Shown here: piece after piece, positions 1 through 64,000 of the stretch | How positions within the stretch are numbered: position 1 is the stretch's first letter | How the letters are laid out: each line of letters starts with the position of its first letter | From: Bradyrhizobium sp. WBOS07 | Lineage (GTDB): Bacteria; Pseudomonadota; Alphaproteobacteria; Rhizobiales; Xanthobacteraceae | Direction of reading: 5' to 3' | Length of the DNA: 64,000 nucleotides | Assembly (NCBI RefSeq): GCF_024585165.1 | Contig: NZ_CP029008.1 | Location: 4,092,001-4,156,000 of the forward strand | Program-made: the position numbers and the translations under genes | The notes under the pieces: generated by a model | Told to the model about the DNA's origin: nothing | The model's database searches: none | Seen by the model: the letters and a program-made list of their open reading frames with translations, nothing else

Positions 1-131
1 TCTCCATCGCGGCCGATCAGACCAAGACCGATCACTCCGCGATAGTAATCGAGCAATCGCTCAGAATCCGGCGAGGCGAAAGTGGCATGTCTCAGCCGTG
101 TGAATCGAGCAATGGGTGCTTGGGTCGTCAT
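1..131 (-). CDS. VOC-family (glyoxalase/extradiol-dioxygenase fold) protein, N-terminal part
   Basis: Only the first 43 codons are in the window; the gene runs off the left edge. The reading frame is open from an ATG at 131 and begins MTTQAPIARFTRLRHATFAS, followed by a segment containing SERLLDYYRGVIGLGL. An early RLRHATF strand followed by a LDYYRGVIGL helix is typical of the first beta-alpha-beta unit of vicinal-oxygen-chelate proteins, where the first His is usually a metal ligand. It starts 14 nt after the stop of the quinone oxidoreductase gene on the same strand, so the two are probably cotranscribed. The substrate cannot be told from this fragment; a ring-cleavage or isomerase role would fit the aromatic catabolism genes nearby. 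Confidence 0.7.
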   Translation of the reverse strand, partial: MTTQAPIARFTRLRHATFASPDSERLLDYYRGVIGLGLIGRDG

Positions 132-145
132 TGTGGTCCACTCTC

Positions 146-1138
146 TCAACGCGTCATGATGATCTTGCCGAGCGCGGAGCCCTGCTCCAGCAAGGTGTGA
201 GCTTGCCTGACTTGATCCAGCTTCAGAACCGCCGAGATCGCCGGCTTGATCGCATTGCGACTCAGGGCGTCGATCACGCTGCGCATCAGTGCGCGACGGC
301 TCTCGCGATCATGATCGTAAATGTGAAAGGAGAAGCAGCGCACGGCAGGGCAGATGTCGAGATGATCGCGCATCGCCGCCATCAGATTCTCTTCCGGCAG
401 CCCGGCGAAAGCGTTGTATGACAGCAGCGTGCCCCATTTTCCAAGCCCCCCGAGATAGGACGCAAACTCCGGACCGCAGACGTGGTCGAGAACGAGACCG
501 ACGCCCTCGCCTTTGGTCAACTCGCGGGTCCGCGCCACGACATCCTCGCTGCGGTAGAAGATGACGTGGTCGGCGCCGTGACGGCGCGCGAACTCGGCCT
601 TCTCGTCGGTGGAAACCGTGCCGATCACGGTCATCTGCGCCAGCTTGGCCAGTTGCACCAGCGCGGTGCCGACGCCGCCGGCCGCGCCGATCACCAGGAC
701 GCTCGCGGGCGCGCGCGGATGGCGGCACTCCTGCAGGAGTGCGTAAGCCACTTGATAATTCGACAGGCACACCGCTGCTTGCAGATCGACATGGTCGGGA
801 AGCACATGAACGGCGTCGGCGGGAGCGACCACATAATCGGCATAACAGCCGCCGCGCTGCGATAGATCACGCGCGCTCAGCAGGACCTTCTGGCCGACGT
901 GCACGCCCTCAACGCCCGCCCCGAGCGCGGAGATGCAGCCGGCGACATCATTGCCGGGATTGGCCGGCAGCGGCGGCATCCATTTGTAAACGCCGCGACG
1001 GATCAGCACGTCGGGCTGCCCCACGCCGAATGCTTCGGCACGGATCTGAACCTGTCCGGCACCCGGCGTGGGCACTGGCAGCTCGACCAATTCAAGGGCA
1101 TCCGGCCCGCCCGGTTGACGTACCAGGACCGCTCTCAT
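146..1138 (-). CDS. zinc-independent NADPH:quinone oxidoreductase family protein (MDR superfamily)
   Basis: A 330-residue medium-chain dehydrogenase/reductase. The N-terminal GroES-like half (PGGPDALELVELPVPTPG) is followed by a Rossmann domain with the nucleotide-binding glycine motif GAAGGVGTALVQLAK near residues 150-165. The structural zinc Cys cluster of alcohol dehydrogenases is absent, which places it with quinone reductases or enoyl reductases rather than ADHs. Length is normal for the QOR branch. It is transcribed away from the GntR/FCD gene, and the shared intergenic region holds a 14-bp palindrome that is probably the regulator's operator. The true substrate is not predictable. Confidence 0.82.
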   Translation of the reverse strand: MRAVLVRQPGGPDALELVELPVPTPGAGQVQIRAEAFGVGQPDVLIRRGVYKWMPPLPANPGNDVAGCISALGAGVEGVHVGQKVLLSARDLSQRGGCYADYVVAPADAVHVLPDHVDLQAAVCLSNYQVAYALLQECRHPRAPASVLVIGAAGGVGTALVQLAKLAQMTVIGTVSTDEKAEFARRHGADHVIFYRSEDVVARTRELTKGEGVGLVLDHVCGPEFASYLGGLGKWGTLLSYNAFAGLPEENLMAAMRDHLDICPAVRCFSFHIYDHDRESRRALMRSVIDALSRNAIKPAISAVLKLDQVRQAHTLLEQGSALGKIIMTR

Positions 1139-1164
1139 GAGCTCATATCTCCCTCCTCGACACG

Positions 1165-1181
1165 TATTTTCGAAAATAATA
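1165..1181. promoter_or_regulatory. palindromic operator, copy 1
   Basis: Perfect 14-bp palindrome TATTTTCGAAAATA followed by ATA, lying between the divergent quinone oxidoreductase and GntR/FCD genes. The same 17 bases TATTTTCGAAAATAATA recur at 1999-2015 before the FAH-family gene. A second, degenerate half-site (CGAAAATTATT) follows 18 bp later at 1189-1199. Position and duplication suggest binding by the adjacent GntR/FCD regulator; this is inference. Confidence 0.65.
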
Positions 1182-1251
1182 GCGGTTACGAAAATTATTG
1201 CAAGATGGGCGGTGGCACGGCATCTTGAGCCATCGATTCATTGGCAGGACC

Positions 1252-1953
1252 ATGCCCGACAGCGCCATTCGCCCCCGCAAGGAATTCGGCAAGACGATCG
1301 CCGCCGACATTACCCATCGGCTGCGCGAGGAGATCGTGACCTGCGCTCTTGCCCCCGGCGAGCCGTTGAGGTTCGACGTCTTACGCGAGCGTTTCGGCGC
1401 GAGCTTCACCACTTTGCGGGAGGCGCTGACCGCCCTCGCCGCCGAGGGCCTGGTCGACGCCCAGGAGCAGCGCGGATTTCGCGTTGCGCCGGTCAGCCGG
1501 CAGGATCTTGTGGAGGTCACCGACGCCCGGGTCCTCATCGAAGTGGAATTGATGCGCCGCGCCATCCAGAAGGGCGATGACGACTGGGAGATTGCCGTCA
1601 TCTCGACGCTTCACAGGCTGAAACGGATCGAACAGCGTGATCCCGAGCATCCGCTGCGCGACCCCGAATGGAAGATCGCCCACCGGCAATTCCACCAGGC
1701 GTTGGTCTCCGCCTGCGGCTCCGCGACCCTGCTCGCAATCCGCGCCGAGCTGTTCGACCGCGCCGAGCGATACCGGCATCTGTCGGCCAATTTCCGGCCA
1801 CGCCCCCGCGACAAGGCCGGCGAGCACCAGGCGATCATGCAAGCCGCCATATCGCGCAATGCCGATCTCGCGGTGCAGCTGATCGAGACCCACATCCGCT
1901 CCACCGCGGACAATGTCGCGAAATACGCGGGGCACCTGCTCGAGACCGAATAG
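1252..1953 (+). CDS. GntR-family transcriptional regulator, FCD subfamily
   Basis: About 233 residues from the ATG that gives MPDSAIRPRKEFGKT; the frame stays open further upstream, but this start is preceded by GGCAGGAC and fits the usual N-terminus. An N-terminal winged helix (THRLREEIVTCALAPGEPLRF, FTTLREALTALAAEGLV) is followed by an all-helical FCD effector domain with conserved acidic and His ligands (LIEVELMRRAI, HRQFHQALVSACGS, GEHQAIMQAA). FCD regulators usually repress and are released by small acids. It is divergent from the quinone oxidoreductase and lies just upstream of the FAH hydrolase gene, with identical palindromes in both intergenic regions. It is therefore probably a local repressor of both units. 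Confidence 0.88.
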   Translation: MPDSAIRPRKEFGKTIAADITHRLREEIVTCALAPGEPLRFDVLRERFGASFTTLREALTALAAEGLVDAQEQRGFRVAPVSRQDLVEVTDARVLIEVELMRRAIQKGDDDWEIAVISTLHRLKRIEQRDPEHPLRDPEWKIAHRQFHQALVSACGSATLLAIRAELFDRAERYRHLSANFRPRPRDKAGEHQAIMQAAISRNADLAVQLIETHIRSTADNVAKYAGHLLETE

Positions 1954-1998
1954 GACGTCGTCCTCATTTTTCGGTCGGGTCAGGCTTGCATCCACCTC

Positions 1999-2015
1999 TA
2001 TTTTCGAAAATAATA
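1999..2015. promoter_or_regulatory. palindromic operator, copy 2
   Basis: Identical 17-base copy of the sequence at 1165-1181, centred about 45 bp upstream of the FAH-family start codon. A further CGAAAA half-site lies 19 bp downstream at 2024, mimicking the layout of copy 1. It probably couples the hydrolase operon to the GntR/FCD regulator. Confidence 0.65.
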
Positions 2016-2051
2016 CCCAAGATCGAAAACGCGAACTTTTGGGATCATGCC

Positions 2052-2915
2052 ATGAAGCTGCTGTCGTTCCTGGATGGAAATCGGGAAAGCTGGGGAGCCG
2101 TCGTCGAAAATGGCGTGGTCGATCTCGGCCGCGCCCTGCCCCAATATCCGACCCTCGCCGACTTCCTCGGCAGCAACGACTACGCGCGCCGCGAGGCCAT
2201 CGTCGCCGAACACAAGCCGACGATGAAGCTGGCCGACGTCAAATACCTTCCCGTGATCCCGCGTCCCGAAAAGATCGTCTGCGCCGTGCGCAATTATCTC
2301 GACCACCACAACGAGGCGGTGGCGTTCGGCATGAAGCGCGAGATCACCGAGTTTCCGCCGATCTTCCTGCGGGTCTGGCGCTCCCAGGTCGGCCACAACG
2401 CGCCGGTGATACGGCCGAAGGTCTCCGACAATTTCGACTGGGAGGGCGAGCTCGCCGTCGTGATCGGCAAGGGCGGTCGCCACATCAGCCAGGACGATGC
2501 CTGGAACCACGTGGCGGGCTACTCGATCTACAACGACGTCAGCGTGCGCGACTGGCAGCGCCATGCCGGGCAAATTGCCTCCGGCAAGAACTTCGTTGGC
2601 ACCGGTCCGTTCGGACCGTGGCTCGTGACGCCGGACGAGATCGGCGATCCCGCCAAGCTGAAGCTGGAGACGCGCGTCAATGGCGCGGTAGTGCAGTCCT
2701 CCGACACCTCGATGCTGATCTTCTCGATCCCGCGACTGATCGAATATTCCTCGACCATCTTCGACCTTGTTCCTGGCGACGTCATAGCCACCGGCACGCC
2801 GGCCGGCGTCGGCTTCACGCGCAAGCCGCCGATCTTTCTCAAGCCTGGAGACGTGGTCGAGGTCGAGATCGAAAACATCGGCGTGCTCAGCAATCCGGTC
2901 GTCGACGAAGCATAG
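2052..2915 (+). CDS. fumarylacetoacetate hydrolase family protein
   Basis: A 287-residue protein starting MKLLSFLDGNRESWG. It has the short N-terminal cap typical of bacterial FAH-family enzymes, followed by the catalytic fold. Family hallmarks are visible: KIVCAVRNYLDHHNEA, the metal-binding DWEGELAVVIGKGGR, GYSIYNDVSVRDWQ, KNFVGTGPFGPWLVTPDEI and the C-terminal VIATGTPAGVGF. Such enzymes cleave or isomerise and decarboxylate acylpyruvate-type products of meta ring cleavage. The extradiol dioxygenase at 3756-4601 fits that role. An AA_synth gene follows after 8 nt, and an operator palindrome lies just upstream. Confidence 0.9.
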   Translation: MKLLSFLDGNRESWGAVVENGVVDLGRALPQYPTLADFLGSNDYARREAIVAEHKPTMKLADVKYLPVIPRPEKIVCAVRNYLDHHNEAVAFGMKREITEFPPIFLRVWRSQVGHNAPVIRPKVSDNFDWEGELAVVIGKGGRHISQDDAWNHVAGYSIYNDVSVRDWQRHAGQIASGKNFVGTGPFGPWLVTPDEIGDPAKLKLETRVNGAVVQSSDTSMLIFSIPRLIEYSSTIFDLVPGDVIATGTPAGVGFTRKPPIFLKPGDVVEVEIENIGVLSNPVVDEA

Positions 2916-2923
2916 AGCCGCGC

Positions 2924-3502
2924 ATGTCCTACGATATTCGCAAGACCGCGCTTGGTGTCGAGACAATCTGGCACGAGCGCGGGCCTCGCCTAGAGAAGCC
3001 GCTGTTGGTCGGAACGGCCATTGCGGTCATCCACAATCCCTTCGCCGGTCGCTACGAACCCAACCTGATGCCGTTCCAGGCGGCCTTGCGTGAGCTCGGG
3101 CGCGAGCTCGCGACGCGGCTGATCGCGCAGCTCGGCGGCGCCGAGCGCATCGAAGCCTACGGCAAGGGCATCATCGTCGGCGAAGACGGCGAGCTCGAGC
3201 ATGGCGCGGTCTGGCACGAAGCCGGCGGCCAGGGCATGCGCGAGGTGCTCAGCCAGCCCAAGGCGATCGTGCCGGCGGCAAAGACCATCGGCGGACCCGG
3301 CACGCGTCTCATGGTTCCGCTTGGACACATCCATGCGTGCTATGTGCGCAGCCATTTTGGTACCGCGGAGATGACGCTATGGGATGCGCCCAGACGTGAC
3401 GAGATCGCTTTCGGGCTGGTGATGGCGACCGGCGGCAGGCCTCATGCGCGGATCGGCGGGCTCGCCGCATCCGATATCTCGGTGCACGATGGGCAGCGCT
3501 GA
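2924..3502 (+). CDS. AA_synth (DUF1185) family protein
   Basis: 192 residues, starting 8 nt after the FAH-family gene and clearly in the same operon. The conserved run GTAIAVIHNPFAGRYEPNLMP and the later GGPGTRLMVPLGHIHACYVRSHF match the family often labelled amino acid synthesis protein, whose biochemical function is not established. It has no signal peptide or membrane segment. In proteobacteria such genes frequently sit beside catabolic hydrolases, as here. The family assignment is fairly secure; the role is unknown. Confidence 0.72.
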   Translation: MSYDIRKTALGVETIWHERGPRLEKPLLVGTAIAVIHNPFAGRYEPNLMPFQAALRELGRELATRLIAQLGGAERIEAYGKGIIVGEDGELEHGAVWHEAGGQGMREVLSQPKAIVPAAKTIGGPGTRLMVPLGHIHACYVRSHFGTAEMTLWDAPRRDEIAFGLVMATGGRPHARIGGLAASDISVHDGQR

Positions 3503-3618
3503 GAATTGACGGAGGCTCGCCTCAAAACCTGCGGGCACTGGCCGCTGAATTAGCAACAAGGCGACGGTTCGACCCGGCGCTTTGTATCTTCGAACAAGGC
3601 CTCAAGCGTGGCCTCACA

Positions 3619-3660
3619 ATCGATAGTTTCTTTGTAATCGATAAGCTGCGCTTAATGATC
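3619..3660 (+). promoter_or_regulatory. candidate LysR-type binding site upstream of the extradiol dioxygenase
   Basis: Two ATCGAT half-sites (3619-3624 and 3637-3642) flank TTTCTTTGTA, and GCTTAATGAT follows. The stretch TTCTTTG-Y-AAT-Y-GAT...GCTTAAT recurs at 10741-10778 immediately before the LysR gene. LysR proteins usually bind interrupted dyads of this type, so the LysR at 10784 may control this promoter too. Confidence 0.45.
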
Positions 3661-3755
3661 AACCCGCGCTTGGCACCTTCTCCATTTGATCTGCATTAAG
3701 GATCGCTGCGGCCAAGGCAAATACGATACCCGGATAACTCAACGAGGAGGCGTCC

Positions 3756-4601
3756 ATGGGTGACATCGTATTGGCGGCCAAGATTGCGCACGTACCTTCG
3801 ATCATGATTTCGGAGCGCGACGGGCCGCTGAAGGGAAAGCGGGCAGCGGCCATTCAGGCGTTGCGCGAAATCGGCAGGCGTGCCCGCGACAGGAAGGCCG
3901 ACACGTTCCTCGTATTCGATACCCATTGGATCTCGAATTTCGGGTGTCACATGAACGCAAACGCGCGCCATCGCGGCGTCTATACCAGCCATGAAGCGCC
4001 GCATATGATCCAGAACATGAATTACGACTATCCCGGCGACCCCGAGCTAGGCGACGCCATCGCAGCCGAAGCGACGAGGCACGGTCTTCAGGTCCTGGCA
4101 CACAAGGTGGAGACGCTGCCGCTCGAGTACGGCACCATCGTGCCGATGCACTACATGAACGAAGGCGGCTGGGCGCGCGTCCTTTCGGTTGCCGCGCCGA
4201 TCTTCGCCAGCGTGGAGGAGAACCGCAAGTTCGGCACGGCCTGCGCTGCCGCGATCGCCGCCTCCAATCGCAAGGTCGCTGTCCTTGCCTCCGGCTCCAT
4301 GTCGCACAAGCTCGTTGCCAACGAGCAGGTCGGCGACAGCCAGTGGGAACAGGTCGGCAGCGAATTCAACCGCCAGGTCGACTTGCGCGTCCTCGATCTA
4401 TGGAAGGAACGCCGCTATGCGGAGTTCGTCCGCATGCTCCCCGAATACTCGACCAAGTGCAATGGAGAGGCCTTGATGGCCGATACCCACATGATGTTCG
4501 GGTTGCTCGGTTGGGACGCATACACGGGAGAAACCGAGCTGCTTTGTCCCTACTTCCCTTCATCGGGCAGCGGCCAGATCATCGCCGAGCATCATCTTTG
4601 A
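3756..4601 (+). CDS. class III extradiol ring-cleavage dioxygenase (LigB superfamily, 3,4-dihydroxyphenylacetate 2,3-dioxygenase-like)
   Basis: 281 residues, with a strong GAGGAGG ribosome site before the ATG. The fold shows LigB-type features: AAKIAHVPSIM at the N-terminus with an early His ligand, FLVFDTHWIS, HEAPHMIQNMNYDYPGDPELGD, LEYGTIVPMHYMN, and late helices containing ASGSMSHKL. Enzymes of this class use Fe(II) and O2 to open catecholic rings next to the diol. A homoprotocatechuate-type substrate is the usual annotation for this subfamily but is not proven here. The FAH-family gene upstream could process the product. The gene is convergent with the MBL hydrolase gene. Confidence 0.82.
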   Translation: MGDIVLAAKIAHVPSIMISERDGPLKGKRAAAIQALREIGRRARDRKADTFLVFDTHWISNFGCHMNANARHRGVYTSHEAPHMIQNMNYDYPGDPELGDAIAAEATRHGLQVLAHKVETLPLEYGTIVPMHYMNEGGWARVLSVAAPIFASVEENRKFGTACAAAIAASNRKVAVLASGSMSHKLVANEQVGDSQWEQVGSEFNRQVDLRVLDLWKERRYAEFVRMLPEYSTKCNGEALMADTHMMFGLLGWDAYTGETELLCPYFPSSGSGQIIAEHHL

Positions 4602-4618
4602 GGGCGACGAACGGAGCA

Positions 4619-4647
4619 CACCGGGGCCGGCCAGACCGGCCTCGGTG
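4619..4647. terminator. GC-rich hairpin between convergent genes
   Basis: A 12-bp stem with one mismatch (CACCGGGGCCGG / CCGGCCTCGGTG) around a 5-nt loop CCAGA, placed between the ends of the convergent dioxygenase and MBL-hydrolase genes. No T-run follows, so it may be a bidirectional transcript-end structure rather than a classical intrinsic terminator. Confidence 0.5.
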
Positions 4648-4701
4648 GCACCATGCTTCCGCTTGAGACTACCGCTACTCCGCGACGCAGACGAGACATG
4701 A

Positions 4702-5664
4702 CTAGCGACCCGCCTTGCGTTCGATAGCCAGCCGCTCTTCCGCTCCCTTGCGCAGATAGGCCACCTGATCGAGCAAACCCTGCGGGTCGACAAGAGGATT
4801 CGGTTCGTTCGGTGCGCGCGAAACGACCTTCTCGCGGAGCTCGGTCAATCCGTTGGAGAACGGGTGCGTCGTGAGATGCACTGTCACAGGATTGTTAGGT
4901 TGCTCGACCGGCTTCTTGATCGTGTCGAGGCTCGCAATGTACCCTTCGACCTGCTTTGAGTTTTCGATCGCATTGAGCCCAAGTCCGCCGACCGTGACGG
5001 CGCGATAGGTCTTTGTGCCATCCTTCACGTCGTAGGTGTACGATGCTGTGCCATGGGTATGACCGGGGGTCTCCAATACACCGAACGTGTTGTTGCCTGA
5101 ACGGATGACGTTTCCGTCCCCGACGACGACATCCTGATCGATCATTGACCACGGACGCGGCGTTCCTTCGGACTGCTTCGCCGCTGCGATCGCTTCGCTC
5201 CAGCCGATCTTGGTCATCACGAATTTCGCATTCGGCAGCAGAGGCTTGAGCTTGGCGGCCCCGCCGACATGATCGAAGTGCCCATGCGTCATCAGCACGT
5301 ATTTGATGTCGGCCAGGTCGGCGCCGACCTTGCGCAAATTGGCAATGAGCTGGTCGACATGAGGCTCGTGCAACGTGTCGATCAACACCACGCCGTCGCT
5401 TGTGCGTATCACCCAGGACGAGACCCAGCAAACGCCGACATAGTAGACGTTATCGAAAGCCTTCCAGGGCTCGATGTACTGAGCCTTGGGATTGTTCAGC
5501 CAGGCACCGAGCTCGGGCGGCATCTTCCTGGTGCGGCCAAACTCCTCGAACTGCGCCAGGATTTCCTTCGACGGGCACCCCTCGAACGGCTGCGCAAGGG
5601 CTGCCGTTCCGAAAGACGATATCAGGGCTATAGTGGCGCCTGCGAGAAGGGATTGGCAATTCAT
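4702..5664 (-). CDS. secreted metallo-beta-lactamase-fold hydrolase
   Basis: 320 residues. The N-terminus (MNCQSLLAGATIALISSFGT, then AALAQP) is a Sec signal peptide with likely cleavage after ALA, so the enzyme is periplasmic. The zinc-binding motif THGHFDH lies at residues 126-132 (H127, H129, D131, H132), with a later ETPGHTHGT ligand segment. The layout resembles the B3-like branch of MBL hydrolases, which hydrolyse esters, lactones or beta-lactams. It is the last gene of the oxidase, aldehyde dehydrogenase and decarboxylase strand, 31 nt after the FAD oxidase. A lactonase or esterase role in the same catabolic route is more likely than resistance; that is inference. Confidence 0.85.
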   Translation of the reverse strand: MNCQSLLAGATIALISSFGTAALAQPFEGCPSKEILAQFEEFGRTRKMPPELGAWLNNPKAQYIEPWKAFDNVYYVGVCWVSSWVIRTSDGVVLIDTLHEPHVDQLIANLRKVGADLADIKYVLMTHGHFDHVGGAAKLKPLLPNAKFVMTKIGWSEAIAAAKQSEGTPRPWSMIDQDVVVGDGNVIRSGNNTFGVLETPGHTHGTASYTYDVKDGTKTYRAVTVGGLGLNAIENSKQVEGYIASLDTIKKPVEQPNNPVTVHLTTHPFSNGLTELREKVVSRAPNEPNPLVDPQGLLDQVAYLRKGAEERLAIERKAGR

Positions 5665-5695
5665 CGCATGTTCCTTTCGACGCTGACAGGTGAGC

Positions 5696-7177
5696 TCAAG
5701 ACGCGGATGCTGACGGCGGCCCTGGGAAAAGCTTGCCTGGATTGAGAATTCCTTTTGGATCGAGTGCCATCTTGATCGATCGCATCACCTCCAAAGCCTC
5801 AGCTCCGTGCTCCTGCTCCAGGAAGCCGCGCTTTCCGAGGCCGATCCCGTGCTCTCCAGAGCAGGTCCCGCCCAGGCCGAGACCGCGCGCGACGATCTTG
5901 TGATCCAGCGTGAGCGCTCGCTCGACTTCAACGGGATCACCCGGATCGACCAGGATGCAGCAGTGAAAATTGCCGTCTCCAACGTGGCCGGCAATTGGTG
6001 CGATCAATCCGGACGCTGCAATATCCTCGCGCGCTCCGAGCACAGCTTCGGCAAGCCGCGAGATCGGCACGCAGACGTCGGTCGCAATGCCTTTCGCCCC
6101 CGGACGCAAAGCGACTGCGGCCGGATACGCCCGGTGTCGGGCGGTCCACAGCCGATTGCGTGCCTCGGTCCCGCTGGACCACACGAAACGAACTGCTCCA
6201 GCGTCATTCGCCATGGTCTCGACGAGTTCGGCCTGCTCTTTCACGCTGGAATGACTGCCGTTGAATTCAAAGAACAGGGTCGGGACTGCCTCGTAACCTT
6301 CGAGTTTCGAGTAAGCGATGCTCGCTCCCATTTGCACGTCATCCAGAAGCTCGACGCGCGCAATGGGAATACCGAGTTGCATCGTCATGAAGACCGTCTC
6401 GACCGCGGCTGCCAGAGTTGGGAATTGCGCCACGGCGGCGCTGGTTGCCTCGGGTATGCCGTGAAGACGCAAACGGATCTTCGTGATGATGCCGAGTGTG
6501 CCCTCCGAACCAATGAAGAGGTGGGTCAGATCGTATCCGTTGGCGGCCTTCCGCACGCGACCGCCCGTCGAGATGAGACGGCCATCAGCCAGAACGACAT
6601 CGAGCCCGAGCACATTTTCCCGGATGGTCCCGTACCGCACTGCATTCGTACCGCTTGCGCGAGTCGCGCACATTCCTCCAATCGTGCACTCCGCACCGGG
6701 ATCGACGGGAAAGAACAGGCCGGCGTCGCGGATAAAGCTGTTGAGCTGCTCACGCGTGACACCCGGCTCGACCAGACAATCCATGTTCTCCCGGTTGACT
6801 TCGATGATCGAGTTCAGCCGGCTGAGATCGACACTTATTCCTCCGCAAACGGCGTTCACCTGCCCCTCAAGGCTCGACCCTGCGCCGAATGGAACAATTG
6901 GCACTCCCTCGCGATGACAGAGCGCCAGGACTTGCCTGACCTCGTCGACCGTCTCGACGAAAGCGACGGCATCCGGCAAATGAGGCAACGCGGGGCCCTC
7001 ACCGTGCGCATGCTGCTCGCGCAACGCCATGCTTGTCGACAGCCGGTCGCCAAGGAATCCGCGCGCTTCCTCGATCACGATCGCCACCTTTTCGGCCGAC
7101 ACGCGCGGCGCTGCAACGGACCACGTGGTGTCCAGCAGGGACGTTGCTCCCTTCAAGGTTTCAAGCATTTGTGCCAC
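5696..7177 (-). CDS. FAD-binding oxidoreductase, glycolate oxidase GlcD / D-2-hydroxyacid dehydrogenase type
   Basis: 493 residues of the PCMH FAD-binding (p-cresol methylhydroxylase) fold. It has the FAD pyrophosphate segment VPIVPFGAGSSLEGQVNAVCGGI, GGMCATRASGTNAVRYGTIRENV, and the C-terminal FAD-oxidase domain ending CSGEHGIGLGKRGF...LDPKGILNPGKLF. Members oxidise D-2-hydroxyacids (lactate, glycolate, 2-hydroxyglutarate) to 2-oxoacids. The aldehyde dehydrogenase and ThDP decarboxylase genes lie just upstream on the same strand, suggesting stepwise conversion of a hydroxyacid to the chain-shortened acid. The N-terminus begins MAQMLETLKGA; a short overlapping frame precedes it. Confidence 0.88.
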   Translation of the reverse strand: MAQMLETLKGATSLLDTTWSVAAPRVSAEKVAIVIEEARGFLGDRLSTSMALREQHAHGEGPALPHLPDAVAFVETVDEVRQVLALCHREGVPIVPFGAGSSLEGQVNAVCGGISVDLSRLNSIIEVNRENMDCLVEPGVTREQLNSFIRDAGLFFPVDPGAECTIGGMCATRASGTNAVRYGTIRENVLGLDVVLADGRLISTGGRVRKAANGYDLTHLFIGSEGTLGIITKIRLRLHGIPEATSAAVAQFPTLAAAVETVFMTMQLGIPIARVELLDDVQMGASIAYSKLEGYEAVPTLFFEFNGSHSSVKEQAELVETMANDAGAVRFVWSSGTEARNRLWTARHRAYPAAVALRPGAKGIATDVCVPISRLAEAVLGAREDIAASGLIAPIAGHVGDGNFHCCILVDPGDPVEVERALTLDHKIVARGLGLGGTCSGEHGIGLGKRGFLEQEHGAEALEVMRSIKMALDPKGILNPGKLFPGPPSASAS

Positions 7178-7314
7178 CGGGCTCCATCGAGGAACGCTTC
7201 CGCTCTCTTCTGATTGGCTGCAAGCGTCTCGTTGGTCGCAAGCGTCTTGGACTCGCTCATCATTATTCTCTAGGCGGACGACGTGGACTGACTGGCCGAT
7301 GCGTTCGGTGGCAG

Positions 7315-8829
7315 CTAGAACGCCAAGCAGATCGCCTTGGTTTCGAGGTAGTTCTCGACCGCAACGGCCCCGTGTTCGCGACCGAGACCGGATTGCTTGT
7401 AGCCGCCGAACGGCATGTTCGGATCAACCACGTTGTGCGTGTTGATCCAGACCGTGCCTGCCTTCACCGCATCCGCAAACGTGAAACAGCGATCGATATC
7501 GCGCGACCACACCGAGGCAGAAAGCCCGTACTCCGTGTCGTTCGCCTGAGCGATGGCGTCGGCCATGTCGGTGAATGGAAGCAGAGCAACCACCGGCCCG
7601 AAGATCTCCTCGCGCACAAGCGTGTTCGTCTTGTTGGCGCCGATAATGACGGTCGGCTTGACGAAGTAGCCTGCATCACCCACCGAGGTTCCACCTGCTG
7701 CAATCGTGGCGCCCTTGGTCGCGCCTCTTTCAATCAGAGAAAGGACACGCGACTGCTGCTTGACCGAAACAAGAGGATTGATCTGGTTGGCGGGATCGAA
7801 ACCAGATCCGATCTTCAGGCCGTTGGCGACGCCAACAAACGTTTCAACCACCTTGTCGAAGATCGATTTCTGGATGTAGACGCGCGAACCGCACGTGCAG
7901 ACCTGTCCTTGATTGAAATAGACGCCGAGATTGGCGGCGAGCCCGAACAACTCGGGATTCATGTCATCGAACATCACCATCGGCGATTTCCCGCCGAGTT
8001 CGAGCGAGAAACGTGTCATATTGTCGATCGCGGCATGTCCGATGAGCTTGCCGACCTCGGTCGAGCCGGTGAAGGCGACCTTGTCAATCCCGGGGTGGGA
8101 GCACAGCGCCGCACCGGCCTCGTGACCATAGCCGGTCACGACATTGACGACGCCGTCGGGAAAACCGACCTCCCGGATCAGCTGCCCAAGCCTCAGCGCG
8201 GTCAGCGGCGTCTCCTCTGCCGGCTTCAAGACGACCGTGCACCCGGCAGCCAGCGCCGGCGCAATCTTCCAGACCGCCATCAGGAGCGGGAAGTTCCACG
8301 GAACGATGGCGCCGACCACGCCAACGGGCTCCTTCCGCGTCATTGCGCGATAGCGGGTGCCGGGCGGAATCGGGATCGAGACGTCCAGCGTTTGACCGTA
8401 GATCTTGGTCGCCCACCCCGCCATGTAGCGCAGGTGTTCGGCGGAAGCCCCCACTTCGAGCGCCTGCGCAATACCGATCGATTGGCCGTTGTTGGCCGTT
8501 TCCACTTCCGCCAGCAGTTGACCGTCGGCCTCGACCGCATCCGCCAGCTTGAGCAGAAGTCGTCCGCGATCGGCAGGGCGGAGCTTCGACCACGGGCCGT
8601 CGAGGGCAGCGCGGGCTGCGGCCACCGCCACATCGATCTCCGCTTTGCCTCCGGCCGGCACCGCCGCAATGACTGCGCCGGATGCCGGATCATGCACTGG
8701 AATTTCCGAGCCACTCCGCGTTCCAACGTCCTGCGCGCCGATCAGGAGTTTGTGCTTGCGCGAGAGGAAGGCCCTGCTGGCCTCGCTTAAGGGCAGAGCT
8801 GCGATGGGGGTTTGAATTGTCATGCTCAC
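7315..8829 (-). CDS. NAD(P)+-dependent aldehyde dehydrogenase (phenylacetaldehyde/betaine aldehyde dehydrogenase-like)
   Basis: 504 residues, full length for the ALDH superfamily. Visible motifs are VGVVGAIVPWNFPLLMAVWKIAPALAAG, the coenzyme loop FTGSTEVGKLI, the catalytic Glu in FSLELGGKSP, the nucleophile Cys in GQVCTCGSRVY, and EIFGPVV plus NTHNVVDPNMPFGGYKQSGLGREHG near the end. It begins 8 nt after the ThDP enzyme gene, indicating an operon. By context it would oxidise the aldehyde released by the decarboxylase. The exact aldehyde is unknown; the sequence looks closest to aryl- or aminoaldehyde enzymes. Confidence 0.92.
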   Translation of the reverse strand: MSMTIQTPIAALPLSEASRAFLSRKHKLLIGAQDVGTRSGSEIPVHDPASGAVIAAVPAGGKAEIDVAVAAARAALDGPWSKLRPADRGRLLLKLADAVEADGQLLAEVETANNGQSIGIAQALEVGASAEHLRYMAGWATKIYGQTLDVSIPIPPGTRYRAMTRKEPVGVVGAIVPWNFPLLMAVWKIAPALAAGCTVVLKPAEETPLTALRLGQLIREVGFPDGVVNVVTGYGHEAGAALCSHPGIDKVAFTGSTEVGKLIGHAAIDNMTRFSLELGGKSPMVMFDDMNPELFGLAANLGVYFNQGQVCTCGSRVYIQKSIFDKVVETFVGVANGLKIGSGFDPANQINPLVSVKQQSRVLSLIERGATKGATIAAGGTSVGDAGYFVKPTVIIGANKTNTLVREEIFGPVVALLPFTDMADAIAQANDTEYGLSASVWSRDIDRCFTFADAVKAGTVWINTHNVVDPNMPFGGYKQSGLGREHGAVAVENYLETKAICLAF

Positions 8830-8836
8830 TCCTTGA

Positions 8837-10483
8837 TCATGTCCGGCGACGATCGGACGCGCTGGGCTCGGCCGGGTGAATGAACGGCCAGGGGCTCGTT
8901 TCCGAGCCCTTTTCGATCGGCACTTCGATGAGCGCCGGCGAGTCGAGATCGAGGGCTTTTGCGAGCGTGCGCTTCAGGGCTTCCGGGGATGCGGCACGAT
9001 AGGCAGGCATGCCGAAGGATTCGGCGAGCTTGACGAAATCCGGATTGGTCAAGTCGGACCCGATGAAGCGGCCCTGATACGACTGCCGCTGATCGCGCAG
9101 AACGTTGCCGTATGACGCGTTGTTGAAGACGATGGCGACGACGTTGATGCGGTGGTGAACCGCGGTAGCCATCTCCTGGAGTCCGAACAGAAACCCGCCG
9201 TCGCCGGAGACGGAAACCACGGCTTTGTCCGGATGCGCAACCTTGACGCCGAGCGCGGTGTTATAGCCGAAGCCAAGATTGTCCTGATAGCCGCATGTAA
9301 CGTATTGTCGAGGCCCATAGACCGGAAAGCCAAACCGCGCCGTGAAGCCCATCTGGCTCACTTCCTCGACGAAAAAGCCGTCGCGAGGCAGTACGGTGCG
9401 AATAGCGTCGAGATAGGCCTTCTGAGGCTGCACCTCCGAGAAGGCGCTCTGCGCTTTGGCCCTGATCTCGCGGAATTCATCTTCGCGCGAGGCAGGTGAC
9501 GCTCCACTGATCGCGGCGGTCAAAGCCCTGGTCCCTGCCGCCGCATCCGCCACAATCGCAACATCCGGCTTCAGACGGACCATCTCGGTCGGATCGATGT
9601 CGATACGGATGACCTTGAGCCCCGGCGGAAGCCACCGCCAGCGCATATATTGCAGCTCGAGGCGACTGCCGATGCCGATCAGGAGGTCGACCTTCTTCCA
9701 GTGCTCGAAGGCTGCGACCGAATTGAACGCCAGAGGATCGTCACCAGGCAGGATTCCCTTGCCCGAGCGGTGCGCGGTGACGGGTGCTTGAAGCCGCGCA
9801 GCCAGTTCGGCGACTTCGGGGCCCGCATCCGCAGCCCCGCCGCCGACCATGATGATCGGATTCCTGGCCTTTGCGATCAGTGCCGCGGCCGCGGCGATCG
9901 CATCAGGATCGATGGCCGGCGGAAGATGGGGAACGCCGACGGCGATTGCGCCCACCGGTCCTTTTGCTCCAAAAACGTCCCATGGCGCCTCGACGGCAAC
10001 CGGTCCGGGGCGCCCCGACAGCATGCGCGTAAACAGGTTCGCCATGGTGTCGGAGACGCCGCTTGGATGGTTGATGCGCTCCGCGCCCTTGATGAAGCTC
10101 CGCAATGTCGCGAGCTGATCGGGCAACTCATGGAGCTGGCCGCGCCCCTGACCGATCAAGTGCGACATGATGTTGCCGGTGACGCAGAGAACGGGAGCAT
10201 TTGCGCCGTAGGCGGTGCAAAGCGCGGCGCCGGAGTTGAGCACTCCGGGGCCGGGCACGACCGAGTAGACCCCGGGCTTCCCGGTCGACTTGGCGTAGCC
10301 GTAGGCCATATAACCGGCGCCTTGCTCGTGCCTGGTATGGATGAAGCGCAGCTCGGCACGGCGGCCATAGAGAGCGTCGTTGAAGTCATACATGTGCGCG
10401 CCGGGGATGCCGAAAACCGTATCCACCCCGTGCGCGATCAGAGACCGAGCGATCTTCTCGCCGGTGGTTTCGTGCTCAATCAT
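8837..10483 (-). CDS. thiamine diphosphate-dependent decarboxylase/synthase (acetolactate synthase/benzoylformate decarboxylase-like)
   Basis: About 548 residues from MIEHETTGEKIARSLIAHG; an in-frame extension to 10564 looks non-coding. The three-domain ThDP architecture is complete: the PYR domain with the activating Glu in RHEQGAGYMAYGYA, the central domain (NPIIMVGGGAADAG), and the PP domain with the ThDP motif SGDGGFLFG ending in IVFNNASYGN. Such enzymes decarboxylate or condense 2-oxoacids. With an FAD-linked hydroxyacid oxidase and an aldehyde dehydrogenase downstream, a 2-oxoacid decarboxylase function fits best. Acetolactate synthase is less likely because no small subunit is nearby. 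Confidence 0.85.
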   Translation of the reverse strand: MIEHETTGEKIARSLIAHGVDTVFGIPGAHMYDFNDALYGRRAELRFIHTRHEQGAGYMAYGYAKSTGKPGVYSVVPGPGVLNSGAALCTAYGANAPVLCVTGNIMSHLIGQGRGQLHELPDQLATLRSFIKGAERINHPSGVSDTMANLFTRMLSGRPGPVAVEAPWDVFGAKGPVGAIAVGVPHLPPAIDPDAIAAAAALIAKARNPIIMVGGGAADAGPEVAELAARLQAPVTAHRSGKGILPGDDPLAFNSVAAFEHWKKVDLLIGIGSRLELQYMRWRWLPPGLKVIRIDIDPTEMVRLKPDVAIVADAAAGTRALTAAISGASPASREDEFREIRAKAQSAFSEVQPQKAYLDAIRTVLPRDGFFVEEVSQMGFTARFGFPVYGPRQYVTCGYQDNLGFGYNTALGVKVAHPDKAVVSVSGDGGFLFGLQEMATAVHHRINVVAIVFNNASYGNVLRDQRQSYQGRFIGSDLTNPDFVKLAESFGMPAYRAASPEALKRTLAKALDLDSPALIEVPIEKGSETSPWPFIHPAEPSASDRRRT

Positions 10484-10783
10484 TTGCGATGCTCGTCCGT
10501 GTCCAGAGGGCACGAGCTGTGGGCCTGCAAGGCGACCAGAAGAATCCCGCCTGTGATCGGCCAAAGAGTGAGGGCGGCAGCGGCGCCGGCCAAGGATCGA
10601 GCACAGTTCCCTCCAGATGCCGCGGCGGTAGCTTCACATCCGGTGAGCTCCGCTCTTCATCATTGAGATTGGGCGCCGCCACGACCGATGCCGAGGATCA
10701 GCGGGGCAATTCTTGCGCAGGAGAGCGCTCCAGGACAAACGATCGATTCTTTGCAATTGATCAGGAATGCTTAATAATGGGGC
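10484..10783. promoter_or_regulatory. divergent intergenic region with a LysR-type box
   Basis: About 300 bases between the ThDP-enzyme operon and the LysR gene; no convincing gene. At 10741-10762 the interrupted dyad GATCGA-TTCTTTGCAA-TTGATC resembles a LysR operator and is followed by GCTTAATAAT at 10769-10778, right before the LysR start codon. The same arrangement occurs at 3619-3660. Confidence 0.55.
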
Positions 10784-11746
10784 ATGTCGCTCACCCGCAT
10801 CACGATCCGGCAGTTCGAAGCGTTCGTTGCTGTCGCTGATACTCTCAGTTTCTCCGCCGCTGCCGATCGACTGGGCCTGACATCGTCGGCTGTCAGCCAG
10901 CTCGTAAGTGAGCTCGAGGCCATTACAGGATTTCGCGTGTTCGACCGCAGCACGAGACGCGTTGCTTTATCGAGCGCCGGCCGCGAATTCCTGGGCATTG
11001 GACAGACTGTCCTTCGGCACGTACAACTCGCCGAGACTGCCGCAGCGGATGTTCGCAACCGTTCCGCAGGCGTGGTCCGGATTGGCGCCCCGTTGATCCT
11101 GGCGAGCGCCGTATTGCCGCCGGCCGTGCGCGAATTCAGACGAGAGCGTCCGAACGTTGCCATCCATATTCGAGACGTACCCGTTGATCTGACCGTGGAT
11201 CGGGTCGCAGCGGGAGACGTCGACTTGGCGGTAGGGCCGGACCGCCCTCCCGATCCAGCCGTGATCCGAGAGGCGATCTTCCGCAGCCCCTGGGTGCTGT
11301 GGCTTGCGCCAGAACACCCCTTGGCGACCAGGAAGGTGCTGAGCTGGGACGACCTTCGCAATGTCAACCTCGTCGCCGCGAGCCGGGATCACGAGGTCAG
11401 CGTTGCTGAGATGCGGAGTTCCGCTCCGAATTCAAGTCCGATCGCTCCTCCGCAGATAGTCGACAACATCACCACAGCCCTTGGCATCGCGGCGCAAGGG
11501 CTCGCCGCCACGCCTGCTCCGGCCTATGTCGGAGTCGTGGCTCGGCCGCTGGGGCTCACGATGCGCCGCATTACAAAGCCCGAGACCGTGCGCGAGGTGT
11601 GTCTCTATCGGCCTTTGCGGCGCTCGATTCCGCCGGCAGCCGAAGCCTTCGCCGAATTTGTGATTCAATGGATCCGGGCATGGAATCTGAAGGCACAACA
11701 TGACAAGGCTGGGCCGGCGCGCAAGGCCTCAAAACGGAACGACTGA
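10784..11746 (+). CDS. LysR-family transcriptional regulator
   Basis: 320 residues. The N-terminal winged HTH (ITIRQFEAFVAVADTLSFSA, AADRLGLTSSAVSQLVSELE) is followed by the periplasmic-binding-protein-like effector domain (VRIGAPLILASAVLPPAVREF, DVDLAVGP, GIAAQGLAATPA). It is divergent from the ThDP enzyme, aldehyde dehydrogenase, oxidase and MBL operon, the classic position of a pathway-specific LysR activator. The candidate box just ahead of its ATG would also allow autoregulation, and a similar box precedes the extradiol dioxygenase at 3756. The inducer is not predictable. Confidence 0.9.
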   Translation: MSLTRITIRQFEAFVAVADTLSFSAAADRLGLTSSAVSQLVSELEAITGFRVFDRSTRRVALSSAGREFLGIGQTVLRHVQLAETAAADVRNRSAGVVRIGAPLILASAVLPPAVREFRRERPNVAIHIRDVPVDLTVDRVAAGDVDLAVGPDRPPDPAVIREAIFRSPWVLWLAPEHPLATRKVLSWDDLRNVNLVAASRDHEVSVAEMRSSAPNSSPIAPPQIVDNITTALGIAAQGLAATPAPAYVGVVARPLGLTMRRITKPETVREVCLYRPLRRSIPPAAEAFAEFVIQWIRAWNLKAQHDKAGPARKASKRND

Positions 11747-12099
11747 GTTCGTCAGAGCGGTTGAATAGCCGGCCGTAAAGTCAAAACTCAACGCTGAGCC
11801 TCGCCGCCAATTCCTCGCGAGAACATTCGTCCGGCGGTCAGCGCGTCGTATCCCAAGCCATTCGGCAGACGGACCGTCGTCCACGTGACCGTCAGAGCGA
11901 TCGATCAATAGCATGCGAAGCGCATGAATATGCACGCCCACAACGTCGGGTCCGCTCCAAGCCGAGGGTCGCGCGACGTCATGTCGCCGGCCAGGCCCGC
12001 CGCCGGCGCGAACCCGGATCGACGTGTTGACTTGTTATAACATTTAGGCAAATGTCCTAACTAACCGGAAGTATAAATCCGGATTTTCGGGAGGACAGC
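11747..12099. promoter_or_regulatory. intergenic region and promoter of the sulfatase operon
   Basis: No credible gene in these 353 bases. Near the right end TTGACT (12027-12032) could be a -35. The sequence ACATTT-AGGC-AAATGT at 12040-12055 is a perfect inverted repeat, overlapped by TTAGG-N7-CCTAA at 12044-12060. The region about 50 bp upstream of the binding-protein gene is a plausible operator for the GntR/UTRA regulator encoded in the same operon. Confidence 0.5.
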
Positions 12100-13494
12100 A
12101 TGCCGTCATTCACGCCGACGCGACGAACGCTACTCAAGACCGGAACCGCAGCCGCCGCTCTCGCGACGCTTGGTCCGGCCTTTCTCCGGCAAGCCGCAGC
12201 GCAGGACGCCGACCTTGCGCCTTACAAGGCCGCTCAGATCGATTGGCAGCAGGTCTCCGGCGAGACCATCACGGTGGCCGTGATTCCTGCGAGCTATTTC
12301 GAGAACCTCATCACCCTGGCGCCACAATTCAAGGCGCTGACCGGCATCGACGTCCGCTTCGAAAAAATTCCGCCGGCGCAGATTCGGCAGAAGAGCGTCA
12401 TCGACCTGACCTCGAAGACCGGCACCTACGCGACCCACGCGGCGGATCCCATGTATTACGCGCTCTATGCCGCGAACAAATGGGTCGAGCCGCTCGACAC
12501 TTATCTCGCCGACAAGTCGCTGACCGACCCGGCATGGTTCAAGCTCGACGACATCATCCCGGCCTGGCGCAGCGCCAACGGCATCGACGGCAAGCTCTAT
12601 GGCATGCCCTATGACGGTGAAGTCACCATTCAGGTCTATCGCAAGGATCTCTACGATGCGAAGGGCCTGAAGCCGGCCGACACGCTGGAGGCCTACATGT
12701 CCAACGCGGCGGCGTTGAACACGCCAAACGATCGCGTCTGGGGCGCGGCGCTGCGCGGCGTCGCGGGTGCCGGCCAGAACATGTACATCTATCCGTCGAT
12801 CTTCCGCGAGTTCGGCGGCGACTGGATGAAGGGCGGCAAGCTCACCGTCAACGGTCCCGAGGCGGAGGCGGCGCTCGCTTGGTACATCGACATCATGAAG
12901 AAGTACGCACCGACGGCGGCGGCCAACTGGAACTGGCCGGATATCGCCGATGCCTTCTCGCAAGGCACCGTCGCCAGCTACATCGACGCGCACTCGTCGG
13001 CTTCGGTCATCAACAACCCGGAAAAGTCCAAGGTGATCGGCAAGGTCGGCTATGCCCGCTGGCCCAAGGGTCCCTCGGGCAAGCGCACGACGTCGATCTG
13101 GAACTGGGGCTTCCCGATCAATGCCGCGCTACCGGAGAAGAAGCGCAAGGCGACCTGGCTGTTCATCCAATGGGCCGCGAGCGCCGAGACCCAGGCGCGC
13201 ACCGCGCACAAGTTCGCCGGGCCCACCAAACGCTCCGGCGTCAACCGCACCTCGGTGTGGAAGGACCCCGACTACATCAAGCTGATGAACGGCTTTGGCG
13301 AGAACTTCGTCGAGGCCACGATGGGCGCCCTGCAGGAGGATACCGACGTCGACTGGCGTCCGCGCGTGCCGCAATGGCCGGCGATCGGCGATACCATGGC
13401 AACCGCGATCCAGTCCGCCCTCTCCGGCCAGGCCACGATCAAGGCTGCACTGGACGATGCGCAGCGCCGCATCGAACCGATGATGCGCGGCTGA
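12100..13494 (+). CDS. ABC transporter substrate-binding protein, sugar-type (family 1), Tat-exported
   Basis: 464 residues. The N-terminus TRRTLLKTGTAAAALATLG is a twin-arginine signal (RRTLLK), with likely cleavage after AAAQD. The mature part is a family 1 solute-binding protein (ITVAVIPASYFENLITLAPQFKALTGIDVRFE, DPMYYALYAANKWVEPLD, NGIDGKLYGMPYDGEVTIQVYRKDLYDAKGLKPADT). It is the first gene of an operon with two permeases and an ATPase, followed by sulfatase, FGE and CLC genes. That context suggests capture of a sulfated sugar or other sulfate ester in the periplasm. Confidence 0.92.
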   Translation: MPSFTPTRRTLLKTGTAAAALATLGPAFLRQAAAQDADLAPYKAAQIDWQQVSGETITVAVIPASYFENLITLAPQFKALTGIDVRFEKIPPAQIRQKSVIDLTSKTGTYATHAADPMYYALYAANKWVEPLDTYLADKSLTDPAWFKLDDIIPAWRSANGIDGKLYGMPYDGEVTIQVYRKDLYDAKGLKPADTLEAYMSNAAALNTPNDRVWGAALRGVAGAGQNMYIYPSIFREFGGDWMKGGKLTVNGPEAEAALAWYIDIMKKYAPTAAANWNWPDIADAFSQGTVASYIDAHSSASVINNPEKSKVIGKVGYARWPKGPSGKRTTSIWNWGFPINAALPEKKRKATWLFIQWAASAETQARTAHKFAGPTKRSGVNRTSVWKDPDYIKLMNGFGENFVEATMGALQEDTDVDWRPRVPQWPAIGDTMATAIQSALSGQATIKAALDDAQRRIEPMMRG

Positions 13495-13497
13495 ACC

Positions 13498-14433
13498 ATG
13501 GTGACCACAGCGGTGACATCGGCCGGGATCGCGAGCGAGGAGCCTCGCAGCGATTTCGGCCGCGTCCTGGCCCAGCGCGAGCGCCGCTTTGCGGCGGCCC
13601 TGCTTGCACCGGCATTTCTCGCGCTGCTCGCCACGACGACGTTTCCGCTGCTCTTCCTGGTCTACACCAGCGCGTTCCGGATGGATCTGGCGATGCCGTT
13701 CACCAACGGCTTCGTCGGGTTCGAGAACTACCAAGTTCTGCTTTCGGACGAACGTTTCTGGACCTCGCTGCTGGTGAGCCTCGTCTATACCGGCTCGACC
13801 GTCACGCTCCAGGTCATCATCGGCCTGGCGCTTGCCTTGCTCGTCATGGACATGAAGCGCGGCCAAGGCTGGTTCAGGGTGATCGCCATCCTGCCCGTGG
13901 TGCTGTCGCCGGCCGTGGTCGGCATGATCTGGCGCACTTTCATGCTGGCGCCGGAGTTCGGCATCGTCGACTTCCTCGCCATCAACGCCGGCCTCGGCAG
14001 CAAGAACTGGCTTGGCGATCCCACGCTCGCGATGGTCTCGGTGATCGCGATCCATACCTGGCAGTGGACGCCGTTCGCGTTCATGGTGCTGCTGGCCTCG
14101 CTGGCCTCCTTGCCCGAAGATATCTACGAGGCCGCGCGGCTCGATCGAGCCTCCGCCTGGCAGCGCTTTCGCCGCATCACCCTGCCCTTGCTGCGCCCGG
14201 CGATCGTCATGGTTATCATCATGCGGACCATGGTGGCGCTGACCGCGTTCGCGGCGATCTTCACCGTCACCGCCGGGGGGCCCGGCACCGCGACCGAGAT
14301 CCTCAATCTTTATGCCTACCGCAAATCCTTCACCGAGCTCTCGATCGGCTACGGCTCGGCGCTCGCGGTGGCGCTGCTGATCGTGACCATCATCATCTCC
14401 GGCATCTTGTTCGCGATGCGGAGGGCGAAATGA
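13498..14433 (+). CDS. ABC transporter permease, MalF/UgpA type
   Basis: 311 residues with about six hydrophobic segments. The first is LLAPAFLALLATTTFPLLFLVY, typical of MalF-type sugar permeases. The cytoplasmic EAA loop that docks the ATPase is clear (EAARLDRASAWQRFRRITLP). It starts 3 nt after the binding-protein gene and ends in an ATGA overlap with the second permease, so translation is coupled. It forms a heterodimeric inner-membrane channel with the next gene product. Confidence 0.93.
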   Translation: MVTTAVTSAGIASEEPRSDFGRVLAQRERRFAAALLAPAFLALLATTTFPLLFLVYTSAFRMDLAMPFTNGFVGFENYQVLLSDERFWTSLLVSLVYTGSTVTLQVIIGLALALLVMDMKRGQGWFRVIAILPVVLSPAVVGMIWRTFMLAPEFGIVDFLAINAGLGSKNWLGDPTLAMVSVIAIHTWQWTPFAFMVLLASLASLPEDIYEAARLDRASAWQRFRRITLPLLRPAIVMVIIMRTMVALTAFAAIFTVTAGGPGTATEILNLYAYRKSFTELSIGYGSALAVALLIVTIIISGILFAMRRAK

Positions 14434-15269
14434 CTGCAAAGCGCCTCCGCATCATCGCCCTGCTGGCTATCTCCACTGTCTTCCTGTTGGCCTGGGCATT
14501 TCCCATCCTCTGGAGCGTGCTGAACTCGCTCAAGACCGATTCCGACGTACTGGCCTATCCGCCCAAGCTGGTGTTTGCGCCGACGCTGGAAGCCTATCGC
14601 GACGTGCTGTTCGGCTCAGGATCGATCCTGCCGAACCTGCTCTCCAGCGTCATCATCTCCGTCGGAACCACCATCGTCACCATGCTGATGGCGGTGCCCG
14701 CGGCCTACGCGCTGGCGCGCCTGCGCTTTCGCGGCAAGAAGTTCGCGGGCTTCTACGTGCTGGCTACGCAGATGCTGCCGCCGGTCGGCATCATCATCCC
14801 CTACTTCCTGGTGCTGCGGAACATCGGCTGGATCGACACCTATCAGGGCATCATCCTGATCTATCTGTCGTTCTCACTGCCCTTCGCGATCTGGCTGCTG
14901 GTCTCCTATTTCGAGGACATTCCCTTTGAGATGGAGGAAGCCGCCTATCTCGACGGCGCCAGCCGACTGAAGACGTTGTGGCGGATCATCATTCCGCAGG
15001 TCCGTGGCGGCATCGCCGTGACCATCGTGTTCGTGTTCCTCAATGCGTGGAATGAATTCCTGTTCGCCGTCGTGCTGAGCGGCAACACGGTGCGTCCGGT
15101 CACGGTCGCCATGTTCAACTTCGTTTCCGTCGAGCAGACGCTGTGGGCCAAGCTCGCCGCGGTCTCGGTCCTCGCCATGCTGCCTGTCGTCGTTCTCGGC
15201 GTGGTCGCGCAGAAGCATATCGTGAAGGGGCTGACGGTCGGTGCAGTCAAGGGCGGAGGGCGCCGATGA
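14430..15269 (+). CDS. ABC transporter permease, MalG/UgpE type
   Basis: 279 residues from the ATG inside the ATGA overlap with the preceding permease. It has six predicted membrane spans, starting LLAISTVFLLAWAFPILWSVLNSLKT, and the EAA loop EEAAYLDGASRLKTLWRIIIPQ. Typical MalG-type C-terminal permease features are present (FVFLNAWNEFLFAVVLS). Its stop codon again overlaps the ATPase start by ATGA. It pairs with the upstream permease. Confidence 0.93.
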   Translation: MTAKRLRIIALLAISTVFLLAWAFPILWSVLNSLKTDSDVLAYPPKLVFAPTLEAYRDVLFGSGSILPNLLSSVIISVGTTIVTMLMAVPAAYALARLRFRGKKFAGFYVLATQMLPPVGIIIPYFLVLRNIGWIDTYQGIILIYLSFSLPFAIWLLVSYFEDIPFEMEEAAYLDGASRLKTLWRIIIPQVRGGIAVTIVFVFLNAWNEFLFAVVLSGNTVRPVTVAMFNFVSVEQTLWAKLAAVSVLAMLPVVVLGVVAQKHIVKGLTVGAVKGGGRR

Positions 15270-16318
15270 GCGGTCAGGGTCAGGTCAGTTTTCGCAACAT
15301 CGTCAAGCTGCACGGCCAGTTTGCCGCGTTGAAGAACGTGAATTTCGACATCAAGCCGGGGGAGTTCTTCGCCCTGCTCGGCCCGTCGGGCTCGGGCAAG
15401 AGCACCACGCTGCGTATCCTCGCCGGCCTCGACGCGCCGACCACGGGCCGCGTGCTGATCGACGACAAGGACGTCACCTCGACCGACGCGCGCGATCGCG
15501 ACATTGCCATGGTGTTCCAGAGCTACGCGCTCTACCCCCATATGACGGTGGCCGAGAACATCGCCTTTCCGCTCGAGATGGCCAAGCTGCCGAAATCAGA
15601 GATCGCGCCCGCCGTGAAAGACGCGGCGCGCAAGGTGAAGATTGATCATTTACTCGAACGCAAGCCGGGCCAGCTCTCGGGCGGCCAGCAGCAGCGCTGC
15701 GCGCTCGCCCGCGCCATCGTACGCAAGGCGCGCCTGTTCCTGCTCGACGAACCGCTGTCGAATCTCGACGCGAAGCTGCGGCTGGAAACGCGCGCCGAGC
15801 TGAAGAAGCTGCAGCGCTCGCTCGGCGTCACCGCCGTCTACGTCACTCACGACCAGGAAGAGGCCATGACGCTCGCGGACCGCATGGCGGTGTTCATGTC
15901 GGGCGAGATCCAGCAGGTCGGCACGCCGGCCGAGGTGTTCGCCCGCCCGAACTCGATCGACATTGCCGGTTTCATCGGCAATCCTCCGATGAACCTCGTC
16001 CCCGCCCGGTACGTGGATGGCGACGTCATCATCGCAGGCCATCGCCTGAAGACAACGACCACGATCGCAGGCGAGCGCGACGTGGTGGTCGGCCTTCGGC
16101 CCGGCGCCCTGCGCATGGCGGAAGGCGGTCTCGGCGCGCGCGTCGATCTGATCGAGGATCTCGGCGATACCGCCGTGCTCGATCTCGACTGCGCCGGCAC
16201 CATGATCCGCATGCGCGTCGCCGACGGCAACATTCCCGGCGAAGGCGACACGATCTCGATCACGGCCCGTCCGCAAGATATTCACCTGTTCGATCCAGCG
16301 ACACGCATGCGGCTTTGA
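15266..16318 (+). CDS. ABC transporter ATP-binding protein, MalK/UgpC type
   Basis: 350 residues: a nucleotide-binding domain plus a C-terminal OB (TOBE-like) domain, the normal MalK layout. Motifs: Walker A GPSGSGKSTT, Q-loop MVFQSYALYPHM, signature LSGGQQQRCALARAI, Walker B LFLLDEPLSNLD, H-loop VYVTHDQEEAM. The C-terminal region (VGLRPGALRM, ARPQDIHLFD) matches the regulatory domain that in MalK-like proteins supports binding of two ATPases to MalFG-like permeases. It is coupled to the upstream permease by a 4-nt overlap and followed after 4 nt by the GntR/UTRA regulator. Confidence 0.95.
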   Translation: MSGQGQVSFRNIVKLHGQFAALKNVNFDIKPGEFFALLGPSGSGKSTTLRILAGLDAPTTGRVLIDDKDVTSTDARDRDIAMVFQSYALYPHMTVAENIAFPLEMAKLPKSEIAPAVKDAARKVKIDHLLERKPGQLSGGQQQRCALARAIVRKARLFLLDEPLSNLDAKLRLETRAELKKLQRSLGVTAVYVTHDQEEAMTLADRMAVFMSGEIQQVGTPAEVFARPNSIDIAGFIGNPPMNLVPARYVDGDVIIAGHRLKTTTTIAGERDVVVGLRPGALRMAEGGLGARVDLIEDLGDTAVLDLDCAGTMIRMRVADGNIPGEGDTISITARPQDIHLFDPATRMRL

Positions 16319-16322
16319 CACC

Positions 16323-17096
16323 ATGACTGTTCAAACGCGCAAGAAGAAGCCCGTACCGCTGGGCAGTGATGTCGCCACGGAGGGCTCGACGCCCCTGCAT
16401 GTCAAGATCCGCGAATCCATTCGCAGTCAGGTGCGTGACGGCAAGTTGATCGACGGGACCGGCCGCCTCATGACCGAGGCCGAGCTCGGCCGTCATTTCG
16501 GTGTCAGCCGTATCACCATCCGAAACGCCATCGCACCCCTCGTGAACGAAGGCATGTTCGACCGCTCGCGCGGCCGCGGTACCTTCCTGCGCTCGAACCA
16601 GCCTGAAAACTGGGTCGGCCGTCTCATGGGCTTCTCGGAAACCATCCGCGACGCCGGCTACCAGGCCGGCGCCAAGATCCTGCAGCAGGGCATGACCAAC
16701 CGGCACGACGCCGCCGTTCGCGAGCAACTGCGCGAACGCGCGGTTTGGCAGCTCCGGCGCTTGCGGCTCGCGGATGACACGCCGATCGCCATCGAGCACG
16801 CCTTCTACCCCCCGGATATCGGACTCGAGCTCGAGAAGCGCGACCTGGTCTCGATCATCATGTACCGCGTCTTCGAGGACGAGCTTGGCCTCGCCATCAA
16901 GGACGCTCAGCAGACCATCAGCGCGGACCTCGCCGACGCCGGCAGCGCCAAGCTGCTGGGGGTGAAGGTCGGCTCGCCCCTGCTCTCCATCGAGCGCGTC
17001 ACCTTCGGCAAGGGCGGACGGGCGCTCGAGCTGCTGCGCGCCGTGTACCTGCCGAAATATTTCCGCCTCAGCATCAGCCTGACGCGCCGCCACTAG
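16323..17096 (+). CDS. GntR-family regulator with UTRA effector domain (HutC/FarR subfamily)
   Basis: 257 residues. The N-terminal wHTH (LHVKIRESIRSQVRDGKLIDG, MTEAELGRHFGVSRITIRNAIAPLVNEG) is followed by a wing GRGTFL and a UTRA domain (LRRLRLADDTPIAIEHAFYPPDIGLELEK, ISADLADAGSAKLLGVKVGSPLLSIERVTF). UTRA regulators sense small ligands such as sugars, sugar phosphates or amino acids, and generally repress their own transport operon. Here the gene sits inside the operon between transporter and sulfatase. The inverted repeat at 12040-12060 is the likely target. Confidence 0.9.
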   Translation: MTVQTRKKKPVPLGSDVATEGSTPLHVKIRESIRSQVRDGKLIDGTGRLMTEAELGRHFGVSRITIRNAIAPLVNEGMFDRSRGRGTFLRSNQPENWVGRLMGFSETIRDAGYQAGAKILQQGMTNRHDAAVREQLRERAVWQLRRLRLADDTPIAIEHAFYPPDIGLELEKRDLVSIIMYRVFEDELGLAIKDAQQTISADLADAGSAKLLGVKVGSPLLSIERVTFGKGGRALELLRAVYLPKYFRLSISLTRRH

Positions 17097-17128
17097 CAAC
17101 GCCACACGTCAAGAACGAGGATACAAAC

Positions 17129-18772
17129 ATGCCGAATGGCGCAAAGACCCCCGATAGCCCCAACATCCTGCTCATCCTCAACGACGACATGGGCTTTTCG
17201 GACATCGGCTGTTACGGCGGCGAGATCCAGACGCCGAACCTCGACCGCCTCGCGGCCAATGGCTTGCGCTATTCGCAGTTCTACAACACCGCCCGCTGCA
17301 GCCCTTCACGCGCCTCGCTGCTCACCGGCCTGCATCCGCACCAGACCGGCATCGGCATCCTCACCTACAGCAACGGCCCAGAGGGCTACGCCGGCAATTT
17401 GAACAAGAGCTGCGTGACGATCGCCGAAGCGCTGAAGAGCAAGAACTACACGTCCTACCTCAGCGGCAAATGGCACATTGCCAGCAGCCTGACCGAACCC
17501 ACCGATGCATGGCCGATGCAGCGCGGCTTCGACCATTTCTACGGCACCATCATCGGCGCCGGCAGCTTCTACCATCCCAACACGCTCACCCGCGGCAACG
17601 ACAATATCGAGCAAGAGGCGGTGAAGGATCCGTCTTTCTTCTACACCGACGCGATCAGCGATCAGGCCGCCGCCTTCATCCGCCAGCACAAGGCGCAGAA
17701 GCCCGACGCGCCGTTCTTCCAGTACGTCGCCTATACGGCGCCGCACTGGCCGCTCCATGCCCATGACGAGGATATCGCCAAGTACAAGGGCCGCTTCGAT
17801 GCGGGCTGGGACAGGCTGCGCGAGGAGCGCGTCAAGCGCCTCGTCGACGACGGCATCATCCATCCGAACTGGCGCCTGACCGACCGCGATCCGACCCAGC
17901 CGCCGTGGACCGACGCCGAGCAGCGCGAATGGACGCTGCGCCGCATGGAGGTTTACGCAGCCCAGATCGACCGCATGGACCAGGGCATCGGCCGGATCCT
18001 GAAGGCGCTGGAAGAGACCGGCCAGATGGACAACACGCTGATCATCTTCCTCTCCGACAACGGCGCCTGCGCCGAGGACATTCCGGAAGGCGTCACGGCA
18101 AAGGAGCTGGTCGACCAGCTGATGATCGCCCAGGCCACAACACGCGACGGCAGGCCGGTGCGTTTCGGCAATGACCCGACCCTGATGCCCGGCGCCGAGG
18201 ACACCTACCAAAGCTACGGCACCGCCTGGGCCAACCTGTCCAACACGCCGTTCCGTCTCTACAAGCACTGGATCCACGAAGGCGGTATCGCGACCCCGTT
18301 CATCGTGCATTGGCCGCGCGGCATCTCCGAGAAGGGCGGCCTGCGGCACAATCCGAGCCAGCTCACCGACGTGATGGCGACCATCCTCGACGTCACCGGC
18401 GCCACCTACCCCAAGGAGTACAACGGCAACGCCATCCTGCCCTGCGAAGGCGAGAGCCTCGTGCCGTCATTCGCCTCGGCCTATGGCAACCGCGGCCCGC
18501 TGTTCTGGGAACACGAGGGCAATGCGGCCGTCCGCGTCGGCAAGTGGAAGCTGGTGCGGAAGTATCCCGGCCCCTGGGAGCTCTACGACATGGAGACCGA
18601 CCGTACCGAGATGAACGATCTCGCCGCGCAGCATCCGGACCGCGTCAAGGAGATGGCGGCACAGTATCAGCAATGGGCCAATCGCTGCGGCGTGATCCCT
18701 CGCGAGAAGATCCTCGAGCTGATGAAGGCGGAAGGCGGCACGGCCTTTTGGGAGGAAGAGAAGCAGAACTAG
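17129..18772 (+). CDS. arylsulfatase-family sulfatase, Cys-type, cytoplasmic
   Basis: 547 residues of the alkaline-phosphatase-like sulfatase family (NILLILNDDMGFSDIGCYGGEI). The signature C-S-P-S-R-A-S-L-L-T-G begins at Cys57, which would be converted to formylglycine; Arg61 is the usual partner. Asp19 and Asp20 of NDD are calcium ligands, and SDNGA near residue 310 supplies further ligands. There is no signal peptide, so it probably works in the cytoplasm on an imported sulfate ester. The formylglycine-generating enzyme follows after 3 nt, supplying its maturation factor. The substrate (sugar sulfate, choline sulfate or aryl sulfate) is not resolved. Confidence 0.93.
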   Translation: MPNGAKTPDSPNILLILNDDMGFSDIGCYGGEIQTPNLDRLAANGLRYSQFYNTARCSPSRASLLTGLHPHQTGIGILTYSNGPEGYAGNLNKSCVTIAEALKSKNYTSYLSGKWHIASSLTEPTDAWPMQRGFDHFYGTIIGAGSFYHPNTLTRGNDNIEQEAVKDPSFFYTDAISDQAAAFIRQHKAQKPDAPFFQYVAYTAPHWPLHAHDEDIAKYKGRFDAGWDRLREERVKRLVDDGIIHPNWRLTDRDPTQPPWTDAEQREWTLRRMEVYAAQIDRMDQGIGRILKALEETGQMDNTLIIFLSDNGACAEDIPEGVTAKELVDQLMIAQATTRDGRPVRFGNDPTLMPGAEDTYQSYGTAWANLSNTPFRLYKHWIHEGGIATPFIVHWPRGISEKGGLRHNPSQLTDVMATILDVTGATYPKEYNGNAILPCEGESLVPSFASAYGNRGPLFWEHEGNAAVRVGKWKLVRKYPGPWELYDMETDRTEMNDLAAQHPDRVKEMAAQYQQWANRCGVIPREKILELMKAEGGTAFWEEEKQN

Positions 18773-18775
18773 GAC

Positions 18776-19750
18776 ATGACTGGGGATCGTTCACATTGTT
18801 GTATCCAGCGTGCCGCCGGCAGCGGACTGCCGACGGGCGAAGCTACGCAAGCAGCCATCCCTCCCGCTCCAACCCCGATCCAACGCCGCTGGAGCTCGCT
18901 GATCGGCGGAACCTTCCACATGGGATCTGCCCGCATCGGCTTTGTCGAAGACGGCGAAGGCCCGGTGAGACCCGTCACGCTGTCGCCGTTTGCCATTGCC
19001 TGCCATGCCGTGAGCAATCTGCAATTCGGCGACTTCGTGCGTGCCACGGGCTACACGACGGACGCCGAACGCTTCGGCTGGAGCTTCGTCTTCGAGGGGC
19101 TGCTGCCGCAAGATACACGTGCGACCCACACGACGCGGGTTCAGGAAACGCCATGGTGGGTCCCGGTGACGCACGCTTATTGGGTGCAGCCGGAAGGACC
19201 GGGCAGCAGCATCCTCGACAGGCTCGATCACCCCGTCGTCCACGTCTCCTGGAACGACGCACAGGCCTACTGCCAATGGTCCGGCACGCGCCTTCCGACC
19301 GAGGCGGAATGGGAGATGGCCGCGCGCGGCGGGCTGGACCAGGCCACCTACCCCTGGGGCAACGAGCTTCAGCCCGGCGGTGAGCATCGCTGCAATATCT
19401 GGCAGGGCAGCTTTCCCGACCGCAACACTGTCGATGATGGCTATTTCGGTACCGCGCCCGTTCACAGTTTCGCGCCCAACGGACATGGCCTGCACAATGT
19501 CGCCGGAAATGTCTGGGAATGGTGCGAGGACTATTTCTCGCCGAGCTATCACCGCCTCACGCCATCACGAGACCCCTTGAACCGCGAGCGAGCTCCAAAT
19601 CGATCGATGCGCGGCGGATCCTTCCTCTGCCACGAATCCTACTGCAATCGCTATCGCGTCGCGGCGCGAAGCTCCAATACGCCCGACTCCTCGTCCAGCA
19701 ATATTGGCTTCCGCGTCGTGCGCACCGAGCCGCTGCAGGATTCGGCCTAG
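18776..19750 (+). CDS. formylglycine-generating enzyme (SUMF1/FGE family)
   Basis: 324 residues with the FGE-sulfatase fold: GGTFHMGS near the start, [35 protein letters not shown] in the middle, [15 protein letters not shown], and [20 protein letters not shown] near the C-terminus. The two active-site cysteines of true FGEs are present as C285 and C290 (C-x4-C), separating it from FGE-like proteins without catalytic cysteines. It would use O2 to oxidise Cys57 of the sulfatase encoded 3 nt upstream. It has no export signal, matching the cytoplasmic sulfatase. Confidence 0.92.
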
Positions 19751-19751
19751 G

Positions 19752-21542
19752 ATGGCGCAGGCGTCACATCCTGCGAAGCCGGCCACGGCTCCCGGCATCC
19801 GCCTGCTGCCGTTGTTCCTGCGCAATTTCGTGCGCAACCGCGAGACCGGCCTTGTGCTGGTCGCCATCGTCGTCGGACTGCTCAGTGGCTTACTGGTGGC
19901 CGCGATCTCGAGCCTCAGCCAGGTCTCTCACGCCCTGCTGTTCGACATTCCCTTCGACGCCCACCTCAGCGCCACCGGCGTGATCTCCTGGCAGCGCACG
20001 CTGCTCGTCCCGATGCTCGGCGGCCTGGTGCTCGCGCTCATCGGACTGTACTTCGCCCGGCGCGTGAAAGGACAGCAGTTCGCCGACGCGATCGAGGCCA
20101 ATGCGCTCTATGGCGGCCGGGTATCCTTTCGCGGCAGCCTGCTGATCTCGATCCAGACACTGCTGTCCAACGGATTCGGCGGATCGGTCGGGCTGGAGGC
20201 CGGCTATACGCAGATCTGCTCGATGTTCGGCTCTCATGTCGGTCAACGCCTGGCCGCCCGCCGCAACGACATGCGGCTGCTGGTGGCCTGCGGCGCCGCG
20301 GGGGCGATCAGTGCCGCGTTCTCTGCACCGCTCGCCGGCGCCTTCTACGCCTTCGAGGTCGTGCTCGGCGCCTATACGTCCGCCGGTCTCGTGCCGGTCA
20401 TCGCCAGTGCCGTCACCGCGTGGCTCGTCGCGCGGCAATTGACGCACCAGTCCTTCTTGATGGTGCCCGGCTTCCCCTCACCAGTTTCCGTGGAGATGAT
20501 CGGCCAGACGGTGCTGATCGGCATCATCTGCGCCTTCGTCAGCATCCTCGTGATGCTCGCCGTCGCATTCTCAGAGCGCTGCTTTCAGCGCATCACGGTG
20601 TTCAAGGGCCTGCTGCGGCCGATTCTCGGCGGTCTCCTCCTCGGGAGCCTCGCCCTGCTGACGCCGACCGTGCTCGGCGCCGGCCACGGTGCCATGCAGA
20701 TCCTGCTGGTCAGCAATCCGACCTGGCTCCTGCTCACGACCACAATCGTGTTCAAGATCCTGGCCTCCGCCATCTCGCTTGGTTCGGGCTTTCGCGGCGG
20801 CCTGTTCTTCGCCTCGCTCCTGCTCGGCGCGCTGATCGGACAGCTCTACAGCGTCGTGCTGACCGGCCCTCTTCCCACGATCGCGCTTCAGCCCGGCACC
20901 GCCGCGATTGCGGCACTCGCCGCGCTCGGAACCGGCGTGCTCGGAGCGCCCTTCAGTATGGTCTGTCTCGCGCTCGAAATCACCGGCGATTTTTCCGTCA
21001 CCGTTGGAGCGGTGGTCGCATCATCGGTCTGCGCGCTGATCGTTCGCGAGCTGTTCGGCTACAGCTTCGCGACATGGCGCTTTCATCTGCGCGGCGAGGC
21101 CATCCGCGGCCCGCAGGACGTCGGCTGGGTCCGGCAGATGAGCGCAGCCTCCCTGATGCGCACCGATTTCGAGAATGCGCCAACGACGATGCCGATCGGC
21201 GAAGCGCAAAAGCTGTTCTCGCCGGCGCAGGTCCGCCAGATCGTGCTGCGCGATCCCAACGGCATCTATGCGGGAATCGTGCCCGCCGCGACGCTACATT
21301 CCGTCGCCAATCAGGACGAGGAGCTGCTCGGGTCGCTGGCGCAACAACTAGACGAATACTTGCTTCCGACCACGCCGGTTCGCGAGATCCTGAAGGCCTT
21401 CGAACGCAGCGAGGCTGACGTGCTCGCGGTTGTCGACCGCTCCGACCATCGCGCCACGATTGGCACCTTGAGCGAAGCTCACGTTCTGCGCACCTACGGG
21501 GAAGAGCTCGAACGCCGGAACCAGGAGCTGTTCTCACGGTAA
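19752..21542 (+). CDS. CLC-family anion channel/transporter with C-terminal CBS-like region
   Basis: 596 residues from MAQASHPAKPATAPGI; the TAG stop of the FGE gene lies 1 nt upstream. Around ten hydrophobic helices carry CLC landmarks: GGSVGLEAGYTQ (with Glu where the gating Glu of GREGP sits), ISAAFSAPLAGAFYAFEVVL, ASAISLGSGFRGGLFFASLLLGA and a CBS-type tail. The first GSGIP selectivity motif and the Pro of GREGP are not conserved, so ion selectivity may differ from chloride. Its place at the end of a sulfatase operon suggests handling of anions released by desulfation; that is speculation. Confidence 0.87.
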   Translation: MAQASHPAKPATAPGIRLLPLFLRNFVRNRETGLVLVAIVVGLLSGLLVAAISSLSQVSHALLFDIPFDAHLSATGVISWQRTLLVPMLGGLVLALIGLYFARRVKGQQFADAIEANALYGGRVSFRGSLLISIQTLLSNGFGGSVGLEAGYTQICSMFGSHVGQRLAARRNDMRLLVACGAAGAISAAFSAPLAGAFYAFEVVLGAYTSAGLVPVIASAVTAWLVARQLTHQSFLMVPGFPSPVSVEMIGQTVLIGIICAFVSILVMLAVAFSERCFQRITVFKGLLRPILGGLLLGSLALLTPTVLGAGHGAMQILLVSNPTWLLLTTTIVFKILASAISLGSGFRGGLFFASLLLGALIGQLYSVVLTGPLPTIALQPGTAAIAALAALGTGVLGAPFSMVCLALEITGDFSVTVGAVVASSVCALIVRELFGYSFATWRFHLRGEAIRGPQDVGWVRQMSAASLMRTDFENAPTTMPIGEAQKLFSPAQVRQIVLRDPNGIYAGIVPAATLHSVANQDEELLGSLAQQLDEYLLPTTPVREILKAFERSEADVLAVVDRSDHRATIGTLSEAHVLRTYGEELERRNQELFSR

Positions 21543-21577
21543 GGGGTGCTAGGGCCGCAGACCCATGGCTTCGAAAA

Positions 21578-22435
21578 TCATGATCGGGCTAGGAAGCATC
21601 GCCCGTTGGTGAGGACGATCACATCGCGATCGGGGACGCGGCATCTGAACGACACGACGTCGCCGTCGGTCCACATATCGGTCACGATGCGATCGCCCGG
21701 ATAGACCGGCGCGGAGAAGCGCGCATCGAACGACCGCACCCTTCCCGCGTCACAGTCGCAGACGGTCCGCAGCACGGCACGGCAGGCAATCCCGTAAGTC
21801 GCGAGCCCGTGGAGAATCGGTCGCGCAAACGCCGCGCGGCCGGCCACCCTCGGATCGGCGTGGAGCGGATTGCGATCTCCGTTCAAACGATAGAGCAGCG
21901 CCGCCTCTGGGCGCGTTTCGAACATGTCGGTCTGGTCCGGCGCCCTCTCGGGAAGCTGATGCGGCTCGGGGCCCGAACCCTGCGGTCCTCCGAATCCCCC
22001 GTCACCGCGCGCCATGATCGTCATGACGTAGGTAAACAGCGGCGCATTATCTGCTGCCGATCGCGCGGTCGTTTCGAGCAAAAATACGGCGCCCTTGTCG
22101 GCGCCTTTGTCATAGACAGCCGCGACGCGTGAATTCGCCAGCAGCTCGCCTGCGGCCGGTAGGCGACGATGCAGGGTGAGTCGTTGCTCGCCATGGAGAA
22201 CCTTGGTGAAGTCGACGCCGGTCTTGCGAATTATCCCGGTCGATGCCAGCACCACTGCCATCGTGGGAACGGCCTGCAGCGCGGCGCCTTCGTAGACGAA
22301 CGGCAGTTCGCGCAGGTCGAGCGGATCGCGTCCCATGCCGATGCTGATCGCGTACAACATCGTCTCGCGCTCCCCATACGCGAACCGCATGTCGGTGATT
22401 TCCAGTGCCTGGAGCGCCTCGAGGTTGATCGCCAC
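21578..22435 (-). CDS. MaoC-like (R)-specific enoyl-CoA hydratase / hot-dog dehydratase
   Basis: 285 residues with two hot-dog units, as in eukaryotic-type hydratase 2 proteins. The N-terminal half (FAYGERETMLYAISIGMG, KVLHGEQRLTLHRRLPAAG) is degenerate. The C-terminal half carries the active-site motif LLYRLNGDRNPLHADPRVA and HGLATYGIACRAV. It probably hydrates or dehydrates a 2-enoyl-CoA. It is the third gene of a divergent operon behind an acyl-CoA synthetase and a Bug protein, with a 9-nt gap to the latter. Confidence 0.85.
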   Translation of the reverse strand: MAINLEALQALEITDMRFAYGERETMLYAISIGMGRDPLDLRELPFVYEGAALQAVPTMAVVLASTGIIRKTGVDFTKVLHGEQRLTLHRRLPAAGELLANSRVAAVYDKGADKGAVFLLETTARSAADNAPLFTYVMTIMARGDGGFGGPQGSGPEPHQLPERAPDQTDMFETRPEAALLYRLNGDRNPLHADPRVAGRAAFARPILHGLATYGIACRAVLRTVCDCDAGRVRSFDARFSAPVYPGDRIVTDMWTDGDVVSFRCRVPDRDVIVLTNGRCFLARS

Positions 22436-22444
22436 CGGGATATC

Positions 22445-23416
22445 CTAGATGCTGATATTGAATTCGTGGATCACTGAGGCCCATCGCTTGACCTCATCGT
22501 CGACAAAGCCCGCAAAATCGGCGATGTCGCTCATATCTTCGAACCCGAGATCAAGCAGCTTGGAATTCACATCGGGAAGCGCGACGATTTCCCGCAATTC
22601 CTTGTTGAGCCGATCGGCAACGGGCTTGGGCACGGCCGCCGGCGCGAAGAAGCCGCTGAACCCGGTCAGGCCGAGCACGGGAAATCCTGCTTCGTCAAAG
22701 GTGGGTATATCGGCATAGCGCTTCATACGCGCCGGATTGGCGATCGCCAGCGTCAGCGCGTTCTCCCTTTGAGCCACTGCGCCACCGACCGATACGAAGG
22801 CACTGTCCACTTCACCAGCAAGGATCGCGGTCAGCGCCGGCGCCTCGCCGCGATACGGCACTTGAAGCAGTTTGATGCCGGTGTTCTTCATCAGCACTTC
22901 GCCGATGATATGCGCGCTCGAGCCAAGGCCGTAGGTTCCGTAACTCAGGGGTTTGGGGCTACTGCGAGCCTTCTCGACGAAGTCCCGCAACGTGGTTACG
23001 CCGAGGGTCTTTGGAACGATGAACGCGATCGGCAAGCGGCCGAGAGGCGCCAACGGCAACAAGTCCGACATCTTGTAGCTTGGCGACTTGTGCAGAGAGA
23101 CGTTCTGGACGATCGAGCTCATCGTGGAGAGGATGGTGTAGCCGTCGGGGTCCGCCCCCGCGACCGCGCTCGCAGCGATCATGCCGTTGGCGCCGGGCTT
23201 GTTTTCCACGATCACGGACTGGCCCAGGCGCTGCGCCAGCCGGTCGGCCACGACGCGCGTCAAACCGTCCATCACGCCGCCTGGCGGCAGCGGCACGACG
23301 ATCTTCAACAGCCGGCTGGGCCATGGCGATTGCGCCAGCGCGGGCGTCGCTGCAAGTGCTGCAATGCCGACGGCGCTTCTCATGAGTGAACGTCGCGTAA
23401 GCATGGTCCCTCTCAA
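22445..23416 (-). CDS. Bug/TctC-family periplasmic solute-binding protein
   Basis: 323 residues. The N-terminus RRSLMRSAVGIAALAATPALA is a Tat-like signal (RRSLM) with cleavage after ALA. The mature protein shows Bug-family hallmarks: PSRLLKIVVPLPPGGVMDGLTRVVADRLAQRLGQSVIVENKPGANG, and the VPYRGEAPALTAILAGEVD ligand-pocket region. Bug proteins bind carboxylates; many have no dedicated membrane partner, and none is present here. Its start overlaps the stop of the acyl-CoA synthetase gene by 4 nt. An internal ATG at 23404 is an alternative start. Confidence 0.9.
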   Translation of the reverse strand: MRGTMLTRRSLMRSAVGIAALAATPALAQSPWPSRLLKIVVPLPPGGVMDGLTRVVADRLAQRLGQSVIVENKPGANGMIAASAVAGADPDGYTILSTMSSIVQNVSLHKSPSYKMSDLLPLAPLGRLPIAFIVPKTLGVTTLRDFVEKARSSPKPLSYGTYGLGSSAHIIGEVLMKNTGIKLLQVPYRGEAPALTAILAGEVDSAFVSVGGAVAQRENALTLAIANPARMKRYADIPTFDEAGFPVLGLTGFSGFFAPAAVPKPVADRLNKELREIVALPDVNSKLLDLGFEDMSDIADFAGFVDDEVKRWASVIHEFNISI

Positions 23417-24927
23417 ATACGTGTTGAACGTCCGGCCCAGAACGGCTCGCGCAGCTTTCGCTTGAAGATCTTGCCGCTCTCTTCGCGCGGCAACGTGTCG
23501 TGGAAGACCACCTCGCGCGGCACCTTGAATGCCGCCAGGCGCTCGCGGACGAAATTTCTGACATCGTCTTCAGTCAGCGCCGCGCCCGCGTCGCGTTGAA
23601 CGGCCGCATAGATGCGCTCGCCGAACTCGTCATCGGGAATGCCGAAAACGGCACAGTCCTGAACCCCCGGACAGCTTTGAAGCGCCGCTTCGATCTCGGC
23701 CGGATAGATGTTCACCCCGCCCGAGATGATCATGTCCCGCTTGCGGTCGTTGAGAAACAGATAACCGTCGGCATCGAGGTAGCCGACGTCGCCGCAGGTG
23801 ATCAGGCCGTCGATCTCTACGGAGCGGCGGTCATCATTGCGGCCGTGATAGTTGAAATCCGGATAGGCCGGCGAGCGTGCGTAAATCTCGCCGCTGACGC
23901 CCGGCGGCAGTTCGCGGCGCTGCTCGTCGAATATCTTGATCGTGCCGCCGGGAGCGACACGCCCCACGGTTCCGGGTCTGGAGAGCCAGTCGTGTGAGGT
24001 GCAAATCGTGGCGACGCCGGTCTCGGAGCCGCCGTAGGTTTCGACGAGGACCGGTCCCCACCAGGCGATCATCGCCCGCTTGACATCCGGCGGGCACGGC
24101 GCGCCCGTGTGCAGCACCAGTTCGAGCGAGGACACGTCGTACTTGCGCCGCACCTCTTCCGGAAGCTTGAGCAGCCGCACAAAGAACGTCGGCACCATCA
24201 CCAGCGTCGTCAAACGGTGGCGGTCGATCTGCCGGAGCAGCTCTTCGGGATCGAAGCGCGACGACAGCACAAGCGTGTCGGCCAGCGCCAGGCCTTGCCG
24301 CGCGAAGGCGTTGGGCGAGGCGTGATAGAGCGGTCCGCCGACATATGAGCGCATGCCTTCGCGGCAGCCATAGACGACACGGAACAGATCGCGCATCGCC
24401 GCGGCCTGTTGAGGCGTTGCCGGTTCGCGACGGACGCCCTTGGGCCGGCCTGTTGTTCCAGAGGTGTAGATCCAGGACGCGCGTGGCGGCAGCGGCGGCC
24501 TGTCCCATTCCGGCTGTTCATCCAGCCAGCGGTCCCAATCCTGATCGCCGTCCCGCACAGCGACGGGATTGCCAGCGTCTGCGCTCGAAACGACAAGGAC
24601 CTCGCATGTTGCCGGAATGATCCGGCGCACCGGGTCAAGCAAGTCGGCGTGAACGACCAGCACCTTCGGATTCGCATCTCCCAACATATAGGCGATTTCG
24701 TCGGGGCTTGCGTGCCAGTTCAATGGCACCGCATAGGCGCCAATGGCATTCGCGGCATGGGTCGCTTCGAGGAAGGCGAAATCGTTCCGCAGCAGCAGCG
24801 CTACGGCGTCGTTTTCGCAAACGCCGAGCCTCGCAAGCCCGGTGGCGGCCCGGCGACCGCGCGCCAGCAGCTCGGACTTCGAGCGGGTGCGTTCACCGAC
24901 GATGATGGTCGCGGTTTCGTCGCTCAC
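23413..24927 (-). CDS. AMP-forming acyl-CoA synthetase/ligase
   Basis: 504 residues of the ANL adenylating superfamily. Motifs are ordered as expected: the phosphate loop YTSGTTGRPKGV, VETYGGSETGV (A5), TCGDVGYLDADGYLFLNDRKRDMIISGGVNIYPAEIE (A7-A8 hinge), and the catalytic Lys near the end in REESGKIFKRKL. It activates a carboxylic acid to its CoA thioester and so opens the CoA-dependent route encoded around it. It is divergent from the thiolase operon across an AATGG-N5-CCATT operator. Confidence 0.92.
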   Translation of the reverse strand: MSDETATIIVGERTRSKSELLARGRRAATGLARLGVCENDAVALLLRNDFAFLEATHAANAIGAYAVPLNWHASPDEIAYMLGDANPKVLVVHADLLDPVRRIIPATCEVLVVSSADAGNPVAVRDGDQDWDRWLDEQPEWDRPPLPPRASWIYTSGTTGRPKGVRREPATPQQAAAMRDLFRVVYGCREGMRSYVGGPLYHASPNAFARQGLALADTLVLSSRFDPEELLRQIDRHRLTTLVMVPTFFVRLLKLPEEVRRKYDVSSLELVLHTGAPCPPDVKRAMIAWWGPVLVETYGGSETGVATICTSHDWLSRPGTVGRVAPGGTIKIFDEQRRELPPGVSGEIYARSPAYPDFNYHGRNDDRRSVEIDGLITCGDVGYLDADGYLFLNDRKRDMIISGGVNIYPAEIEAALQSCPGVQDCAVFGIPDDEFGERIYAAVQRDAGAALTEDDVRNFVRERLAAFKVPREVVFHDTLPREESGKIFKRKLREPFWAGRSTRI

Positions 24928-24975
24928 ATTTCCTCCGTCCGCGGGTCTTCGCCCAACTTGACTTTGGCATCAATA

Positions 24976-24992
24976 TAATGGACTGACCATTA
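24976..24992. promoter_or_regulatory. GntR/FCD-type operator TAATGG-N5-CCATTA
   Basis: Perfect 17-bp inverted repeat (arms TAATGG/CCATTA, spacer ACTGA) between the divergent acyl-CoA synthetase and thiolase genes. The core AATGG-N5-CCATT recurs at 41858-41872 in the other divergent catabolic promoter. It probably binds the GntR/FCD proteins encoded at 27422 and/or 40977. Confidence 0.7.
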
Positions 24993-25016
24993 GATCAATA
25001 GACCAAGGAGATATCT

Positions 25017-26177
25017 TTGAGCATTCGGGGCAAGGCCTGCATCGCCGGCATCTACGAGCACCCGACGCGGAAGGCCGACGGGCTGTCGCTCGCCCAGATC
25101 CACGCCGAAGTCGCGCGCGGCGCGCTTGCCGACGCAGGCCTCAGCAAAGACGACGTGGACGGCTATTTCTGCGCAGGCGACGCGCCGGGGCTCGGCCCGA
25201 TGAACATGGTCGAGTACCTCAACCTCAAGCCGCGTCATGTCGATTCGACGGATACCGGCGGCTCTTCCTATGTTCTGGCGGTCGGCCATGCCGCGGCCGC
25301 GATCGCGCTCGGAAAATGCAGCGTCGCGCTGATCACCTTGGCAGGCCGGCCCCGCGCCGCCGGCCAAAGCCAGGTCCGTCCGGCGCCGGGCGCAACGGCG
25401 GACGCGCCGTTCGAGGCGCCCTTCAATCCCGTGATCGCGACGATGTACGGCGCGGCTGCCAATCGTCACATGCACGAGTTCGGGACCACATCGGAACAAC
25501 TAGCCTGGATCAAGGTCGCGGCATCCCATCACGCTCAGCACAATCCACACGCCATGCTGCGGAACGTCGTGACGGTCGAAGACGTGCTGAATTCTCCGAT
25601 GGTGGCAGATCCCCTGCATCGCCTCGACTGCTGCGTGATCAGCGACGGCGGCGGCGCAATCGTTCTCGTCGCCCCGGAGGTCGCGCGAAGCCTCAAAAGA
25701 CCGGTCGTCAGCATTCGCGGGGCCGGCGAGGCGATCAAGCATTCCGCCGGTGGCAGGATCGATCTTACCTACAGCGGCGCCGTCTGGTCGGGACCGCGCG
25801 CCTTTGAAGAGGCCGGCGTCCGTCCATCGGATATCCAATACGCCTCGATCTACGACAGCTTCACCATCACGGTGCTGATGACGCTGGAGGATCTCGGCTT
25901 CTGTGCCAAGGGCCAGGGCGGCCGCTTCGTGGCCGACGGAAATCTGATCTCGGGACATGGCAAGCTGCCCTTCAACACCGACGGCGGCGGCCTTTGCAAC
26001 AACCATCCCGGAAATCGGGGCGGCATGACAAAAGTGCTCGAGGCCGTCCGCCAGTTGCGCGGCGAGGCCCACCCGGCCGTGCAGGTGCCCAACTGCGCGC
26101 TGGCCCTGGCGCATGGCACCGGCGGCTCGCTCGGAACGCGTCATGGCAGTGCCACCGTCATTCTGGAAAGGCAGTAA
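25017..26177 (+). CDS. thiolase-like (Ltp2/SCP2-type) protein without the thiolase nucleophile
   Basis: 386 residues from a TTG start with AAGGAG 6 nt upstream. The fold is that of SCP2-type thiolases (AEVARGALADAGLSKDDVDGYFCAG, DCCVISDGGGAIVLVAPE, GGGLCNNHPGNRGGMTKVLEAVRQLRGEA, LAHGTGGSLGTRHGSATVILER). At the position of the acyl-accepting Cys the sequence reads TGGSSYV, so that Cys is missing. Such Cys-less thiolase homologues (Ltp2) act as retro-aldolases together with a DUF35 partner in steroid side-chain breakdown. A DUF35 gene follows after 5 nt, supporting the same complex here. Confidence 0.85.
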   Translation: MSIRGKACIAGIYEHPTRKADGLSLAQIHAEVARGALADAGLSKDDVDGYFCAGDAPGLGPMNMVEYLNLKPRHVDSTDTGGSSYVLAVGHAAAAIALGKCSVALITLAGRPRAAGQSQVRPAPGATADAPFEAPFNPVIATMYGAAANRHMHEFGTTSEQLAWIKVAASHHAQHNPHAMLRNVVTVEDVLNSPMVADPLHRLDCCVISDGGGAIVLVAPEVARSLKRPVVSIRGAGEAIKHSAGGRIDLTYSGAVWSGPRAFEEAGVRPSDIQYASIYDSFTITVLMTLEDLGFCAKGQGGRFVADGNLISGHGKLPFNTDGGGLCNNHPGNRGGMTKVLEAVRQLRGEAHPAVQVPNCALALAHGTGGSLGTRHGSATVILERQ

Positions 26178-26182
26178 TCCCC

Positions 26183-26563
26183 GTGTCGCAAACCCCTGCA
26201 CCATCCGCAAATCCCGAAATCCAGCCCTATTTCGAGGCCCTTCGCGACGGGAAGCTGCTGATCAAAGCATGCACGCAGTGCCGGCAGCCGCATTTCTATC
26301 CGCGCGCTGGCTGCCCGTTCTGCTTTTCGGACACGACCGAATGGCTGGAAAGCCGCGGCACCGGAACGATCTACGCCTACAGCGTGCTGCAGGCGGCCAA
26401 GGACCTGCCGGTCCTTGCCTATGTCACGCTCGACGAGGGCCCGACGCTGATGACATCAATAGTCGACAGTCCGCCGAGCGCCTTGTCGAATGGGGCAGCC
26501 GTCCGCCTGGTCGTTCGCCCGGGCGCCGACGGCGCACTCGCGCCGATGTTCACCCTGATCTGA
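26183..26563 (+). CDS. DUF35 OB-fold/zinc-ribbon acyl-CoA-associated protein
   Basis: 126 residues from a GTG start giving VSQTPAPSANPEIQPYF; the open frame extends upstream inside the thiolase gene but this is the first credible start. A rubredoxin-like zinc ribbon (CTQCRQPHFYPRAGCPFC, two C-x2-C knuckles) is followed by an OB-fold (GTGTIYAYSVLQ, AYVTLDEGPTLMTSIV). DUF35 proteins pair with thiolase-like partners and help bind the acyl-CoA. It lies 5 nt after its presumed partner. Confidence 0.88.
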   Translation: MSQTPAPSANPEIQPYFEALRDGKLLIKACTQCRQPHFYPRAGCPFCFSDTTEWLESRGTGTIYAYSVLQAAKDLPVLAYVTLDEGPTLMTSIVDSPPSALSNGAAVRLVVRPGADGALAPMFTLI

Positions 26564-26582
26564 AGCTTGAGGACGCAAAGCC

Positions 26583-27350
26583 ATGCGCAACATCGTCTCC
26601 CTGGAAGGCAAGACTGTCGTCGTCACCGGTGCGGGCCAGGGCATCGGCCGAGCCACGATCAACCTGGCGCGAGAGCTCGGCGCCAACGCAATTGCCATCG
26701 ACCTCAATCGCGACACGCTGTCGACCTACGACACGTCCGACCGCCAATTGATGACGATCACCGGCAGCGTGACGGACGAGGCGTTCGCAACGGATGCGGT
26801 CGAGAAGATCGTCGAGCGGTTCGGTGCGATCCACGGTCTCGTCAACAATGCCGGCATCACCCGGCCGGCGATGTCGGAGAAGATGACGCTTGCGCAATGG
26901 AACGCGGTCATCGAGGTGCATCTGACAGGAGCGTTTCTGTGGACCCAGGCAGTGGGCCGCACCATGCTGCAACGCGCAAAGGGCGGCGAGACCAACGTCG
27001 GCTCCATCGTCAACATCTCGTCCGACGCAGGGCGTGCCGGCGCGATGGGCCAGATCAACTATGCCGCCGCCAAGAGCGGCATGCTGGGGATGACGATGAC
27101 CTCGGCCAAGGAATGGTCGAAGTTCGGAATCCGGACCAATTCAGTCTGCTTCGGCGTGGTCGAGACACCCATGACCGAAACCATCCGTGGCGACAAGTTC
27201 CGCGAGGGGATACTGGCCCGCATTCCGATGGGGCGCTGGGCCCAGCCCGAGGAAGTGGTGCAGCCGGTGTGTTTCCTGCTTTCGGACGCCGCCTCCTACA
27301 TCACCGGCCAGCACATCGCGGTCAACGGCGGTTTCCACATATCAATCTGA
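26583..27350 (+). CDS. short-chain dehydrogenase/reductase (FabG-like)
   Basis: 255 residues of a classical SDR: cofactor motif TGAGQGIGRA, NNAG at about residue 88, catalytic Ser in VNISSDAG, and YAAAKSGM carrying the Y-x3-K pair. The end (DAASYITGQHIAVNGGFHISI) is typical. By context it is probably a 3-hydroxyacyl-CoA or hydroxysteroid-like dehydrogenase. It lies 19 nt after the DUF35 gene in the thiolase operon. Confidence 0.92.
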   Translation: MRNIVSLEGKTVVVTGAGQGIGRATINLARELGANAIAIDLNRDTLSTYDTSDRQLMTITGSVTDEAFATDAVEKIVERFGAIHGLVNNAGITRPAMSEKMTLAQWNAVIEVHLTGAFLWTQAVGRTMLQRAKGGETNVGSIVNISSDAGRAGAMGQINYAAAKSGMLGMTMTSAKEWSKFGIRTNSVCFGVVETPMTETIRGDKFREGILARIPMGRWAQPEEVVQPVCFLLSDAASYITGQHIAVNGGFHISI

Positions 27351-27421
27351 TCGGCCAGCGGAAGCTCTTGCAAAGAGGCCGGTGCGGGCTGATGAAGACC
27401 TGATAACCCCAGGGACGACTC

Positions 27422-28273
27422 ATGCCGCAACAACGATCCAGGCCAGAGCCGCGTACCGGTCGAAAGACAGCGGCCGGCACGCCGGCGCCATCGGCTGGTG
27501 ATCTCAGGGATAGCCGATCTGCCGGAAAGTCCTTCCGTCCCATCAAGACCCGCCGGATCTTCGAGGAGATCTGCGATGCGATCCGCGCCAAGCTCGTCAG
27601 TGGCGAACTGAAAGCCGGCGACCGGCTGCCGTCCGAGCGCGAACTGTCCGAGATGCTCGATGTCAGCCGCACCGCGTTGCGCGAAGCCATCCGCAGCCTC
27701 GAGATCGCCGGCATCGTCGAGATGCGAAAGGGAAGCCGGGGGGGCGCCTTCATCACCCGGAGCGGCGCCGGACAGGTGACCCGTACCTTCCGTGACATGC
27801 TCGACTTCGGTCATGTGTCGCTGGCGACGCTGCTCGAGGCGAGGCTCATGGTGATGGACGCCGTGGTGCGCGCCGCCTGCGAGCGCGCGAAACCCGCGGA
27901 CATCGAGCGGCTGAGCAGGAACGTGGCCGAGACCGTCGAGTTGACGAGGCAGGGCCGTTACGAGGAGCGGACCTTGAAGGCCGTCGAGTTCAGCACCTTG
28001 CTGGCAAACTCGACCGGCAACCAGGTGATGTCGGCGATTCTGGAAGCCATGGCATCCGTGATCCGCCGCTTTGTCCTGATCGCCGGACCACCCGCCCATG
28101 ACCCGGTGATCGCCTCCCGCCTGCGACTGATCGAGCAGATCAAGGCCAAGGATACCAAGGGCGCTTGTGAGACGATGCGCAGCTATCTCATCAAACTGAA
28201 CGAGCACCTGCTGAACACCGAGAAGGTCCGTCTGCGCGGCGACGCCCGCCGCCGCTCGCGCGCGCCGGTCTGA
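27422..28273 (+). CDS. GntR-family regulator, FCD (FadR-like) subfamily, paralogue A
   Basis: 283 residues with a basic, low-complexity N-terminal extension, then FRPIKTRRIFEEICDAIRAKLVSGELKAGDRLPSERELSEMLDVSRTALREAIRSLEIAG (wHTH), the wing KGSRGGAFI, and an FCD domain (LLEARLMVMDAVVRAACERAK, EFSTLLANSTGN). It closely resembles the regulator at 40977-41843 in both halves, including FRPI-TRR-FEEIC, so the two are paralogues. It ends the thiolase, DUF35 and SDR operon. It probably represses that operon through the AATGG-N5-CCATT site at 24976, with an acyl-CoA or acid as inducer. Confidence 0.9.
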   Translation: MPQQRSRPEPRTGRKTAAGTPAPSAGDLRDSRSAGKSFRPIKTRRIFEEICDAIRAKLVSGELKAGDRLPSERELSEMLDVSRTALREAIRSLEIAGIVEMRKGSRGGAFITRSGAGQVTRTFRDMLDFGHVSLATLLEARLMVMDAVVRAACERAKPADIERLSRNVAETVELTRQGRYEERTLKAVEFSTLLANSTGNQVMSAILEAMASVIRRFVLIAGPPAHDPVIASRLRLIEQIKAKDTKGACETMRSYLIKLNEHLLNTEKVRLRGDARRRSRAPV

Positions 28274-28299
28274 CTTCGGTTGGCCCCACATCGCCGCCT

Positions 28300-28755
28300 T
28301 CATCCGGCGGCCTGCCAATGCAGCAATGAATATCGCGGCACGGCGTCATGGTGATGCTCGAATACGCCCTCGACATCAGTCCCGATGGTGATGGTTTGCA
28401 GGGGATCGCCGAGCAGGTTCCCCACCATGCGCACATGTCCGGCATGCGGCAGCTCCACCAGGACGGCGAGGTAAGGTCCACGCCCGCGCAATGCGTCGTG
28501 GGAAGGGCTCCAGATCCGCTCCCAGCTGAAGATGCGGCCGCGCGGCTCGACCTCGGTCCATTCGACGTCGAACGAATGGCAGTGGTGGCAAAGCCACTCC
28601 GGCCCGAACTGCCACGTCGTGCAGTGCGGGCAGCGCTGCACCAACAGGCGGTTCTGTTGCAACCCCGCCCAATACGGCGCCGATAATCCATCGTTTTCGG
28701 GGACCGGACTCGGCAGCCCCTCGGGAAGATAGGCCGCGCGCGGAGTGTCGCTCAC
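28300..28755 (-). CDS. DUF35 OB-fold/zinc-ribbon protein, second copy
   Basis: 151 residues from a GTG whose GTGA overlaps the stop of the upstream thiolase gene, so the two are translationally coupled. The zinc ribbon is CPHCTTWQFGPEWLCHHC, and the OB-fold includes GRIFSWERIWSP and YLAVLVELPHAGHVRMVGNLLGD. It is a likely subunit of the thiolase-like protein encoded next to it. It ends the Rieske/CoA operon and is convergent with the GntR/FCD gene at 27422. Confidence 0.87.
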   Translation of the reverse strand: MSDTPRAAYLPEGLPSPVPENDGLSAPYWAGLQQNRLLVQRCPHCTTWQFGPEWLCHHCHSFDVEWTEVEPRGRIFSWERIWSPSHDALRGRGPYLAVLVELPHAGHVRMVGNLLGDPLQTITIGTDVEGVFEHHHDAVPRYSLLHWQAAG

Positions 28756-29948
28756 AGCGTTGCTCCGGAGCCGAGGAGAAGGTTGCTGGCCGGCGTCACC
28801 ATCGGCCCGCCGATCACCATCGCCACGTCGTTGCGCTTGACCTGGTTGACCGACTGGCCGCGGATCTGGCGCACCGCCTCGATCACCAGCTCGAAGCCGT
28901 GCATGTAGCATTCGGCGAGATTCCCGCCGCTGGTATTCAGTGGAAGCCGCCCGGAGGGCGCTATCAGATTGTCGAGCACAAGAAAATCGTTCGCCTCCTC
29001 GGGCTTGAAGAAGCCATGCTCGGCCAACGCCATCACCACGCCACCGGTAAAATTCTCATAGCTTTGAACGACGTCGACGTCGGCGGGGCTGATCCCGGCC
29101 ATGCGGTAAAGAGCGGGCGCGAGCGTTTCGAAACTGGCGCTGGCATATTGCGGCGAATTATGCGGCATCGCTCCGCTGCGATATCCGGCGCCAGTGGCAG
29201 CCCCGAGAACGTAGGCGGGCTTGTTCCGGAAATCGCCGGCGCGCTCTTCAGGCACCAGGATGATCGCCGCGGCGCCATCATTCTCCATGCAGCAATCGAA
29301 AAGATGAAACGGCTCGGCAATCCAGCGCGAGGCGTTGTACTTTTCGGGATCGAGCGGTTTGCCGAACATCACCGCGCGGGGGTTCGACTGCGCATGATGG
29401 TACGAGGCCAGGGCAATCGCCTGCATGGCTTCCTGCCGCACGCCATGCTCATGCATGTAGCGCCGCACGCGCATGGCAAAACGCTGCGGCGGCGCCAGCA
29501 CGCCGTACGGCATCAGATAGGCCCTCTCGCCGGAGATGGTGCCAATACCGCCGGCCTGTCCAAAGCGTCCGTATTGCCCTTGCGCCAGCGAACGGAACAC
29601 CACGACGCAATCCGCAAGCCCAGCAACGATCGAAGCAGCGGCGTTGGCCACCGCTGCGCAGCAGCCCCCGCCTCCCCCGCCCCATTGCATCGTGGTCGTG
29701 CTCAGCCGGCGTATCCCGAGCGCTGCCGCCAGGCGCGCCGCATCGCTGCGGTCGTCACTGTACGACGAGAACCCGTCGATCTCGCGCGGATCGAGGCCGG
29801 CATCGTTGCAGGCTGCCAGGATCGCCTTGAGGGCCAGCTTGAACTCGGGGTCGGGCGATGCGCCGTGGCGATAGTAATTCGTTTCGCCGATGCCGATCAC
29901 GGCAACACGGCCCCGCAGCGTGCGTTCGCCTGTTGCCCGCGCCGTCAT
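28752..29948 (-). CDS. thiolase-like (Ltp2/SCP2-type) protein, second copy
   Basis: 398 residues, starting in a 4-nt overlap with the CoA-transferase stop. SCP2-thiolase features: VAVIGIGETNYYRHG, GLDPREIDGFSSYSDD, PFHLFDCCMENDGAAAIILVPEE, and NTSGGNLAECYMHGFELVIEAVRQIRGQSVNQV. In my hand alignment the acyl-accepting Cys position is a Gly in a glycine-rich run, with two Cys three and four residues later, so canonical thiolase chemistry is doubtful. Its coupled DUF35 partner suggests an Ltp2-like aldolase or an acyl-transfer complex. Confidence 0.83.
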   Translation of the reverse strand: MTARATGERTLRGRVAVIGIGETNYYRHGASPDPEFKLALKAILAACNDAGLDPREIDGFSSYSDDRSDAARLAAALGIRRLSTTTMQWGGGGGGCCAAVANAAASIVAGLADCVVVFRSLAQGQYGRFGQAGGIGTISGERAYLMPYGVLAPPQRFAMRVRRYMHEHGVRQEAMQAIALASYHHAQSNPRAVMFGKPLDPEKYNASRWIAEPFHLFDCCMENDGAAAIILVPEERAGDFRNKPAYVLGAATGAGYRSGAMPHNSPQYASASFETLAPALYRMAGISPADVDVVQSYENFTGGVVMALAEHGFFKPEEANDFLVLDNLIAPSGRLPLNTSGGNLAECYMHGFELVIEAVRQIRGQSVNQVKRNDVAMVIGGPMVTPASNLLLGSGATL

Positions 29949-31240
29949 GGCTTGGCCGCCCGCGGGAGGGCGTCCGCACCAAAAGCGCCAGCCTCGGCCA
30001 GCCGCGCGAGGCGGGCTTCATCATAGCCCAGCAGATCGCGGAGCACCTGCCCGGTATGCTGGCCGACGGCGGGAGCAGCCACGGGATCGACGACCGGCGT
30101 TTGCGAATAGCGGATCGGCAGGCTGACGTTCGGTATCCACCCCACTTCATCATGAGGAATCCGCGTGACGATGCCGCGATCGCGCGCTTCCGGAGAACGG
30201 ATCGCCTCACCGACGGTCCGGACCTTGCCGCAAGGCACAGCCGCGGCGCGCATCTTCGACTGCCAGTGCGACCAGGGATGCTGCGCGAACGCCTCGCCGA
30301 GGATCGCAAACAGTTCATCGCGCCGGCGAATGCGATCGGCTCCTGTCGTGTAGAGATCTGACGTTGCAAGATCGGGACGATCGAGCACCTGGGACATCAG
30401 GCGCTGGAAGATCTTGTCGTTGCCGCAGTTGATGTAGAAGGTGGAATCTGCGGCCTGAAAGACTCCGGAGGGGCAGGTGTCGGGACTGGTATTGCCGTGG
30501 CGCTGCGGATCCGTTCCGGTGAACAATTGCTGCACCGACGCATAGCCGGTCATCAGAACGGCCGTGTCGAACAGCGATACCTCAATGGCCTGACCCCTGC
30601 CGGTGCGTTCGCGTGCGACAAGCGCGCCAAGGACGGCATTGCTGGCCATCATCGCCGTGCTGATGTCCATGACTGGCGACAGCGCGCGCACGCCCTCGCG
30701 GTCCGCGTAGCCGTTCATGGACACAAATCCGCTCTCGACCTGGGCGATCGGATCGAAGCCAAGCCGGTCCGAGAAAGGTCCTTCCCGGCCGTAGGCGGAG
30801 ACCGAGCAATAGATGATCGCTGGCGCGATCTGACGACAACTCTCGTAACCAAGCCCGAAGCGCTCCATGACCCCGGTGGAGAAATTCTCGACCACGACGT
30901 CCGCCGTGCGGATCAGGTCCCGTGCGACCGCGACGCCCTCGGGCGATTTCAGATCGATCGCGACGCTTCGCTTGTTGCGATTGGTCCACAGGAACGGCGC
31001 ACCATAGTTCAGCCTGGCATCGACTGGCGGGTAGCGCCGCAGGTCGTCACCACGCACGGGGGCCTCGACCTTGATCACCTCGGCGCCCATGTCGGCCAGG
31101 ATCATCGTCGCAAACGGCCCTGCAATGAAATGCGAGAAATCCACGACCCTGATCCCGGCAAGCGCCTTGGGCGCATCGGATGTTCGGGGCGTGTGCTCCG
31201 GAAACTCCGCTTCGATCCGATCCAGCATCTTTCCACCCAT
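29945..31240 (-). CDS. CaiB/BaiF-family CoA transferase (family III)
   Basis: 431 residues. Conserved blocks: VVDFSHFIAGPFATMILADMGAEVIKVEAP, FLWTNRNKRSVAIDLKSPEG, ADVVVENFSTGVMERFGLGYE, and the active-site region RLGFDPIAQVESGFVSMNG with the Asp that forms the aspartyl-CoA intermediate. It transfers CoA between carboxylic acids. It follows the Rieske oxygenase and reductase genes and precedes the thiolase/DUF35 pair, which suggests CoA activation of an oxygenated aromatic or cyclic acid. Confidence 0.9.
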   Translation of the reverse strand: MGGKMLDRIEAEFPEHTPRTSDAPKALAGIRVVDFSHFIAGPFATMILADMGAEVIKVEAPVRGDDLRRYPPVDARLNYGAPFLWTNRNKRSVAIDLKSPEGVAVARDLIRTADVVVENFSTGVMERFGLGYESCRQIAPAIIYCSVSAYGREGPFSDRLGFDPIAQVESGFVSMNGYADREGVRALSPVMDISTAMMASNAVLGALVARERTGRGQAIEVSLFDTAVLMTGYASVQQLFTGTDPQRHGNTSPDTCPSGVFQAADSTFYINCGNDKIFQRLMSQVLDRPDLATSDLYTTGADRIRRRDELFAILGEAFAQHPWSHWQSKMRAAAVPCGKVRTVGEAIRSPEARDRGIVTRIPHDEVGWIPNVSLPIRYSQTPVVDPVAAPAVGQHTGQVLRDLLGYDEARLARLAEAGAFGADALPRAAKP

Positions 31241-31265
31241 ATGGTTTTGTTCCGAGATGATGCCG

Positions 31266-32222
31266 TCAAAGATCGAGCACGAGCGTGCCGGATTTCGATC
31301 CCGAACAGCAGATCATGATGGTCTTGTTCGCCGCCTGCTCTTCCGGGCTGAGGAACAGGTCGCGGTGATCAGGGATTCCTTCGATCACCCGCGTTTCGCA
31401 GGTGCCGCAAACGCCTTCCGAACAGGAGTAATTCGCCATGACGCCGGCATCGAGAACGGCATTCAGAATGGTCTTGCCCGGCTCGACCGCGATCGTGCGA
31501 TTGCTGCGCGCCAGCCTGACCTCGAATCCGCCGTCGACGGCCGGCGCCTGCTTGGCCTGGAAGTACTCGACGTGGACATGCTCCGCCGGACGGCCCGCGG
31601 TGGCCTTCTCGAAGGCTTCCAGCATCGGCACCGGGCCGCAGCAATAGAGATGCGTGCCGACCGGCGCATTTCCGACGATGGCAGCAAGATCGAGGGGCCG
31701 CCCGCCATGTTCGTCGTCAAAGTGGACATGGAGCTGTGCGGCCGGGTCGATGGTACCGAGCTCGTCGAGAAATGCCGCAGCCCGCCGCGTCCTTGCCGCA
31801 TAGGACAGTTTCCATGGTCGCCTCAGCGCTTGCAGGCGCCGGATCATCGACAGCAGCGGTGTGATGCCGATGCCGCCCGCGATCAGCAGCGACGATTCCG
31901 CATCCTCACGCAGCGCAAAATTGTTTCGCGGCATGGAGACCGTAACGGTATCGCCCGCCCTGAAGCTGTCGTGGACGAAGCTCGAGCCGCCGCGCCCGGC
32001 AGCATCCCTGTTGACGGCGATGACGTAGCGATGCCGTTCACTCTGATCGTTGACGAGCGAATAGCTGCGGATCATGCCGTTCTTCAGATGCAGATCGATG
32101 TGGCTGCCGGCGGTGAAGGGTCCGAGGTCGCCTCCTGCGGGGGGCACCAGCTCATAGGAGTTGATGCTCTCGGCCTCATAGCTGATGCGCTTCACTCGCA
32201 ATTCCTGCAGGTCGCCGGCCAT
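31266..32222 (-). CDS. oxygenase reductase with FNR-type flavin domain and plant-type [2Fe-2S] ferredoxin (phthalate dioxygenase reductase type)
   Basis: 318 residues from MAGDLQELRVKRIS. Domain order is flavin domain (RSYSLVND), NAD domain (LLIAGGIGITPLLSMIRRLQ, YCCGPVPMLEAFE), then a C-terminal ferredoxin with the cluster Cys in CSEGVCGTC plus a distal Cys in MICCSGS. This order (FMN-NAD-FeS) is that of class IA/IB oxygenase reductases such as phthalate and vanillate demethylase reductases. It lies 10 nt after the Rieske oxygenase gene and should pass electrons from NAD(P)H to it. Confidence 0.93.
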   Translation of the reverse strand: MAGDLQELRVKRISYEAESINSYELVPPAGGDLGPFTAGSHIDLHLKNGMIRSYSLVNDQSERHRYVIAVNRDAAGRGGSSFVHDSFRAGDTVTVSMPRNNFALREDAESSLLIAGGIGITPLLSMIRRLQALRRPWKLSYAARTRRAAAFLDELGTIDPAAQLHVHFDDEHGGRPLDLAAIVGNAPVGTHLYCCGPVPMLEAFEKATAGRPAEHVHVEYFQAKQAPAVDGGFEVRLARSNRTIAVEPGKTILNAVLDAGVMANYSCSEGVCGTCETRVIEGIPDHRDLFLSPEEQAANKTIMICCSGSKSGTLVLDL

Positions 32223-32232
32223 GTCGTAGCGC

Positions 32233-33552
32233 TCAAAGCTCGTAGCCGAAATCCGCCCCGAGCTTCGCCCGCATGAAAGGCGCGCCGGAATCGATCCAGG
32301 AGTCCTCGGGCGGCAGCCGCAAGGACACCGCACGGACCATGAACACGTCCGGATCGGTGACGCCCTTCGGCCTGGTGCCGTGGTCGCGATAGGCGCCGAG
32401 TGCTTCCAGAATGAACCGCCTGGTCATCGCGATGCCGGTATCGCTGGAACACAAATTCTCCTTGGTGCGGTCGGCGACCGGCGATACCCCGCTCTGGCAC
32501 GCTCCGTCCTGGACCCAAAGACCGGGGAGACCGGAGAACCATGTCGTCCGCTGGGCTTCGTAGTCGAACTGATATCCGTTCTGCGGATTGTACTTCGTCC
32601 AATAGTCGGCGTACGGCACCGTCACCGGCTGCTTGACCAGCGCGTGGCGGCTGGCGTGGCCGCTCTCCCGGCCCTTATGCCCTTCCGCGAAAACCTCGCG
32701 CGTCTTGGCCAGCAGCGGCTGCGAGGGATGATAGGAGAACATGATGCAGAGCGTGTTCTCGTCGTCGATCGGCACCCAGGCATGGCCGCTCAGATCGGGA
32801 AATGGCGATAGCGGCGGAACCAGCGTGTAGAACGGCAGCATGAACTGATTGACGCGCCAGTAGAGCGTATTGGCGTCGTAGTTCCGGCGTGCCGCAATGC
32901 TCATGCCGAAATCCTGCTTGACGCATTCGAAGGTCGGGCGGAGGTCGCGCTTCTGGATCCAGGCGCTGGTGGTGCCCTGCGCGTCGAGACGGCCGTGAAG
33001 CAACGGCGCGTGCGCGGAATCGATCTCGCCTTCGACGGCCTGCAGCCAGTTGCACTCCTGAACCCGCACCGAGATGTGAACCTGCTCCTCGGGGACAAGA
33101 TTCCACTCGACATTCGGCAGCGGCGGAGGCGCGGCCTGATCCGGCCCCAGATAGGCCCAGATCATTCCGTTGCGCTCGCGGCAGGCATAGGCCTTGATGC
33201 GCACCCGCTCCTTGAGCCGGCTGCGGACCGGTTCGGCCGGCATGTCCATCACCGCGCCCGTGACGTCGAACTTCCAGCCGTGATAGACGCAGCGCAGGCC
33301 GCAATCCTCATTGCGGGCGAAAACCATCGGCGCGCCCCGGTGCGGACAGGCCTGGTCGACCAGACCAACGCGGCCCTCGGTGTCGCGGAAGGCCACCAGA
33401 TCCTCGCCGAGCAGTCGGACGCGCTTCGGCTGGCCATCGCGGACCAGATCCGCGGATGGCAGAAACGGAATCCAGTAGAGCCGGAACAACTCCCCCAGCG
33501 GAGTGCCCTTGCCAACCCTTACCAGCCGCTCGTTGTCCTCGTGCGAGAGCAT
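32233..33552 (-). CDS. Rieske non-heme iron aromatic ring-hydroxylating oxygenase, alpha subunit
   Basis: 439 residues. The Rieske [2Fe-2S] ligands are C69-x-H71 and C88-x2-H91 (CPHRGAPMVF...CVYHGWKFD). The catalytic-domain segment EGEIDSAHAPLLHGR holds the mononuclear iron His pair and bridging acidic residues. Length and a single-subunit layout fit the phthalate 4,5-dioxygenase/vanillate demethylase group, which works with a class IA reductase like the one encoded next. It could hydroxylate or O-demethylate an aromatic acid. The ATG is preceded by GAGGAAAAATC, a good ribosome site. Confidence 0.93.
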   Translation of the reverse strand: MLSHEDNERLVRVGKGTPLGELFRLYWIPFLPSADLVRDGQPKRVRLLGEDLVAFRDTEGRVGLVDQACPHRGAPMVFARNEDCGLRCVYHGWKFDVTGAVMDMPAEPVRSRLKERVRIKAYACRERNGMIWAYLGPDQAAPPPLPNVEWNLVPEEQVHISVRVQECNWLQAVEGEIDSAHAPLLHGRLDAQGTTSAWIQKRDLRPTFECVKQDFGMSIAARRNYDANTLYWRVNQFMLPFYTLVPPLSPFPDLSGHAWVPIDDENTLCIMFSYHPSQPLLAKTREVFAEGHKGRESGHASRHALVKQPVTVPYADYWTKYNPQNGYQFDYEAQRTTWFSGLPGLWVQDGACQSGVSPVADRTKENLCSSDTGIAMTRRFILEALGAYRDHGTRPKGVTDPDVFMVRAVSLRLPPEDSWIDSGAPFMRAKLGADFGYEL

Positions 33553-33574
33553 GATTTTTCCTCGATCGTTTTTG

Positions 33575-33898
33575 TCAGGTTCGATTTTGGGTCGTTCTCG
33601 CGTCCAGCAAGGCTGTGACCCGATCAGACAATCCGAGATCGCGCGCGGTCCATAACGGGTCGGATGAAGCCAGCGGCTGTCGCGGAATCGGCGGCAGCCT
33701 TCCGGCCTCGACCAGCCTGACGATCATTTCGATCCGCTGACGCTCCAGATCCTTCAGCACGGCTTCAACGACGACGCCTTCTGCGGCGCAGCCGGGGAGC
33801 TCCGGATAGGCGCAACGGACGAGCCATTCTCCGGGCTCGGTCTCGACAGCTTCCGCCTCGAGCAGATACGGAATCGACAACAGAGCGCGCAGATCCAA
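33575..33898 (-). CDS. HicB-like small protein, orphan (no HicA)
   Basis: 107 residues from a TTG start with GGGGAGG at proper spacing. The segment EPGEWLVRCAYPELPGCAAEGVVVEAVLKDLERQRIEMIVRLVEAGRLPPIP has the beta-beta-alpha HicB fold (compare xYPELPGCxxxG). No HicA-like dsRBD toxin is next to it and no DNA-binding tail is obvious. Instead it is the first gene of the Rieske oxygenase operon, 22 nt before the oxygenase. It may be a repurposed ligand-binding or regulatory subunit. Confidence 0.65.
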   Translation of the reverse strand: MDLRALLSIPYLLEAEAVETEPGEWLVRCAYPELPGCAAEGVVVEAVLKDLERQRIEMIVRLVEAGRLPPIPRQPLASSDPLWTARDLGLSDRVTALLDARTTQNRT

Positions 33899-33941
33899 CG
33901 CAGGGCCTCCCCTGGGCTCTTTCGTCCGAGCCGTTAATTAA

Positions 33942-33953
33942 TACGTATACGTA
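33942..33953. promoter_or_regulatory. MarR operator, copy 1 (TACGTATACGTA)
   Basis: Perfect 12-bp palindrome in the Rieske-operon promoter, within the 14 bases ATACGTATACGTAC. An identical copy is found at 34635-34646 on the other side of the MarR gene. AT-rich sequence (TATTAATTAA on the minus strand) next to it could provide the -10 of the Rieske operon. Confidence 0.7.
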
Positions 33954-34078
33954 CCATATCGCCATGACCCTGGCAACCATCGGGATGCCGCCGGGGCGAA
34001 CCCCGTCCCCGGCGGTTGAGGGGCCACGGCCAAGCTGCTAACCGATTGTTACACTGGAGCAGGTGGGAACTAGGCGTC

Positions 34079-34567
34079 ATGTCGGTCAAAAAGGACGAAG
34101 CGGGAGATCCGGTTGCCGCGCTGGCACATCAGTGGAGACTGGAAAGCGGCATCGGATTTCTGCTGCGCCTGCTCGAAGCCAAATATGACGGGCTCTACCA
34201 GAGCGTAACGCGGCAAACCGACATCACGCCCCGCCAGTTCGGCGTCCTGATGGCGCTGCTGCAGCAGGGACCAATGACGGCGTCCGCGCTTGCAGAACGC
34301 ATCAGTTGCGACCGGAATACGCTCAGCGAAATGTTGAAGCGGATGACCGCACGCAGGCTGATCTCCAAGAAGAACCATCCCGTCGATCGCCGTTCCATCC
34401 AGGTCCAGATCACGGCCAAGGGCACCAGCGCCCTGATGGCCGTGGTTCCGGCCGCGGCCCGGCTGCAGGATCTCATGCTTGCTCCCTTGAGCCAGGACGA
34501 CCGCGCGCATTTCCTGCGTTGCATGCTGGCGATCGCGAAGTCTCCCCCTCCCGAGCCCGGCGCCTGA
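34079..34567 (+). CDS. MarR-family transcriptional regulator
   Basis: 162 residues from MSVKKDEAGDPVAALAH; the open frame extends upstream but without a good start. The winged HTH core is clear: ITPRQFGVLMALLQQGPMTASALAERISCDRNTLSEMLKRMTARRLISKKNHPVDRRSIQVQITAKG. MarR proteins of aromatic-degrading bacteria often sense aromatic acids or their CoA esters. Identical palindromes flank the gene, one before the Rieske operon and one before the following Bug gene, so it probably represses both. Confidence 0.9.
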   Translation: MSVKKDEAGDPVAALAHQWRLESGIGFLLRLLEAKYDGLYQSVTRQTDITPRQFGVLMALLQQGPMTASALAERISCDRNTLSEMLKRMTARRLISKKNHPVDRRSIQVQITAKGTSALMAVVPAAARLQDLMLAPLSQDDRAHFLRCMLAIAKSPPPEPGA

Positions 34568-34634
34568 CTCCCGCAGCCGCGGCCGGACCGCCGCTTGGCT
34601 GGCCAAGGCTGTTGTAATCCCTCGGCCGATACGA

Positions 34635-34646
34635 TACGTATACGTA
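34635..34646. promoter_or_regulatory. MarR operator, copy 2 (TACGTATACGTA)
   Basis: Identical palindrome, again inside ATACGTATACGTAC, just upstream of the Bug gene at 34697. A possible -10 TATACT follows at 34652-34657, so the palindrome would lie in the promoter spacer where a repressor blocks polymerase. Confidence 0.7.
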
Positions 34647-34696
34647 CTAAATATACTTCCGAGGCGCCATAGAGCGCCCGTCGAGGGGAGGCGCTG

Positions 34697-35650
34697 ATGC
34701 GCGCACTGGTTCTGCTGCTGTCATTCCTGTTCGCGGTCCCTTGTCTGGCCGAGGGGTATCCGGAGCGTGCGATCCGGATGATCGTGCCCTATCCGGCGGG
34801 CGGCTCCACCGACATCCTCGCGCGGGCGATCCTGCAACCCCTCACCGAAATCCTTGGCAAGCCGGTCATCATCGACAACAAGTCGGGTGCCGGAGGCATC
34901 ATCGGCACGACAGAAGCGGCTCGGGCAACGCCGGACGGATACACGATCGTATTCGGCAATCTCGGGCCGAACGCGTTGAACGCGAGCCTCTACAAGAAGC
35001 TCGCCTACGATCCCGTCCGCGATTTCGTGCCGATCTCGAAGGTCGTCGACGTGCCGTTCCTGCTGGTGACGGCGCCGTCGACAGGGATCAGCAGCGTCAC
35101 CGATCTCATCGCGCGCGGCAAGAAGGATCCCAACGCGCTCTCCTATGCATCGGTCGGGCAAGGGTCGGCCTCCCATGTCACAGCGGAGTTGTTTCGCCGT
35201 CAGGCCGGCATTGAAATGCAACACATTCCGTATCGTGGGGGCGCACCGGCAACGAACGATACGCTCGCGGGCCAGGTTTCGGTCTACTTCATCACGCCGC
35301 TCGAAGGCATGGGTCAGGTCCAGGCCGGCATGCTCAAATCGCTCGGCATCAGCACGGCGGAGCGCTCGCCGCTGTTTCCGGACACGCCGACCATCAACGA
35401 GGCGCTTCCTGGATTTCAGGTCGTGGTGTGGTTTGGCATCCTCGCGCCTGCCGGCACCCCGTCCGAGATCGTGGCCAGGCTTAACGACGCAATCGCGCGC
35501 GCGGTCGCAACGCCGTCCGTGCAGGAGGCTCTCAAAAAGCTCGGCGTCGAACCGAAGAGCTCAACGCCGGAAGCTTTCGCGGCCACCATCCGCGCCGATG
35601 TCGACAAGTGGGCGAAGGTGGTGAAGGAGGCCAACATCACGCTCGACTAG
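34697..35650 (+). CDS. Bug/TctC-family periplasmic solute-binding protein
   Basis: 317 residues, with a strong GGGGAGG ribosome site. The Sec signal MRALVLLLSFLFAVPCLA is followed by the Bug signature YPERAIRMIVPYPAGGSTDILARAILQPLTEILGKPVIIDNKSGAGGIIGT and IPYRGGAPATNDTLAGQVSVYF. It would bind a carboxylate in the periplasm. The MarR operator upstream links it to the Rieske oxygenase operon, so its ligand may be that pathway's substrate. It is convergent with another Bug gene. Confidence 0.92.
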   Translation: MRALVLLLSFLFAVPCLAEGYPERAIRMIVPYPAGGSTDILARAILQPLTEILGKPVIIDNKSGAGGIIGTTEAARATPDGYTIVFGNLGPNALNASLYKKLAYDPVRDFVPISKVVDVPFLLVTAPSTGISSVTDLIARGKKDPNALSYASVGQGSASHVTAELFRRQAGIEMQHIPYRGGAPATNDTLAGQVSVYFITPLEGMGQVQAGMLKSLGISTAERSPLFPDTPTINEALPGFQVVVWFGILAPAGTPSEIVARLNDAIARAVATPSVQEALKKLGVEPKSSTPEAFAATIRADVDKWAKVVKEANITLD

Positions 35651-35662
35651 CACCCTACTCCG

Positions 35663-36631
35663 CTATTCGGTCTTGACGTTGCGTTCCTCGATCACCTTGC
35701 GCCAGGATGGGATCTCTGCGGCGATCAGGGCGCGCAACTCCGCAGGGGTGCTGGCCTTGGCCTCGACGCCATAGGAGAGGAAGCGCTCCCTTATTTGCGG
35801 CATCGCCAGCACAGTGCCAAGCGCGGCGTTTAGCTTGGCCACAACATCAGGCGGAGTGCCCGCAGGGGCGAGAATGCCGAACCACGTTTCGACCGAATAG
35901 CCCTTCAAGGCGGTGCCGATGGATGCCGCACCGGGAGCGACCGGCGAAGGACCGGGCGAGGAAACCCCGAGCAGCTTCACCTTGCCGGAGCGGATGTGCT
36001 CGTTCAGCGTATCGGAAGTGGTGGTGAGCAGAATGTCGACCTCGCCGGTAAAGATGGCAAGCGTCGTCGGCGCCTGGCCCCGATATGGGACGTGGACCAT
36101 TTGCAGACCTGCCTGATTGAGGAAGCGCTCGGTGCTCAGATGCCCGAGCGAACCTGGTCCGGCGGATGCATACAGCATCGGCTTGCTCTGCACCTTGGCA
36201 TAGGCAAGCAGCCCGGCGACGTCGTTCACGGGTACCTTTTCGCTTGCCACCAGGACCAGCGGCGCTGTGGAAACCAGCGACACTGGCGCAAAGCTCTTCA
36301 GCGGATCGAAATCGATGCCCTTTTGCAGCAACGGCGCGATCGAGATCGGGCCGTTGTTGGCAAACAGAAGCGTGTAACCGTCGGCATCCGATCGAGCCGC
36401 TTCGTTGGAACCGGTCGTGCCGGCGGCCCCGCCGCGATTATCGATGACGATCGGCTGGCCGAGGATCTTCGTCATCGGCTCCTGCAGTGCACGCGCCATG
36501 ATGTCGGTCGAACCGCCGGCGGGATATGGCACGATGAGCCGGATGGGACGCGATGGATAATTGTCCGCTACGGCGGGCGCGACGAGCATCGCCGCTCCGA
36601 ATATGAAAGCCAGAACACGTAGCCCCTTCAT
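35663..36631 (-). CDS. Bug/TctC-family periplasmic solute-binding protein
   Basis: 322 residues with a Sec signal (MKGLRVLAFIFGAAMLVAPA, cleavage near AVA). Bug hallmarks: YPSRPIRLIVPYPAGGSTDIMARALQEPMTKILGQPIVIDNRGGAAGTTGS and VPYRGQAPTTLAIFTGEVD. It is close in sequence to the Bug protein at 34697, which faces it. It is the last gene of the GntR, enoyl-CoA hydratase, acyl-CoA dehydrogenase and CoA-transferase operon. No TctA/TctB membrane genes are in the window. Confidence 0.92.
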   Translation of the reverse strand: MKGLRVLAFIFGAAMLVAPAVADNYPSRPIRLIVPYPAGGSTDIMARALQEPMTKILGQPIVIDNRGGAAGTTGSNEAARSDADGYTLLFANNGPISIAPLLQKGIDFDPLKSFAPVSLVSTAPLVLVASEKVPVNDVAGLLAYAKVQSKPMLYASAGPGSLGHLSTERFLNQAGLQMVHVPYRGQAPTTLAIFTGEVDILLTTTSDTLNEHIRSGKVKLLGVSSPGPSPVAPGAASIGTALKGYSVETWFGILAPAGTPPDVVAKLNAALGTVLAMPQIRERFLSYGVEAKASTPAELRALIAAEIPSWRKVIEERNVKTE

Positions 36632-36696
36632 GTCGATCCTCCCACGATACTTTTTGATTATCTTGCGGTAGAAAATTCGCGGCTGGCAGCATCAAA

Positions 36697-37899
36697 TCAC
36701 GGTGACGCTCCACCCTTTCCAAATGCGCCGGCGGCAGCGGCTTGCTCGAGGTCGTTTTCGGACAGGCCGAGCACGCGCGTCAGAATCTCGTCCCGGTGCT
36801 CGCCGATGGCGGGGATGTCGCGGCCGATTCCAGTCCGCGCGCCCGACATCCGCCACGGCGCGTTGACGCCCTTGAACTCGCCTGCGAGGTCGGCGATCGG
36901 CGCGAAGACGCCGCGGGCAGACAAATCCGCATCATCCAGCGTTTCCGCGGGATCACGAAAGCGGGCGCTCGGAATGCCGGCGCGATCGAGCGCTGCCAGG
37001 CACTCATCCACCGTGTGCTGCATCGTCCACCGCTCGACGACCTGCATCATCGCGCCCCAGTTCGCGCCACGCGCTGCGACCGAAGTGAAACGAGGGTCGG
37101 ACGAGAGCTCCGGCAGGCGCGTCAGGTCGCGAAGCGCCGCAAAATTGCGCGCCGATACCGGCGCGATCAGGACGTCGCCGTCCTTGGCGCGCACGGGACC
37201 ATAGGTCGGCCGTGCCACCGGCGCCGAGAATTGCGCTTCCTGCAGCTCATACACCATGAGGTTCAGCATGCAGTCCATCAGAACGACATCGACGTGCTGC
37301 CCTGCTCCCGTACGCTCCCGTTGCACCATCGCCGTTTGAATCGCCGAGAAGCCGAAAACGCCACCGAGAATGTCGGCAACGAACACTGCTCCGGCCGCCG
37401 GCCGGTCGCGATCACCGGCGTATCGCATCAGCGCGCGGTCGAAACCGCTCTCGGCTTGAACGATCATCGCATAGGCCGGTCGCTCCGACTGCGGACCGGT
37501 CTGGCCGTAGCCGGATATCGAGCAATAGATCAAACGCGGATTGATCTTGCGAAGCGCCTCATAGCCGAGACCGAGGCGCTCCATGACGCCGGGGCGGAAA
37601 TTCTCGACCAGAATATCCGTGCTTTCGACCATCCGATGCACGAGCTTGATCGCCTCGGACGATTTGAGGTCCAGTGCGATGCTCTTCTTGCCGGCGTTGA
37701 GCTGGCCGAAATAGGCGCTTTGGCCGTCGCGAAGGGGCGCGCGCAGACGCATCTCCTCGCCTTCCGGCGGCTCGATCTTGATCACTTCGGCGCCGACATC
37801 TGCCAGCAGCCGGGCGCAATAGGGTCCGGCGAGCATGATGGAGAAGTCCAGCACGCGGACGCCCTCGAGTGGTGGCTTCAACGATTGTCCCTGCATCAT
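36697..37899 (-). CDS. CaiB/BaiF-family CoA transferase with an altered active-site Asp position
   Basis: 400 residues with the usual family III blocks (VLDFSIMLAGPYCARLLADVGAEVIKIEPP, GKKSIALDLKS, DILVENFRPGVMERLGLGYE). In the region corresponding to G-[FY]-D-x-I-x-Q-A-x-S-G the sequence is PAYAMIVQAESG, so Ala144 aligns with the catalytic Asp. Some family members carry a similar PAYA motif, so this may mark a subfamily rather than a dead enzyme. It lies 6 nt after the fused acyl-CoA dehydrogenase gene. Confidence 0.86.
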   Translation of the reverse strand: MMQGQSLKPPLEGVRVLDFSIMLAGPYCARLLADVGAEVIKIEPPEGEEMRLRAPLRDGQSAYFGQLNAGKKSIALDLKSSEAIKLVHRMVESTDILVENFRPGVMERLGLGYEALRKINPRLIYCSISGYGQTGPQSERPAYAMIVQAESGFDRALMRYAGDRDRPAAGAVFVADILGGVFGFSAIQTAMVQRERTGAGQHVDVVLMDCMLNLMVYELQEAQFSAPVARPTYGPVRAKDGDVLIAPVSARNFAALRDLTRLPELSSDPRFTSVAARGANWGAMMQVVERWTMQHTVDECLAALDRAGIPSARFRDPAETLDDADLSARGVFAPIADLAGEFKGVNAPWRMSGARTGIGRDIPAIGEHRDEILTRVLGLSENDLEQAAAAGAFGKGGASP

Positions 37900-37905
37900 C
37901 CGTTC

Positions 37906-40128
37906 CTATCGAGGTAAGCCAAGCGCACGTTGCGCGATCAGGCTGCGCTGAATTTCGTTCGTTCCGATGCTGATCACCCACATCAAGGAATGACGCAGGT
38001 TTTGCTCGAACCGGCCGTTGTCGATGGCACCCGGCATCTGTTCGGACAGCGTGGCGCGCATGCCGAGCATGTCGAGCGCGGCCTCGCCGAAGCGTTCCAT
38101 CAGCTCGCTGGAAAAGACCTTGCTGATCGCACCATACTCCGGCGGAGTGATGCCGCCGGCGGCAAGGTCAGCGCAATGCATCATCAGCTGGCGCCCGATC
38201 TCGATTTCGCACGCGAACGCCGCCATGCGGTCCCGGATCATTGGATCCTCGCTTAACTCCTGCCGGGCCACGACGTGCTGGCGCAATCGTTCAAAGGCAT
38301 GCGCGACTTTCAGCACGATGCCGCCACCGACCAGCCCCCGCTCGAAAGCGAGCGCTCCGGTCAGGACTTTCCAGCCCTCGTTTTCAGCGCCGACGAGGTT
38401 CTCCAGGGGCACGCGAACATCGTCGTAGAAGATGTTGGCGAACGTTCCATCGTACATGGTGTTGGCCGGCCGGATCGTGATTCCGGGTGTGGTCATCGGC
38501 ACGATGAACATGCTGATGCCGGCATGGGGCTTGGCGCTCTTGTCGGTTCGCGCCGCCAGGAACATGTATTTGCCCCACCAGGTCGTGGTCCAGATCTTCT
38601 GACCGTTGATGACCCACTGGTCGCCGTCGCGGACCGCGCTGGTCCGCAGTGCCGCAAGGTCGGATCCTGCTTGCGGCTCGCTGTAACCCATCCCATGCAT
38701 GGCCTCGCCGCGCAGAATCTCCGGCAGATATTTCTTCTGTTGCTCGGACGTTCCGAACATCATCAAGGCGTTGGCCTGGATCGAGGCGCCAATGCGCGGA
38801 GCCTCGTTCTGCTCCATGGTCTCCATGAAGGCGATTTGCTCGAGCGGCGAACGCGCCTGGCCGCCGAACTCCTGCGGCCAGCCGAGGCCGATCCACCCCG
38901 TGCTGCCCATATCTGCAGCAAACTCGGCGTCGAACTCGCGCTTTGCGAACGGCTTGGCGTCGAAGGCGGCTTTTCTGCCGTCCGCCCAGTTTCGCGCAAA
39001 CCACCGCTTGACCTGATCGCGCAGTTCGTTGCCCGCGCAGCCGAGGTCATATTGCGGCATCCCCGCACCGCCATTGTCGAAGAGATGGGCGGCGAGGCTT
39101 CGTTTGGCATGGGCTGCGCCACCAAACGCTACGGTGTCCAGATGGACGCGTTTGAAATGCAGTGGTGCTTCGTGTTCTTCGGCATAGCCGATGGCGCCGA
39201 ACGTGTGCTGCGTCTCCAGCGAAGCGCGTCGCAAAGCAGGGCCTGCGAACGCCATGGCGCAATCGGAGAAATACCGCCAGTCGAGGTCGCTCTCGTCGCG
39301 CAGCTTTGCTGCATGGTGCAGAACGAGACGCACGCCCTCGAGATCGATGAAGCAGTTGGCCAGCTTGTGCTGGATCGCCTGAAATCGCCCGATCGGCTGG
39401 CCGAACTGATGCCGCTCCCCGGCGTAGGTAACCGCCAGCTCGAACGCGCGGCGCGCGGCGCCATGGGCACGCGCCAGTAGCATGAGGCGCGCGATCGATC
39501 GCAGGTCGCTCAGGCTGATGTCGGCAGCAGGAACAAGTCTTGCCGACGCCGCATCGAGCGTCAGCTCCCAATTGCCCCACGCCCCCATCGTGCGCGTAGG
39601 TAGACGATCGACGCCGGGAGCCCGAAGGTCGACGAGCACGAGCTGCGCCTCATCCACCGGCGTGAGCAGGTGGGTCGCGCTTCCCGCCGCCTCGACGAAC
39701 CGGAGGGATCCCGTTGCCGTCTCGCCATCAAGCGTGATCGAACCGATACCGGGATCGGGATCGAACGCCCCGAAGGAAAAGACAATGCGCGCCGCGCCCA
39801 CGTGAAGTGCCTTTCGCAGGTCGGCTCCATCGGAGGATGCATCCGGCAGCACGAGGTTGGCCAGCACGGCAGACCACATCGGAGCTGGACACGCCGCGCG
39901 GCCGAGCTCTTCCATCACCGCCAGGATCTCGCGAAGACCGCCCTCCTCCGGATTGGCGCCCAGAACCGCGACACCCTGCTGGGCCAGCTTGTCCCAGATC
40001 TCGGTGATCGCGTCCGGCGACGCACCATCCTTCAGGCGATCGGCGCGCCAATGCGCTTCGAGAAGTCCGCGCATGGAATCGCGAAGCATGCCCGCAACGT
40101 CGTCGCTTTCGATCCCGGAGGCCATCAC
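37906..40128 (-). CDS. tandem fused acyl-CoA dehydrogenase (two ACAD domains)
   Basis: 740 residues, about twice the normal ACAD length. Residues about 1-340 form a divergent ACAD unit (ILAVMEELGRAACPAPMWSAVLA, ARAHGAARRAFELAVTYAGERHQFGQPIGRFQAIQHKLANC). Residues about 350-740 form a canonical one ([63 protein letters not shown]). The layout resembles the heterotetrameric alpha/beta ACADs of steroid degraders, here joined in one chain. It should oxidise an acyl-CoA with FAD. It lies between the enoyl-CoA hydratase and CoA-transferase genes with 6-nt gaps. Confidence 0.9.
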   Translation of the reverse strand: MMASGIESDDVAGMLRDSMRGLLEAHWRADRLKDGASPDAITEIWDKLAQQGVAVLGANPEEGGLREILAVMEELGRAACPAPMWSAVLANLVLPDASSDGADLRKALHVGAARIVFSFGAFDPDPGIGSITLDGETATGSLRFVEAAGSATHLLTPVDEAQLVLVDLRAPGVDRLPTRTMGAWGNWELTLDAASARLVPAADISLSDLRSIARLMLLARAHGAARRAFELAVTYAGERHQFGQPIGRFQAIQHKLANCFIDLEGVRLVLHHAAKLRDESDLDWRYFSDCAMAFAGPALRRASLETQHTFGAIGYAEEHEAPLHFKRVHLDTVAFGGAAHAKRSLAAHLFDNGGAGMPQYDLGCAGNELRDQVKRWFARNWADGRKAAFDAKPFAKREFDAEFAADMGSTGWIGLGWPQEFGGQARSPLEQIAFMETMEQNEAPRIGASIQANALMMFGTSEQQKKYLPEILRGEAMHGMGYSEPQAGSDLAALRTSAVRDGDQWVINGQKIWTTTWWGKYMFLAARTDKSAKPHAGISMFIVPMTTPGITIRPANTMYDGTFANIFYDDVRVPLENLVGAENEGWKVLTGALAFERGLVGGGIVLKVAHAFERLRQHVVARQELSEDPMIRDRMAAFACEIEIGRQLMMHCADLAAGGITPPEYGAISKVFSSELMERFGEAALDMLGMRATLSEQMPGAIDNGRFEQNLRHSLMWVISIGTNEIQRSLIAQRALGLPR

Positions 40129-40134
40129 GAGAGC

Positions 40135-40944
40135 CTACGCCTGACCGAACCTCGGCTTGCGCTTCTCCTTGAAGGACATGGTGGCCTCCTTGTGATCCGC
40201 TGTCTCGAACGTGACCTGCTCGAGCGCCATTGACGCCTCCAGCAACATGTTCACGCGATCCTTCACGATCTGGTTGATCGACAGCTTGGTCCAGCGGATC
40301 GCCCACGTCGGGCCGTTCGCCAGTTCAATGGCGATTTCCCGCGCCTTGCCCAGCACGTCGGCACGAGGAACCACATGATTGACCAGGCCAATCCGTTCGG
40401 CCTCCCTGCCCTTAAGCAGCGTGCCGCGGATCAGGAACTCCTTGGCCTTGTTGATGCCGACCAGCAGCGGCCAGATCACGGTGCCGCCGTCGCCGGCAAC
40501 CAGCCCGACGCGGGAGACGTGCGTGTCGCCGATGCGGGCATCCTCGGACATGACCGTGATATCGCACAGCAGCGCATGGGTCGCAGCCAGCCCGATGGCA
40601 TCGCCATTGATCGCCGCGATGATGGGCTTGTCGAGCTCGAGTTGCCGGGTAACCCCGCGGCGGCTGATCATGGGATCATGGATCTCGCCCTCCTCCAGAA
40701 CGTCCCCGCCCGGTCGCTCCGACATCGCCTTGACGTCGCCGCCGACGCTGAAGAAATCTCCGGCGCCGGTGAGCACTACGACGTTGACGGCGTGATCGTC
40801 GGCCAGATCGTCCCAGATCGTCCTGAGTTCGCGGATCAGCTTCTGATTGATGGCGTTACGCGCCTCCGGCCGGTTCAGCGTGACCGTCGCGACTTTGTCC
40901 GCGACCTCGACTTTCAGGCATTCGTATTTGGCGTAGATCGACAC
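40135..40944 (-). CDS. enoyl-CoA hydratase/isomerase (crotonase family)
   Basis: 269 residues of the crotonase fold: VATVTLNRPEARNAINQKLI, oxyanion-hole segments VVVLTGAGDFFSVGGDVKAMSER and PIIAAINGDAIGLAATHALLCDI, and MSFKEKRKPRFGQ at the end. The position of the usual catalytic Glu pair is partly changed (DTHVSRVGLVAGDGGTVIWP), so isomerase, hydrolase or hydratase activity cannot be separated. It starts the catabolic part of the GntR-headed operon. Confidence 0.9.
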   Translation of the reverse strand: MSIYAKYECLKVEVADKVATVTLNRPEARNAINQKLIRELRTIWDDLADDHAVNVVVLTGAGDFFSVGGDVKAMSERPGGDVLEEGEIHDPMISRRGVTRQLELDKPIIAAINGDAIGLAATHALLCDITVMSEDARIGDTHVSRVGLVAGDGGTVIWPLLVGINKAKEFLIRGTLLKGREAERIGLVNHVVPRADVLGKAREIAIELANGPTWAIRWTKLSINQIVKDRVNMLLEASMALEQVTFETADHKEATMSFKEKRKPRFGQA

Positions 40945-40976
40945 GGTTTCCTCCGTTTTGGCTCATCGTTTTTCGT

Positions 40977-41843
40977 TCAGGGGCGCATGCCCGGCTGCAT
41001 CTCGGCAAGCGCCACCTGCAGCGACATCGCACCGGGATCCTGTTCCAGCATGCGCTGCACTGACTCGAGATGGGTACGCATCAGGCGTGACGCAGTCGCT
41101 GCATTTCGTGCCCGGAGCGCCGCCAGAAATTTTCGACGCGTCTCCACCAACCGCGCCATGGCGACACCGCTCGACACCACCTTGGCATAGACGAACCGCA
41201 TGTGGATCTCGGTGACCGAATCGAGGATCATCGCGATCACCTTGTTCCCGGTCGCAACCGCAAGCAGCTTGTAGAACTCGCGCGAGCATTCGACGCGGTC
41301 GAGCAGACGACCCTCCTGCGTCGCGAGCTCCGTGCGCTCGATGTTGGCCTCGAGCGCGTCGAAATCGACCGGCTTGCCGTTGGCACAGGCCAGCCGAACC
41401 ACGAGATCCAGCACGTCAATCCGCGCCTCGGACAGCTCGCGCACGGAGATCGTGCCCAGACTCAGCATGTCGCGCATGACGAGATTCATGCGGCCGGTAT
41501 CGCCCTCGCGCACAAAAGCGCCGCCTTTCACGCCTTTTCGCAGCCGAAGCACTCCGGCCATCTCCAGGCTCCGCAGAGCTTCACGCAGGACGTTACGGCT
41601 CACGCCCAACTGTTGGGCCAGGTCGCGCTCCGGCGGCAATTTGTCACCGGGCTTGAGCACGCCCAACGCGAGCTGCTCCCTGATCCTCTCGCAGATTTCC
41701 TCGAATGCCCGACGCGTATGGATCGGCCGGAATTTCGGCGCCGTTGGCGCCCCTGCCACGCGGCTATCCGCGGGGCGGTCGCGTCGGCCAGATGGTCCGG
41801 ACTTTGAGGGAGTGGATGTCTGCGGTCTTGACTTCATCATCAT
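40977..41843 (-). CDS. GntR-family regulator, FCD (FadR-like) subfamily, paralogue B
   Basis: About 288 residues using the first of three consecutive ATG codons (41843); the longer frame to 41867 would start inside the operator. A basic tail is followed by FRPIHTRRAFEEICERIREQLALGVLKPGDKLPPERDLAQQLGVSRNVLREALRSLEMAG, the wing KGVKGGAFV and an FCD domain (LSEARIDVLDLVVRLACANGK, SREFYKLLAVATGN). It is a clear paralogue of the regulator at 27422. It heads the hydratase, dehydrogenase, CoA-transferase and Bug operon and is divergent from the acyl-CoA dehydrogenase at 41919. It probably represses both through the AATGG site between them. Confidence 0.9.
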   Translation of the reverse strand: MMMKSRPQTSTPSKSGPSGRRDRPADSRVAGAPTAPKFRPIHTRRAFEEICERIREQLALGVLKPGDKLPPERDLAQQLGVSRNVLREALRSLEMAGVLRLRKGVKGGAFVREGDTGRMNLVMRDMLSLGTISVRELSEARIDVLDLVVRLACANGKPVDFDALEANIERTELATQEGRLLDRVECSREFYKLLAVATGNKVIAMILDSVTEIHMRFVYAKVVSSGVAMARLVETRRKFLAALRARNAATASRLMRTHLESVQRMLEQDPGAMSLQVALAEMQPGMRP

Positions 41844-41857
41844 GACAATGATTATTA

Positions 41858-41878
41858 AATGGATCACCCATTAAATGG
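41858..41878. promoter_or_regulatory. GntR/FCD operator, AATGG-N5-CCATT with extra half-site
   Basis: AATGG-ATCAC-CCATT at 41858-41872 repeats the core of the 24976-24992 operator with the same 5-bp spacer. A third AATGG follows at 41874-41878, giving CCATT-A-AATGG and room for two overlapping dimers. The site lies between the divergent GntR/FCD and acyl-CoA dehydrogenase genes. Confidence 0.68.
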
Positions 41879-41918
41879 AAGCTCTTTCTTTGGAGCTTTC
41901 TCCCAAGGAAACGCCGCG

Positions 41919-43058
41919 ATGAGTTTCACCGAAGAGCAAACCGCGTTCCGCGAGAGCATCCGCCGGATGGTGGCCAGACATGTGGCCCCGATCGCGGCGG
42001 AGATCGACGAGACTGATCGCTTCCCGACCGAACTGGTGAAACTGTTCGGCGAGATGGGATTGATGCAGCTCTGGGTACCCGAGCAGTACGGTGGCCCCAA
42101 TGGCAACCTCACCATGATGTGCATCGCGCGGGAGGAGATATCGAAGGTCTCTCCCGCCTGCGCGTCCATTGCCGGACTCAACACCATGTTCATCATGCCG
42201 CTGCTCCATTTCGGCTCGGAGGAGCAGCGCCGCAAGTTCCTGCCGATCATCGCCAAGGGCGGCGTGGTTACGGCAATCGCGATCTCCGAGCCGCAGGCCG
42301 GCTCCGATGTCACCGCCCTCAACACCCGCGCGCAGAAGGATGGCGACAGCTACATCCTGAACGGCCGGAAGCAGTGGTGCAGCTATGGCGTGGAGGCTGA
42401 GTTCATCGTGTTGATGGCCCGGACCGGCGACGGACCGGGCGCCGACGGCATCAGCGCCTTCATCATCGAGCCAAAGAAGATGCCGGGCGTGTCGTTCGGC
42501 CGACATGAGCGCAAGATGGGCTTTCGCGGCGCGCCCAATACGCCGATCTTCCTCGACAATGTGCGGGTGCCCGCCGAAAACCTCGTGGGGGAAGAGGGCA
42601 AGGGCTTTCGTGCCTCGATGCGGGCGCTCGATCTCAACCGCCCGACGATCGGCGCTCAGTCGGTCGGCCTGGCCCAAGGTGCGCTCGACGCCTGCATCGC
42701 CTACGCCAAGGAGCGGAAGCAGTTCAGAAAGTCGATCTCCGAATTCCAGGGCGTACAGTTCATGCTCGCAGACATGGCGATCCAGATCGAGGCCGCGCGT
42801 GCGCTCGTCTATGAATGCGCGCGGGCCGGCGATGAAGGCGACTGGAAGCGCCTGAATCTGCTCGCCAGCATGGCGAAATGCTTCGGCAGCGATGTGGCTA
42901 TGAAGGTGACGACCGACGCCGTCCAGATCTTCGGCGGCTATGGCTACACCATGGACTACCCCGTCGAGCGAATGATGCGCGACGCGAAGCTGACTCAGAT
43001 CTTCGAGGGAACCAACCAGATCCAGCGCGTGGTAATCGCCCGCGAGCTGTTGCGATAG
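41919..43058 (+). CDS. acyl-CoA dehydrogenase
   Basis: 379 residues from [13 protein letters not shown], preceded by AAGGAA. Canonical [24 protein letters not shown] (FAD/substrate loop), [18 protein letters not shown]-type helix region [23 protein letters not shown], the catalytic Glu region [41 protein letters not shown]. It alpha,beta-dehydrogenates an acyl-CoA. It is transcribed divergently from paralogue B of the GntR/FCD regulators. The next gene seems lost, since the downstream sequence is the edge of the RiPP island. Confidence 0.93.
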
Positions 43059-43090
43059 ATCTCAAGCAAATAGAACTCGGAGGAAACGTC

Positions 43091-43141
43091 GTGGCGTTTG
43101 GAGTTTCGGAAGCACGCCAAAGCCGGATACGAAATAGCTGA
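43091..43141 (+). pseudogene. possible truncated gene start at the island edge
   Basis: 33 nt after the acyl-CoA dehydrogenase a good ribosome site (CGGAGGAAA) is followed by GTG and VAFGVSEARQSRIRNS, then a stop. The strong initiation signal with only 16 codons suggests the 5' end of a former operon gene cut off by insertion of the following region. The rest of the gap to 43331 contains nothing recognisable. It may equally be a chance arrangement. Confidence 0.3.
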
Positions 43142-43331
43142 TCCGATATTCTCCGGCAGTCCGTTGGGAAAGCTCGGTACCAACACAACACTCTCCTCCT
43201 GGACTATCGCCAATCCGAGAATGCTCAGCTGCTCATCAGCGGCACCATCGCCATGTTTGCGCCATGCCCCCGAGAAGGCGGCCAGCATACGCCCATGTGG
43301 TCGGAAGGCGACCGGAGGACCAGCTACAAAG

Positions 43332-45602
43332 TTAGTGTCCGAAACCGCGCCTCTTGAACCAGCTCTTCACGTTACCGACCGTAACCGGCATCATCTCAGA
43401 TACATCAATCGTGAACTGGAACATTTTTGCTGCCCTTCCCTCGTCGTCCGGATCGAAGAACGTCAAGGACAACTCCCAGCAGTCGCTATGCATTCGACAT
43501 ACTGGGCTCTTGGTCACAACGATGGTGTCGAGCACACGCCCTTCATCGACTGCTGCAGCAAAACCCGATGCAGCCTGAAACACATTCGTTGCTGCGAAGT
43601 TCATTGCACGATCTCGGGACATCTGTCCCAGATTGTGCAACTCGAAGTACACACGGTTGAGGAAGTCGGTTACTGCATGATGGAGAAATGCGCGCGCCGG
43701 AGTAGCCTCTGCGCCGTGTATCCTGTTCACGGCGTCATCGACCAGCTCATTGATCTTCCAGCCGTAAATGCCGCGCAGATCAGTGACGGCTACGATCGGA
43801 ACCTCCGCCTTTGATTGAAGCCTTATCATTTCGCCGGTACGGCGGCCCGGAATGCTGATCCTCTCGATGAAATCGGATTGATCCGGTGTCAGGCTTTGAC
43901 CGGCCAAGAGTTGCAGAAAGGTCTCGTATATTGTGTCGGCATAAGGGCCTTCGGGAACGAGCCCATAGACCGGCGAGCCGCCGATCACCAAAGTCCATAT
44001 CAAACAATCCCGCTCCGTCCGGCGCCGATCGAGATATTCGATGAGGTGTTGCACCTCGTGCGGAGTCGGCCGGTCCGGGCCGGCACGCCCCGCCTCCCGG
44101 CCCATATATTGCTCGAACTCCTGCCGGCCGATCTCGGATCCGAAGTCGTAGGCCAAGCTGCCGAGCGCATAGACCAGGCCGGAGTGGGCGGTGCTTTGTT
44201 CGACGCCCCCCGTCGCGCCAACCGAAGCCGGTGCCGAAGCGGCAGAGTCCGCTACGGTCGGTGGCAAAGCCGATGGACTGAGCGTCTCCTCGACGGACGA
44301 TGATGCGGCACTCGTCATCACGCCGGTCTGGGGAACGGGTCCGACGCCGACGAGGAGACGGTCGTCTCTGCCGCTCGCACCAATCCCGCCGCGCGACGTG
44401 AACAGCGCCTCGAAGGCCGCAGGCAGATCCAGCACGCCTCGAAGACAACGTTCCGGCTCGTCGATGACGGCTGGATCACATAAGCGCGCCGTATCGAGCA
44501 GCGCCGCGCGGATCGCCGCTGCATCAATCTGCTGCCCGGCCTGCAACTGCTGGCTCATCAGCAAGGCAGCGATGCCGGTAACGATCGGCGCCGCCACGCT
44601 CGTCCCCATTTCGCGGATCGGCTCCTCCGTTCCCGGCTGTGCTCCGAGGATGTTTTCGCCCGGCGCCATGATGCCGTCTGCCGAATAATTGCCGCCCCAA
44701 TTGCTGAACTTGAACGGTTTGCCGTCGTCCTTCAGAGCGCCCACTGCGAGCGTCCCCGGGAGTGCGGCAGGAAAGCAGCGGCAATCGCCCGCGTTATTGC
44801 CGGCCGGCGCCACGATCAGGATGTTGTCGTCGAGACATCGGCGGACCGCGCGCGCCAGCAGGTCGTGTGGCGAATCCGTTTGAGTCGGCACGCACGCGGC
44901 GCAATGAATCACGTCAGCTCCCCAATCATGGGCCAGATCGAACGCCCGGGCGAGATTGAGCGGCGATATGAACTCCCCCGCCTCGCCAACCTGGTTCATC
45001 GGCACGACGATCACCCGACAAGCCGGCGCGATGCCCGGCGCCGGTGTGCCAGGCCGCCCTGCGATGACGCTGGTGATATGAGTGGCGTGACGGTCGCCCA
45101 GAATCCGAAGCAGGATGTCTGGCGAGAACTCGGTGAGAAGCCTTTCTTCCTTCTGCTTATCAGGAAGATCACTATTTGCGATCTCGCGGAACAGGGCGTG
45201 CTGCTCAGCCGTGATCGGGCTCGCCCCCTCATGCCAATACGGAAGCAGCATCGAGATCTGATCGCTGCGAAGACTTGACAATGTCAGATCGGGGTAGCCG
45301 TCGAGAACGACGATGGTGACTCGAGGGTCGCCCAACGTCCGCTTTCGGAGTTCGCCGAGACCGGGAATGCGGGCATCCAAATCGTGCGGCATGGTGACGG
45401 CACCGGCATCGACAATCAGGTTGGACGCAGTCACGCCTCTCGCGGTGGAGGGGCCGTCGACAAACCGCCCATGCAGGTCGGCAGCTCGCACCGATGGGGC
45501 GTTCAGAAGTCTCGAAGAATCCAGACTCATCGGGCTGCTCGCTCGTCTGAGATCATCCAAACGCTCCCTGCCGCTGCCGCTGCAATCGGCAAAATCGCGC
45601 AC
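43332..45602 (-). CDS. PatG-like subtilisin-type macrocyclase candidate (S8 domain plus PatA/PatG C-terminal domain)
   Basis: Up to 756 residues; the listed GTG is the longest option and an internal ATG at 45530 is possible. S8 triad: D101 (VVLDGYPD), H172 (RHATHITSV), S335 (MGTSVAAP), with oxyanion N269 (PAGNN). Asp and His are 71 residues apart, against 35 in the sister protein at 49004, because of a helical insertion around residues 115-165. As I recall, the PatG macrocyclase has D548/H618/S783, almost the same spacing. The C-terminal half (SGLVYALGSLAYDFGSEIGRQ, KSPVCRMHSDCWELSLTFFDP) is the PatA/PatG-associated domain. No N-terminal oxidase domain is present. It lies directly downstream of the precursor, so it probably cuts at AYSG and cyclises the core. 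Confidence 0.85.
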   Translation of the reverse strand: MRDFADCSGSGRERLDDLRRASSPMSLDSSRLLNAPSVRAADLHGRFVDGPSTARGVTASNLIVDAGAVTMPHDLDARIPGLGELRKRTLGDPRVTIVVLDGYPDLTLSSLRSDQISMLLPYWHEGASPITAEQHALFREIANSDLPDKQKEERLLTEFSPDILLRILGDRHATHITSVIAGRPGTPAPGIAPACRVIVVPMNQVGEAGEFISPLNLARAFDLAHDWGADVIHCAACVPTQTDSPHDLLARAVRRCLDDNILIVAPAGNNAGDCRCFPAALPGTLAVGALKDDGKPFKFSNWGGNYSADGIMAPGENILGAQPGTEEPIREMGTSVAAPIVTGIAALLMSQQLQAGQQIDAAAIRAALLDTARLCDPAVIDEPERCLRGVLDLPAAFEALFTSRGGIGASGRDDRLLVGVGPVPQTGVMTSAASSSVEETLSPSALPPTVADSAASAPASVGATGGVEQSTAHSGLVYALGSLAYDFGSEIGRQEFEQYMGREAGRAGPDRPTPHEVQHLIEYLDRRRTERDCLIWTLVIGGSPVYGLVPEGPYADTIYETFLQLLAGQSLTPDQSDFIERISIPGRRTGEMIRLQSKAEVPIVAVTDLRGIYGWKINELVDDAVNRIHGAEATPARAFLHHAVTDFLNRVYFELHNLGQMSRDRAMNFAATNVFQAASGFAAAVDEGRVLDTIVVTKSPVCRMHSDCWELSLTFFDPDDEGRAAKMFQFTIDVSEMMPVTVGNVKSWFKRRGFGH

Positions 45603-45744
45603 GGCAGATTGACGTTGTCAGAAGCTCGATCACTCGGTTTCCGGGATTGGGAGCGCTCGCCGCGCCGACGACGAGCGCTCCCCTTCAAATTCGACAATTC
45701 ACCAATGAACCGTCGCCGATCAGTTGGTGACTGTCGTCCGGGTT

Positions 45745-45766
45745 CTATTCGGCGCTACCCGAATAG
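45745..45766 (-). other. stem-loop covering the precursor's recognition signal and stop codon
   Basis: Perfect 8-bp inverted repeat (CTATTCGG / CCGAATAG) with a 6-nt loop. It spans the last codons AYSGSAE and the TAG stop of the precursor. No T-run follows. It may protect the short precursor mRNA or dampen read-through into the PatG-like gene 142 nt downstream. Confidence 0.5.
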
Positions 45767-45933
45767 GCGCAGGTGATCGTGACCGAGCCGACGCCGGGAA
45801 CACTGACGCTGACCGACGCGGTCACGCCAGCAAGGGTCTCCTCCGACAGCTCGGACAACAGGTCGGCCGAATTGCCGACGATGCTGCGAGAAACCGGCGC
45901 GATCTGCACGGGCTTCTTGTTCGTGATCTTCAT
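45745..45933 (-). CDS. cyanobactin-type RiPP precursor peptide (PatE-like)
   Basis: 62 residues, with an AAGGAG ribosome site 7 nt before the ATG. The leader (1-35) contains LLSELSEETLAG at 25-36, closely matching the LAELSEEAL helix of PatE that docks the heterocyclase. GVTAS (36-40) aligns with the PatE cleavage signal GLEAS. The core is V41-C55, VSVSVPGVGSVTITC. AYSG (56-59) aligns with the macrocyclisation signal AYDG, followed by SAE. Cys55 directly before AYSG is the place where cyanobactins carry a heterocycle or Pro. The gene lies between the YcaO gene and the PatG-like gene, as expected. One core only, longer than the usual 6-8 residues. Confidence 0.9.
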   Translation of the reverse strand: MKITNKKPVQIAPVSRSIVGNSADLLSELSEETLAGVTASVSVSVPGVGSVTITCAYSGSAE

Positions 45934-46054
45934 AGGTTGTCTCCTTCGATAGACGCATGCTCGACCACTCTGAGCGGGTCGCGTACTCCTCCTCCTTGCG
46001 GAAGAAGCCAGGCTCGCCGTGAGAGTCCGGTGCTAGCGGAACCCGCGGCGTCAA

Positions 46055-48415
46055 CTAAAACGGCATCGGCGTCGGGTTGAGCAGTGCTTCGGGGGTTGGT
46101 TCATTCAACCATGCGAGCCTGACAGGCACGTCGTAGAGACGCCCCGGCGCAAACCTTTTCCAGAAGAAGCGCATGCCCGGAACGACGACTTTGACGACGT
46201 TGAGCCCGATGTCGGGCCGCGTGAGGTCGAGAACCAGGACCTCGAGACCGATGCGCCGGCAAGCGGCAACGGCAATATCGACATCGTCGCGTATGTCGCC
46301 CGTCCAGGCTGACTTGAAATCAACGGCCTTCGTAGCCGGTGCCAGCCGGTCAGGGACAAGGTAAGGCTTGTCCTCTATTCGCGCGCCGAGCAGCCACTCG
46401 GCACCTTCGGCATCGATCAGCTCATCAGGAATCTTGTCCAACTCCAGGCCGACCTGACTCATCTCGGTCAGCGCTCTCGTCACGGCAACCGCTGGATCGA
46501 AATGGGCTCCGTAGCCGACAATCAGCCGTTCACTACTGCCCGTGATCCTTCGGGAGACCGCGGCCACGACCGGGATCCCGAGATCGGCAGTGAGATCGAG
46601 GAGCCACATCTCCCGGCCGACGTCCCGATAGTACTGCTCGAGATCGCGGAAGTACGGATCATCGAAGCTCGCCAGATCGACGGCCGGACGCCGCAAGCGG
46701 TTGTACCACCAAAGCGCCACGCAATCCCGCTCGACGACTTCCAGGAATCCCTGACAGATCGCTTCTTCCAGGTTGTTGCCGGCGGCGTTCCCGTTTGAAT
46801 CCGCCCGACAAAACTCATGATTCCTGGGGAGCGGGTACCATTGATAGCAAGTGGCCGTCGGCAGAAATTTCTGGTGTCCATGCGTGAGCGACCAAACCGG
46901 TGTCCAGTCGATCGGCCGGCCAGGGTCGAAGCGCATGGGAATCCAATTGTTGCCGACTGCCGAATTTGCATTCAACGTCTCGCGATCTGCGTACTGCGCC
47001 TCGCTGAATTGCAGACAGCATTCGGGACGGAGCGCGTTCTCGCCCATCTCGGCCAAAGTGGCGTTGATCCGCGGCTCGTCACCTTGATAGATGAACGAGT
47101 AGCGTTCGATCGCCTCGCAGAGACCGCTGGCGCGGGCTTGCTCGCTGGTCTTGCCTTTGCCGGAGCTGGTGTGTCGGAGGATCCGGCGCAGGCCGCGCAG
47201 AGACCCGACGGTGCCCCGGCTATGGCTCGATCTATAGGTGTGAACCAAATGGTTGGCGGGATCTGAGATCCTCGTCAATTCCGTGACGACCCCGGAGACA
47301 GGGCTGATCAGGTGCTGATAGCGGGCGACGGTCTGCTCTGGCGTCATGGAGCGGTGGCCGCTTTCCTCGACATACCGCTTCGGCGACGATTCCAGCATGA
47401 TTGGCTGAAAACCTCGACGAGCGATCAGGGCGGGATCGCCGCAACAGCTGCACTGGGGCCTATGCGGCAGTGAATGCGTTTGGCAGCCGTGACTCAGATG
47501 ATCCAGCGTGAGGATCTTTCCCGCCAGGGTCTCTGCCCTGACATTGCCGTCCTCGGGCCCGAGCGTCCGCCCTGCCAGCCATTTTGCAATCTCCGTCGTC
47601 GTCCAATGCAACGCCAGGTCGACAGTTGACGGAAGCGCAGGCCGTGACGTCGGCAGACAAATGGGAGCGTCGGCCTGGGCTTTTCTCTGCCGGTGTATGG
47701 ACTCCTTTACTTCGAGGTTGCCCCGCAAGCGGTGAGCCAGGCACTGCCAGCAGCCAGTTTCGCACGGCACGAAGATGGGACCGAGCCAGATGACGCTGCC
47801 GACAGGCTTGACGAGCATCCAGGGCCGTCGGGTCTTCAATGCAATCCGGTTTATCTCCTCGATCTCCGGACGCAGGTAGTCGTCGGTCACGACGACCTGA
47901 AGGTCGGGCAGAGTTGCCGCCGCATCGCCGCTTCTCTGAACTGGCCGGATATCAGCAACGAGGCCCGCCTCCGATATCAACGTCAGCAATCGCACTACGG
48001 AGACATTGCCGACGGCCATCAGCGAGATCCTGCTCTGCCGGAGCTGCATCACGACCCGGCCTGGATCGAAGCCAAGCTCGCTCCAGAATGCCGCGACTCC
48101 GGGAGCTGTTCCGTCGACGGCCTCGACGAGAAAGCCCAGCCTGCTCAGCCGCGCGATCACATGGTCTACAACGTCACTCGAAATTGTCCCAGACAAGAGC
48201 GAATGAATCTCGTCGATGGTGTATCGACCATCGAGCAACGGCACGATGGCGCAATACAATTGCCCTGTCAGGACGTGAGATGCGTGCTCGCTAAGCAAAT
48301 ATACATGCATCGGCTCGACGAGCTCGACACTGAAGTTCGGCTTGATGCACAGCCGCACCGGGCTCGCGCAACAACTCGCCGTATAGTCGACAACCTCAGC
48401 CTGCATGTCTCTCAT
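46055..48415 (-). CDS. YcaO cyclodehydratase with fused E1-like/leader-binding domain (PatD/TruD-like heterocyclase)
   Basis: 786 residues, about the size of PatD/TruD. The N-terminal part (residues about 20-330) is a ThiF/E1-like, leader-binding region with a tetra-Cys zinc site (CETGCWQC and QCSCCGDP). From about residue 370 a full YcaO domain follows: SGVVTELTRISD, TSEQARASGLCEAIERYSF with ATP/Mg-binding Glu residues, NGNAAGNNLEEAICQGFLEVVERD, and the Pro-rich C-terminus PTPEALLNPTPMPF typical of azoline-forming YcaO proteins. It would use ATP to turn Cys55 (and possibly Ser/Thr) of the precursor into thiazoline/oxazoline. It is encoded directly upstream of the precursor. Confidence 0.92.
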   Translation of the reverse strand: MRDMQAEVVDYTASCCASPVRLCIKPNFSVELVEPMHVYLLSEHASHVLTGQLYCAIVPLLDGRYTIDEIHSLLSGTISSDVVDHVIARLSRLGFLVEAVDGTAPGVAAFWSELGFDPGRVVMQLRQSRISLMAVGNVSVVRLLTLISEAGLVADIRPVQRSGDAAATLPDLQVVVTDDYLRPEIEEINRIALKTRRPWMLVKPVGSVIWLGPIFVPCETGCWQCLAHRLRGNLEVKESIHRQRKAQADAPICLPTSRPALPSTVDLALHWTTTEIAKWLAGRTLGPEDGNVRAETLAGKILTLDHLSHGCQTHSLPHRPQCSCCGDPALIARRGFQPIMLESSPKRYVEESGHRSMTPEQTVARYQHLISPVSGVVTELTRISDPANHLVHTYRSSHSRGTVGSLRGLRRILRHTSSGKGKTSEQARASGLCEAIERYSFIYQGDEPRINATLAEMGENALRPECCLQFSEAQYADRETLNANSAVGNNWIPMRFDPGRPIDWTPVWSLTHGHQKFLPTATCYQWYPLPRNHEFCRADSNGNAAGNNLEEAICQGFLEVVERDCVALWWYNRLRRPAVDLASFDDPYFRDLEQYYRDVGREMWLLDLTADLGIPVVAAVSRRITGSSERLIVGYGAHFDPAVAVTRALTEMSQVGLELDKIPDELIDAEGAEWLLGARIEDKPYLVPDRLAPATKAVDFKSAWTGDIRDDVDIAVAACRRIGLEVLVLDLTRPDIGLNVVKVVVPGMRFFWKRFAPGRLYDVPVRLAWLNEPTPEALLNPTPMPF

Positions 48416-48464
48416 CCGATCCCTTCGTCATCGAGCCAGGCGATTGCCCCCGTCCGCCAATCGC

Positions 48465-48659
48465 CTATGCCCAAATCCTTCCTCGCAGGTACGATTTGTC
48501 GGCATCTTCCGCTTCGGCCGACGCTCCTTTCGCCTTCCTGTCGACCAGCCCCGTCAGTCCTTGGAGATAGCTGCGATAGCTCATGCCCATCGCTCTTGCC
48601 TCGTCCCAAGTGATCGACCCGCTGGGGCGCTTTTTCTCCGGTCGCGGCTTCTTCGTCAT
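48465..48659 (-). CDS. small basic protein in the PatC position of the RiPP operon
   Basis: 64 residues from ATG at 48659, with GAGGAG at good spacing; a TTG two codons upstream is too close to it. The protein starts MTKKPRPEKKRPSG and continues with TWDEARAMGMSYRSYLQGL, a short helical core, then an acidic/basic tail. It lies 49 nt before the heterocyclase. Cyanobactin operons carry short conserved proteins of unknown role (PatB, PatC) at this place; size and context fit PatC, but I cannot confirm homology without a profile search. Confidence 0.65.
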   Translation of the reverse strand: MTKKPRPEKKRPSGSITWDEARAMGMSYRSYLQGLTGLVDRKAKGASAEAEDADKSYLRGRIWA

Positions 48660-48769
48660 TGTCAACAGCTCCTCGTTCGCTGCGAAATACTCGTCGTGAG
48701 CTCGTTCGGCCTCGCGCGATGGTCGCCCGGCACTGCCGGCCGATCATCGCGTCCCGCGTCATGATGTTG

Positions 48770-48985
48770 TCAAAACCTCCGGTGGACGAATGCCGAACTT
48801 ATGACCTGCTCAGGTGCAGCCCATTCAAACGGAGCCGGATCGTTATAATTCGCGCCGTGGATCAGCGAGATCGCCAGAGATATCAAGTCCTCGCGCCTTC
48901 CATGCACCACATCGACACACGTCGATGGGACTACGGAATGCGGACGCTTCACCGGCCTTGAAAGGATCGGATTGATGTTGACCAT
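48770..48985 (-). CDS. small protein in the PatB position of the RiPP operon
   Basis: 71 residues with an excellent GGGAGG ribosome site. It contains SRPVKRPHSVVPSTCVDVVHGR, then REDLISLAISLIHGANYNDP, and ends with VISSAFVHRRF. No signal peptide or catalytic motif is recognisable. It starts 18 nt after the PatA-like protease gene and precedes the PatC-like gene. Short conserved accessory proteins occur at this place in cyanobactin clusters, but the function is unknown and the family link is by context only. Confidence 0.65.
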   Translation of the reverse strand: MVNINPILSRPVKRPHSVVPSTCVDVVHGRREDLISLAISLIHGANYNDPAPFEWAAPEQVISSAFVHRRF

Positions 48986-49003
48986 GCGTGTGTCCTCCCG
49001 GAA

Positions 49004-51109
49004 TCAATTGGGTTGGGTCCACCACCGGACCTCGCCCATGGTGACGGGTATGAGGTCGCTCACATCGACCGTATAGCGGAATATCCTCTTGGCGCGTTTG
49101 TTGTTCTCCGGATCAAAGAACTTCAACTTCACATCCCAACAATCGCTGTCCATGCGACAGAACGGGCTCTTGTCGACCGCAATTTCATCGAGCTGCATTC
49201 CAGCTACGAGCGAGTCGCTGAACGTCGTAGCGACCTGGAATGCGTCGGTGACGGCGAAGTTCAGCGCGCGGTCGCGGGATGTTTTTCCGAGATTCCTCAA
49301 GTCGTAGTAAACACGGTTGAGAAATGCTTCCAGCGACGAACGGATGCTCTCGGCCTGATCCGACTCCACCCCATCGCTGGCAAGCGCATTCAATGCGTTA
49401 TCGATCAGTGCGTTGGTCTTCCAGCCATACATTCCACGCGTATTGACCGGCTGGATCACCGGCACGACCTGCCCCGAGAAAAGCTTGACGGTGCGTTTCG
49501 TCAGCACTCCTGGAATGGCTACCCGCTGAACGAAATCCGCGTCCGACTCCAACTTGATCTCGCCGGCCAGCATGGTGAGGAGAACTTCATAAACGTCGCG
49601 AGCAAATGCTCCGACCGGCTCGATGGCATACACCGGCGTCAGCTCGATGTTCAAAGTCCAGATGAGCGACTTGGCTTCCGCAAGATGGGTTGTCAGATAG
49701 TCGACCATCTGGCGGGCGTCGTAAGGATTCGCAGGCACCTGGTTGACGGGCGGCATCAGCTGCTTGAAGCTGTCCCGTCTCGCCTCCGTCCCAAAATCAT
49801 AGCCAAGCACGCCGAGTGCATAGACCAGACCGGCAGGTTCATCCATGTCCGGTATGGAGCTCGGCACCACGGAGCTGAGTGCCATGCCGGGAGCGGCGCG
49901 TGCTGCAGCAGGCCGGGGGCCGGCGCCCTCATCCGGCATCCGGCTGCCGCCGATCGCCATCGCAGCCAGCGACTGTATAGCGCCTTGCGACGACTCCAAA
50001 CGCGGATCCGCCGCATTCGGCTCCGCCATTTCGGCCTGTGAGACCGCGTTCGGCTCCTTGAGCTCGTTGCAGGCGCACTGAGGGCTGATCGCCGTATTCG
50101 CCGTCATCGTATTTCTGGTCATTTGTCCTATACTCCGTTTCAAGAGTTCGAAAGCACCTGGTAAGTTCAACCTCCCCGCCAAGCATCGGTCAGACTCGTC
50201 CGGGCCCAAGCCGTCGCAAGGCAACGCACTGTCGAGCAGCAGCTGGCGAACGAAATGCGGATCAGGTGTTTCGCCTCGATCGACCTGATGGCTCAACAAC
50301 AGCGCGGCAGCCGAGGCCGCGATGGGCGCCGCAAAGCTGGTGCCGCTGCGACGCGTCACGCCGCCGCCCGGCTTGGCGCCAAGGATGTCCTGGCCTGGGG
50401 CCATCAAGCCTCTGGAGCGATAGGCTCCGCTCCAGTTGCTGAAATTTATCGGTCGGCCCTGGCGATCCAGCGCGCCGACGGGCAACACCATCGGGAGCGC
50501 CGCCGGAACGTGCAGACACTCGCACCCGTCGTTGCCGGCCGCCGCCACCACAAGGACATTGCGATCGGCGCAGAGGCGCACTGCGTTCTCCAGCCAGGCG
50601 TCGGCCTCCCCAACGTCCGTCAGCTGACCGCCGCTGATATTGATGATGTGCGCGCCATGATCGACAGCCAGCTCGATGGCACGGCCCAGATCAAGCTGCG
50701 AGGCGCTCCGGCGATCTTCGAAAAAGACCGGAATAATGAGTCCACTGCAGCCCGACGCGAGCCCTTCGACTTCGCTGCCGGGTTGACCGAAAATGACGCT
50801 CGTAATGTGAGTCCCATGCGCGGCCATCGGTCCCAACGACTTTTGATCCGCAGGGAGCATGCTCGGCAGCAGAGCAAGATGAGCACCTCGAAAGCATGGA
50901 TGTTCAAGATCGACACGGCCGTCCAACACGGCGATACGAACGCCCGGCGAGCCTCTACCGGCATCAAATCGTTGCACATTGTTAGGACTGCCCTCAGGCG
51001 TCCACAGCACGCTGCGCGTCTCCACACCCGACGATGACGAGCCTGCGGCGCCAAACCCGGACGGCCGCTCAACATGCCTGCCAGCAACTAAGGCAGATCG
51101 ACTTGCCAT
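49004..51109 (-). CDS. PatA-like subtilisin-type leader protease
   Basis: 701 residues. S8 triad D63 (AVLDGRVD), H98 (AAHGTHITSV), S258 (SGTSFAAP) with oxyanion N193 (AAGND). Asp to His is 35 residues, the compact spacing of an ordinary subtilase and of PatA. After a low-complexity linker (about 330-430), the C-terminal domain (AGLVYALGVLGYDFGTEARRD, NTRGMYGWKTNALIDNALN, KSPFCRMDSDCWDVKLKFFDP) is clearly homologous to that of the 43332 protein. It would cleave the leader at GVTAS. It is the first gene of the RiPP operon, about 120 nt below a phased-repeat promoter. Frame analysis shows no earlier start codon before an upstream stop. Confidence 0.87.
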   Translation of the reverse strand: MASRSALVAGRHVERPSGFGAAGSSSSGVETRSVLWTPEGSPNNVQRFDAGRGSPGVRIAVLDGRVDLEHPCFRGAHLALLPSMLPADQKSLGPMAAHGTHITSVIFGQPGSEVEGLASGCSGLIIPVFFEDRRSASQLDLGRAIELAVDHGAHIINISGGQLTDVGEADAWLENAVRLCADRNVLVVAAAGNDGCECLHVPAALPMVLPVGALDRQGRPINFSNWSGAYRSRGLMAPGQDILGAKPGGGVTRRSGTSFAAPIAASAAALLLSHQVDRGETPDPHFVRQLLLDSALPCDGLGPDESDRCLAGRLNLPGAFELLKRSIGQMTRNTMTANTAISPQCACNELKEPNAVSQAEMAEPNAADPRLESSQGAIQSLAAMAIGGSRMPDEGAGPRPAAARAAPGMALSSVVPSSIPDMDEPAGLVYALGVLGYDFGTEARRDSFKQLMPPVNQVPANPYDARQMVDYLTTHLAEAKSLIWTLNIELTPVYAIEPVGAFARDVYEVLLTMLAGEIKLESDADFVQRVAIPGVLTKRTVKLFSGQVVPVIQPVNTRGMYGWKTNALIDNALNALASDGVESDQAESIRSSLEAFLNRVYYDLRNLGKTSRDRALNFAVTDAFQVATTFSDSLVAGMQLDEIAVDKSPFCRMDSDCWDVKLKFFDPENNKRAKRIFRYTVDVSDLIPVTMGEVRWWTQPN

Positions 51110-51838
51110 CTCGTTCGCTTCCTTCGAAGACGCACCAGAAATCTCAGTTTCGACGTCGGCCGCTCCAGCTCTTCAAGCTGCGTTAGAGTTGCCGATCCCA
51201 GCGACGACGTCCGCTGGTGAACAAGATCTCAGTTCGCAATAATATCTGTTGAACGATTTCTGTCGCGTGAGATAAGCGTGATTTTTCTTATCGCGGATAC
51301 GACCTTCCTTCCCGCGAACTTCGAGCGCCGAATGCATGACGTCATTGATAGATGCGCGGCACGATCGCGTGTCGACGCTGAGTCCGCGATCAATCAATGA
51401 CTCGCTATAGGGGTGAGTGCGCGTCGTGATCGCAGCGTCCCGCCGCAGATCGAGATGGAAATGCGCAACGCCCCGTCTTCGACCGAGCACTGCGGGCCGC
51501 TCGGCTAACCAGCGCTGACGTCATGAGGCTGGAATGGGACTGTCGATCCAACGGCCGGTGCAGACAGCTCGTGGCGCGCTTGAAAGCTGGCCAGAGCCGC
51601 CGAGGCGCGATGAGCTCAGGACGAACGTTGTCGCGCCTTGGCTTGGCGTATAAGCACAACTATTTCGAATAATCGCTACGCACCTTGCACGACCGGAGTC
51701 TTTCGGGGCCGGGATCTTTATCCTTGATATCCAATCCCAGGCCGAAGGCGTGTACCGTGTCGGCCGAAGAGCGCGCTCAGACCAATGTAGCCCAGCGCGC
51801 CGCATTTCGGAAGGATCTCGATCCTGTCGACGTTCAGG
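51110..51838. other. long intergenic region upstream of the RiPP operon
   Basis: About 730 bases. The only recognisable element is the phased-repeat promoter at 51239-51281. Several frames longer than 60 codons are open, but none has a ribosome site or protein-like composition. I looked for a second precursor with an LSELSEE-like leader and saw none. Confidence 0.5.
51239..51281 (-). promoter_or_regulatory. phased direct-repeat promoter of the RiPP operon
   Basis: On the minus strand: TCACG-CTTATC-TCACG-CGACA, a 16-nt spacer, then TATTAT as -10. The two TCACG half-sites are 11 bp apart (one helical turn), and GCGACA stands where a -35 would be. The same architecture is repeated at 52078-52120 and 53483-53525. 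SARP-type activators bind such phased repeats overlapping the -35. Confidence 0.72.
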
Positions 51839-52045
51839 TCAGAAGATCTGACCGACCAGATCGTCGAGCACACTGCCAAGATGGCTTCCAAGATCACTGA
51901 AGAAGCCCTGTTGATGGATCGACCCATCCAACTGTGCCGCGACGTCAGCCGTGCCTGAACCTGCCGGATCGTGCCCAATCTCTCGCGACGACAAGCTCTT
52001 GTTGAGAATGCTGCGACCGATCGGTGCCGATTGAACTGGAAACAT
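51839..52045 (-). CDS. small protein of unknown function under the island's shared promoter
   Basis: 68 residues from ATG at 52045, with a perfect AGGAGG ribosome site. It begins MFPVQSAPIGRSILNKSLSS and ends LGSHLGSVLDDLVGQIF, a probable amphipathic C-terminal helix. There is no Cys. A phased-repeat promoter with TATCAT as -10 ends about 33 nt upstream, so transcription and translation signals are both strong. It could be a regulator, immunity peptide or second secreted peptide; nothing in the sequence decides. Confidence 0.65.
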   Translation of the reverse strand: MFPVQSAPIGRSILNKSLSSREIGHDPAGSGTADVAAQLDGSIHQQGFFSDLGSHLGSVLDDLVGQIF

Positions 52046-52077
52046 CACTTGGTCCTCCTGATGAGAATGATGGAGCC

Positions 52078-52120
52078 ATGATAGCCACGGCGCCTGCTTT
52101 GTCGCGTGAGTTAAGCGTGA
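52078..52120 (-). promoter_or_regulatory. phased direct-repeat promoter of the 68-residue gene
   Basis: On the minus strand: TCACG-CTTAAC-TCACG-CGACA, 16 nt, then TATCAT. Spacing is identical to the copies at 51239 and 53483. The predicted transcript start is about 25 nt before the ATG at 52045. Confidence 0.72.
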
Positions 52121-52208
52121 ACTGGACTTTGAATGTCTGCACTGCGCTGAGATTGCCGCCATCTGTGCTTGAGACGGACAGCTGCGCGACGATTGATTTT
52201 GCCGGCGG

Positions 52209-53309
52209 TTAAAGTCTTTGCAGCGCCGGCGCCGCTACGATCGATAGCGCGGCCAGGATCTCCTGGAGAGACGCAAGGACGCCCGCCACCTCCGCTGCCG
52301 GCACCAAGACTTCGCTCAGCGCAATCAACAGCGCCGCGACGCCGGCCGCGATCCGGACGCGATTGAAGTACCTGACATAGTCGCCCTTCACACATAGAAT
52401 GTAGAAGATCAGGCCTGGAGCCTGCCGGCGCAGGCTGAGGATCAGATCGAGCTTTTCGCCTTCAGGCGTGAGGAAGCGCCCCAGCACAACATCGGTCGGC
52501 ACATAATTCTCACCGGGCTTGTAAGGCAGACCACGCGCCGCATAGGCTGGAATGATGCTATTCAGCTTGATCCACGCCTCGCCCGCACTCCAGACGCTGG
52601 CCGGTTTGATTTCGTACCATTCCTTGATGGCACGGTGCGAGATGATGTCCGGACGCCGCATGCTGGCCAACTCGTCAATGCGCGCTGGCGGAACTGTCGG
52701 ATTTCTCGGCTTAAGGAACGCCGTGTAGTTCAGCGGTCCTGCCTCGTCCAGAAAGTCGTCGGCGGTGCACGGCCCCGTCCTCTCGCAGAAATTCTCGAAA
52801 ACGAACGGCTCGATGAATCGACCGAGCGCCTGCGCGATGAAGCGATCAAACAGAAATGAGGCGCGAAAACAGGCCCTGTCGCCAAATTCCCATTGGTCCA
52901 GCACTTTCTGACCGATCGACATATCCCCTAACGTGTTCTCGACGAAACCCGCGTGGACAGGATCGAGAACGAGGGTCTTTGTGTCCAGCGTCGCGACGTC
53001 GATCAGTCCCGCTCCATCCCCACCTTCGAGCCATGTGATCTCGCGGTCCAGCCGCTTGATCGTCCCAACCCCGACCACGGGGTCGTTCGGAAACAGACCG
53101 CGGTCGGTCTTGAAAGCGACTACGGCATTTCCCGTTTCCTGACCGAAAGCTCCATCGACGCCCGCAGCTTGCAAGGGAAATCCGATGGCGAGAAGCGCTT
53201 GCTGAACCAGCGCCACGCTATCGGACACCTCAGGCGCCAGCATGCGACGCCCGCCGGACGCGATCAACTCGAGGTCTGCGTGTCCAGAAAACAACTGAGA
53301 AACTAACAT
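52209..53309 (-). CDS. peptidoglycan-binding-domain protein with a PD-(D/E)XK-like motif and hydrophobic C-terminus
   Basis: 366 residues, with GGGAG 9 nt before the ATG. Residues about 30-95 form a PG_binding_1 repeat (VALVQQALLAIGFPLQAAGVDGAFGQETGNAVVAFKTDRGL). The middle part has RRPDIISHRAIKEWYEIKPAS, i.e. P-D-x(n)-E-x-K, as in PD-(D/E)XK nuclease folds, followed by LDLILSLRR. The C-terminus (about 315-366) is strongly hydrophobic (IAAGVAALLIALSEVLVPAAEVAGVLASL) and could form a membrane hairpin. The domain mix resembles secreted effectors or toxins, but none is recognised. Its promoter has the island's shared element, tying it to the RiPP cluster. Confidence 0.6.
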   Translation of the reverse strand: MLVSQLFSGHADLELIASGGRRMLAPEVSDSVALVQQALLAIGFPLQAAGVDGAFGQETGNAVVAFKTDRGLFPNDPVVGVGTIKRLDREITWLEGGDGAGLIDVATLDTKTLVLDPVHAGFVENTLGDMSIGQKVLDQWEFGDRACFRASFLFDRFIAQALGRFIEPFVFENFCERTGPCTADDFLDEAGPLNYTAFLKPRNPTVPPARIDELASMRRPDIISHRAIKEWYEIKPASVWSAGEAWIKLNSIIPAYAARGLPYKPGENYVPTDVVLGRFLTPEGEKLDLILSLRRQAPGLIFYILCVKGDYVRYFNRVRIAAGVAALLIALSEVLVPAAEVAGVLASLQEILAALSIVAAPALQRL

Positions 53310-53687
53310 GCCTGTTCTCCCTGGCTCTGAGCGTGAAGCGCAAAGGCGCTGTCGACACAGATTCCCGGATATCGCGCTCTGAGGTCGGGAGCCGAACGGC
53401 CCGAGACAGGGATTCCGTTGATCGTGCCGGCGGACGCGAACAGCGCGCTCTCACCTTTATTGGTCGAGCGATGTCGATACGAAGAATATCGGCGGCTTGC
53501 TTTTTGTCGCGTGAGATAAACGTGAGTGCATCCCTCGGGCGCGGCCGACGCGCTCAACTCGCTGCGTCGCTCCTTCGCGTTCGACGGCAGTAATTGACGG
53601 AAACTGAGCACCCAGCCGGCTCAGGCATCATGCCGGATCCGGTTGCAGAGCAGCTCGAGCCCCCCCGTTAGTTCGCTCGGCGTCCGG
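53310..53687. other. intergenic region upstream of the PG-binding protein
   Basis: 378 bases. They hold the third phased-repeat promoter (53483-53525) and a leader of about 165 nt before the ATG at 53309. No convincing gene or RNA structure was recognised in the leader. Confidence 0.5.
53483..53525 (-). promoter_or_regulatory. phased direct-repeat promoter of the PG-binding protein gene
   Basis: On the minus strand: TCACG-TTTATC-TCACG-CGACA, 16 nt, then TATTCT. It differs from the copy at 51239-51281 at a single base in the 21-bp element. Confidence 0.72.
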
Positions 53688-53900
53688 CTAGAGATCATGC
53701 TCGCTAATGCGGTCAACCAACTGGATCAGCCAGAAGACTGTCTGCCGCTCGTCCGGGGAAAGGTCGGCCCGATCCAACATCTGGGTGGCCGTTTGCCGAA
53801 AATCGGCCCAGCGGGAGTAGAACTCCACCACGTCACGAGGAGCCTCCAGGCCGGATCGCCGACCTTTTTCGTCCTCACCCTCGCCGCCCGATTTGGCCAT
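53688..53900 (-). CDS. small helical protein of unknown function
   Basis: 70 residues from ATG at 53900 (MAKSGGEGEDEKGRRSG); an ATG at 53921 in the same frame is possible. The body EAPRDVVEFYSRWADFRQTATQMLDRADLSPDERQTVFWLIQLVDRI reads as two amphipathic helices joined by a DLSPDER turn, which looks protein-like. No good ribosome site is seen. A weak relative of the phased repeat lies at 53930-53950. It is divergent from the SARP-like regulator. Confidence 0.5.
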   Translation of the reverse strand: MAKSGGEGEDEKGRRSGLEAPRDVVEFYSRWADFRQTATQMLDRADLSPDERQTVFWLIQLVDRISEHDL

Positions 53901-53929
53901 ACAGAACAGTAATGCGAACATCCAAAGCT

Positions 53930-53950
53930 GGCGGCGTGAAAAATGTGTGA
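53930..53950 (-). promoter_or_regulatory. degenerate phased repeat between the small gene and the regulator
   Basis: On the minus strand TCACA-CATTTT-TCACG: the same 11-bp phasing with one altered base in the half-sites. The sequence 16 nt further is ATTACT rather than TATNNT. It could be a weak operator for control of the regulator gene; the evidence is thin. Confidence 0.35.
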
Positions 53951-54000
53951 GGACACTTGGATATGCGCTTGATACAGTGTTAGGTTGTATTCATTGCGGA

Positions 54001-55677
54001 ATGACAAGTTGTCTCACCTATGGGATTTCTGTGGTGGAGATCAAGCGCATTGAAATCAATCTGTTTGGAGCCTGCGTGGTCCGGTCCACACAGGCGGGTG
54101 GATTTGAGATAACCGGAGCCAAGCACAAGGCCCTTTTCGCCCTCCTGGCGACCGCACCATTTGGGCGTCGGACCAGGCCGTTCCTTCAGGACACACTATG
54201 GGGCACGGCTTGCTATGATACGGGCAGACAGAGCCTGAGACGGGCCTTATCCGATATCAGGCAGATCATGGGAGACTGCTTCACAGACGTTCTGAGCAGC
54301 ACGAATTCCGACCTCACGCTCGACCTCGCCCGCGTCTCCTTCATCGGACGGCCGGGATCTGGAGAGCTGCTCGAAGGGATCAACCTCAAGGAGGACGGCT
54401 TCAACAGCTGGCTTGGCGCGATGCGCCAAAATCCTCAGCAAATTTATTCGCTGTACGGTTGCTCTACGCAGTCGCTCGCCGCGCCGATGCTGCCATTCGT
54501 CGCAGTGCTGCCGTTCCGGACGATCGGTGGAACACCCGAGCATGCCGTTCTCGGCGACTGGCTGGCCGAGGAAGTGAGTCGCTCGCTTTCACGATCGAAC
54601 CTGACCTCCGTGATCTCCCATTGGTCCAGCAGGGCGCTCGATCACCGAGCCGTGGACATCGCAACAGTTCGCGAGCAGCTTGCCGTCGACTATTGCTTGG
54701 TCGGCACCCTTCGCGTTGCCTCACGCGAGATCATACTCGACGCAGACTTGGTTGACACGATATCGGGCCGCATCCTGTGGACCCGGCAATTCGCGGGACC
54801 GATCGGCCGCTTCATGGATAGGTGCGCGGAAGGCGTAGCGGAGATCGTGCGCGCCATTGGCGCCACGGTGGCAGACGATGCGATCTCGCATGTGTCTGAT
54901 CGTCGACTCTCCGACGTGGAAGATCATCGGCTCCTGGTGGCGGGAGTGGGGCTCATGCATCGCCCGGCACTTCGCGATTTTGCAAGGTCGCGCGAACTTA
55001 TCGAGGAGACGTTGAAGCGCGCTCCCAATGCCGCTGAAGCCCACGCCTGGTTCGGGAAGTGGCACGCATTGAGCGTCTTCAATGGCTGGAGCACCGATCC
55101 GGCCAAGGATACGCGGATCGCCCTCGACAGCACCGCGCGCGCCCTCGACATCAATCCGGACAACGCATTTTGCCTAACGATCGATGGTTTCGCACACAAC
55201 AATCTGCTGCGCCGTATGGATATCGCCAGTGCGCGCTACGACGAAGCGCTGCGCCGCAACCCGAATGAAGCGCTGGCTTGGCTCCTGAAGGGCGCGCTGA
55301 ACGCATTCCAAGACCATGGACCTACGGCGGTCACGGCAGCCGAAAGAGCGCGGCGCCTGTCTCCGATCGATCCCTTTCGATACTACTACGAATCGCTCAG
55401 CGCGACAGCGCTTCTGTCCGCCGGACGATACGCCGAAGCGCTGGATTTCGCCGAGTGCTCGCTGCAGAGACATCACCGCCACATTTCCACTTTGCGCACG
55501 AAAATCGTGGCTTTGCACAATCTGGGTCGAATCGAGGACGCTAAGCGGGCGGCCTCGGACCTCTTGACTCGTCAACCACACTTCACGGTCTCCGCTTATC
55601 GCCGGGATCATCCGGCTGCGGACTACAACTTCGGCAAGCGCGCGGCCGAAGCGCTGAGCGCTGCCGGGATTCCTTGA
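54001..55677 (+). CDS. SARP-like transcriptional activator (OmpR-type wHTH, TolB/cyclase-associated domain, TPRs)
   Basis: About 558 residues from MTSCLTYGISVVEIKR; the frame opens at 53893, and a GTG at 54031 is another option. Residues about 15-110 form an OmpR/SARP wHTH (IEINLFGACVVRS, ITGAKHKALFALLATAPFGRRT, GRQSLRRALSDIRQIMG). Then a TolB-like domain (FVAVLPFRTIGGTPEHAVLGDWLAEEVSRSLSR, VDYCLVGTLRV, ILWTRQFAG), and TPRs in the C-terminal half (PNAAEAHAWFGKWHAL, ALRRNPNEALAWLLKGALNAF, SAGRYAEALDFAECSL). It is divergent from the RiPP side and 18 nt upstream of the haloperoxidase gene. It is the best candidate to bind the phased TCACG repeats. Confidence 0.85.
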   Translation: MTSCLTYGISVVEIKRIEINLFGACVVRSTQAGGFEITGAKHKALFALLATAPFGRRTRPFLQDTLWGTACYDTGRQSLRRALSDIRQIMGDCFTDVLSSTNSDLTLDLARVSFIGRPGSGELLEGINLKEDGFNSWLGAMRQNPQQIYSLYGCSTQSLAAPMLPFVAVLPFRTIGGTPEHAVLGDWLAEEVSRSLSRSNLTSVISHWSSRALDHRAVDIATVREQLAVDYCLVGTLRVASREIILDADLVDTISGRILWTRQFAGPIGRFMDRCAEGVAEIVRAIGATVADDAISHVSDRRLSDVEDHRLLVAGVGLMHRPALRDFARSRELIEETLKRAPNAAEAHAWFGKWHALSVFNGWSTDPAKDTRIALDSTARALDINPDNAFCLTIDGFAHNNLLRRMDIASARYDEALRRNPNEALAWLLKGALNAFQDHGPTAVTAAERARRLSPIDPFRYYYESLSATALLSAGRYAEALDFAECSLQRHHRHISTLRTKIVALHNLGRIEDAKRAASDLLTRQPHFTVSAYRRDHPAADYNFGKRAAEALSAAGIP

Positions 55678-55695
55678 TGAAGAAAGGAGCGTCTG

Positions 55696-56841
55696 ATGTC
55701 GATCGTAGGCGGAACCGGCGGCACTGGTGGGACCGGGGGGACGGGGGGCACGGGAGGTACAGGCGGAACCGGAGGCGGGAATCTCAATTTTACCGGGTTG
55801 GGCTCCTTCCTCGGTGCCGGCGCCGACCCCGTCTACGATCCGATCCTTGTGCAAGGTCTGCAGATTGCCGAGCAGGCAATCACCCACGTCGCCAGCCGCG
55901 ACCCGGCGGGGGACATCGAGGAACTCGCCTTCTCGTCAGCCGGCAACATGACCTTGTGGGCCGACTGGGTGAGAGCCTCGCTTTACATGACCGAGTTCCT
56001 AAGGGAACTTGATTGGCGCCAGGACGACAGGACCGTCACCCTAAGCTATGGCCGTCGTCGACATCACGGTGACAGCGGTGACCATGATCGCGGCGAGCGG
56101 AGCTTCTACGCCGTGCGGCGTCCGGACAGCGATTGTTTCAAGGAGCAGTTGAAATTCATGAGGTCCTACCTGGACCAGCGGCCCGACCGAACGCCTGAGA
56201 TTATCACCCAGCTCGGCTTTCCCACACCGTATTTTGCGATGCTGCTCGGCCTTCAAGTCGGCGCCAACACTCATACGTTCGAGCTGATCACGATCACTCA
56301 GGTGCTTGCCGCCCACGTTGCGATGGTTGTGAAGCACCATCTGGCCTGTCGGCGCCCCGATCGCGCCGGCGCGCAGGTCATGCCAATGATCCCGACCCCG
56401 GCTCACGGCACCTTCCCGAGCGCACACGCCACCGAAGCTTTCGCAGTCGCGACCGTCCTCAACAGATTTGTCGAACGCCAGCAACAGCATTATCCCGACG
56501 TCAAGGCGCGCCAAGCGCTGATCACCAAGCTGGCGGAGCGCATCGCCGTCAATCGGACCGTGGCCGGGGTACATTTTCCGATCGATACTTGGGCAGGAGC
56601 AATCCTGGGCCGCGCCATCGGTCAGATCGTGCTGGCCAAATGCCGCGCCGGCACCACGGTGAATGGTTATAGGTATTCCGCCAAAGGCGACCTCGACTTC
56701 TTCGTCAAGGAGTTCGCGAAGGGCGACAACCGGGGCTTCGGCGTGACCGAGACCGGATCTATCGATGTCGGATCGTCCGAGCTTTTCGAATGGCTTTGGA
56801 ACAAGGCATCCGGTGAGTTTGACCTCGTCCAGGAGGCATGA
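55696..56841 (+). CDS. vanadium-dependent haloperoxidase / PAP2-family protein with GGT-repeat N-terminus
   Basis: 381 residues, with AAAGGAG before the ATG. After MSIV come seven Gly-Gly-Thr repeats plus GGG (residues 5-28), a flexible tail. The vanadate/phosphate-binding triad of motifs is intact: K213-x6-R220-P221 (KHHLACRRP), P241-S-A-H244 and R287-x5-H293-x3-D297 (RTVAGVHFPID). There is no signal peptide or membrane span, and the helical core is large, which favours a haloperoxidase over a lipid phosphatase. Its TGA lies inside ATGATC, overlapping the next ATG by 4 nt, so it is coupled to the subtilase gene. It might modify a peptide product; this is not shown. Confidence 0.85.
   Translation: MSIVGGTGGTGGTGGTGGTGGTGGTGGGNLNFTGLGSFLGAGADPVYDPILVQGLQIAEQAITHVASRDPAGDIEELAFSSAGNMTLWADWVRASLYMTEFLRELDWRQDDRTVTLSYGRRRHHGDSGDHDRGERSFYAVRRPDSDCFKEQLKFMRSYLDQRPDRTPEIITQLGFPTPYFAMLLGLQVGANTHTFELITITQVLAAHVAMVVKHHLACRRPDRAGAQVMPMIPTPAHGTFPSAHATEAFAVATVLNRFVERQQQHYPDVKARQALITKLAERIAVNRTVAGVHFPIDTWAGAILGRAIGQIVLAKCRAGTTVNGYRYSAKGDLDFFVKEFAKGDNRGFGVTETGSIDVGSSELFEWLWNKASGEFDLVQEA
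55708..55779 (+). repeat. (GGN-GGN-ACN) tandem repeat coding for (GGT)7-GGG
   Basis: Eight 9-nt units. Third positions vary from unit to unit (ACC, ACT, ACC, ACG, ACG, ACA, ACC) while the amino acids stay constant. This indicates selection at the protein level rather than fresh slippage. Confidence 0.85.
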
Positions 56842-59054
56842 TCATGACAGACGATGGCGCGAGCGATGATCTTGCTGATGGCTCGGACGGCGTGCCAGTC
56901 TACCTCAGCCCCTACGAGTTCTGGAACTTCGGAATTGGCCAAGGCTATTCCTTTCCGGCCATTCGCGACCACGCGAAATACATCACCGCTCTAGCCGAAT
57001 TCCCGAAAGCGGCGAATATCAACGCCATCTCCAATCTTCGGGGGGACCGTCGAATCGCATGGTTTCCGACGCTGTGGAATGCCGCAAAGCTGTCCTTCGT
57101 TCCCTTCGTCGTCGAGAACCCGCTCGACGACGTCAAGGGGCCGAAAGCGCTTCGCAACCTTCTCAGCAGGGGCCTGATGCAATTGAACACGGAATTCGCC
57201 ATCGATGCGAATTTTGCCACGATAGAGGAGGCTCGGACACGCGTTGCATTTCCGGTGCCTGAGCGGGCGATGCATCCTGGTCAAGGGCGCTATCCGGAGC
57301 GGCCGGACTGGCGCCCCGACGACGGGCTCCGCGGACGGATATCAGGGCAAAAGCGAATCACCATCATCGCGGTCATCGACGATGGCCTGCCCTTCGCGCA
57401 CCGCAATTTTCGAGACCTTGGCGGGACGCGGACACGCGTTGAGTTCTGTTGGCTGCAATCAGCCATCGCCAATCCGCAGCAGGACAGCGTTCTGTTCGGA
57501 CGGGAATACATGCGGAGCCAGATCGAGGACTACATCGCGCAATACGGAGACGACGAAGACGCGCTGTACCGCAAGGCCGGAGCAGCCGTCGACACGGAGG
57601 CCCTAGGCAGCCTGATCGACCGGCGCGCTACCCACGGTGCTCACGTCATGGATCTTGCCGCTGGATGCGCCTCTGAACGCGGTGACGACCCAAGCGAAGA
57701 AATTCGCATTATCGGCGTGCAGTTACCAAACACCGTCGCCTGGGATACGTCAGGCTTCGGCAAGGACATGTACATGTTGTCGGCATTTCACTACATCTTC
57801 GACCGTGCCGACGTCATCGCCAGAGGATACGGCATCGACAAGCCCCGCCTGGTCATCAACTTCAGCTATGGTTTTTCCGGAGGGCGCCACGACGGCGGGA
57901 CGGAACTCGAGGCGGCGATCGATGAGATGGTTGCGCTCCGCCGTCACTCGACAGGCCCGACGGCTCTCGTGGTGCCGAGCGGAAATAGCTTTCTCGATCG
58001 CTTGCACGCGGTCGTCAGCGAAGCGGATTTCGATCGCGGACAAGCCAGGCTGAATTGGCGCATCCAACCAAACGATCGGACACCCAGCTATCTCGAGCTC
58101 TGGTTCGAGAGAAACTTTGACCCGTCCAGCTACACGATCAAATTGATCGATCCTCTCGATCGCTCACGCGTCTCCTTGCCTGTTCAATTCGATCAGATGA
58201 AGACGGGCGGCGATCCAAGATCACACAAGCCTCTCTTGAACGCCGAAGGCCGGCCAGTAGGTCTGATCAGTGCTGATTTGCACAGGGGGCAACGATGGCG
58301 GGTCTTGGTCATCCTGGCGCCAACGGAACCGGAAATGGCTTCACTTCCGGCCATCGAATCCGGCCAATGGACCGTCGTGATCAGCCGAGACGAGAACACT
58401 GCACCGCTTGAGCAGCCGATCCAATGCTGGATCCAACGTGCCGCGGACCCCGAGGGTCTGCGCTCGGGGAGTCGGCAGAGCTATTTCGATCAACCTGCGA
58501 ACATTCGCTACACCCCTGAAGGAGATCTCAGTGAAACGGATGCGGCGGGATCGATCGTTCGCCGCTTCGGCAGCCTCAACGGATTGGCCACCGGTCGCAC
58601 CTCGCTGATCGTGGGCGGTTATAGACTTGGCGCTGGGCTCGGCTCTTCCCTCAAAGGCGTCCGTCCAGCAGCCTACAGCTCTGCAGGGGCGCTCGAAAGT
58701 GGATGGCCGGAGGCCAGGGTCGCGTGCTCATCCATGTCTGACCGATCACGAGTCCTGACCGGAACGATCGCAGCGGGGGTTCGGAGCGGCGCGCGGTCCC
58801 GATTGGACGGCACCAGTACAGCTGCCCCATTCGTGGCGCGCCAACTGACAGCGACCTTCGTCACGGCCGGAGATGAGTGCGTAGAGAAAGCCGCCCTTGA
58901 GAACTACCGGTCGCTACTTCGTGGGTATTGGGAGGATCACGGCGCGGACGACAATGAAAGCGCAGTTCTGAGGAAGGCGCGACTTGGTTTCGTACGCATA
59001 CCTCCGCACTGGCAACCTGGCTTCGACGATTCGAGCGACGACCGAATCGGCTGA
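56838..59054 (+). CDS. S8 subtilase-family serine protease, coupled to the haloperoxidase
   Basis: 738 residues; an ATG at 56844 is another possible start. Catalytic residues: D181 (AVIDDGLPFAHRNF), H266 (RATHGAHVMDLAAG), S660 (DGTSTAAPFVAR), with oxyanion Asn in VPSGNS. A large domain inserted between His and Ser (roughly residues 400-600, beta-rich) lengthens the protein. It lacks a signal peptide and does not share the PatA/PatG C-terminal domain of the other two subtilases, so it belongs to another branch. It may be a processing protease for a product of the island or a partner of the haloperoxidase. The 4-nt overlap means a fixed ratio of both proteins. Confidence 0.85.
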   Translation: MIMTDDGASDDLADGSDGVPVYLSPYEFWNFGIGQGYSFPAIRDHAKYITALAEFPKAANINAISNLRGDRRIAWFPTLWNAAKLSFVPFVVENPLDDVKGPKALRNLLSRGLMQLNTEFAIDANFATIEEARTRVAFPVPERAMHPGQGRYPERPDWRPDDGLRGRISGQKRITIIAVIDDGLPFAHRNFRDLGGTRTRVEFCWLQSAIANPQQDSVLFGREYMRSQIEDYIAQYGDDEDALYRKAGAAVDTEALGSLIDRRATHGAHVMDLAAGCASERGDDPSEEIRIIGVQLPNTVAWDTSGFGKDMYMLSAFHYIFDRADVIARGYGIDKPRLVINFSYGFSGGRHDGGTELEAAIDEMVALRRHSTGPTALVVPSGNSFLDRLHAVVSEADFDRGQARLNWRIQPNDRTPSYLELWFERNFDPSSYTIKLIDPLDRSRVSLPVQFDQMKTGGDPRSHKPLLNAEGRPVGLISADLHRGQRWRVLVILAPTEPEMASLPAIESGQWTVVISRDENTAPLEQPIQCWIQRAADPEGLRSGSRQSYFDQPANIRYTPEGDLSETDAAGSIVRRFGSLNGLATGRTSLIVGGYRLGAGLGSSLKGVRPAAYSSAGALESGWPEARVACSSMSDRSRVLTGTIAAGVRSGARSRLDGTSTAAPFVARQLTATFVTAGDECVEKAALENYRSLLRGYWEDHGADDNESAVLRKARLGFVRIPPHWQPGFDDSSDDRIG

Positions 59055-59146
59055 CTTGATTTCACTTGGCAGAATTGGTCATTCTGGCTCGCCAATGTGG
59101 TCATGATGCGAAAAGCGGTGGTTCGGCCCCCAACCGGGCCAAAAAG

Positions 59147-60550
59147 TCAATCGATCGGGGCACGACGAGTGTGCCAGTCCGTCACCGACTGGAACGCATG
59201 CCCGGCGCGCGCGAGCACATCCTCCGACAGATGCGGGCCGACGAACTGCATGCTGAGCGGCAGGCTATCCGACGCGATGCCATTCGGCAGCGTGATGGTC
59301 GGACTGCCCGAGAAGTCGAACACCGCGGTGAAACGCAAGATGCTGAGCAGCACGTTCGGATCCGCGCCGTACTCGCCCATCTTGGTCAGCGTCGGAATCG
59401 GCACGGGCATGGTGGGGATCAGGAGCAGGTCGATATCGGCAAACAGGGCCGCCAAGCTGCCGCAAAACTTCAGCCTCTCGTGATGGATCTGCGCGATCTC
59501 GACGCCGCTCATCGATCTGCCCTGCTCGATCAACTGCGCTAGATCGGGGCCGTATTCCGACTTCCGGGACGGATAGGTTTCGAGATGCGCCTCTGCGGTC
59601 TCGATCGAACACATCGGAATCCACATGCTTACGAGCTTCTCGTAGGCCGGGAACCTGACCTCGCGGATATCGGCCCCAAGCGCAGCGAGCGTCCGCTCGG
59701 CTTCCAGCAACGCGGCGGCCACTTGCGGATCGATTCCGTTCTGGGTGTAGCTGCGGTCTACGCCGATCCGCAGGCCTCGGACCCCGCCACCGATACCTGC
59801 GAGATAGTCCGGCACCGGCGCCTGCAGGGCCGTCGGATCGTTGACATCGGCGCCGGCGATGACGCCGAGCATGGCGGCTGCATCGGCTGCGCTCCGGCAC
59901 ATCGGCCCGACATGATCGAGCGAATCCGCCAGGGGGAAGACTCCATAGCGGCTAACGCGTCCCCAGGTCGGCTTGATCCCGGTCAAGCCGCATGTTGCCG
60001 ACGGAAACCGGATTGAGCCGCCGGTGTCGCTACCGATCGAGCCGAAGCAGAGCCCCGCCGACGTCGCCACGCCCGATCCGCTCGAGGACGAGCCGACCCA
60101 GTAATCGACACCCCAGGGATTGAGCGGCGCCTGGTCGTTCGGATGGTGGCTGGTATAGGCGCCCTCGGTCATTTTTAGCTTGCCAAGCGTGACGGCGCCG
60201 GCCTGTTCGAGCCGGTCCACGATCGTCGCGTTGAAGGACGGGACGAATTTGGCGTGGATCATGGTGCCACCGGCCGTCGGCGCAAAGGTCGTGTAGCAGA
60301 GGTCCTTCAGTCCGATCGGCACGCCGTGCAGCGGCCCGCGCCAGATGCCTTTGGCGAGCTCGGCGTCACAGCGCTTCGCCTGTGCGATGGCGCGCTCGGC
60401 AAGGACGAGCTGATAGCCGTGGAATTTGCCGTCGAGCCTGGCGATCCGGCTCAGCATGGCCTCGGTCACTTTCGAGGGCAGAAGCTCGCCGCGACGGAAC
60501 AGCTCGGAGAGCTCGGTGATCGACTTATAGTGGATTGGATCTGCTGACAT
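59147..60550 (-). CDS. amidase (amidase-signature family)
   Basis: 467 residues of the AS family. The Ser-Ser-Lys triad is visible: K82 in GVPIGLKDLCYT, cis-Ser S155 and nucleophile S179 in the signature GSSSSGSGVATSAGLCFGSIGSDTGGSIR. These Ser residues are 24 apart, as usual. C-terminal SPTITLPNGIASDSLPLSMQFVGPHLSEDVLARAG is typical. It hydrolyses an amide or carbamate to acid plus ammonia or amine. It follows an SDR gene and a Liv/Urt-like transporter on the same strand, suggesting uptake and hydrolysis of an amide. Confidence 0.92.
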   Translation of the reverse strand: MSADPIHYKSITELSELFRRGELLPSKVTEAMLSRIARLDGKFHGYQLVLAERAIAQAKRCDAELAKGIWRGPLHGVPIGLKDLCYTTFAPTAGGTMIHAKFVPSFNATIVDRLEQAGAVTLGKLKMTEGAYTSHHPNDQAPLNPWGVDYWVGSSSSGSGVATSAGLCFGSIGSDTGGSIRFPSATCGLTGIKPTWGRVSRYGVFPLADSLDHVGPMCRSAADAAAMLGVIAGADVNDPTALQAPVPDYLAGIGGGVRGLRIGVDRSYTQNGIDPQVAAALLEAERTLAALGADIREVRFPAYEKLVSMWIPMCSIETAEAHLETYPSRKSEYGPDLAQLIEQGRSMSGVEIAQIHHERLKFCGSLAALFADIDLLLIPTMPVPIPTLTKMGEYGADPNVLLSILRFTAVFDFSGSPTITLPNGIASDSLPLSMQFVGPHLSEDVLARAGHAFQSVTDWHTRRAPID

Positions 60551-60637
60551 CTGACAGCCCTGTTGTTGTCGGAAAACGGCCCTGCCCGCCGGCGCCGCTG
60601 GCGGCCCGGTTTCGTCGCTGCGCGGCTCGGAATGCGC

Positions 60638-61399
60638 CTAAAACTGCACCCCGCGCGTGAGCGCACCGTCGACCACGAGGTTGGTCCCGGTGATAAAGCT
60701 CGCGGCCTTGCTGGCAAGAAAGACCGCGCCGTTTGCCATTTCCTGCGGCGTGCCCATGCGGCCGGTCGGATTGAGCGCCAGCGCAGTCTTGTACAGCTCG
60801 GGATTGCCGTCCTTGATCTGATTCCAAACGCCTCCCTCGAAATAGGTGTTGCCCGGCGACACCGAGTTGGCGCGGATGCCCTTGCCGGCAAGCTGGAAGG
60901 CGAGCCCCTGCGTGTAGTGGATGATTGCGGCCTTGAATGTGCCGTAGGGACCGCTGGCGAAATCGACCTCGCGGCCCGACACGCTGGAGATGGTGACGAT
61001 CGCGGCGGCCTTGCTCTTCTCCAGGTATGGCATCGCCGCATTGATCAGCCGCACCGTGCCCATCATGTCGGTGGAGAACTCCTTCTCCCAGCTCTCCTCG
61101 TCCTGCCCGATCGATAATGCGCTGACATTGGCGACGACAATGTCGATGCCGCCGAGCTTGGAGGCCATATCCTCTACCCAGGCCTTGAGCGCCGGACCAT
61201 TGGAAACGTCGACCGAGCTGCCGAACGCGGCGACGCCCTTCGCCTTGATCGCAGTGACCGCGCTGTCGACGTCCGCCTGGTTGCGCGCGCAAATGCCGAC
61301 ATTGGCCCCTTCTGCCGCGAAGGTGTCGGCGATCGCCCTGCCGATCCCCTTGGTGCTGCCTGTGACGAGAACCTTTGCGCCCTTGAGTCCGAGATCCAT
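60638..61399 (-). CDS. short-chain dehydrogenase/reductase
   Basis: 253 residues of a classical SDR: TGSTKGIGRAIADTFAAEGANVGICARN, VANVSALSI in place of the usual NNAG, the catalytic-Ser segment IVTISSVSGREV, and a Y-x3-K pair in PYGTFKAAI. The C-terminus SFITGTNLVVDGALTRGVQF is typical. It is probably NADP-dependent. It stands between the LivF-like ATPase gene (45 nt) and the amidase gene (87 nt). Confidence 0.9.
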   Translation of the reverse strand: MDLGLKGAKVLVTGSTKGIGRAIADTFAAEGANVGICARNQADVDSAVTAIKAKGVAAFGSSVDVSNGPALKAWVEDMASKLGGIDIVVANVSALSIGQDEESWEKEFSTDMMGTVRLINAAMPYLEKSKAAAIVTISSVSGREVDFASGPYGTFKAAIIHYTQGLAFQLAGKGIRANSVSPGNTYFEGGVWNQIKDGNPELYKTALALNPTGRMGTPQEMANGAVFLASKAASFITGTNLVVDGALTRGVQF

Positions 61400-61444
61400 G
61401 TTCTTCCCTCCCTATTGACGACTTGAAATCACGCCCGAGGCCGT

Positions 61445-62170
61445 TCAGAGCAGAAGCTGTTCGCGCACGTTGTCCTCGTTGACCTCGGCGCCTGCGAGCG
61501 ACCGCGTAATCTTGCCCTTCTCCATGATGTAGCAGCGTTCGGCGATCGCCAGGATCGTGTCGAGGTTCTGCTCGACGAAGATGATGGTGGTTCCGAGCTC
61601 GTTGCGGAACGACCGGAGCGCCTCACAGATGTGCTGAACGATCGACGGCTGGATACCCTCGGAGGGTTCGTCGAGGATCATCAGGGACGGATTGCCGATC
61701 AGCGCGCGACCGATGGCGAGCTGCTGTTGCTCGCCGCCCGACATGGTGCCGGCTGCTTGCCGACGGCGCTCCTTGAGCCGCGGAAAATACTCGTAGACGA
61801 GCTCCGGCAGCTTCTTGCCTCCGGGACCGCCGATCAAGCGACCGACCTCGAGGTTTTCTTCGACCGTCATCTGCGGAAACACGTCGCGCCCCTGCGGGAT
61901 GTAACCGAAGCCCGCCCTCGCCCGTGCGTCGGCCTCCAGCGAGGTCACGTCCTGTCCGACGAAACTGATGGTGCCGCGCCAGGTCTGGAGCAGCCCGATG
62001 ATGCATCGCATCAGGGTCGACTTGCCGACGCCGTTGCGGCCGATCACGCCGACGATCTCGCCCCGCGAGACCGACATGGTCACCCCCTGCAGGATAGGTG
62101 TCGCACCGTATCCGGCCCACAGTTCCGAAACGTCCAGAATCCGGTCGGCGGCATCGGGCTTAGTGAGCAT
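61445..62170 (-). CDS. ABC transporter ATP-binding protein, LivF/UrtE type
   Basis: 241 residues. Walker A GRNGVGKSTLM, Q-loop region GFGYIPQGRDVFPQMTVEENLEVG, signature MSGGEQQQLAIGRALIG, Walker B LMILDEPSEGIQPSI, H-loop IIFVEQNL. The absence of an added C-terminal domain and the EQNL switch region are typical of LivF/UrtE proteins. It overlaps the LivG-like gene by 11 nt. Confidence 0.92.
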   Translation of the reverse strand: MLTKPDAADRILDVSELWAGYGATPILQGVTMSVSRGEIVGVIGRNGVGKSTLMRCIIGLLQTWRGTISFVGQDVTSLEADARARAGFGYIPQGRDVFPQMTVEENLEVGRLIGGPGGKKLPELVYEYFPRLKERRRQAAGTMSGGEQQQLAIGRALIGNPSLMILDEPSEGIQPSIVQHICEALRSFRNELGTTIIFVEQNLDTILAIAERCYIMEKGKITRSLAGAEVNEDNVREQLLL

Positions 62171-62879
62171 GGGTTTTCCCGAGATAGATTTCAGCGACCT
62201 TCTCGTCCTGCAGGATGCTCTCGAGATTGCCCCGCGCGAAAATCTTACCGAGATGCAGCACTGTCACGCGCTGGGCGACCTGGCGCACGAAGGCCATGTC
62301 GTGCTCGACCACGAGCACCGTCATGCCTTCTGCGTTGAACGACTTGATCAGTTCGCCGGTCTTGAAGGTCTCCTCCGGCGACATGCCGGCGGTCGGCTCG
62401 TCCAGCAACAGCAGTTGAGGCTTCAGCGCCAGCGCCATTCCTATTTCAAGCCATTGCTGCTGGCCGTGCGACAGCGCGCCCGCGAGCTTGTCGCTGTCCG
62501 ACCGCAGGTCGAGCAGCGTCAGCAGACGATCCTCCTCGGCGATGCGTTCCGGGCCGGACAGTCGCTCCTGCAGCGCGGTCTGGATGTTCTGGCGGACAGG
62601 CAATTCCTTGAAGACGCTCGGGGCCTGCATCTTGATGCTCATGCCCCGCTGCACCCGCGCGTAGGGACGTTCGGCGGTGATATCGACCGTGTCGAACAGG
62701 ATGCTGCCTTCGGTCGGCGGATAGAGGCCGACGATCAGCTTGAACAACGTGCTCTTGCCGGCGCCGTTGGGGCCGATCAGGCAGTGGATCTCGCCAGCAT
62801 TGACCGTGAGGTCGACGCCCGAGACCGCCGTCAGCCCGCCGAAGCGCTTGGATACGCCTTTGACTTCGACCAGCGCCAT
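62160..62879 (-). CDS. ABC transporter ATP-binding protein, LivG/UrtD type
   Basis: 239 residues from MALVEVKGVSKRFGG. Walker A GPNGAGKSTLFK, signature LSHGQQQWLEIGMALALKP, Walker B LLLLDEPTAGM, H-loop VLVVEHDM. The LSHGQ-QWLEIG signature is more like UrtD (urea) than LivG. It starts 2 nt after the permease gene and overlaps the second ATPase gene. Confidence 0.92.
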   Translation of the reverse strand: MALVEVKGVSKRFGGLTAVSGVDLTVNAGEIHCLIGPNGAGKSTLFKLIVGLYPPTEGSILFDTVDITAERPYARVQRGMSIKMQAPSVFKELPVRQNIQTALQERLSGPERIAEEDRLLTLLDLRSDSDKLAGALSHGQQQWLEIGMALALKPQLLLLDEPTAGMSPEETFKTGELIKSFNAEGMTVLVVEHDMAFVRQVAQRVTVLHLGKIFARGNLESILQDEKVAEIYLGKTHAH

Positions 62880-62881
62880 GA

Positions 62882-63952
62882 TCAGGACTCTTCCGGTTGC
62901 AGGCGGCCGGCTTCGGCAACGTCGCTGCGCCGCCGGCGTGCCTGCCACCAGTCGGCAGCGAGCTTGCCGATGCCGAGCACGAAGCCTTGCGGCGCCAGCA
63001 TCACGGTCGCGAGCAGCAGTGCCCCCATCAGCACCAGCGCCGCCTGCTGGCTGTAGACGGTGATGGTCTGAAAGCCGAAGAGAAGCAGGAACGACCCAAC
63101 CAGCGTCGCAGTCAGATCGCTGCGCCCGGAAAAGGCCACCCATACGATCGGCATCGCGGCCGCCGGCAAGCCAATGCTGGATGGCGTGATGAACTGCCCC
63201 CAGGATGTGTAGAGCGCGCCGCTGAGGCCGGCGAGACCGCTGCCGATCACGAAGGTCAGCAACTGATATTTGCGGACGTCGTAGCCCAGCATCTCCGCAC
63301 GCTGGGGATTCTCCCGCGTCGCCACGATGACGTTGCCGATCGACGAGTTCACGAGCATCCGCAGCGCGAGATACACGATCACGATCAGCGCGACCATGAC
63401 GTAGTAGAGCGCCGATCCCTCGACGTAGAACTCACCGACGGTCAGCGGATCCATGCCCTTCATGCCGTTGAACCCGTTCAGCCGCGCCGGGCCGATGTGC
63501 CATTCCGGTCCTGCCGTCTGACCGAGAAAGAAGGCAAGTACGAGCGTTGCGGACAGCGTTACGATGCCGAAGAAGATGCCGTTGATGCCGCCCCAGATCA
63601 TGAAATAGCCGAGGATGCCCGCCGCGATCATGGCGAGAACCACAGAGAGCACGAGCGCGGCGATCGTTGCGGTGCCGCCGCCCATATTGATGGCGAGCAC
63701 GCCGTAGCTGTAGCCGGCAATGCCGAAAAACAGGGTCTGTCCGAACGAAAGCATCCCGCCATAGCCCCACATCAGGCAGAGGCCGAGCGCCATGAAGATC
63801 CAGATCAGGAAGTAGGCGAAATTGCCGACGTCGTAGGAATCCGCAAACAACGGATAGGTCAGCGCCCCCGCCAGGACGATCAGGAAGCAGGACCAGAAAG
63901 CCCTGCCGCGCCCGAGTGTCTGTGAACCTTCCAGCAGCTTGAACATCCGCAT
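62882..63952 (-). CDS. ABC transporter permease, LivM/UrtC type
   Basis: 356 residues with about nine hydrophobic segments. The segment ALGLCLMWGYGGMLSFGQTLFFGIAGYSYGVLA is the LivM/UrtC hallmark, and the cytoplasmic loop VIVATRENPQRAEMLGYDVRKYQLLTFVIGSGLAG is the ATPase-docking region. A basic C-terminal tail follows. It is the second permease of the importer, after the partial gene at the right edge. Confidence 0.92.
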   Translation of the reverse strand: MRMFKLLEGSQTLGRGRAFWSCFLIVLAGALTYPLFADSYDVGNFAYFLIWIFMALGLCLMWGYGGMLSFGQTLFFGIAGYSYGVLAINMGGGTATIAALVLSVVLAMIAAGILGYFMIWGGINGIFFGIVTLSATLVLAFFLGQTAGPEWHIGPARLNGFNGMKGMDPLTVGEFYVEGSALYYVMVALIVIVYLALRMLVNSSIGNVIVATRENPQRAEMLGYDVRKYQLLTFVIGSGLAGLSGALYTSWGQFITPSSIGLPAAAMPIVWVAFSGRSDLTATLVGSFLLLFGFQTITVYSQQAALVLMGALLLATVMLAPQGFVLGIGKLAADWWQARRRRSDVAEAGRLQPEES

Positions 63953-63957
63953 TTCCC

Positions 63958-64000
63958 TCAGCGTCCGCGACGAACCAGCACGCTGGAAAGACCTTCGGGC
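63958..64000 (-). CDS. C-terminal end of an upstream gene, probably the LivH/UrtB-type permease
   Basis: The last 13 codons plus stop (PEGLSSVLVRRGR) read from the right edge. The gap to the LivM-type permease is 5 nt. A short basic tail (LVRRGR) is common at the end of LivH/UrtB proteins, and the gene order predicts such a permease here. The rest of the gene lies outside the window. Confidence 0.55.
   Translation of the reverse strand, partial: PEGLSSVLVRRGR

Follow-up and report, generated by a model that had tools for sequence, protein, structure and literature searches.

According to a 2015 review (PMC4663559), A, G, E, B and C are encoded by every active cyanobactin cluster. F lies outside that list; in the same review it seems to be present in all cyanobactin pathways except that of trichamide, PatF is described as essential for patellamide synthesis, and the clusters are said to have been identified in cyanobacteria only. 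As described in PMC10885120, the precursor is cut by PatA-like enzymes behind G(L/V)E(A/P)S and by PatG-like ones in front of AYDG, and an insert before the catalytic His, whose role is set out in PMC4663559, marks the macrocyclases. Patellamide cores have 8 residues (PMC4259220). From other organisms, a 2021 paper reports that the alphaproteobacterium Roseomonas oryzae has a gene for a cyanobactin peptidase and considers a new cyanobactin-like peptide likely (PMC8776678), cyanobactin-like genes are mentioned for Saccharopolyspora (PMC10145562), and one cyanobactin cluster was counted in a soil metagenome library (PMC7750434). In the open literature, subscription papers and automatic annotations aside, we found no description of a complete alphaproteobacterial cyanobactin cluster.

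The window analysed here, the whole stretch of 64,000 nucleotides, carries on its minus strand, from 51109 to 43332, six genes that are all intact and follow each other as A, B, a putative C, D, E and G (Table 1). The preliminary description of this DNA had proposed a cyanobactin-type cluster with its parts in order on one strand of a proteobacterial genome, and both points hold: all the parts that it named are present and intact, and the host is Bradyrhizobium, with the nearest PatG (95% identical) found in Bradyrhizobium sp. WBOS4. Cyanobactins in the strict sense need a cyanobacterial producer, and with this host the locus falls outside that definition. What is new is the host and the detail, while the kind of system is already known. 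We consider it very probable that this cyanobactin-type RiPP cluster, which appears to be intact, was acquired horizontally and directs the synthesis of a 15-residue thiazoline macrocycle.

Since most known members of the family are cyanobacterial, one might suspect that the assembly is contaminated with cyanobacterial DNA, but the genome forms one contig of 6.73 Mb with a completeness of 99.92%, the GC content is near 0.6, and the identical precursor is present on 14 contigs. Moreover, the window PatG is only about 50% identical to named cyanobacterial PatGs, and all three enzymes group with other alphaproteobacterial ones. These data already refute contamination, which we regard as close to impossible. 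Several proteins among the PatG matches already carry cyanobactin labels.

Table 1. Features of the locus, with positions in the window
Feature	Position	Strand	Evidence
Island, 16.05-kb segment absent from relatives	43099..59150		left border from G021, right border from G085
PatG-type subtilase/macrocyclase	43332..45602	-	TIGR03895 656 bits; Peptidase_S8, PatG_D, PatG_C; macrocyclisation insert; oxidase domain absent
PatE-type precursor, 62 aa, one core	45745..45933	-	Pfam DUF5837 E 3.7e-10; counterparts in 4 related clusters
RSIII-like macrocyclase signal AYSG	45757..45768	-	Y57-S58-G59 invariant in 7 aligned precursors
Core peptide VSVSVPGVGSVTITC	45769..45813	-	placed between conserved signals; 15 residues
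RSII-like PatA cleavage signal GVTAS	45814..45828	-	GVTAS or GVTPS in 7 aligned precursors
RSI-like heterocyclase recognition element LLSELSEETL	45832..45861	-	L25, L26, E28-L34 invariant in 7 aligned precursors
PatD/TruD/LynD-type fused cyclodehydratase, 786 aa	46055..48415	-	TIGR03604, TIGR03882, LynD 4v1t
Putative PatC homologue, 64 aa, C-terminus RGRIWA	48465..48659	-	weak TIGR04447 match, 19.9 bits (cut-off 30)
PatB homologue, 71 aa	48770..48985	-	TIGR04220 83 bits (cut-off 55)
PatA-type N-terminal subtilase	49004..51109	-	TIGR03895 832 bits; Peptidase_S8, PatG_D, PatG_C; macrocyclisation insert absent
Operator-like copy 1	51261..51281	-	152 nt upstream of patA start
Small ORF MFPVQSAPIGRSI..., 68 aa, PatE-like N-terminal motif (tentative)	51839..52045	-	AGGAGG ribosome site
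Operator-like copy 2	52100..52120	-	55 nt upstream of small ORF
366-aa protein, PG_binding_1 domain	52209..53309	-	Pfam 24.4 bits (cut-off 23)
Operator-like copy 3	53505..53525	-	196 nt upstream of PG-binding gene
TPR protein	54031..55677	+	TPR matches; longest ORF from 53893; Roseobacter counterpart
PAP2-superfamily protein, glycine-rich N-terminus	55696..56841	+	PAP2 52 bits; Roseobacter counterpart
Third, divergent subtilase-like protein	56838..59054	+	Peptidase_S8 20.2 bits, just under cut-off 21.8

Enzymes and small proteins of the cluster

Both subtilases score above the 421-bit cut-off of the NCBIfam model TIGR03895. The best solved-structure match of the first is PatA (3zxx, 401 bits) and that of the second is the PatG macrocyclase PatGmac (4aks, 406 bits), with the C-terminal domain of PatG matching 4uvq at 287 bits. 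In the alignment, the insert before the catalytic His is kept by the window PatG and missing from PatA. All 29 aligned PatGs share the residues H172, N269 and S335; the fourth position, D101, is an aspartate in the window, a glutamate in two others and absent from one incomplete row. The start of PatG is probably at 45530 rather than at 45602, since P0014, a 95%-identical protein of 732 aa, begins there.

The YcaO protein passes the cut-offs of TIGR03604 (271 bits, cut-off 219) and TIGR03882 (123 bits, cut-off 36.9). It is alike to LynD (4v1t) over nearly its full length, with 998 bits over residues 21-786, and it matches TruD with 971 bits; the Cys-rich regions and the C-terminal PTPMPF regions align, and the protein ends in NPTPMPF as LynD does. 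Profiles and solved structures thus place the YcaO protein and the subtilases with LynD/TruD, PatA and the PatG macrocyclase, in agreement with the PatA-like, PatD/TruD-like and PatG-like assignments made earlier from the letters alone. The core peptide of the window contains many Ser and Thr residues.

The two small proteins previously placed in the PatB and PatC positions, PatC without coordinates, need a partial revision. PatB is confirmed by TIGR04220, but the larger ORF in the PatC position (48412-48762) is probably spurious, as it belongs to no Pfam or NCBIfam family and has no match in 13 loci. The putative PatC homologue is instead the ORF at 48465-48659, which lies in another frame. 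The window and its related clusters have five PatC-like ORFs, whose TIGR04447 scores of 13.5-22.8 bits are all under the cut-off; the match falls on the C-terminal end in each of them, and this end reads RGRIWA in four of the five clusters and RGRIWS in the Roseobacter one.

As the preliminary description had noted, neither PatF nor an oxidase domain is seen. In a profile search of the five cluster-bearing proteobacterial genomes, the PatF model TIGR04445 matched none; its positive control, Anabaena azotica, gave 352 bits, and among 14 stock controls only Lactococcus lactis matched, under the cut-off. A SagB-type oxidase was found neither in the host genome nor in the Roseobacter MAG or Sphingomonas ERG5. 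Since F is nearly universal in described pathways and PatF is essential for patellamide, the pathway may need something that these searches did not find. Overall, we regard the locus as a genuine cyanobactin-type cluster that is probably functional.

Precursor peptide and predicted product

The precursor passes Pfam DUF5837 (40.4 bits, cut-off 25); with the NCBIfam leader model TIGR03678 it scores 23.2 bits, under the cut-off of 39.6. Its parts follow each other as LLSELSEETL in the leader, GVTAS, VSVSVPGVGSVTITC and AYSGSAE, and the order of RSI, RSII, core and RSIII is the same in all 7 aligned precursors, so that the PatE-like leader and recognition signals described at the outset are borne out. 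Compared with the patellamide signals, the E of RSII is replaced by T and the D of RSIII by S. In six relatives of the precursor (jgi/ena sources; identity 65-85%) the leader and the signals are conserved, with GVTAS or GVTPS for RSII and AYSG for RSIII (SYSG in two), and the core is variable. In two of these six, P0008 and P0009, the core is the same as in the window and the leaders have diverged, which points to selection.

Precursor ORFs are conserved in all four related clusters, so that neither of the two outcomes named as refuting in the preliminary description, enzymes outside the PatD/PatA/PatG clades and missing precursor ORFs, was observed. Their cores are VSVTITCVSATVTC in Bradyrhizobium LTSP885, ATVECIRICFC in Bradyrhizobium DOA9, VSVTLPCGISATVTC in Sphingomonas ERG5 and ISVTLPCGISGTAGC in the Roseobacter MAG; across the five alphaproteobacterial clusters the cores are variable, with 11-15 residues.

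Based on these assignments, the YcaO protein would bind LLSELSEETL and turn the single Cys of the core into a thiazoline. PatA would then cut after GVTAS to free the N-terminus of VSVSVPGVGSVTITC, and PatG would cut before AYSG, with its insert acting as a shield while the ends are joined to a 15-residue ring. Because neither PatF nor a SagB-type oxidase matches in the host genome, the ring would stay unprenylated and the thiazoline unoxidised, and the expected product is cyclo(VSVSVPGVGSVTITC) with one thiazoline and an [M+H]+ of 1368.719.

Could PatG be a protease rather than a macrocyclase, so that a cluster of cyanobactin descent yields a linear or merely cleaved peptide? Linear cyanobactins do exist according to PMC4663559 and PMC10885120, and the last signal is AYSG instead of AYDG, so that substrate handling has changed. 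However, the macrocyclisation insert is retained by all five alphaproteobacterial PatGs, and in all nine distinct cores the final residue, next to the RSIII-like signal, is Cys; we therefore hold a linear product to be very unlikely and retain the macrocycle.

The island, its accessory genes and an operator-like repeat

Nucleotide homology with the relative G021 stops at 43098 and homology with the relative G085 starts at 59151, and in the 19.5 kb beyond each border in these two genomes nothing else matches the window. Both genomes are outside the 32 that match TIGR03895, and the subtilase-like protein of the island is also missing from them. Among the relatives, no single one with both flanks adjacent, that is a clean empty site, was found, so that each border rests on one genome; in G117 the flanks lie about 50 kb apart and in another order. 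The GC3 of the island genes is mostly lower than outside: it is 0.59-0.74, with 0.84 for PatE, and that of five flanking genes is 0.77-0.84.

PatB is the most specific marker of the cluster. It was found in at least 3 of 265 Bradyrhizobium genomes (the window's, LTSP885 and DOA9), and, among the genomes sampled more widely, in at least 1 of 385 of the class and at least 1 of 398 of the phylum, in both cases the window's own; all are lower bounds, with up to 15 (class, phylum) or 22 (genus) first-look candidates scored per genome. The TIGR03895 count, 32 of the 265 genus genomes, overstates the cluster, as 28 of the 32 have one match only.

Beyond patA, the island holds four further protein genes with domain matches (Table 1). 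The PG_binding_1 gene is tied to the pathway by its place and the operator-like copy only. Counterparts of the TPR, PAP2 and subtilase-like proteins adjoin the Roseobacter cluster in another arrangement, with identities of 23% over 507 aa, 41% over 186 aa and 27% over 568 aa, respectively, and the Roseobacter counterpart of the third subtilase-like protein does pass the Peptidase_S8 cut-off with 34.6 bits. A search of eight genomes found this protein in two, that of the window and the Roseobacter MAG. For the TPR protein, by contrast, there are 657 relatives, with several named Bradyrhizobium among the best 120 of these, and it is thus not specific to the island. No Rfam families were found in 41000-61000.

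A 21-bp pattern, TCACGYTTAWCTCACGCGACA, was written from three repeats of the island. It occurs three times in the window against a chance expectation of 0.01, and nowhere else in the 6.7-Mb genome even at 3 mismatches, while the reversed-pattern control gave 0. The repeat contains a heptamer direct repeat with a distance of 11 bp (TCACGCT-TATC-TCACGCG), and a -10-like hexamer follows after a 16-nt spacer in two of the three copies; overall, the promoter scan gave no more sites than shuffled sequence (3 vs. 2.6). SARP regulators use heptamer direct repeats of 11-bp period at the -35 position. By inspection only, the TPR protein appears regulator-like, and SARP, BTAD and winged-helix profiles have no match in it. 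We can only hypothesize that the island genes respond to an island-specific operator, possibly via the linked TPR protein.

A silent or decaying acquisition, in which the genes are intact by chance or through recent arrival and give no product, would fit the rarity of PatB in the genus and the island borders, which suggest gain. Yet all ORFs are intact and have their catalytic residues, the core of P0008 and P0009 has stayed unchanged despite diverged leaders, and the operator-like sites are confined to the island. We judge a silent cluster to be unlikely.

The small ORF at 51839-52045 is a tentative candidate gene. Its start, MFPVQSAPIGRSI, and the PVQIAPVSRSI of the precursor leader agree at 8 of 11 positions, and the ORF contains neither Cys nor AYSG. 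A phmmer search of 34,178 frame segments, taken from the window and the loci from L035 onward, found no relatives; its matches in L124-L126 are copies of the same place and overlap it. In the loci compared, a QxAPVxR-like motif is present in precursors near PatA/PatG genes with or without YcaO, and PatB N-termini carry a similar xPVxRP. In all 22 loci with YcaO and listed precursors, at least one precursor has LxELSEE. This element is absent in 8 of the 11 loci without YcaO in the flanking DNA examined and present in L040, L042 and L064, the precursors of L042 and L064 being at the edge of that DNA. One locus with YcaO (L061) has a precursor that was missed by the motif regex and seen otherwise. 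The actinomycete loci L071, L075, L080, L081 and L083 have precursor-like ORFs and two proteases without YcaO. Because the precursor filter was loose and selected on QxAPVxR and the loci were picked by PatG similarity, the leader-motif pattern is a lead only. The C-terminal domain of PatA/PatG as binder of QxAPVxR is weakened as a candidate, since the PatG domain did not bind PatE' by NMR (PMC4259220).

Taken further, the island might be a self-contained and transferable unit for peptide defence or signalling in soil Alphaproteobacteria, with its own operator. It would then make two peptides with leader tags, one being the macrocycle and the other encoded by 51839-52045; the third subtilase-like and PAP2 proteins would contribute an undescribed step of processing or immunity, and the QxAPVxR-like motif at the N-termini of PatE, PatB and the small ORF would serve the whole class as a docking tag apart from the YcaO element. 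We offer this as a speculation that is rather unlikely as a whole.

Relatives of the cluster and comparison with known systems

The same gene order is seen in Bradyrhizobium LTSP885, Bradyrhizobium DOA9, Sphingomonas ERG5 and the Roseobacter MAG, each with A, B, D, E and G in order and a PatC-like ORF. When species genomes were scanned for two short peptide patterns, 61 loci were obtained, in which the close named Pseudomonadota are L035, L036, L063 and L068; four further named Pseudomonadota loci show weak subtilase matches only. YcaO, PatB and PatE were not found at six loci of another kind (L098-L103). When PatG was compared by tblastn with 72,556 plasmid records (E 1e-30), five of them matched, all cyanobacterial.

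Trees were built from 40 of 96 matched protease ORFs, after length and score filters, and from all 23 YcaO matches. In the PatA, PatG and YcaO trees the five alphaproteobacterial rows fall on one side of a branch with 100/100 support, and the cyanobacterial rows are apart. Within the PatG and YcaO trees, DOA9 lies outside the starred group of the window, LTSP885, Sphingomonas and Roseobacter rows. A constraint that unites the three Bradyrhizobium rows is rejected for YcaO (p-AU 0.0028) but not for PatG (0.121). The placement of DOA9 and the rejected YcaO constraint favour, without proving, transfer of the cluster between families.

Several alphaproteobacterial families therefore have a patellamide-type assembly line including the macrocyclase, which has probably been passed from one family to another, in a natural version with longer cores, altered signals and no recognisable PatF; it seems that cyanobacteria are not the only group with this machinery. 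If the Bradyrhizobium and Sphingomonas hosts are cultivable and can be modified, knockouts in these heterotrophs would allow the ecological role of cyanobactins to be tested. The macrocyclases are candidates for making larger rings.

Among the closest systems, those of DOA9, LTSP885, ERG5 and the Roseobacter MAG resemble the window in gene order, in similar signals and in having no PatF match. DOA9 differs by an oxidase fused to PatG (1179 aa, SagB match of 151 bits) and by the most divergent precursor, with GVVAS and AASG, whereas LTSP885 differs by a separate SagB-type match (184 bits) on another contig than the cluster. The PatA/PatG clusters of Actinomycetota, such as L083 of Nonomuraea pusilla and L075 of Microtetraspora fusca, share the two proteases, a PatB-like ORF and QxAPVxR precursor-like ORFs; unlike the window, they show no YcaO in the flanking DNA examined and no LxELSEE element. 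Cores in L083, L075, L080 and L081 end in Pro before FAG or FAD.

With the Prochloron pat and tru clusters the window has in common the A, B, D, E and G genes, a probable C gene, a TruD-type YcaO protein and a PatG with insert and C-terminal domain. It differs from them in that there is no PatF match, that its PatG is without oxidase, and that RSII is GVTAS and RSIII is AYSG. Trunkamide-type cores have 7-8 residues, and TruG is likewise not known to carry an oxidase. Compared with both Prochloron clusters, the window has a single core of 15 residues, an alphaproteobacterial host and an island with other accessory genes.

The island operator-like repeat and small ORF

According to a genome-wide pattern search, the 21-bp operator-like sequence occurs three times in the whole 6.7-Mb genome, with no copy beyond those of the island that carries the cyanobactin-type cluster, and every copy sits upstream of a minus-strand island ORF. 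For a putative small ORF of the island, a homology search found no homologues among the loci compared.

Coordinates of features in the window and in compared loci L099 (Bradyrhizobium) and L117 (Roseobacter MAG)
Feature	Location	Strand	Remarks
Operator-like 21-bp copies	window 51261-51281, 52100-52120, 53505-53525		
Small ORF, putative	window 51839-52045	minus	PatE-like motif at N-terminus; strong ribosome site
TPR, PAP2 and divergent subtilase-like genes	window 53893-59054; L117 603-5699		
Lone PatA-like protease	L099 9610-11616		
56-aa peptide	L099 11963		N-terminus MRLPTQAAPVTR

Proteases and precursors in other loci

In a profile search at a threshold of 1e-60, 28 of the 32 Bradyrhizobium genomes with any match to TIGR03895, the model matched by PatA/PatG proteases, had a lone one. 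The loci concerned in this group are L006-L034 and L100-L102. The lone matches mostly score about 460-480 bits, in open frames of 820-930 aa. Inspection of three of the loci, L100, L101 and L102, over 20 kb each revealed no YcaO, PatB or PatE. At L099, the lone PatA-like protease is followed by the 56-aa peptide, which has four Cys residues close to its C-terminus, and the two possibly represent another RiPP type.

Five actinomycete loci (L083, L075, L080, L081 and L071) each contain two PatA/PatG proteases and precursor-like ORFs, and no YcaO in the DNA examined. L083 features three apparent cores, each ending in Pro, with FAGVEQS between them. The PatB proteins begin with xPVxRP, similar to the QxAPVxR motif of the precursor leader.

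Accessory genes shared with a Roseobacter MAG

The same set of TPR, PAP2 and divergent subtilase-like genes adjoins the cyanobactin cluster in Bradyrhizobium and in the Roseobacter MAG. The PAP2 protein shows the residue pattern RP...PSAH...R-x5-H-x3-D, which resembles the vanadium haloperoxidase/PAP2 active site.
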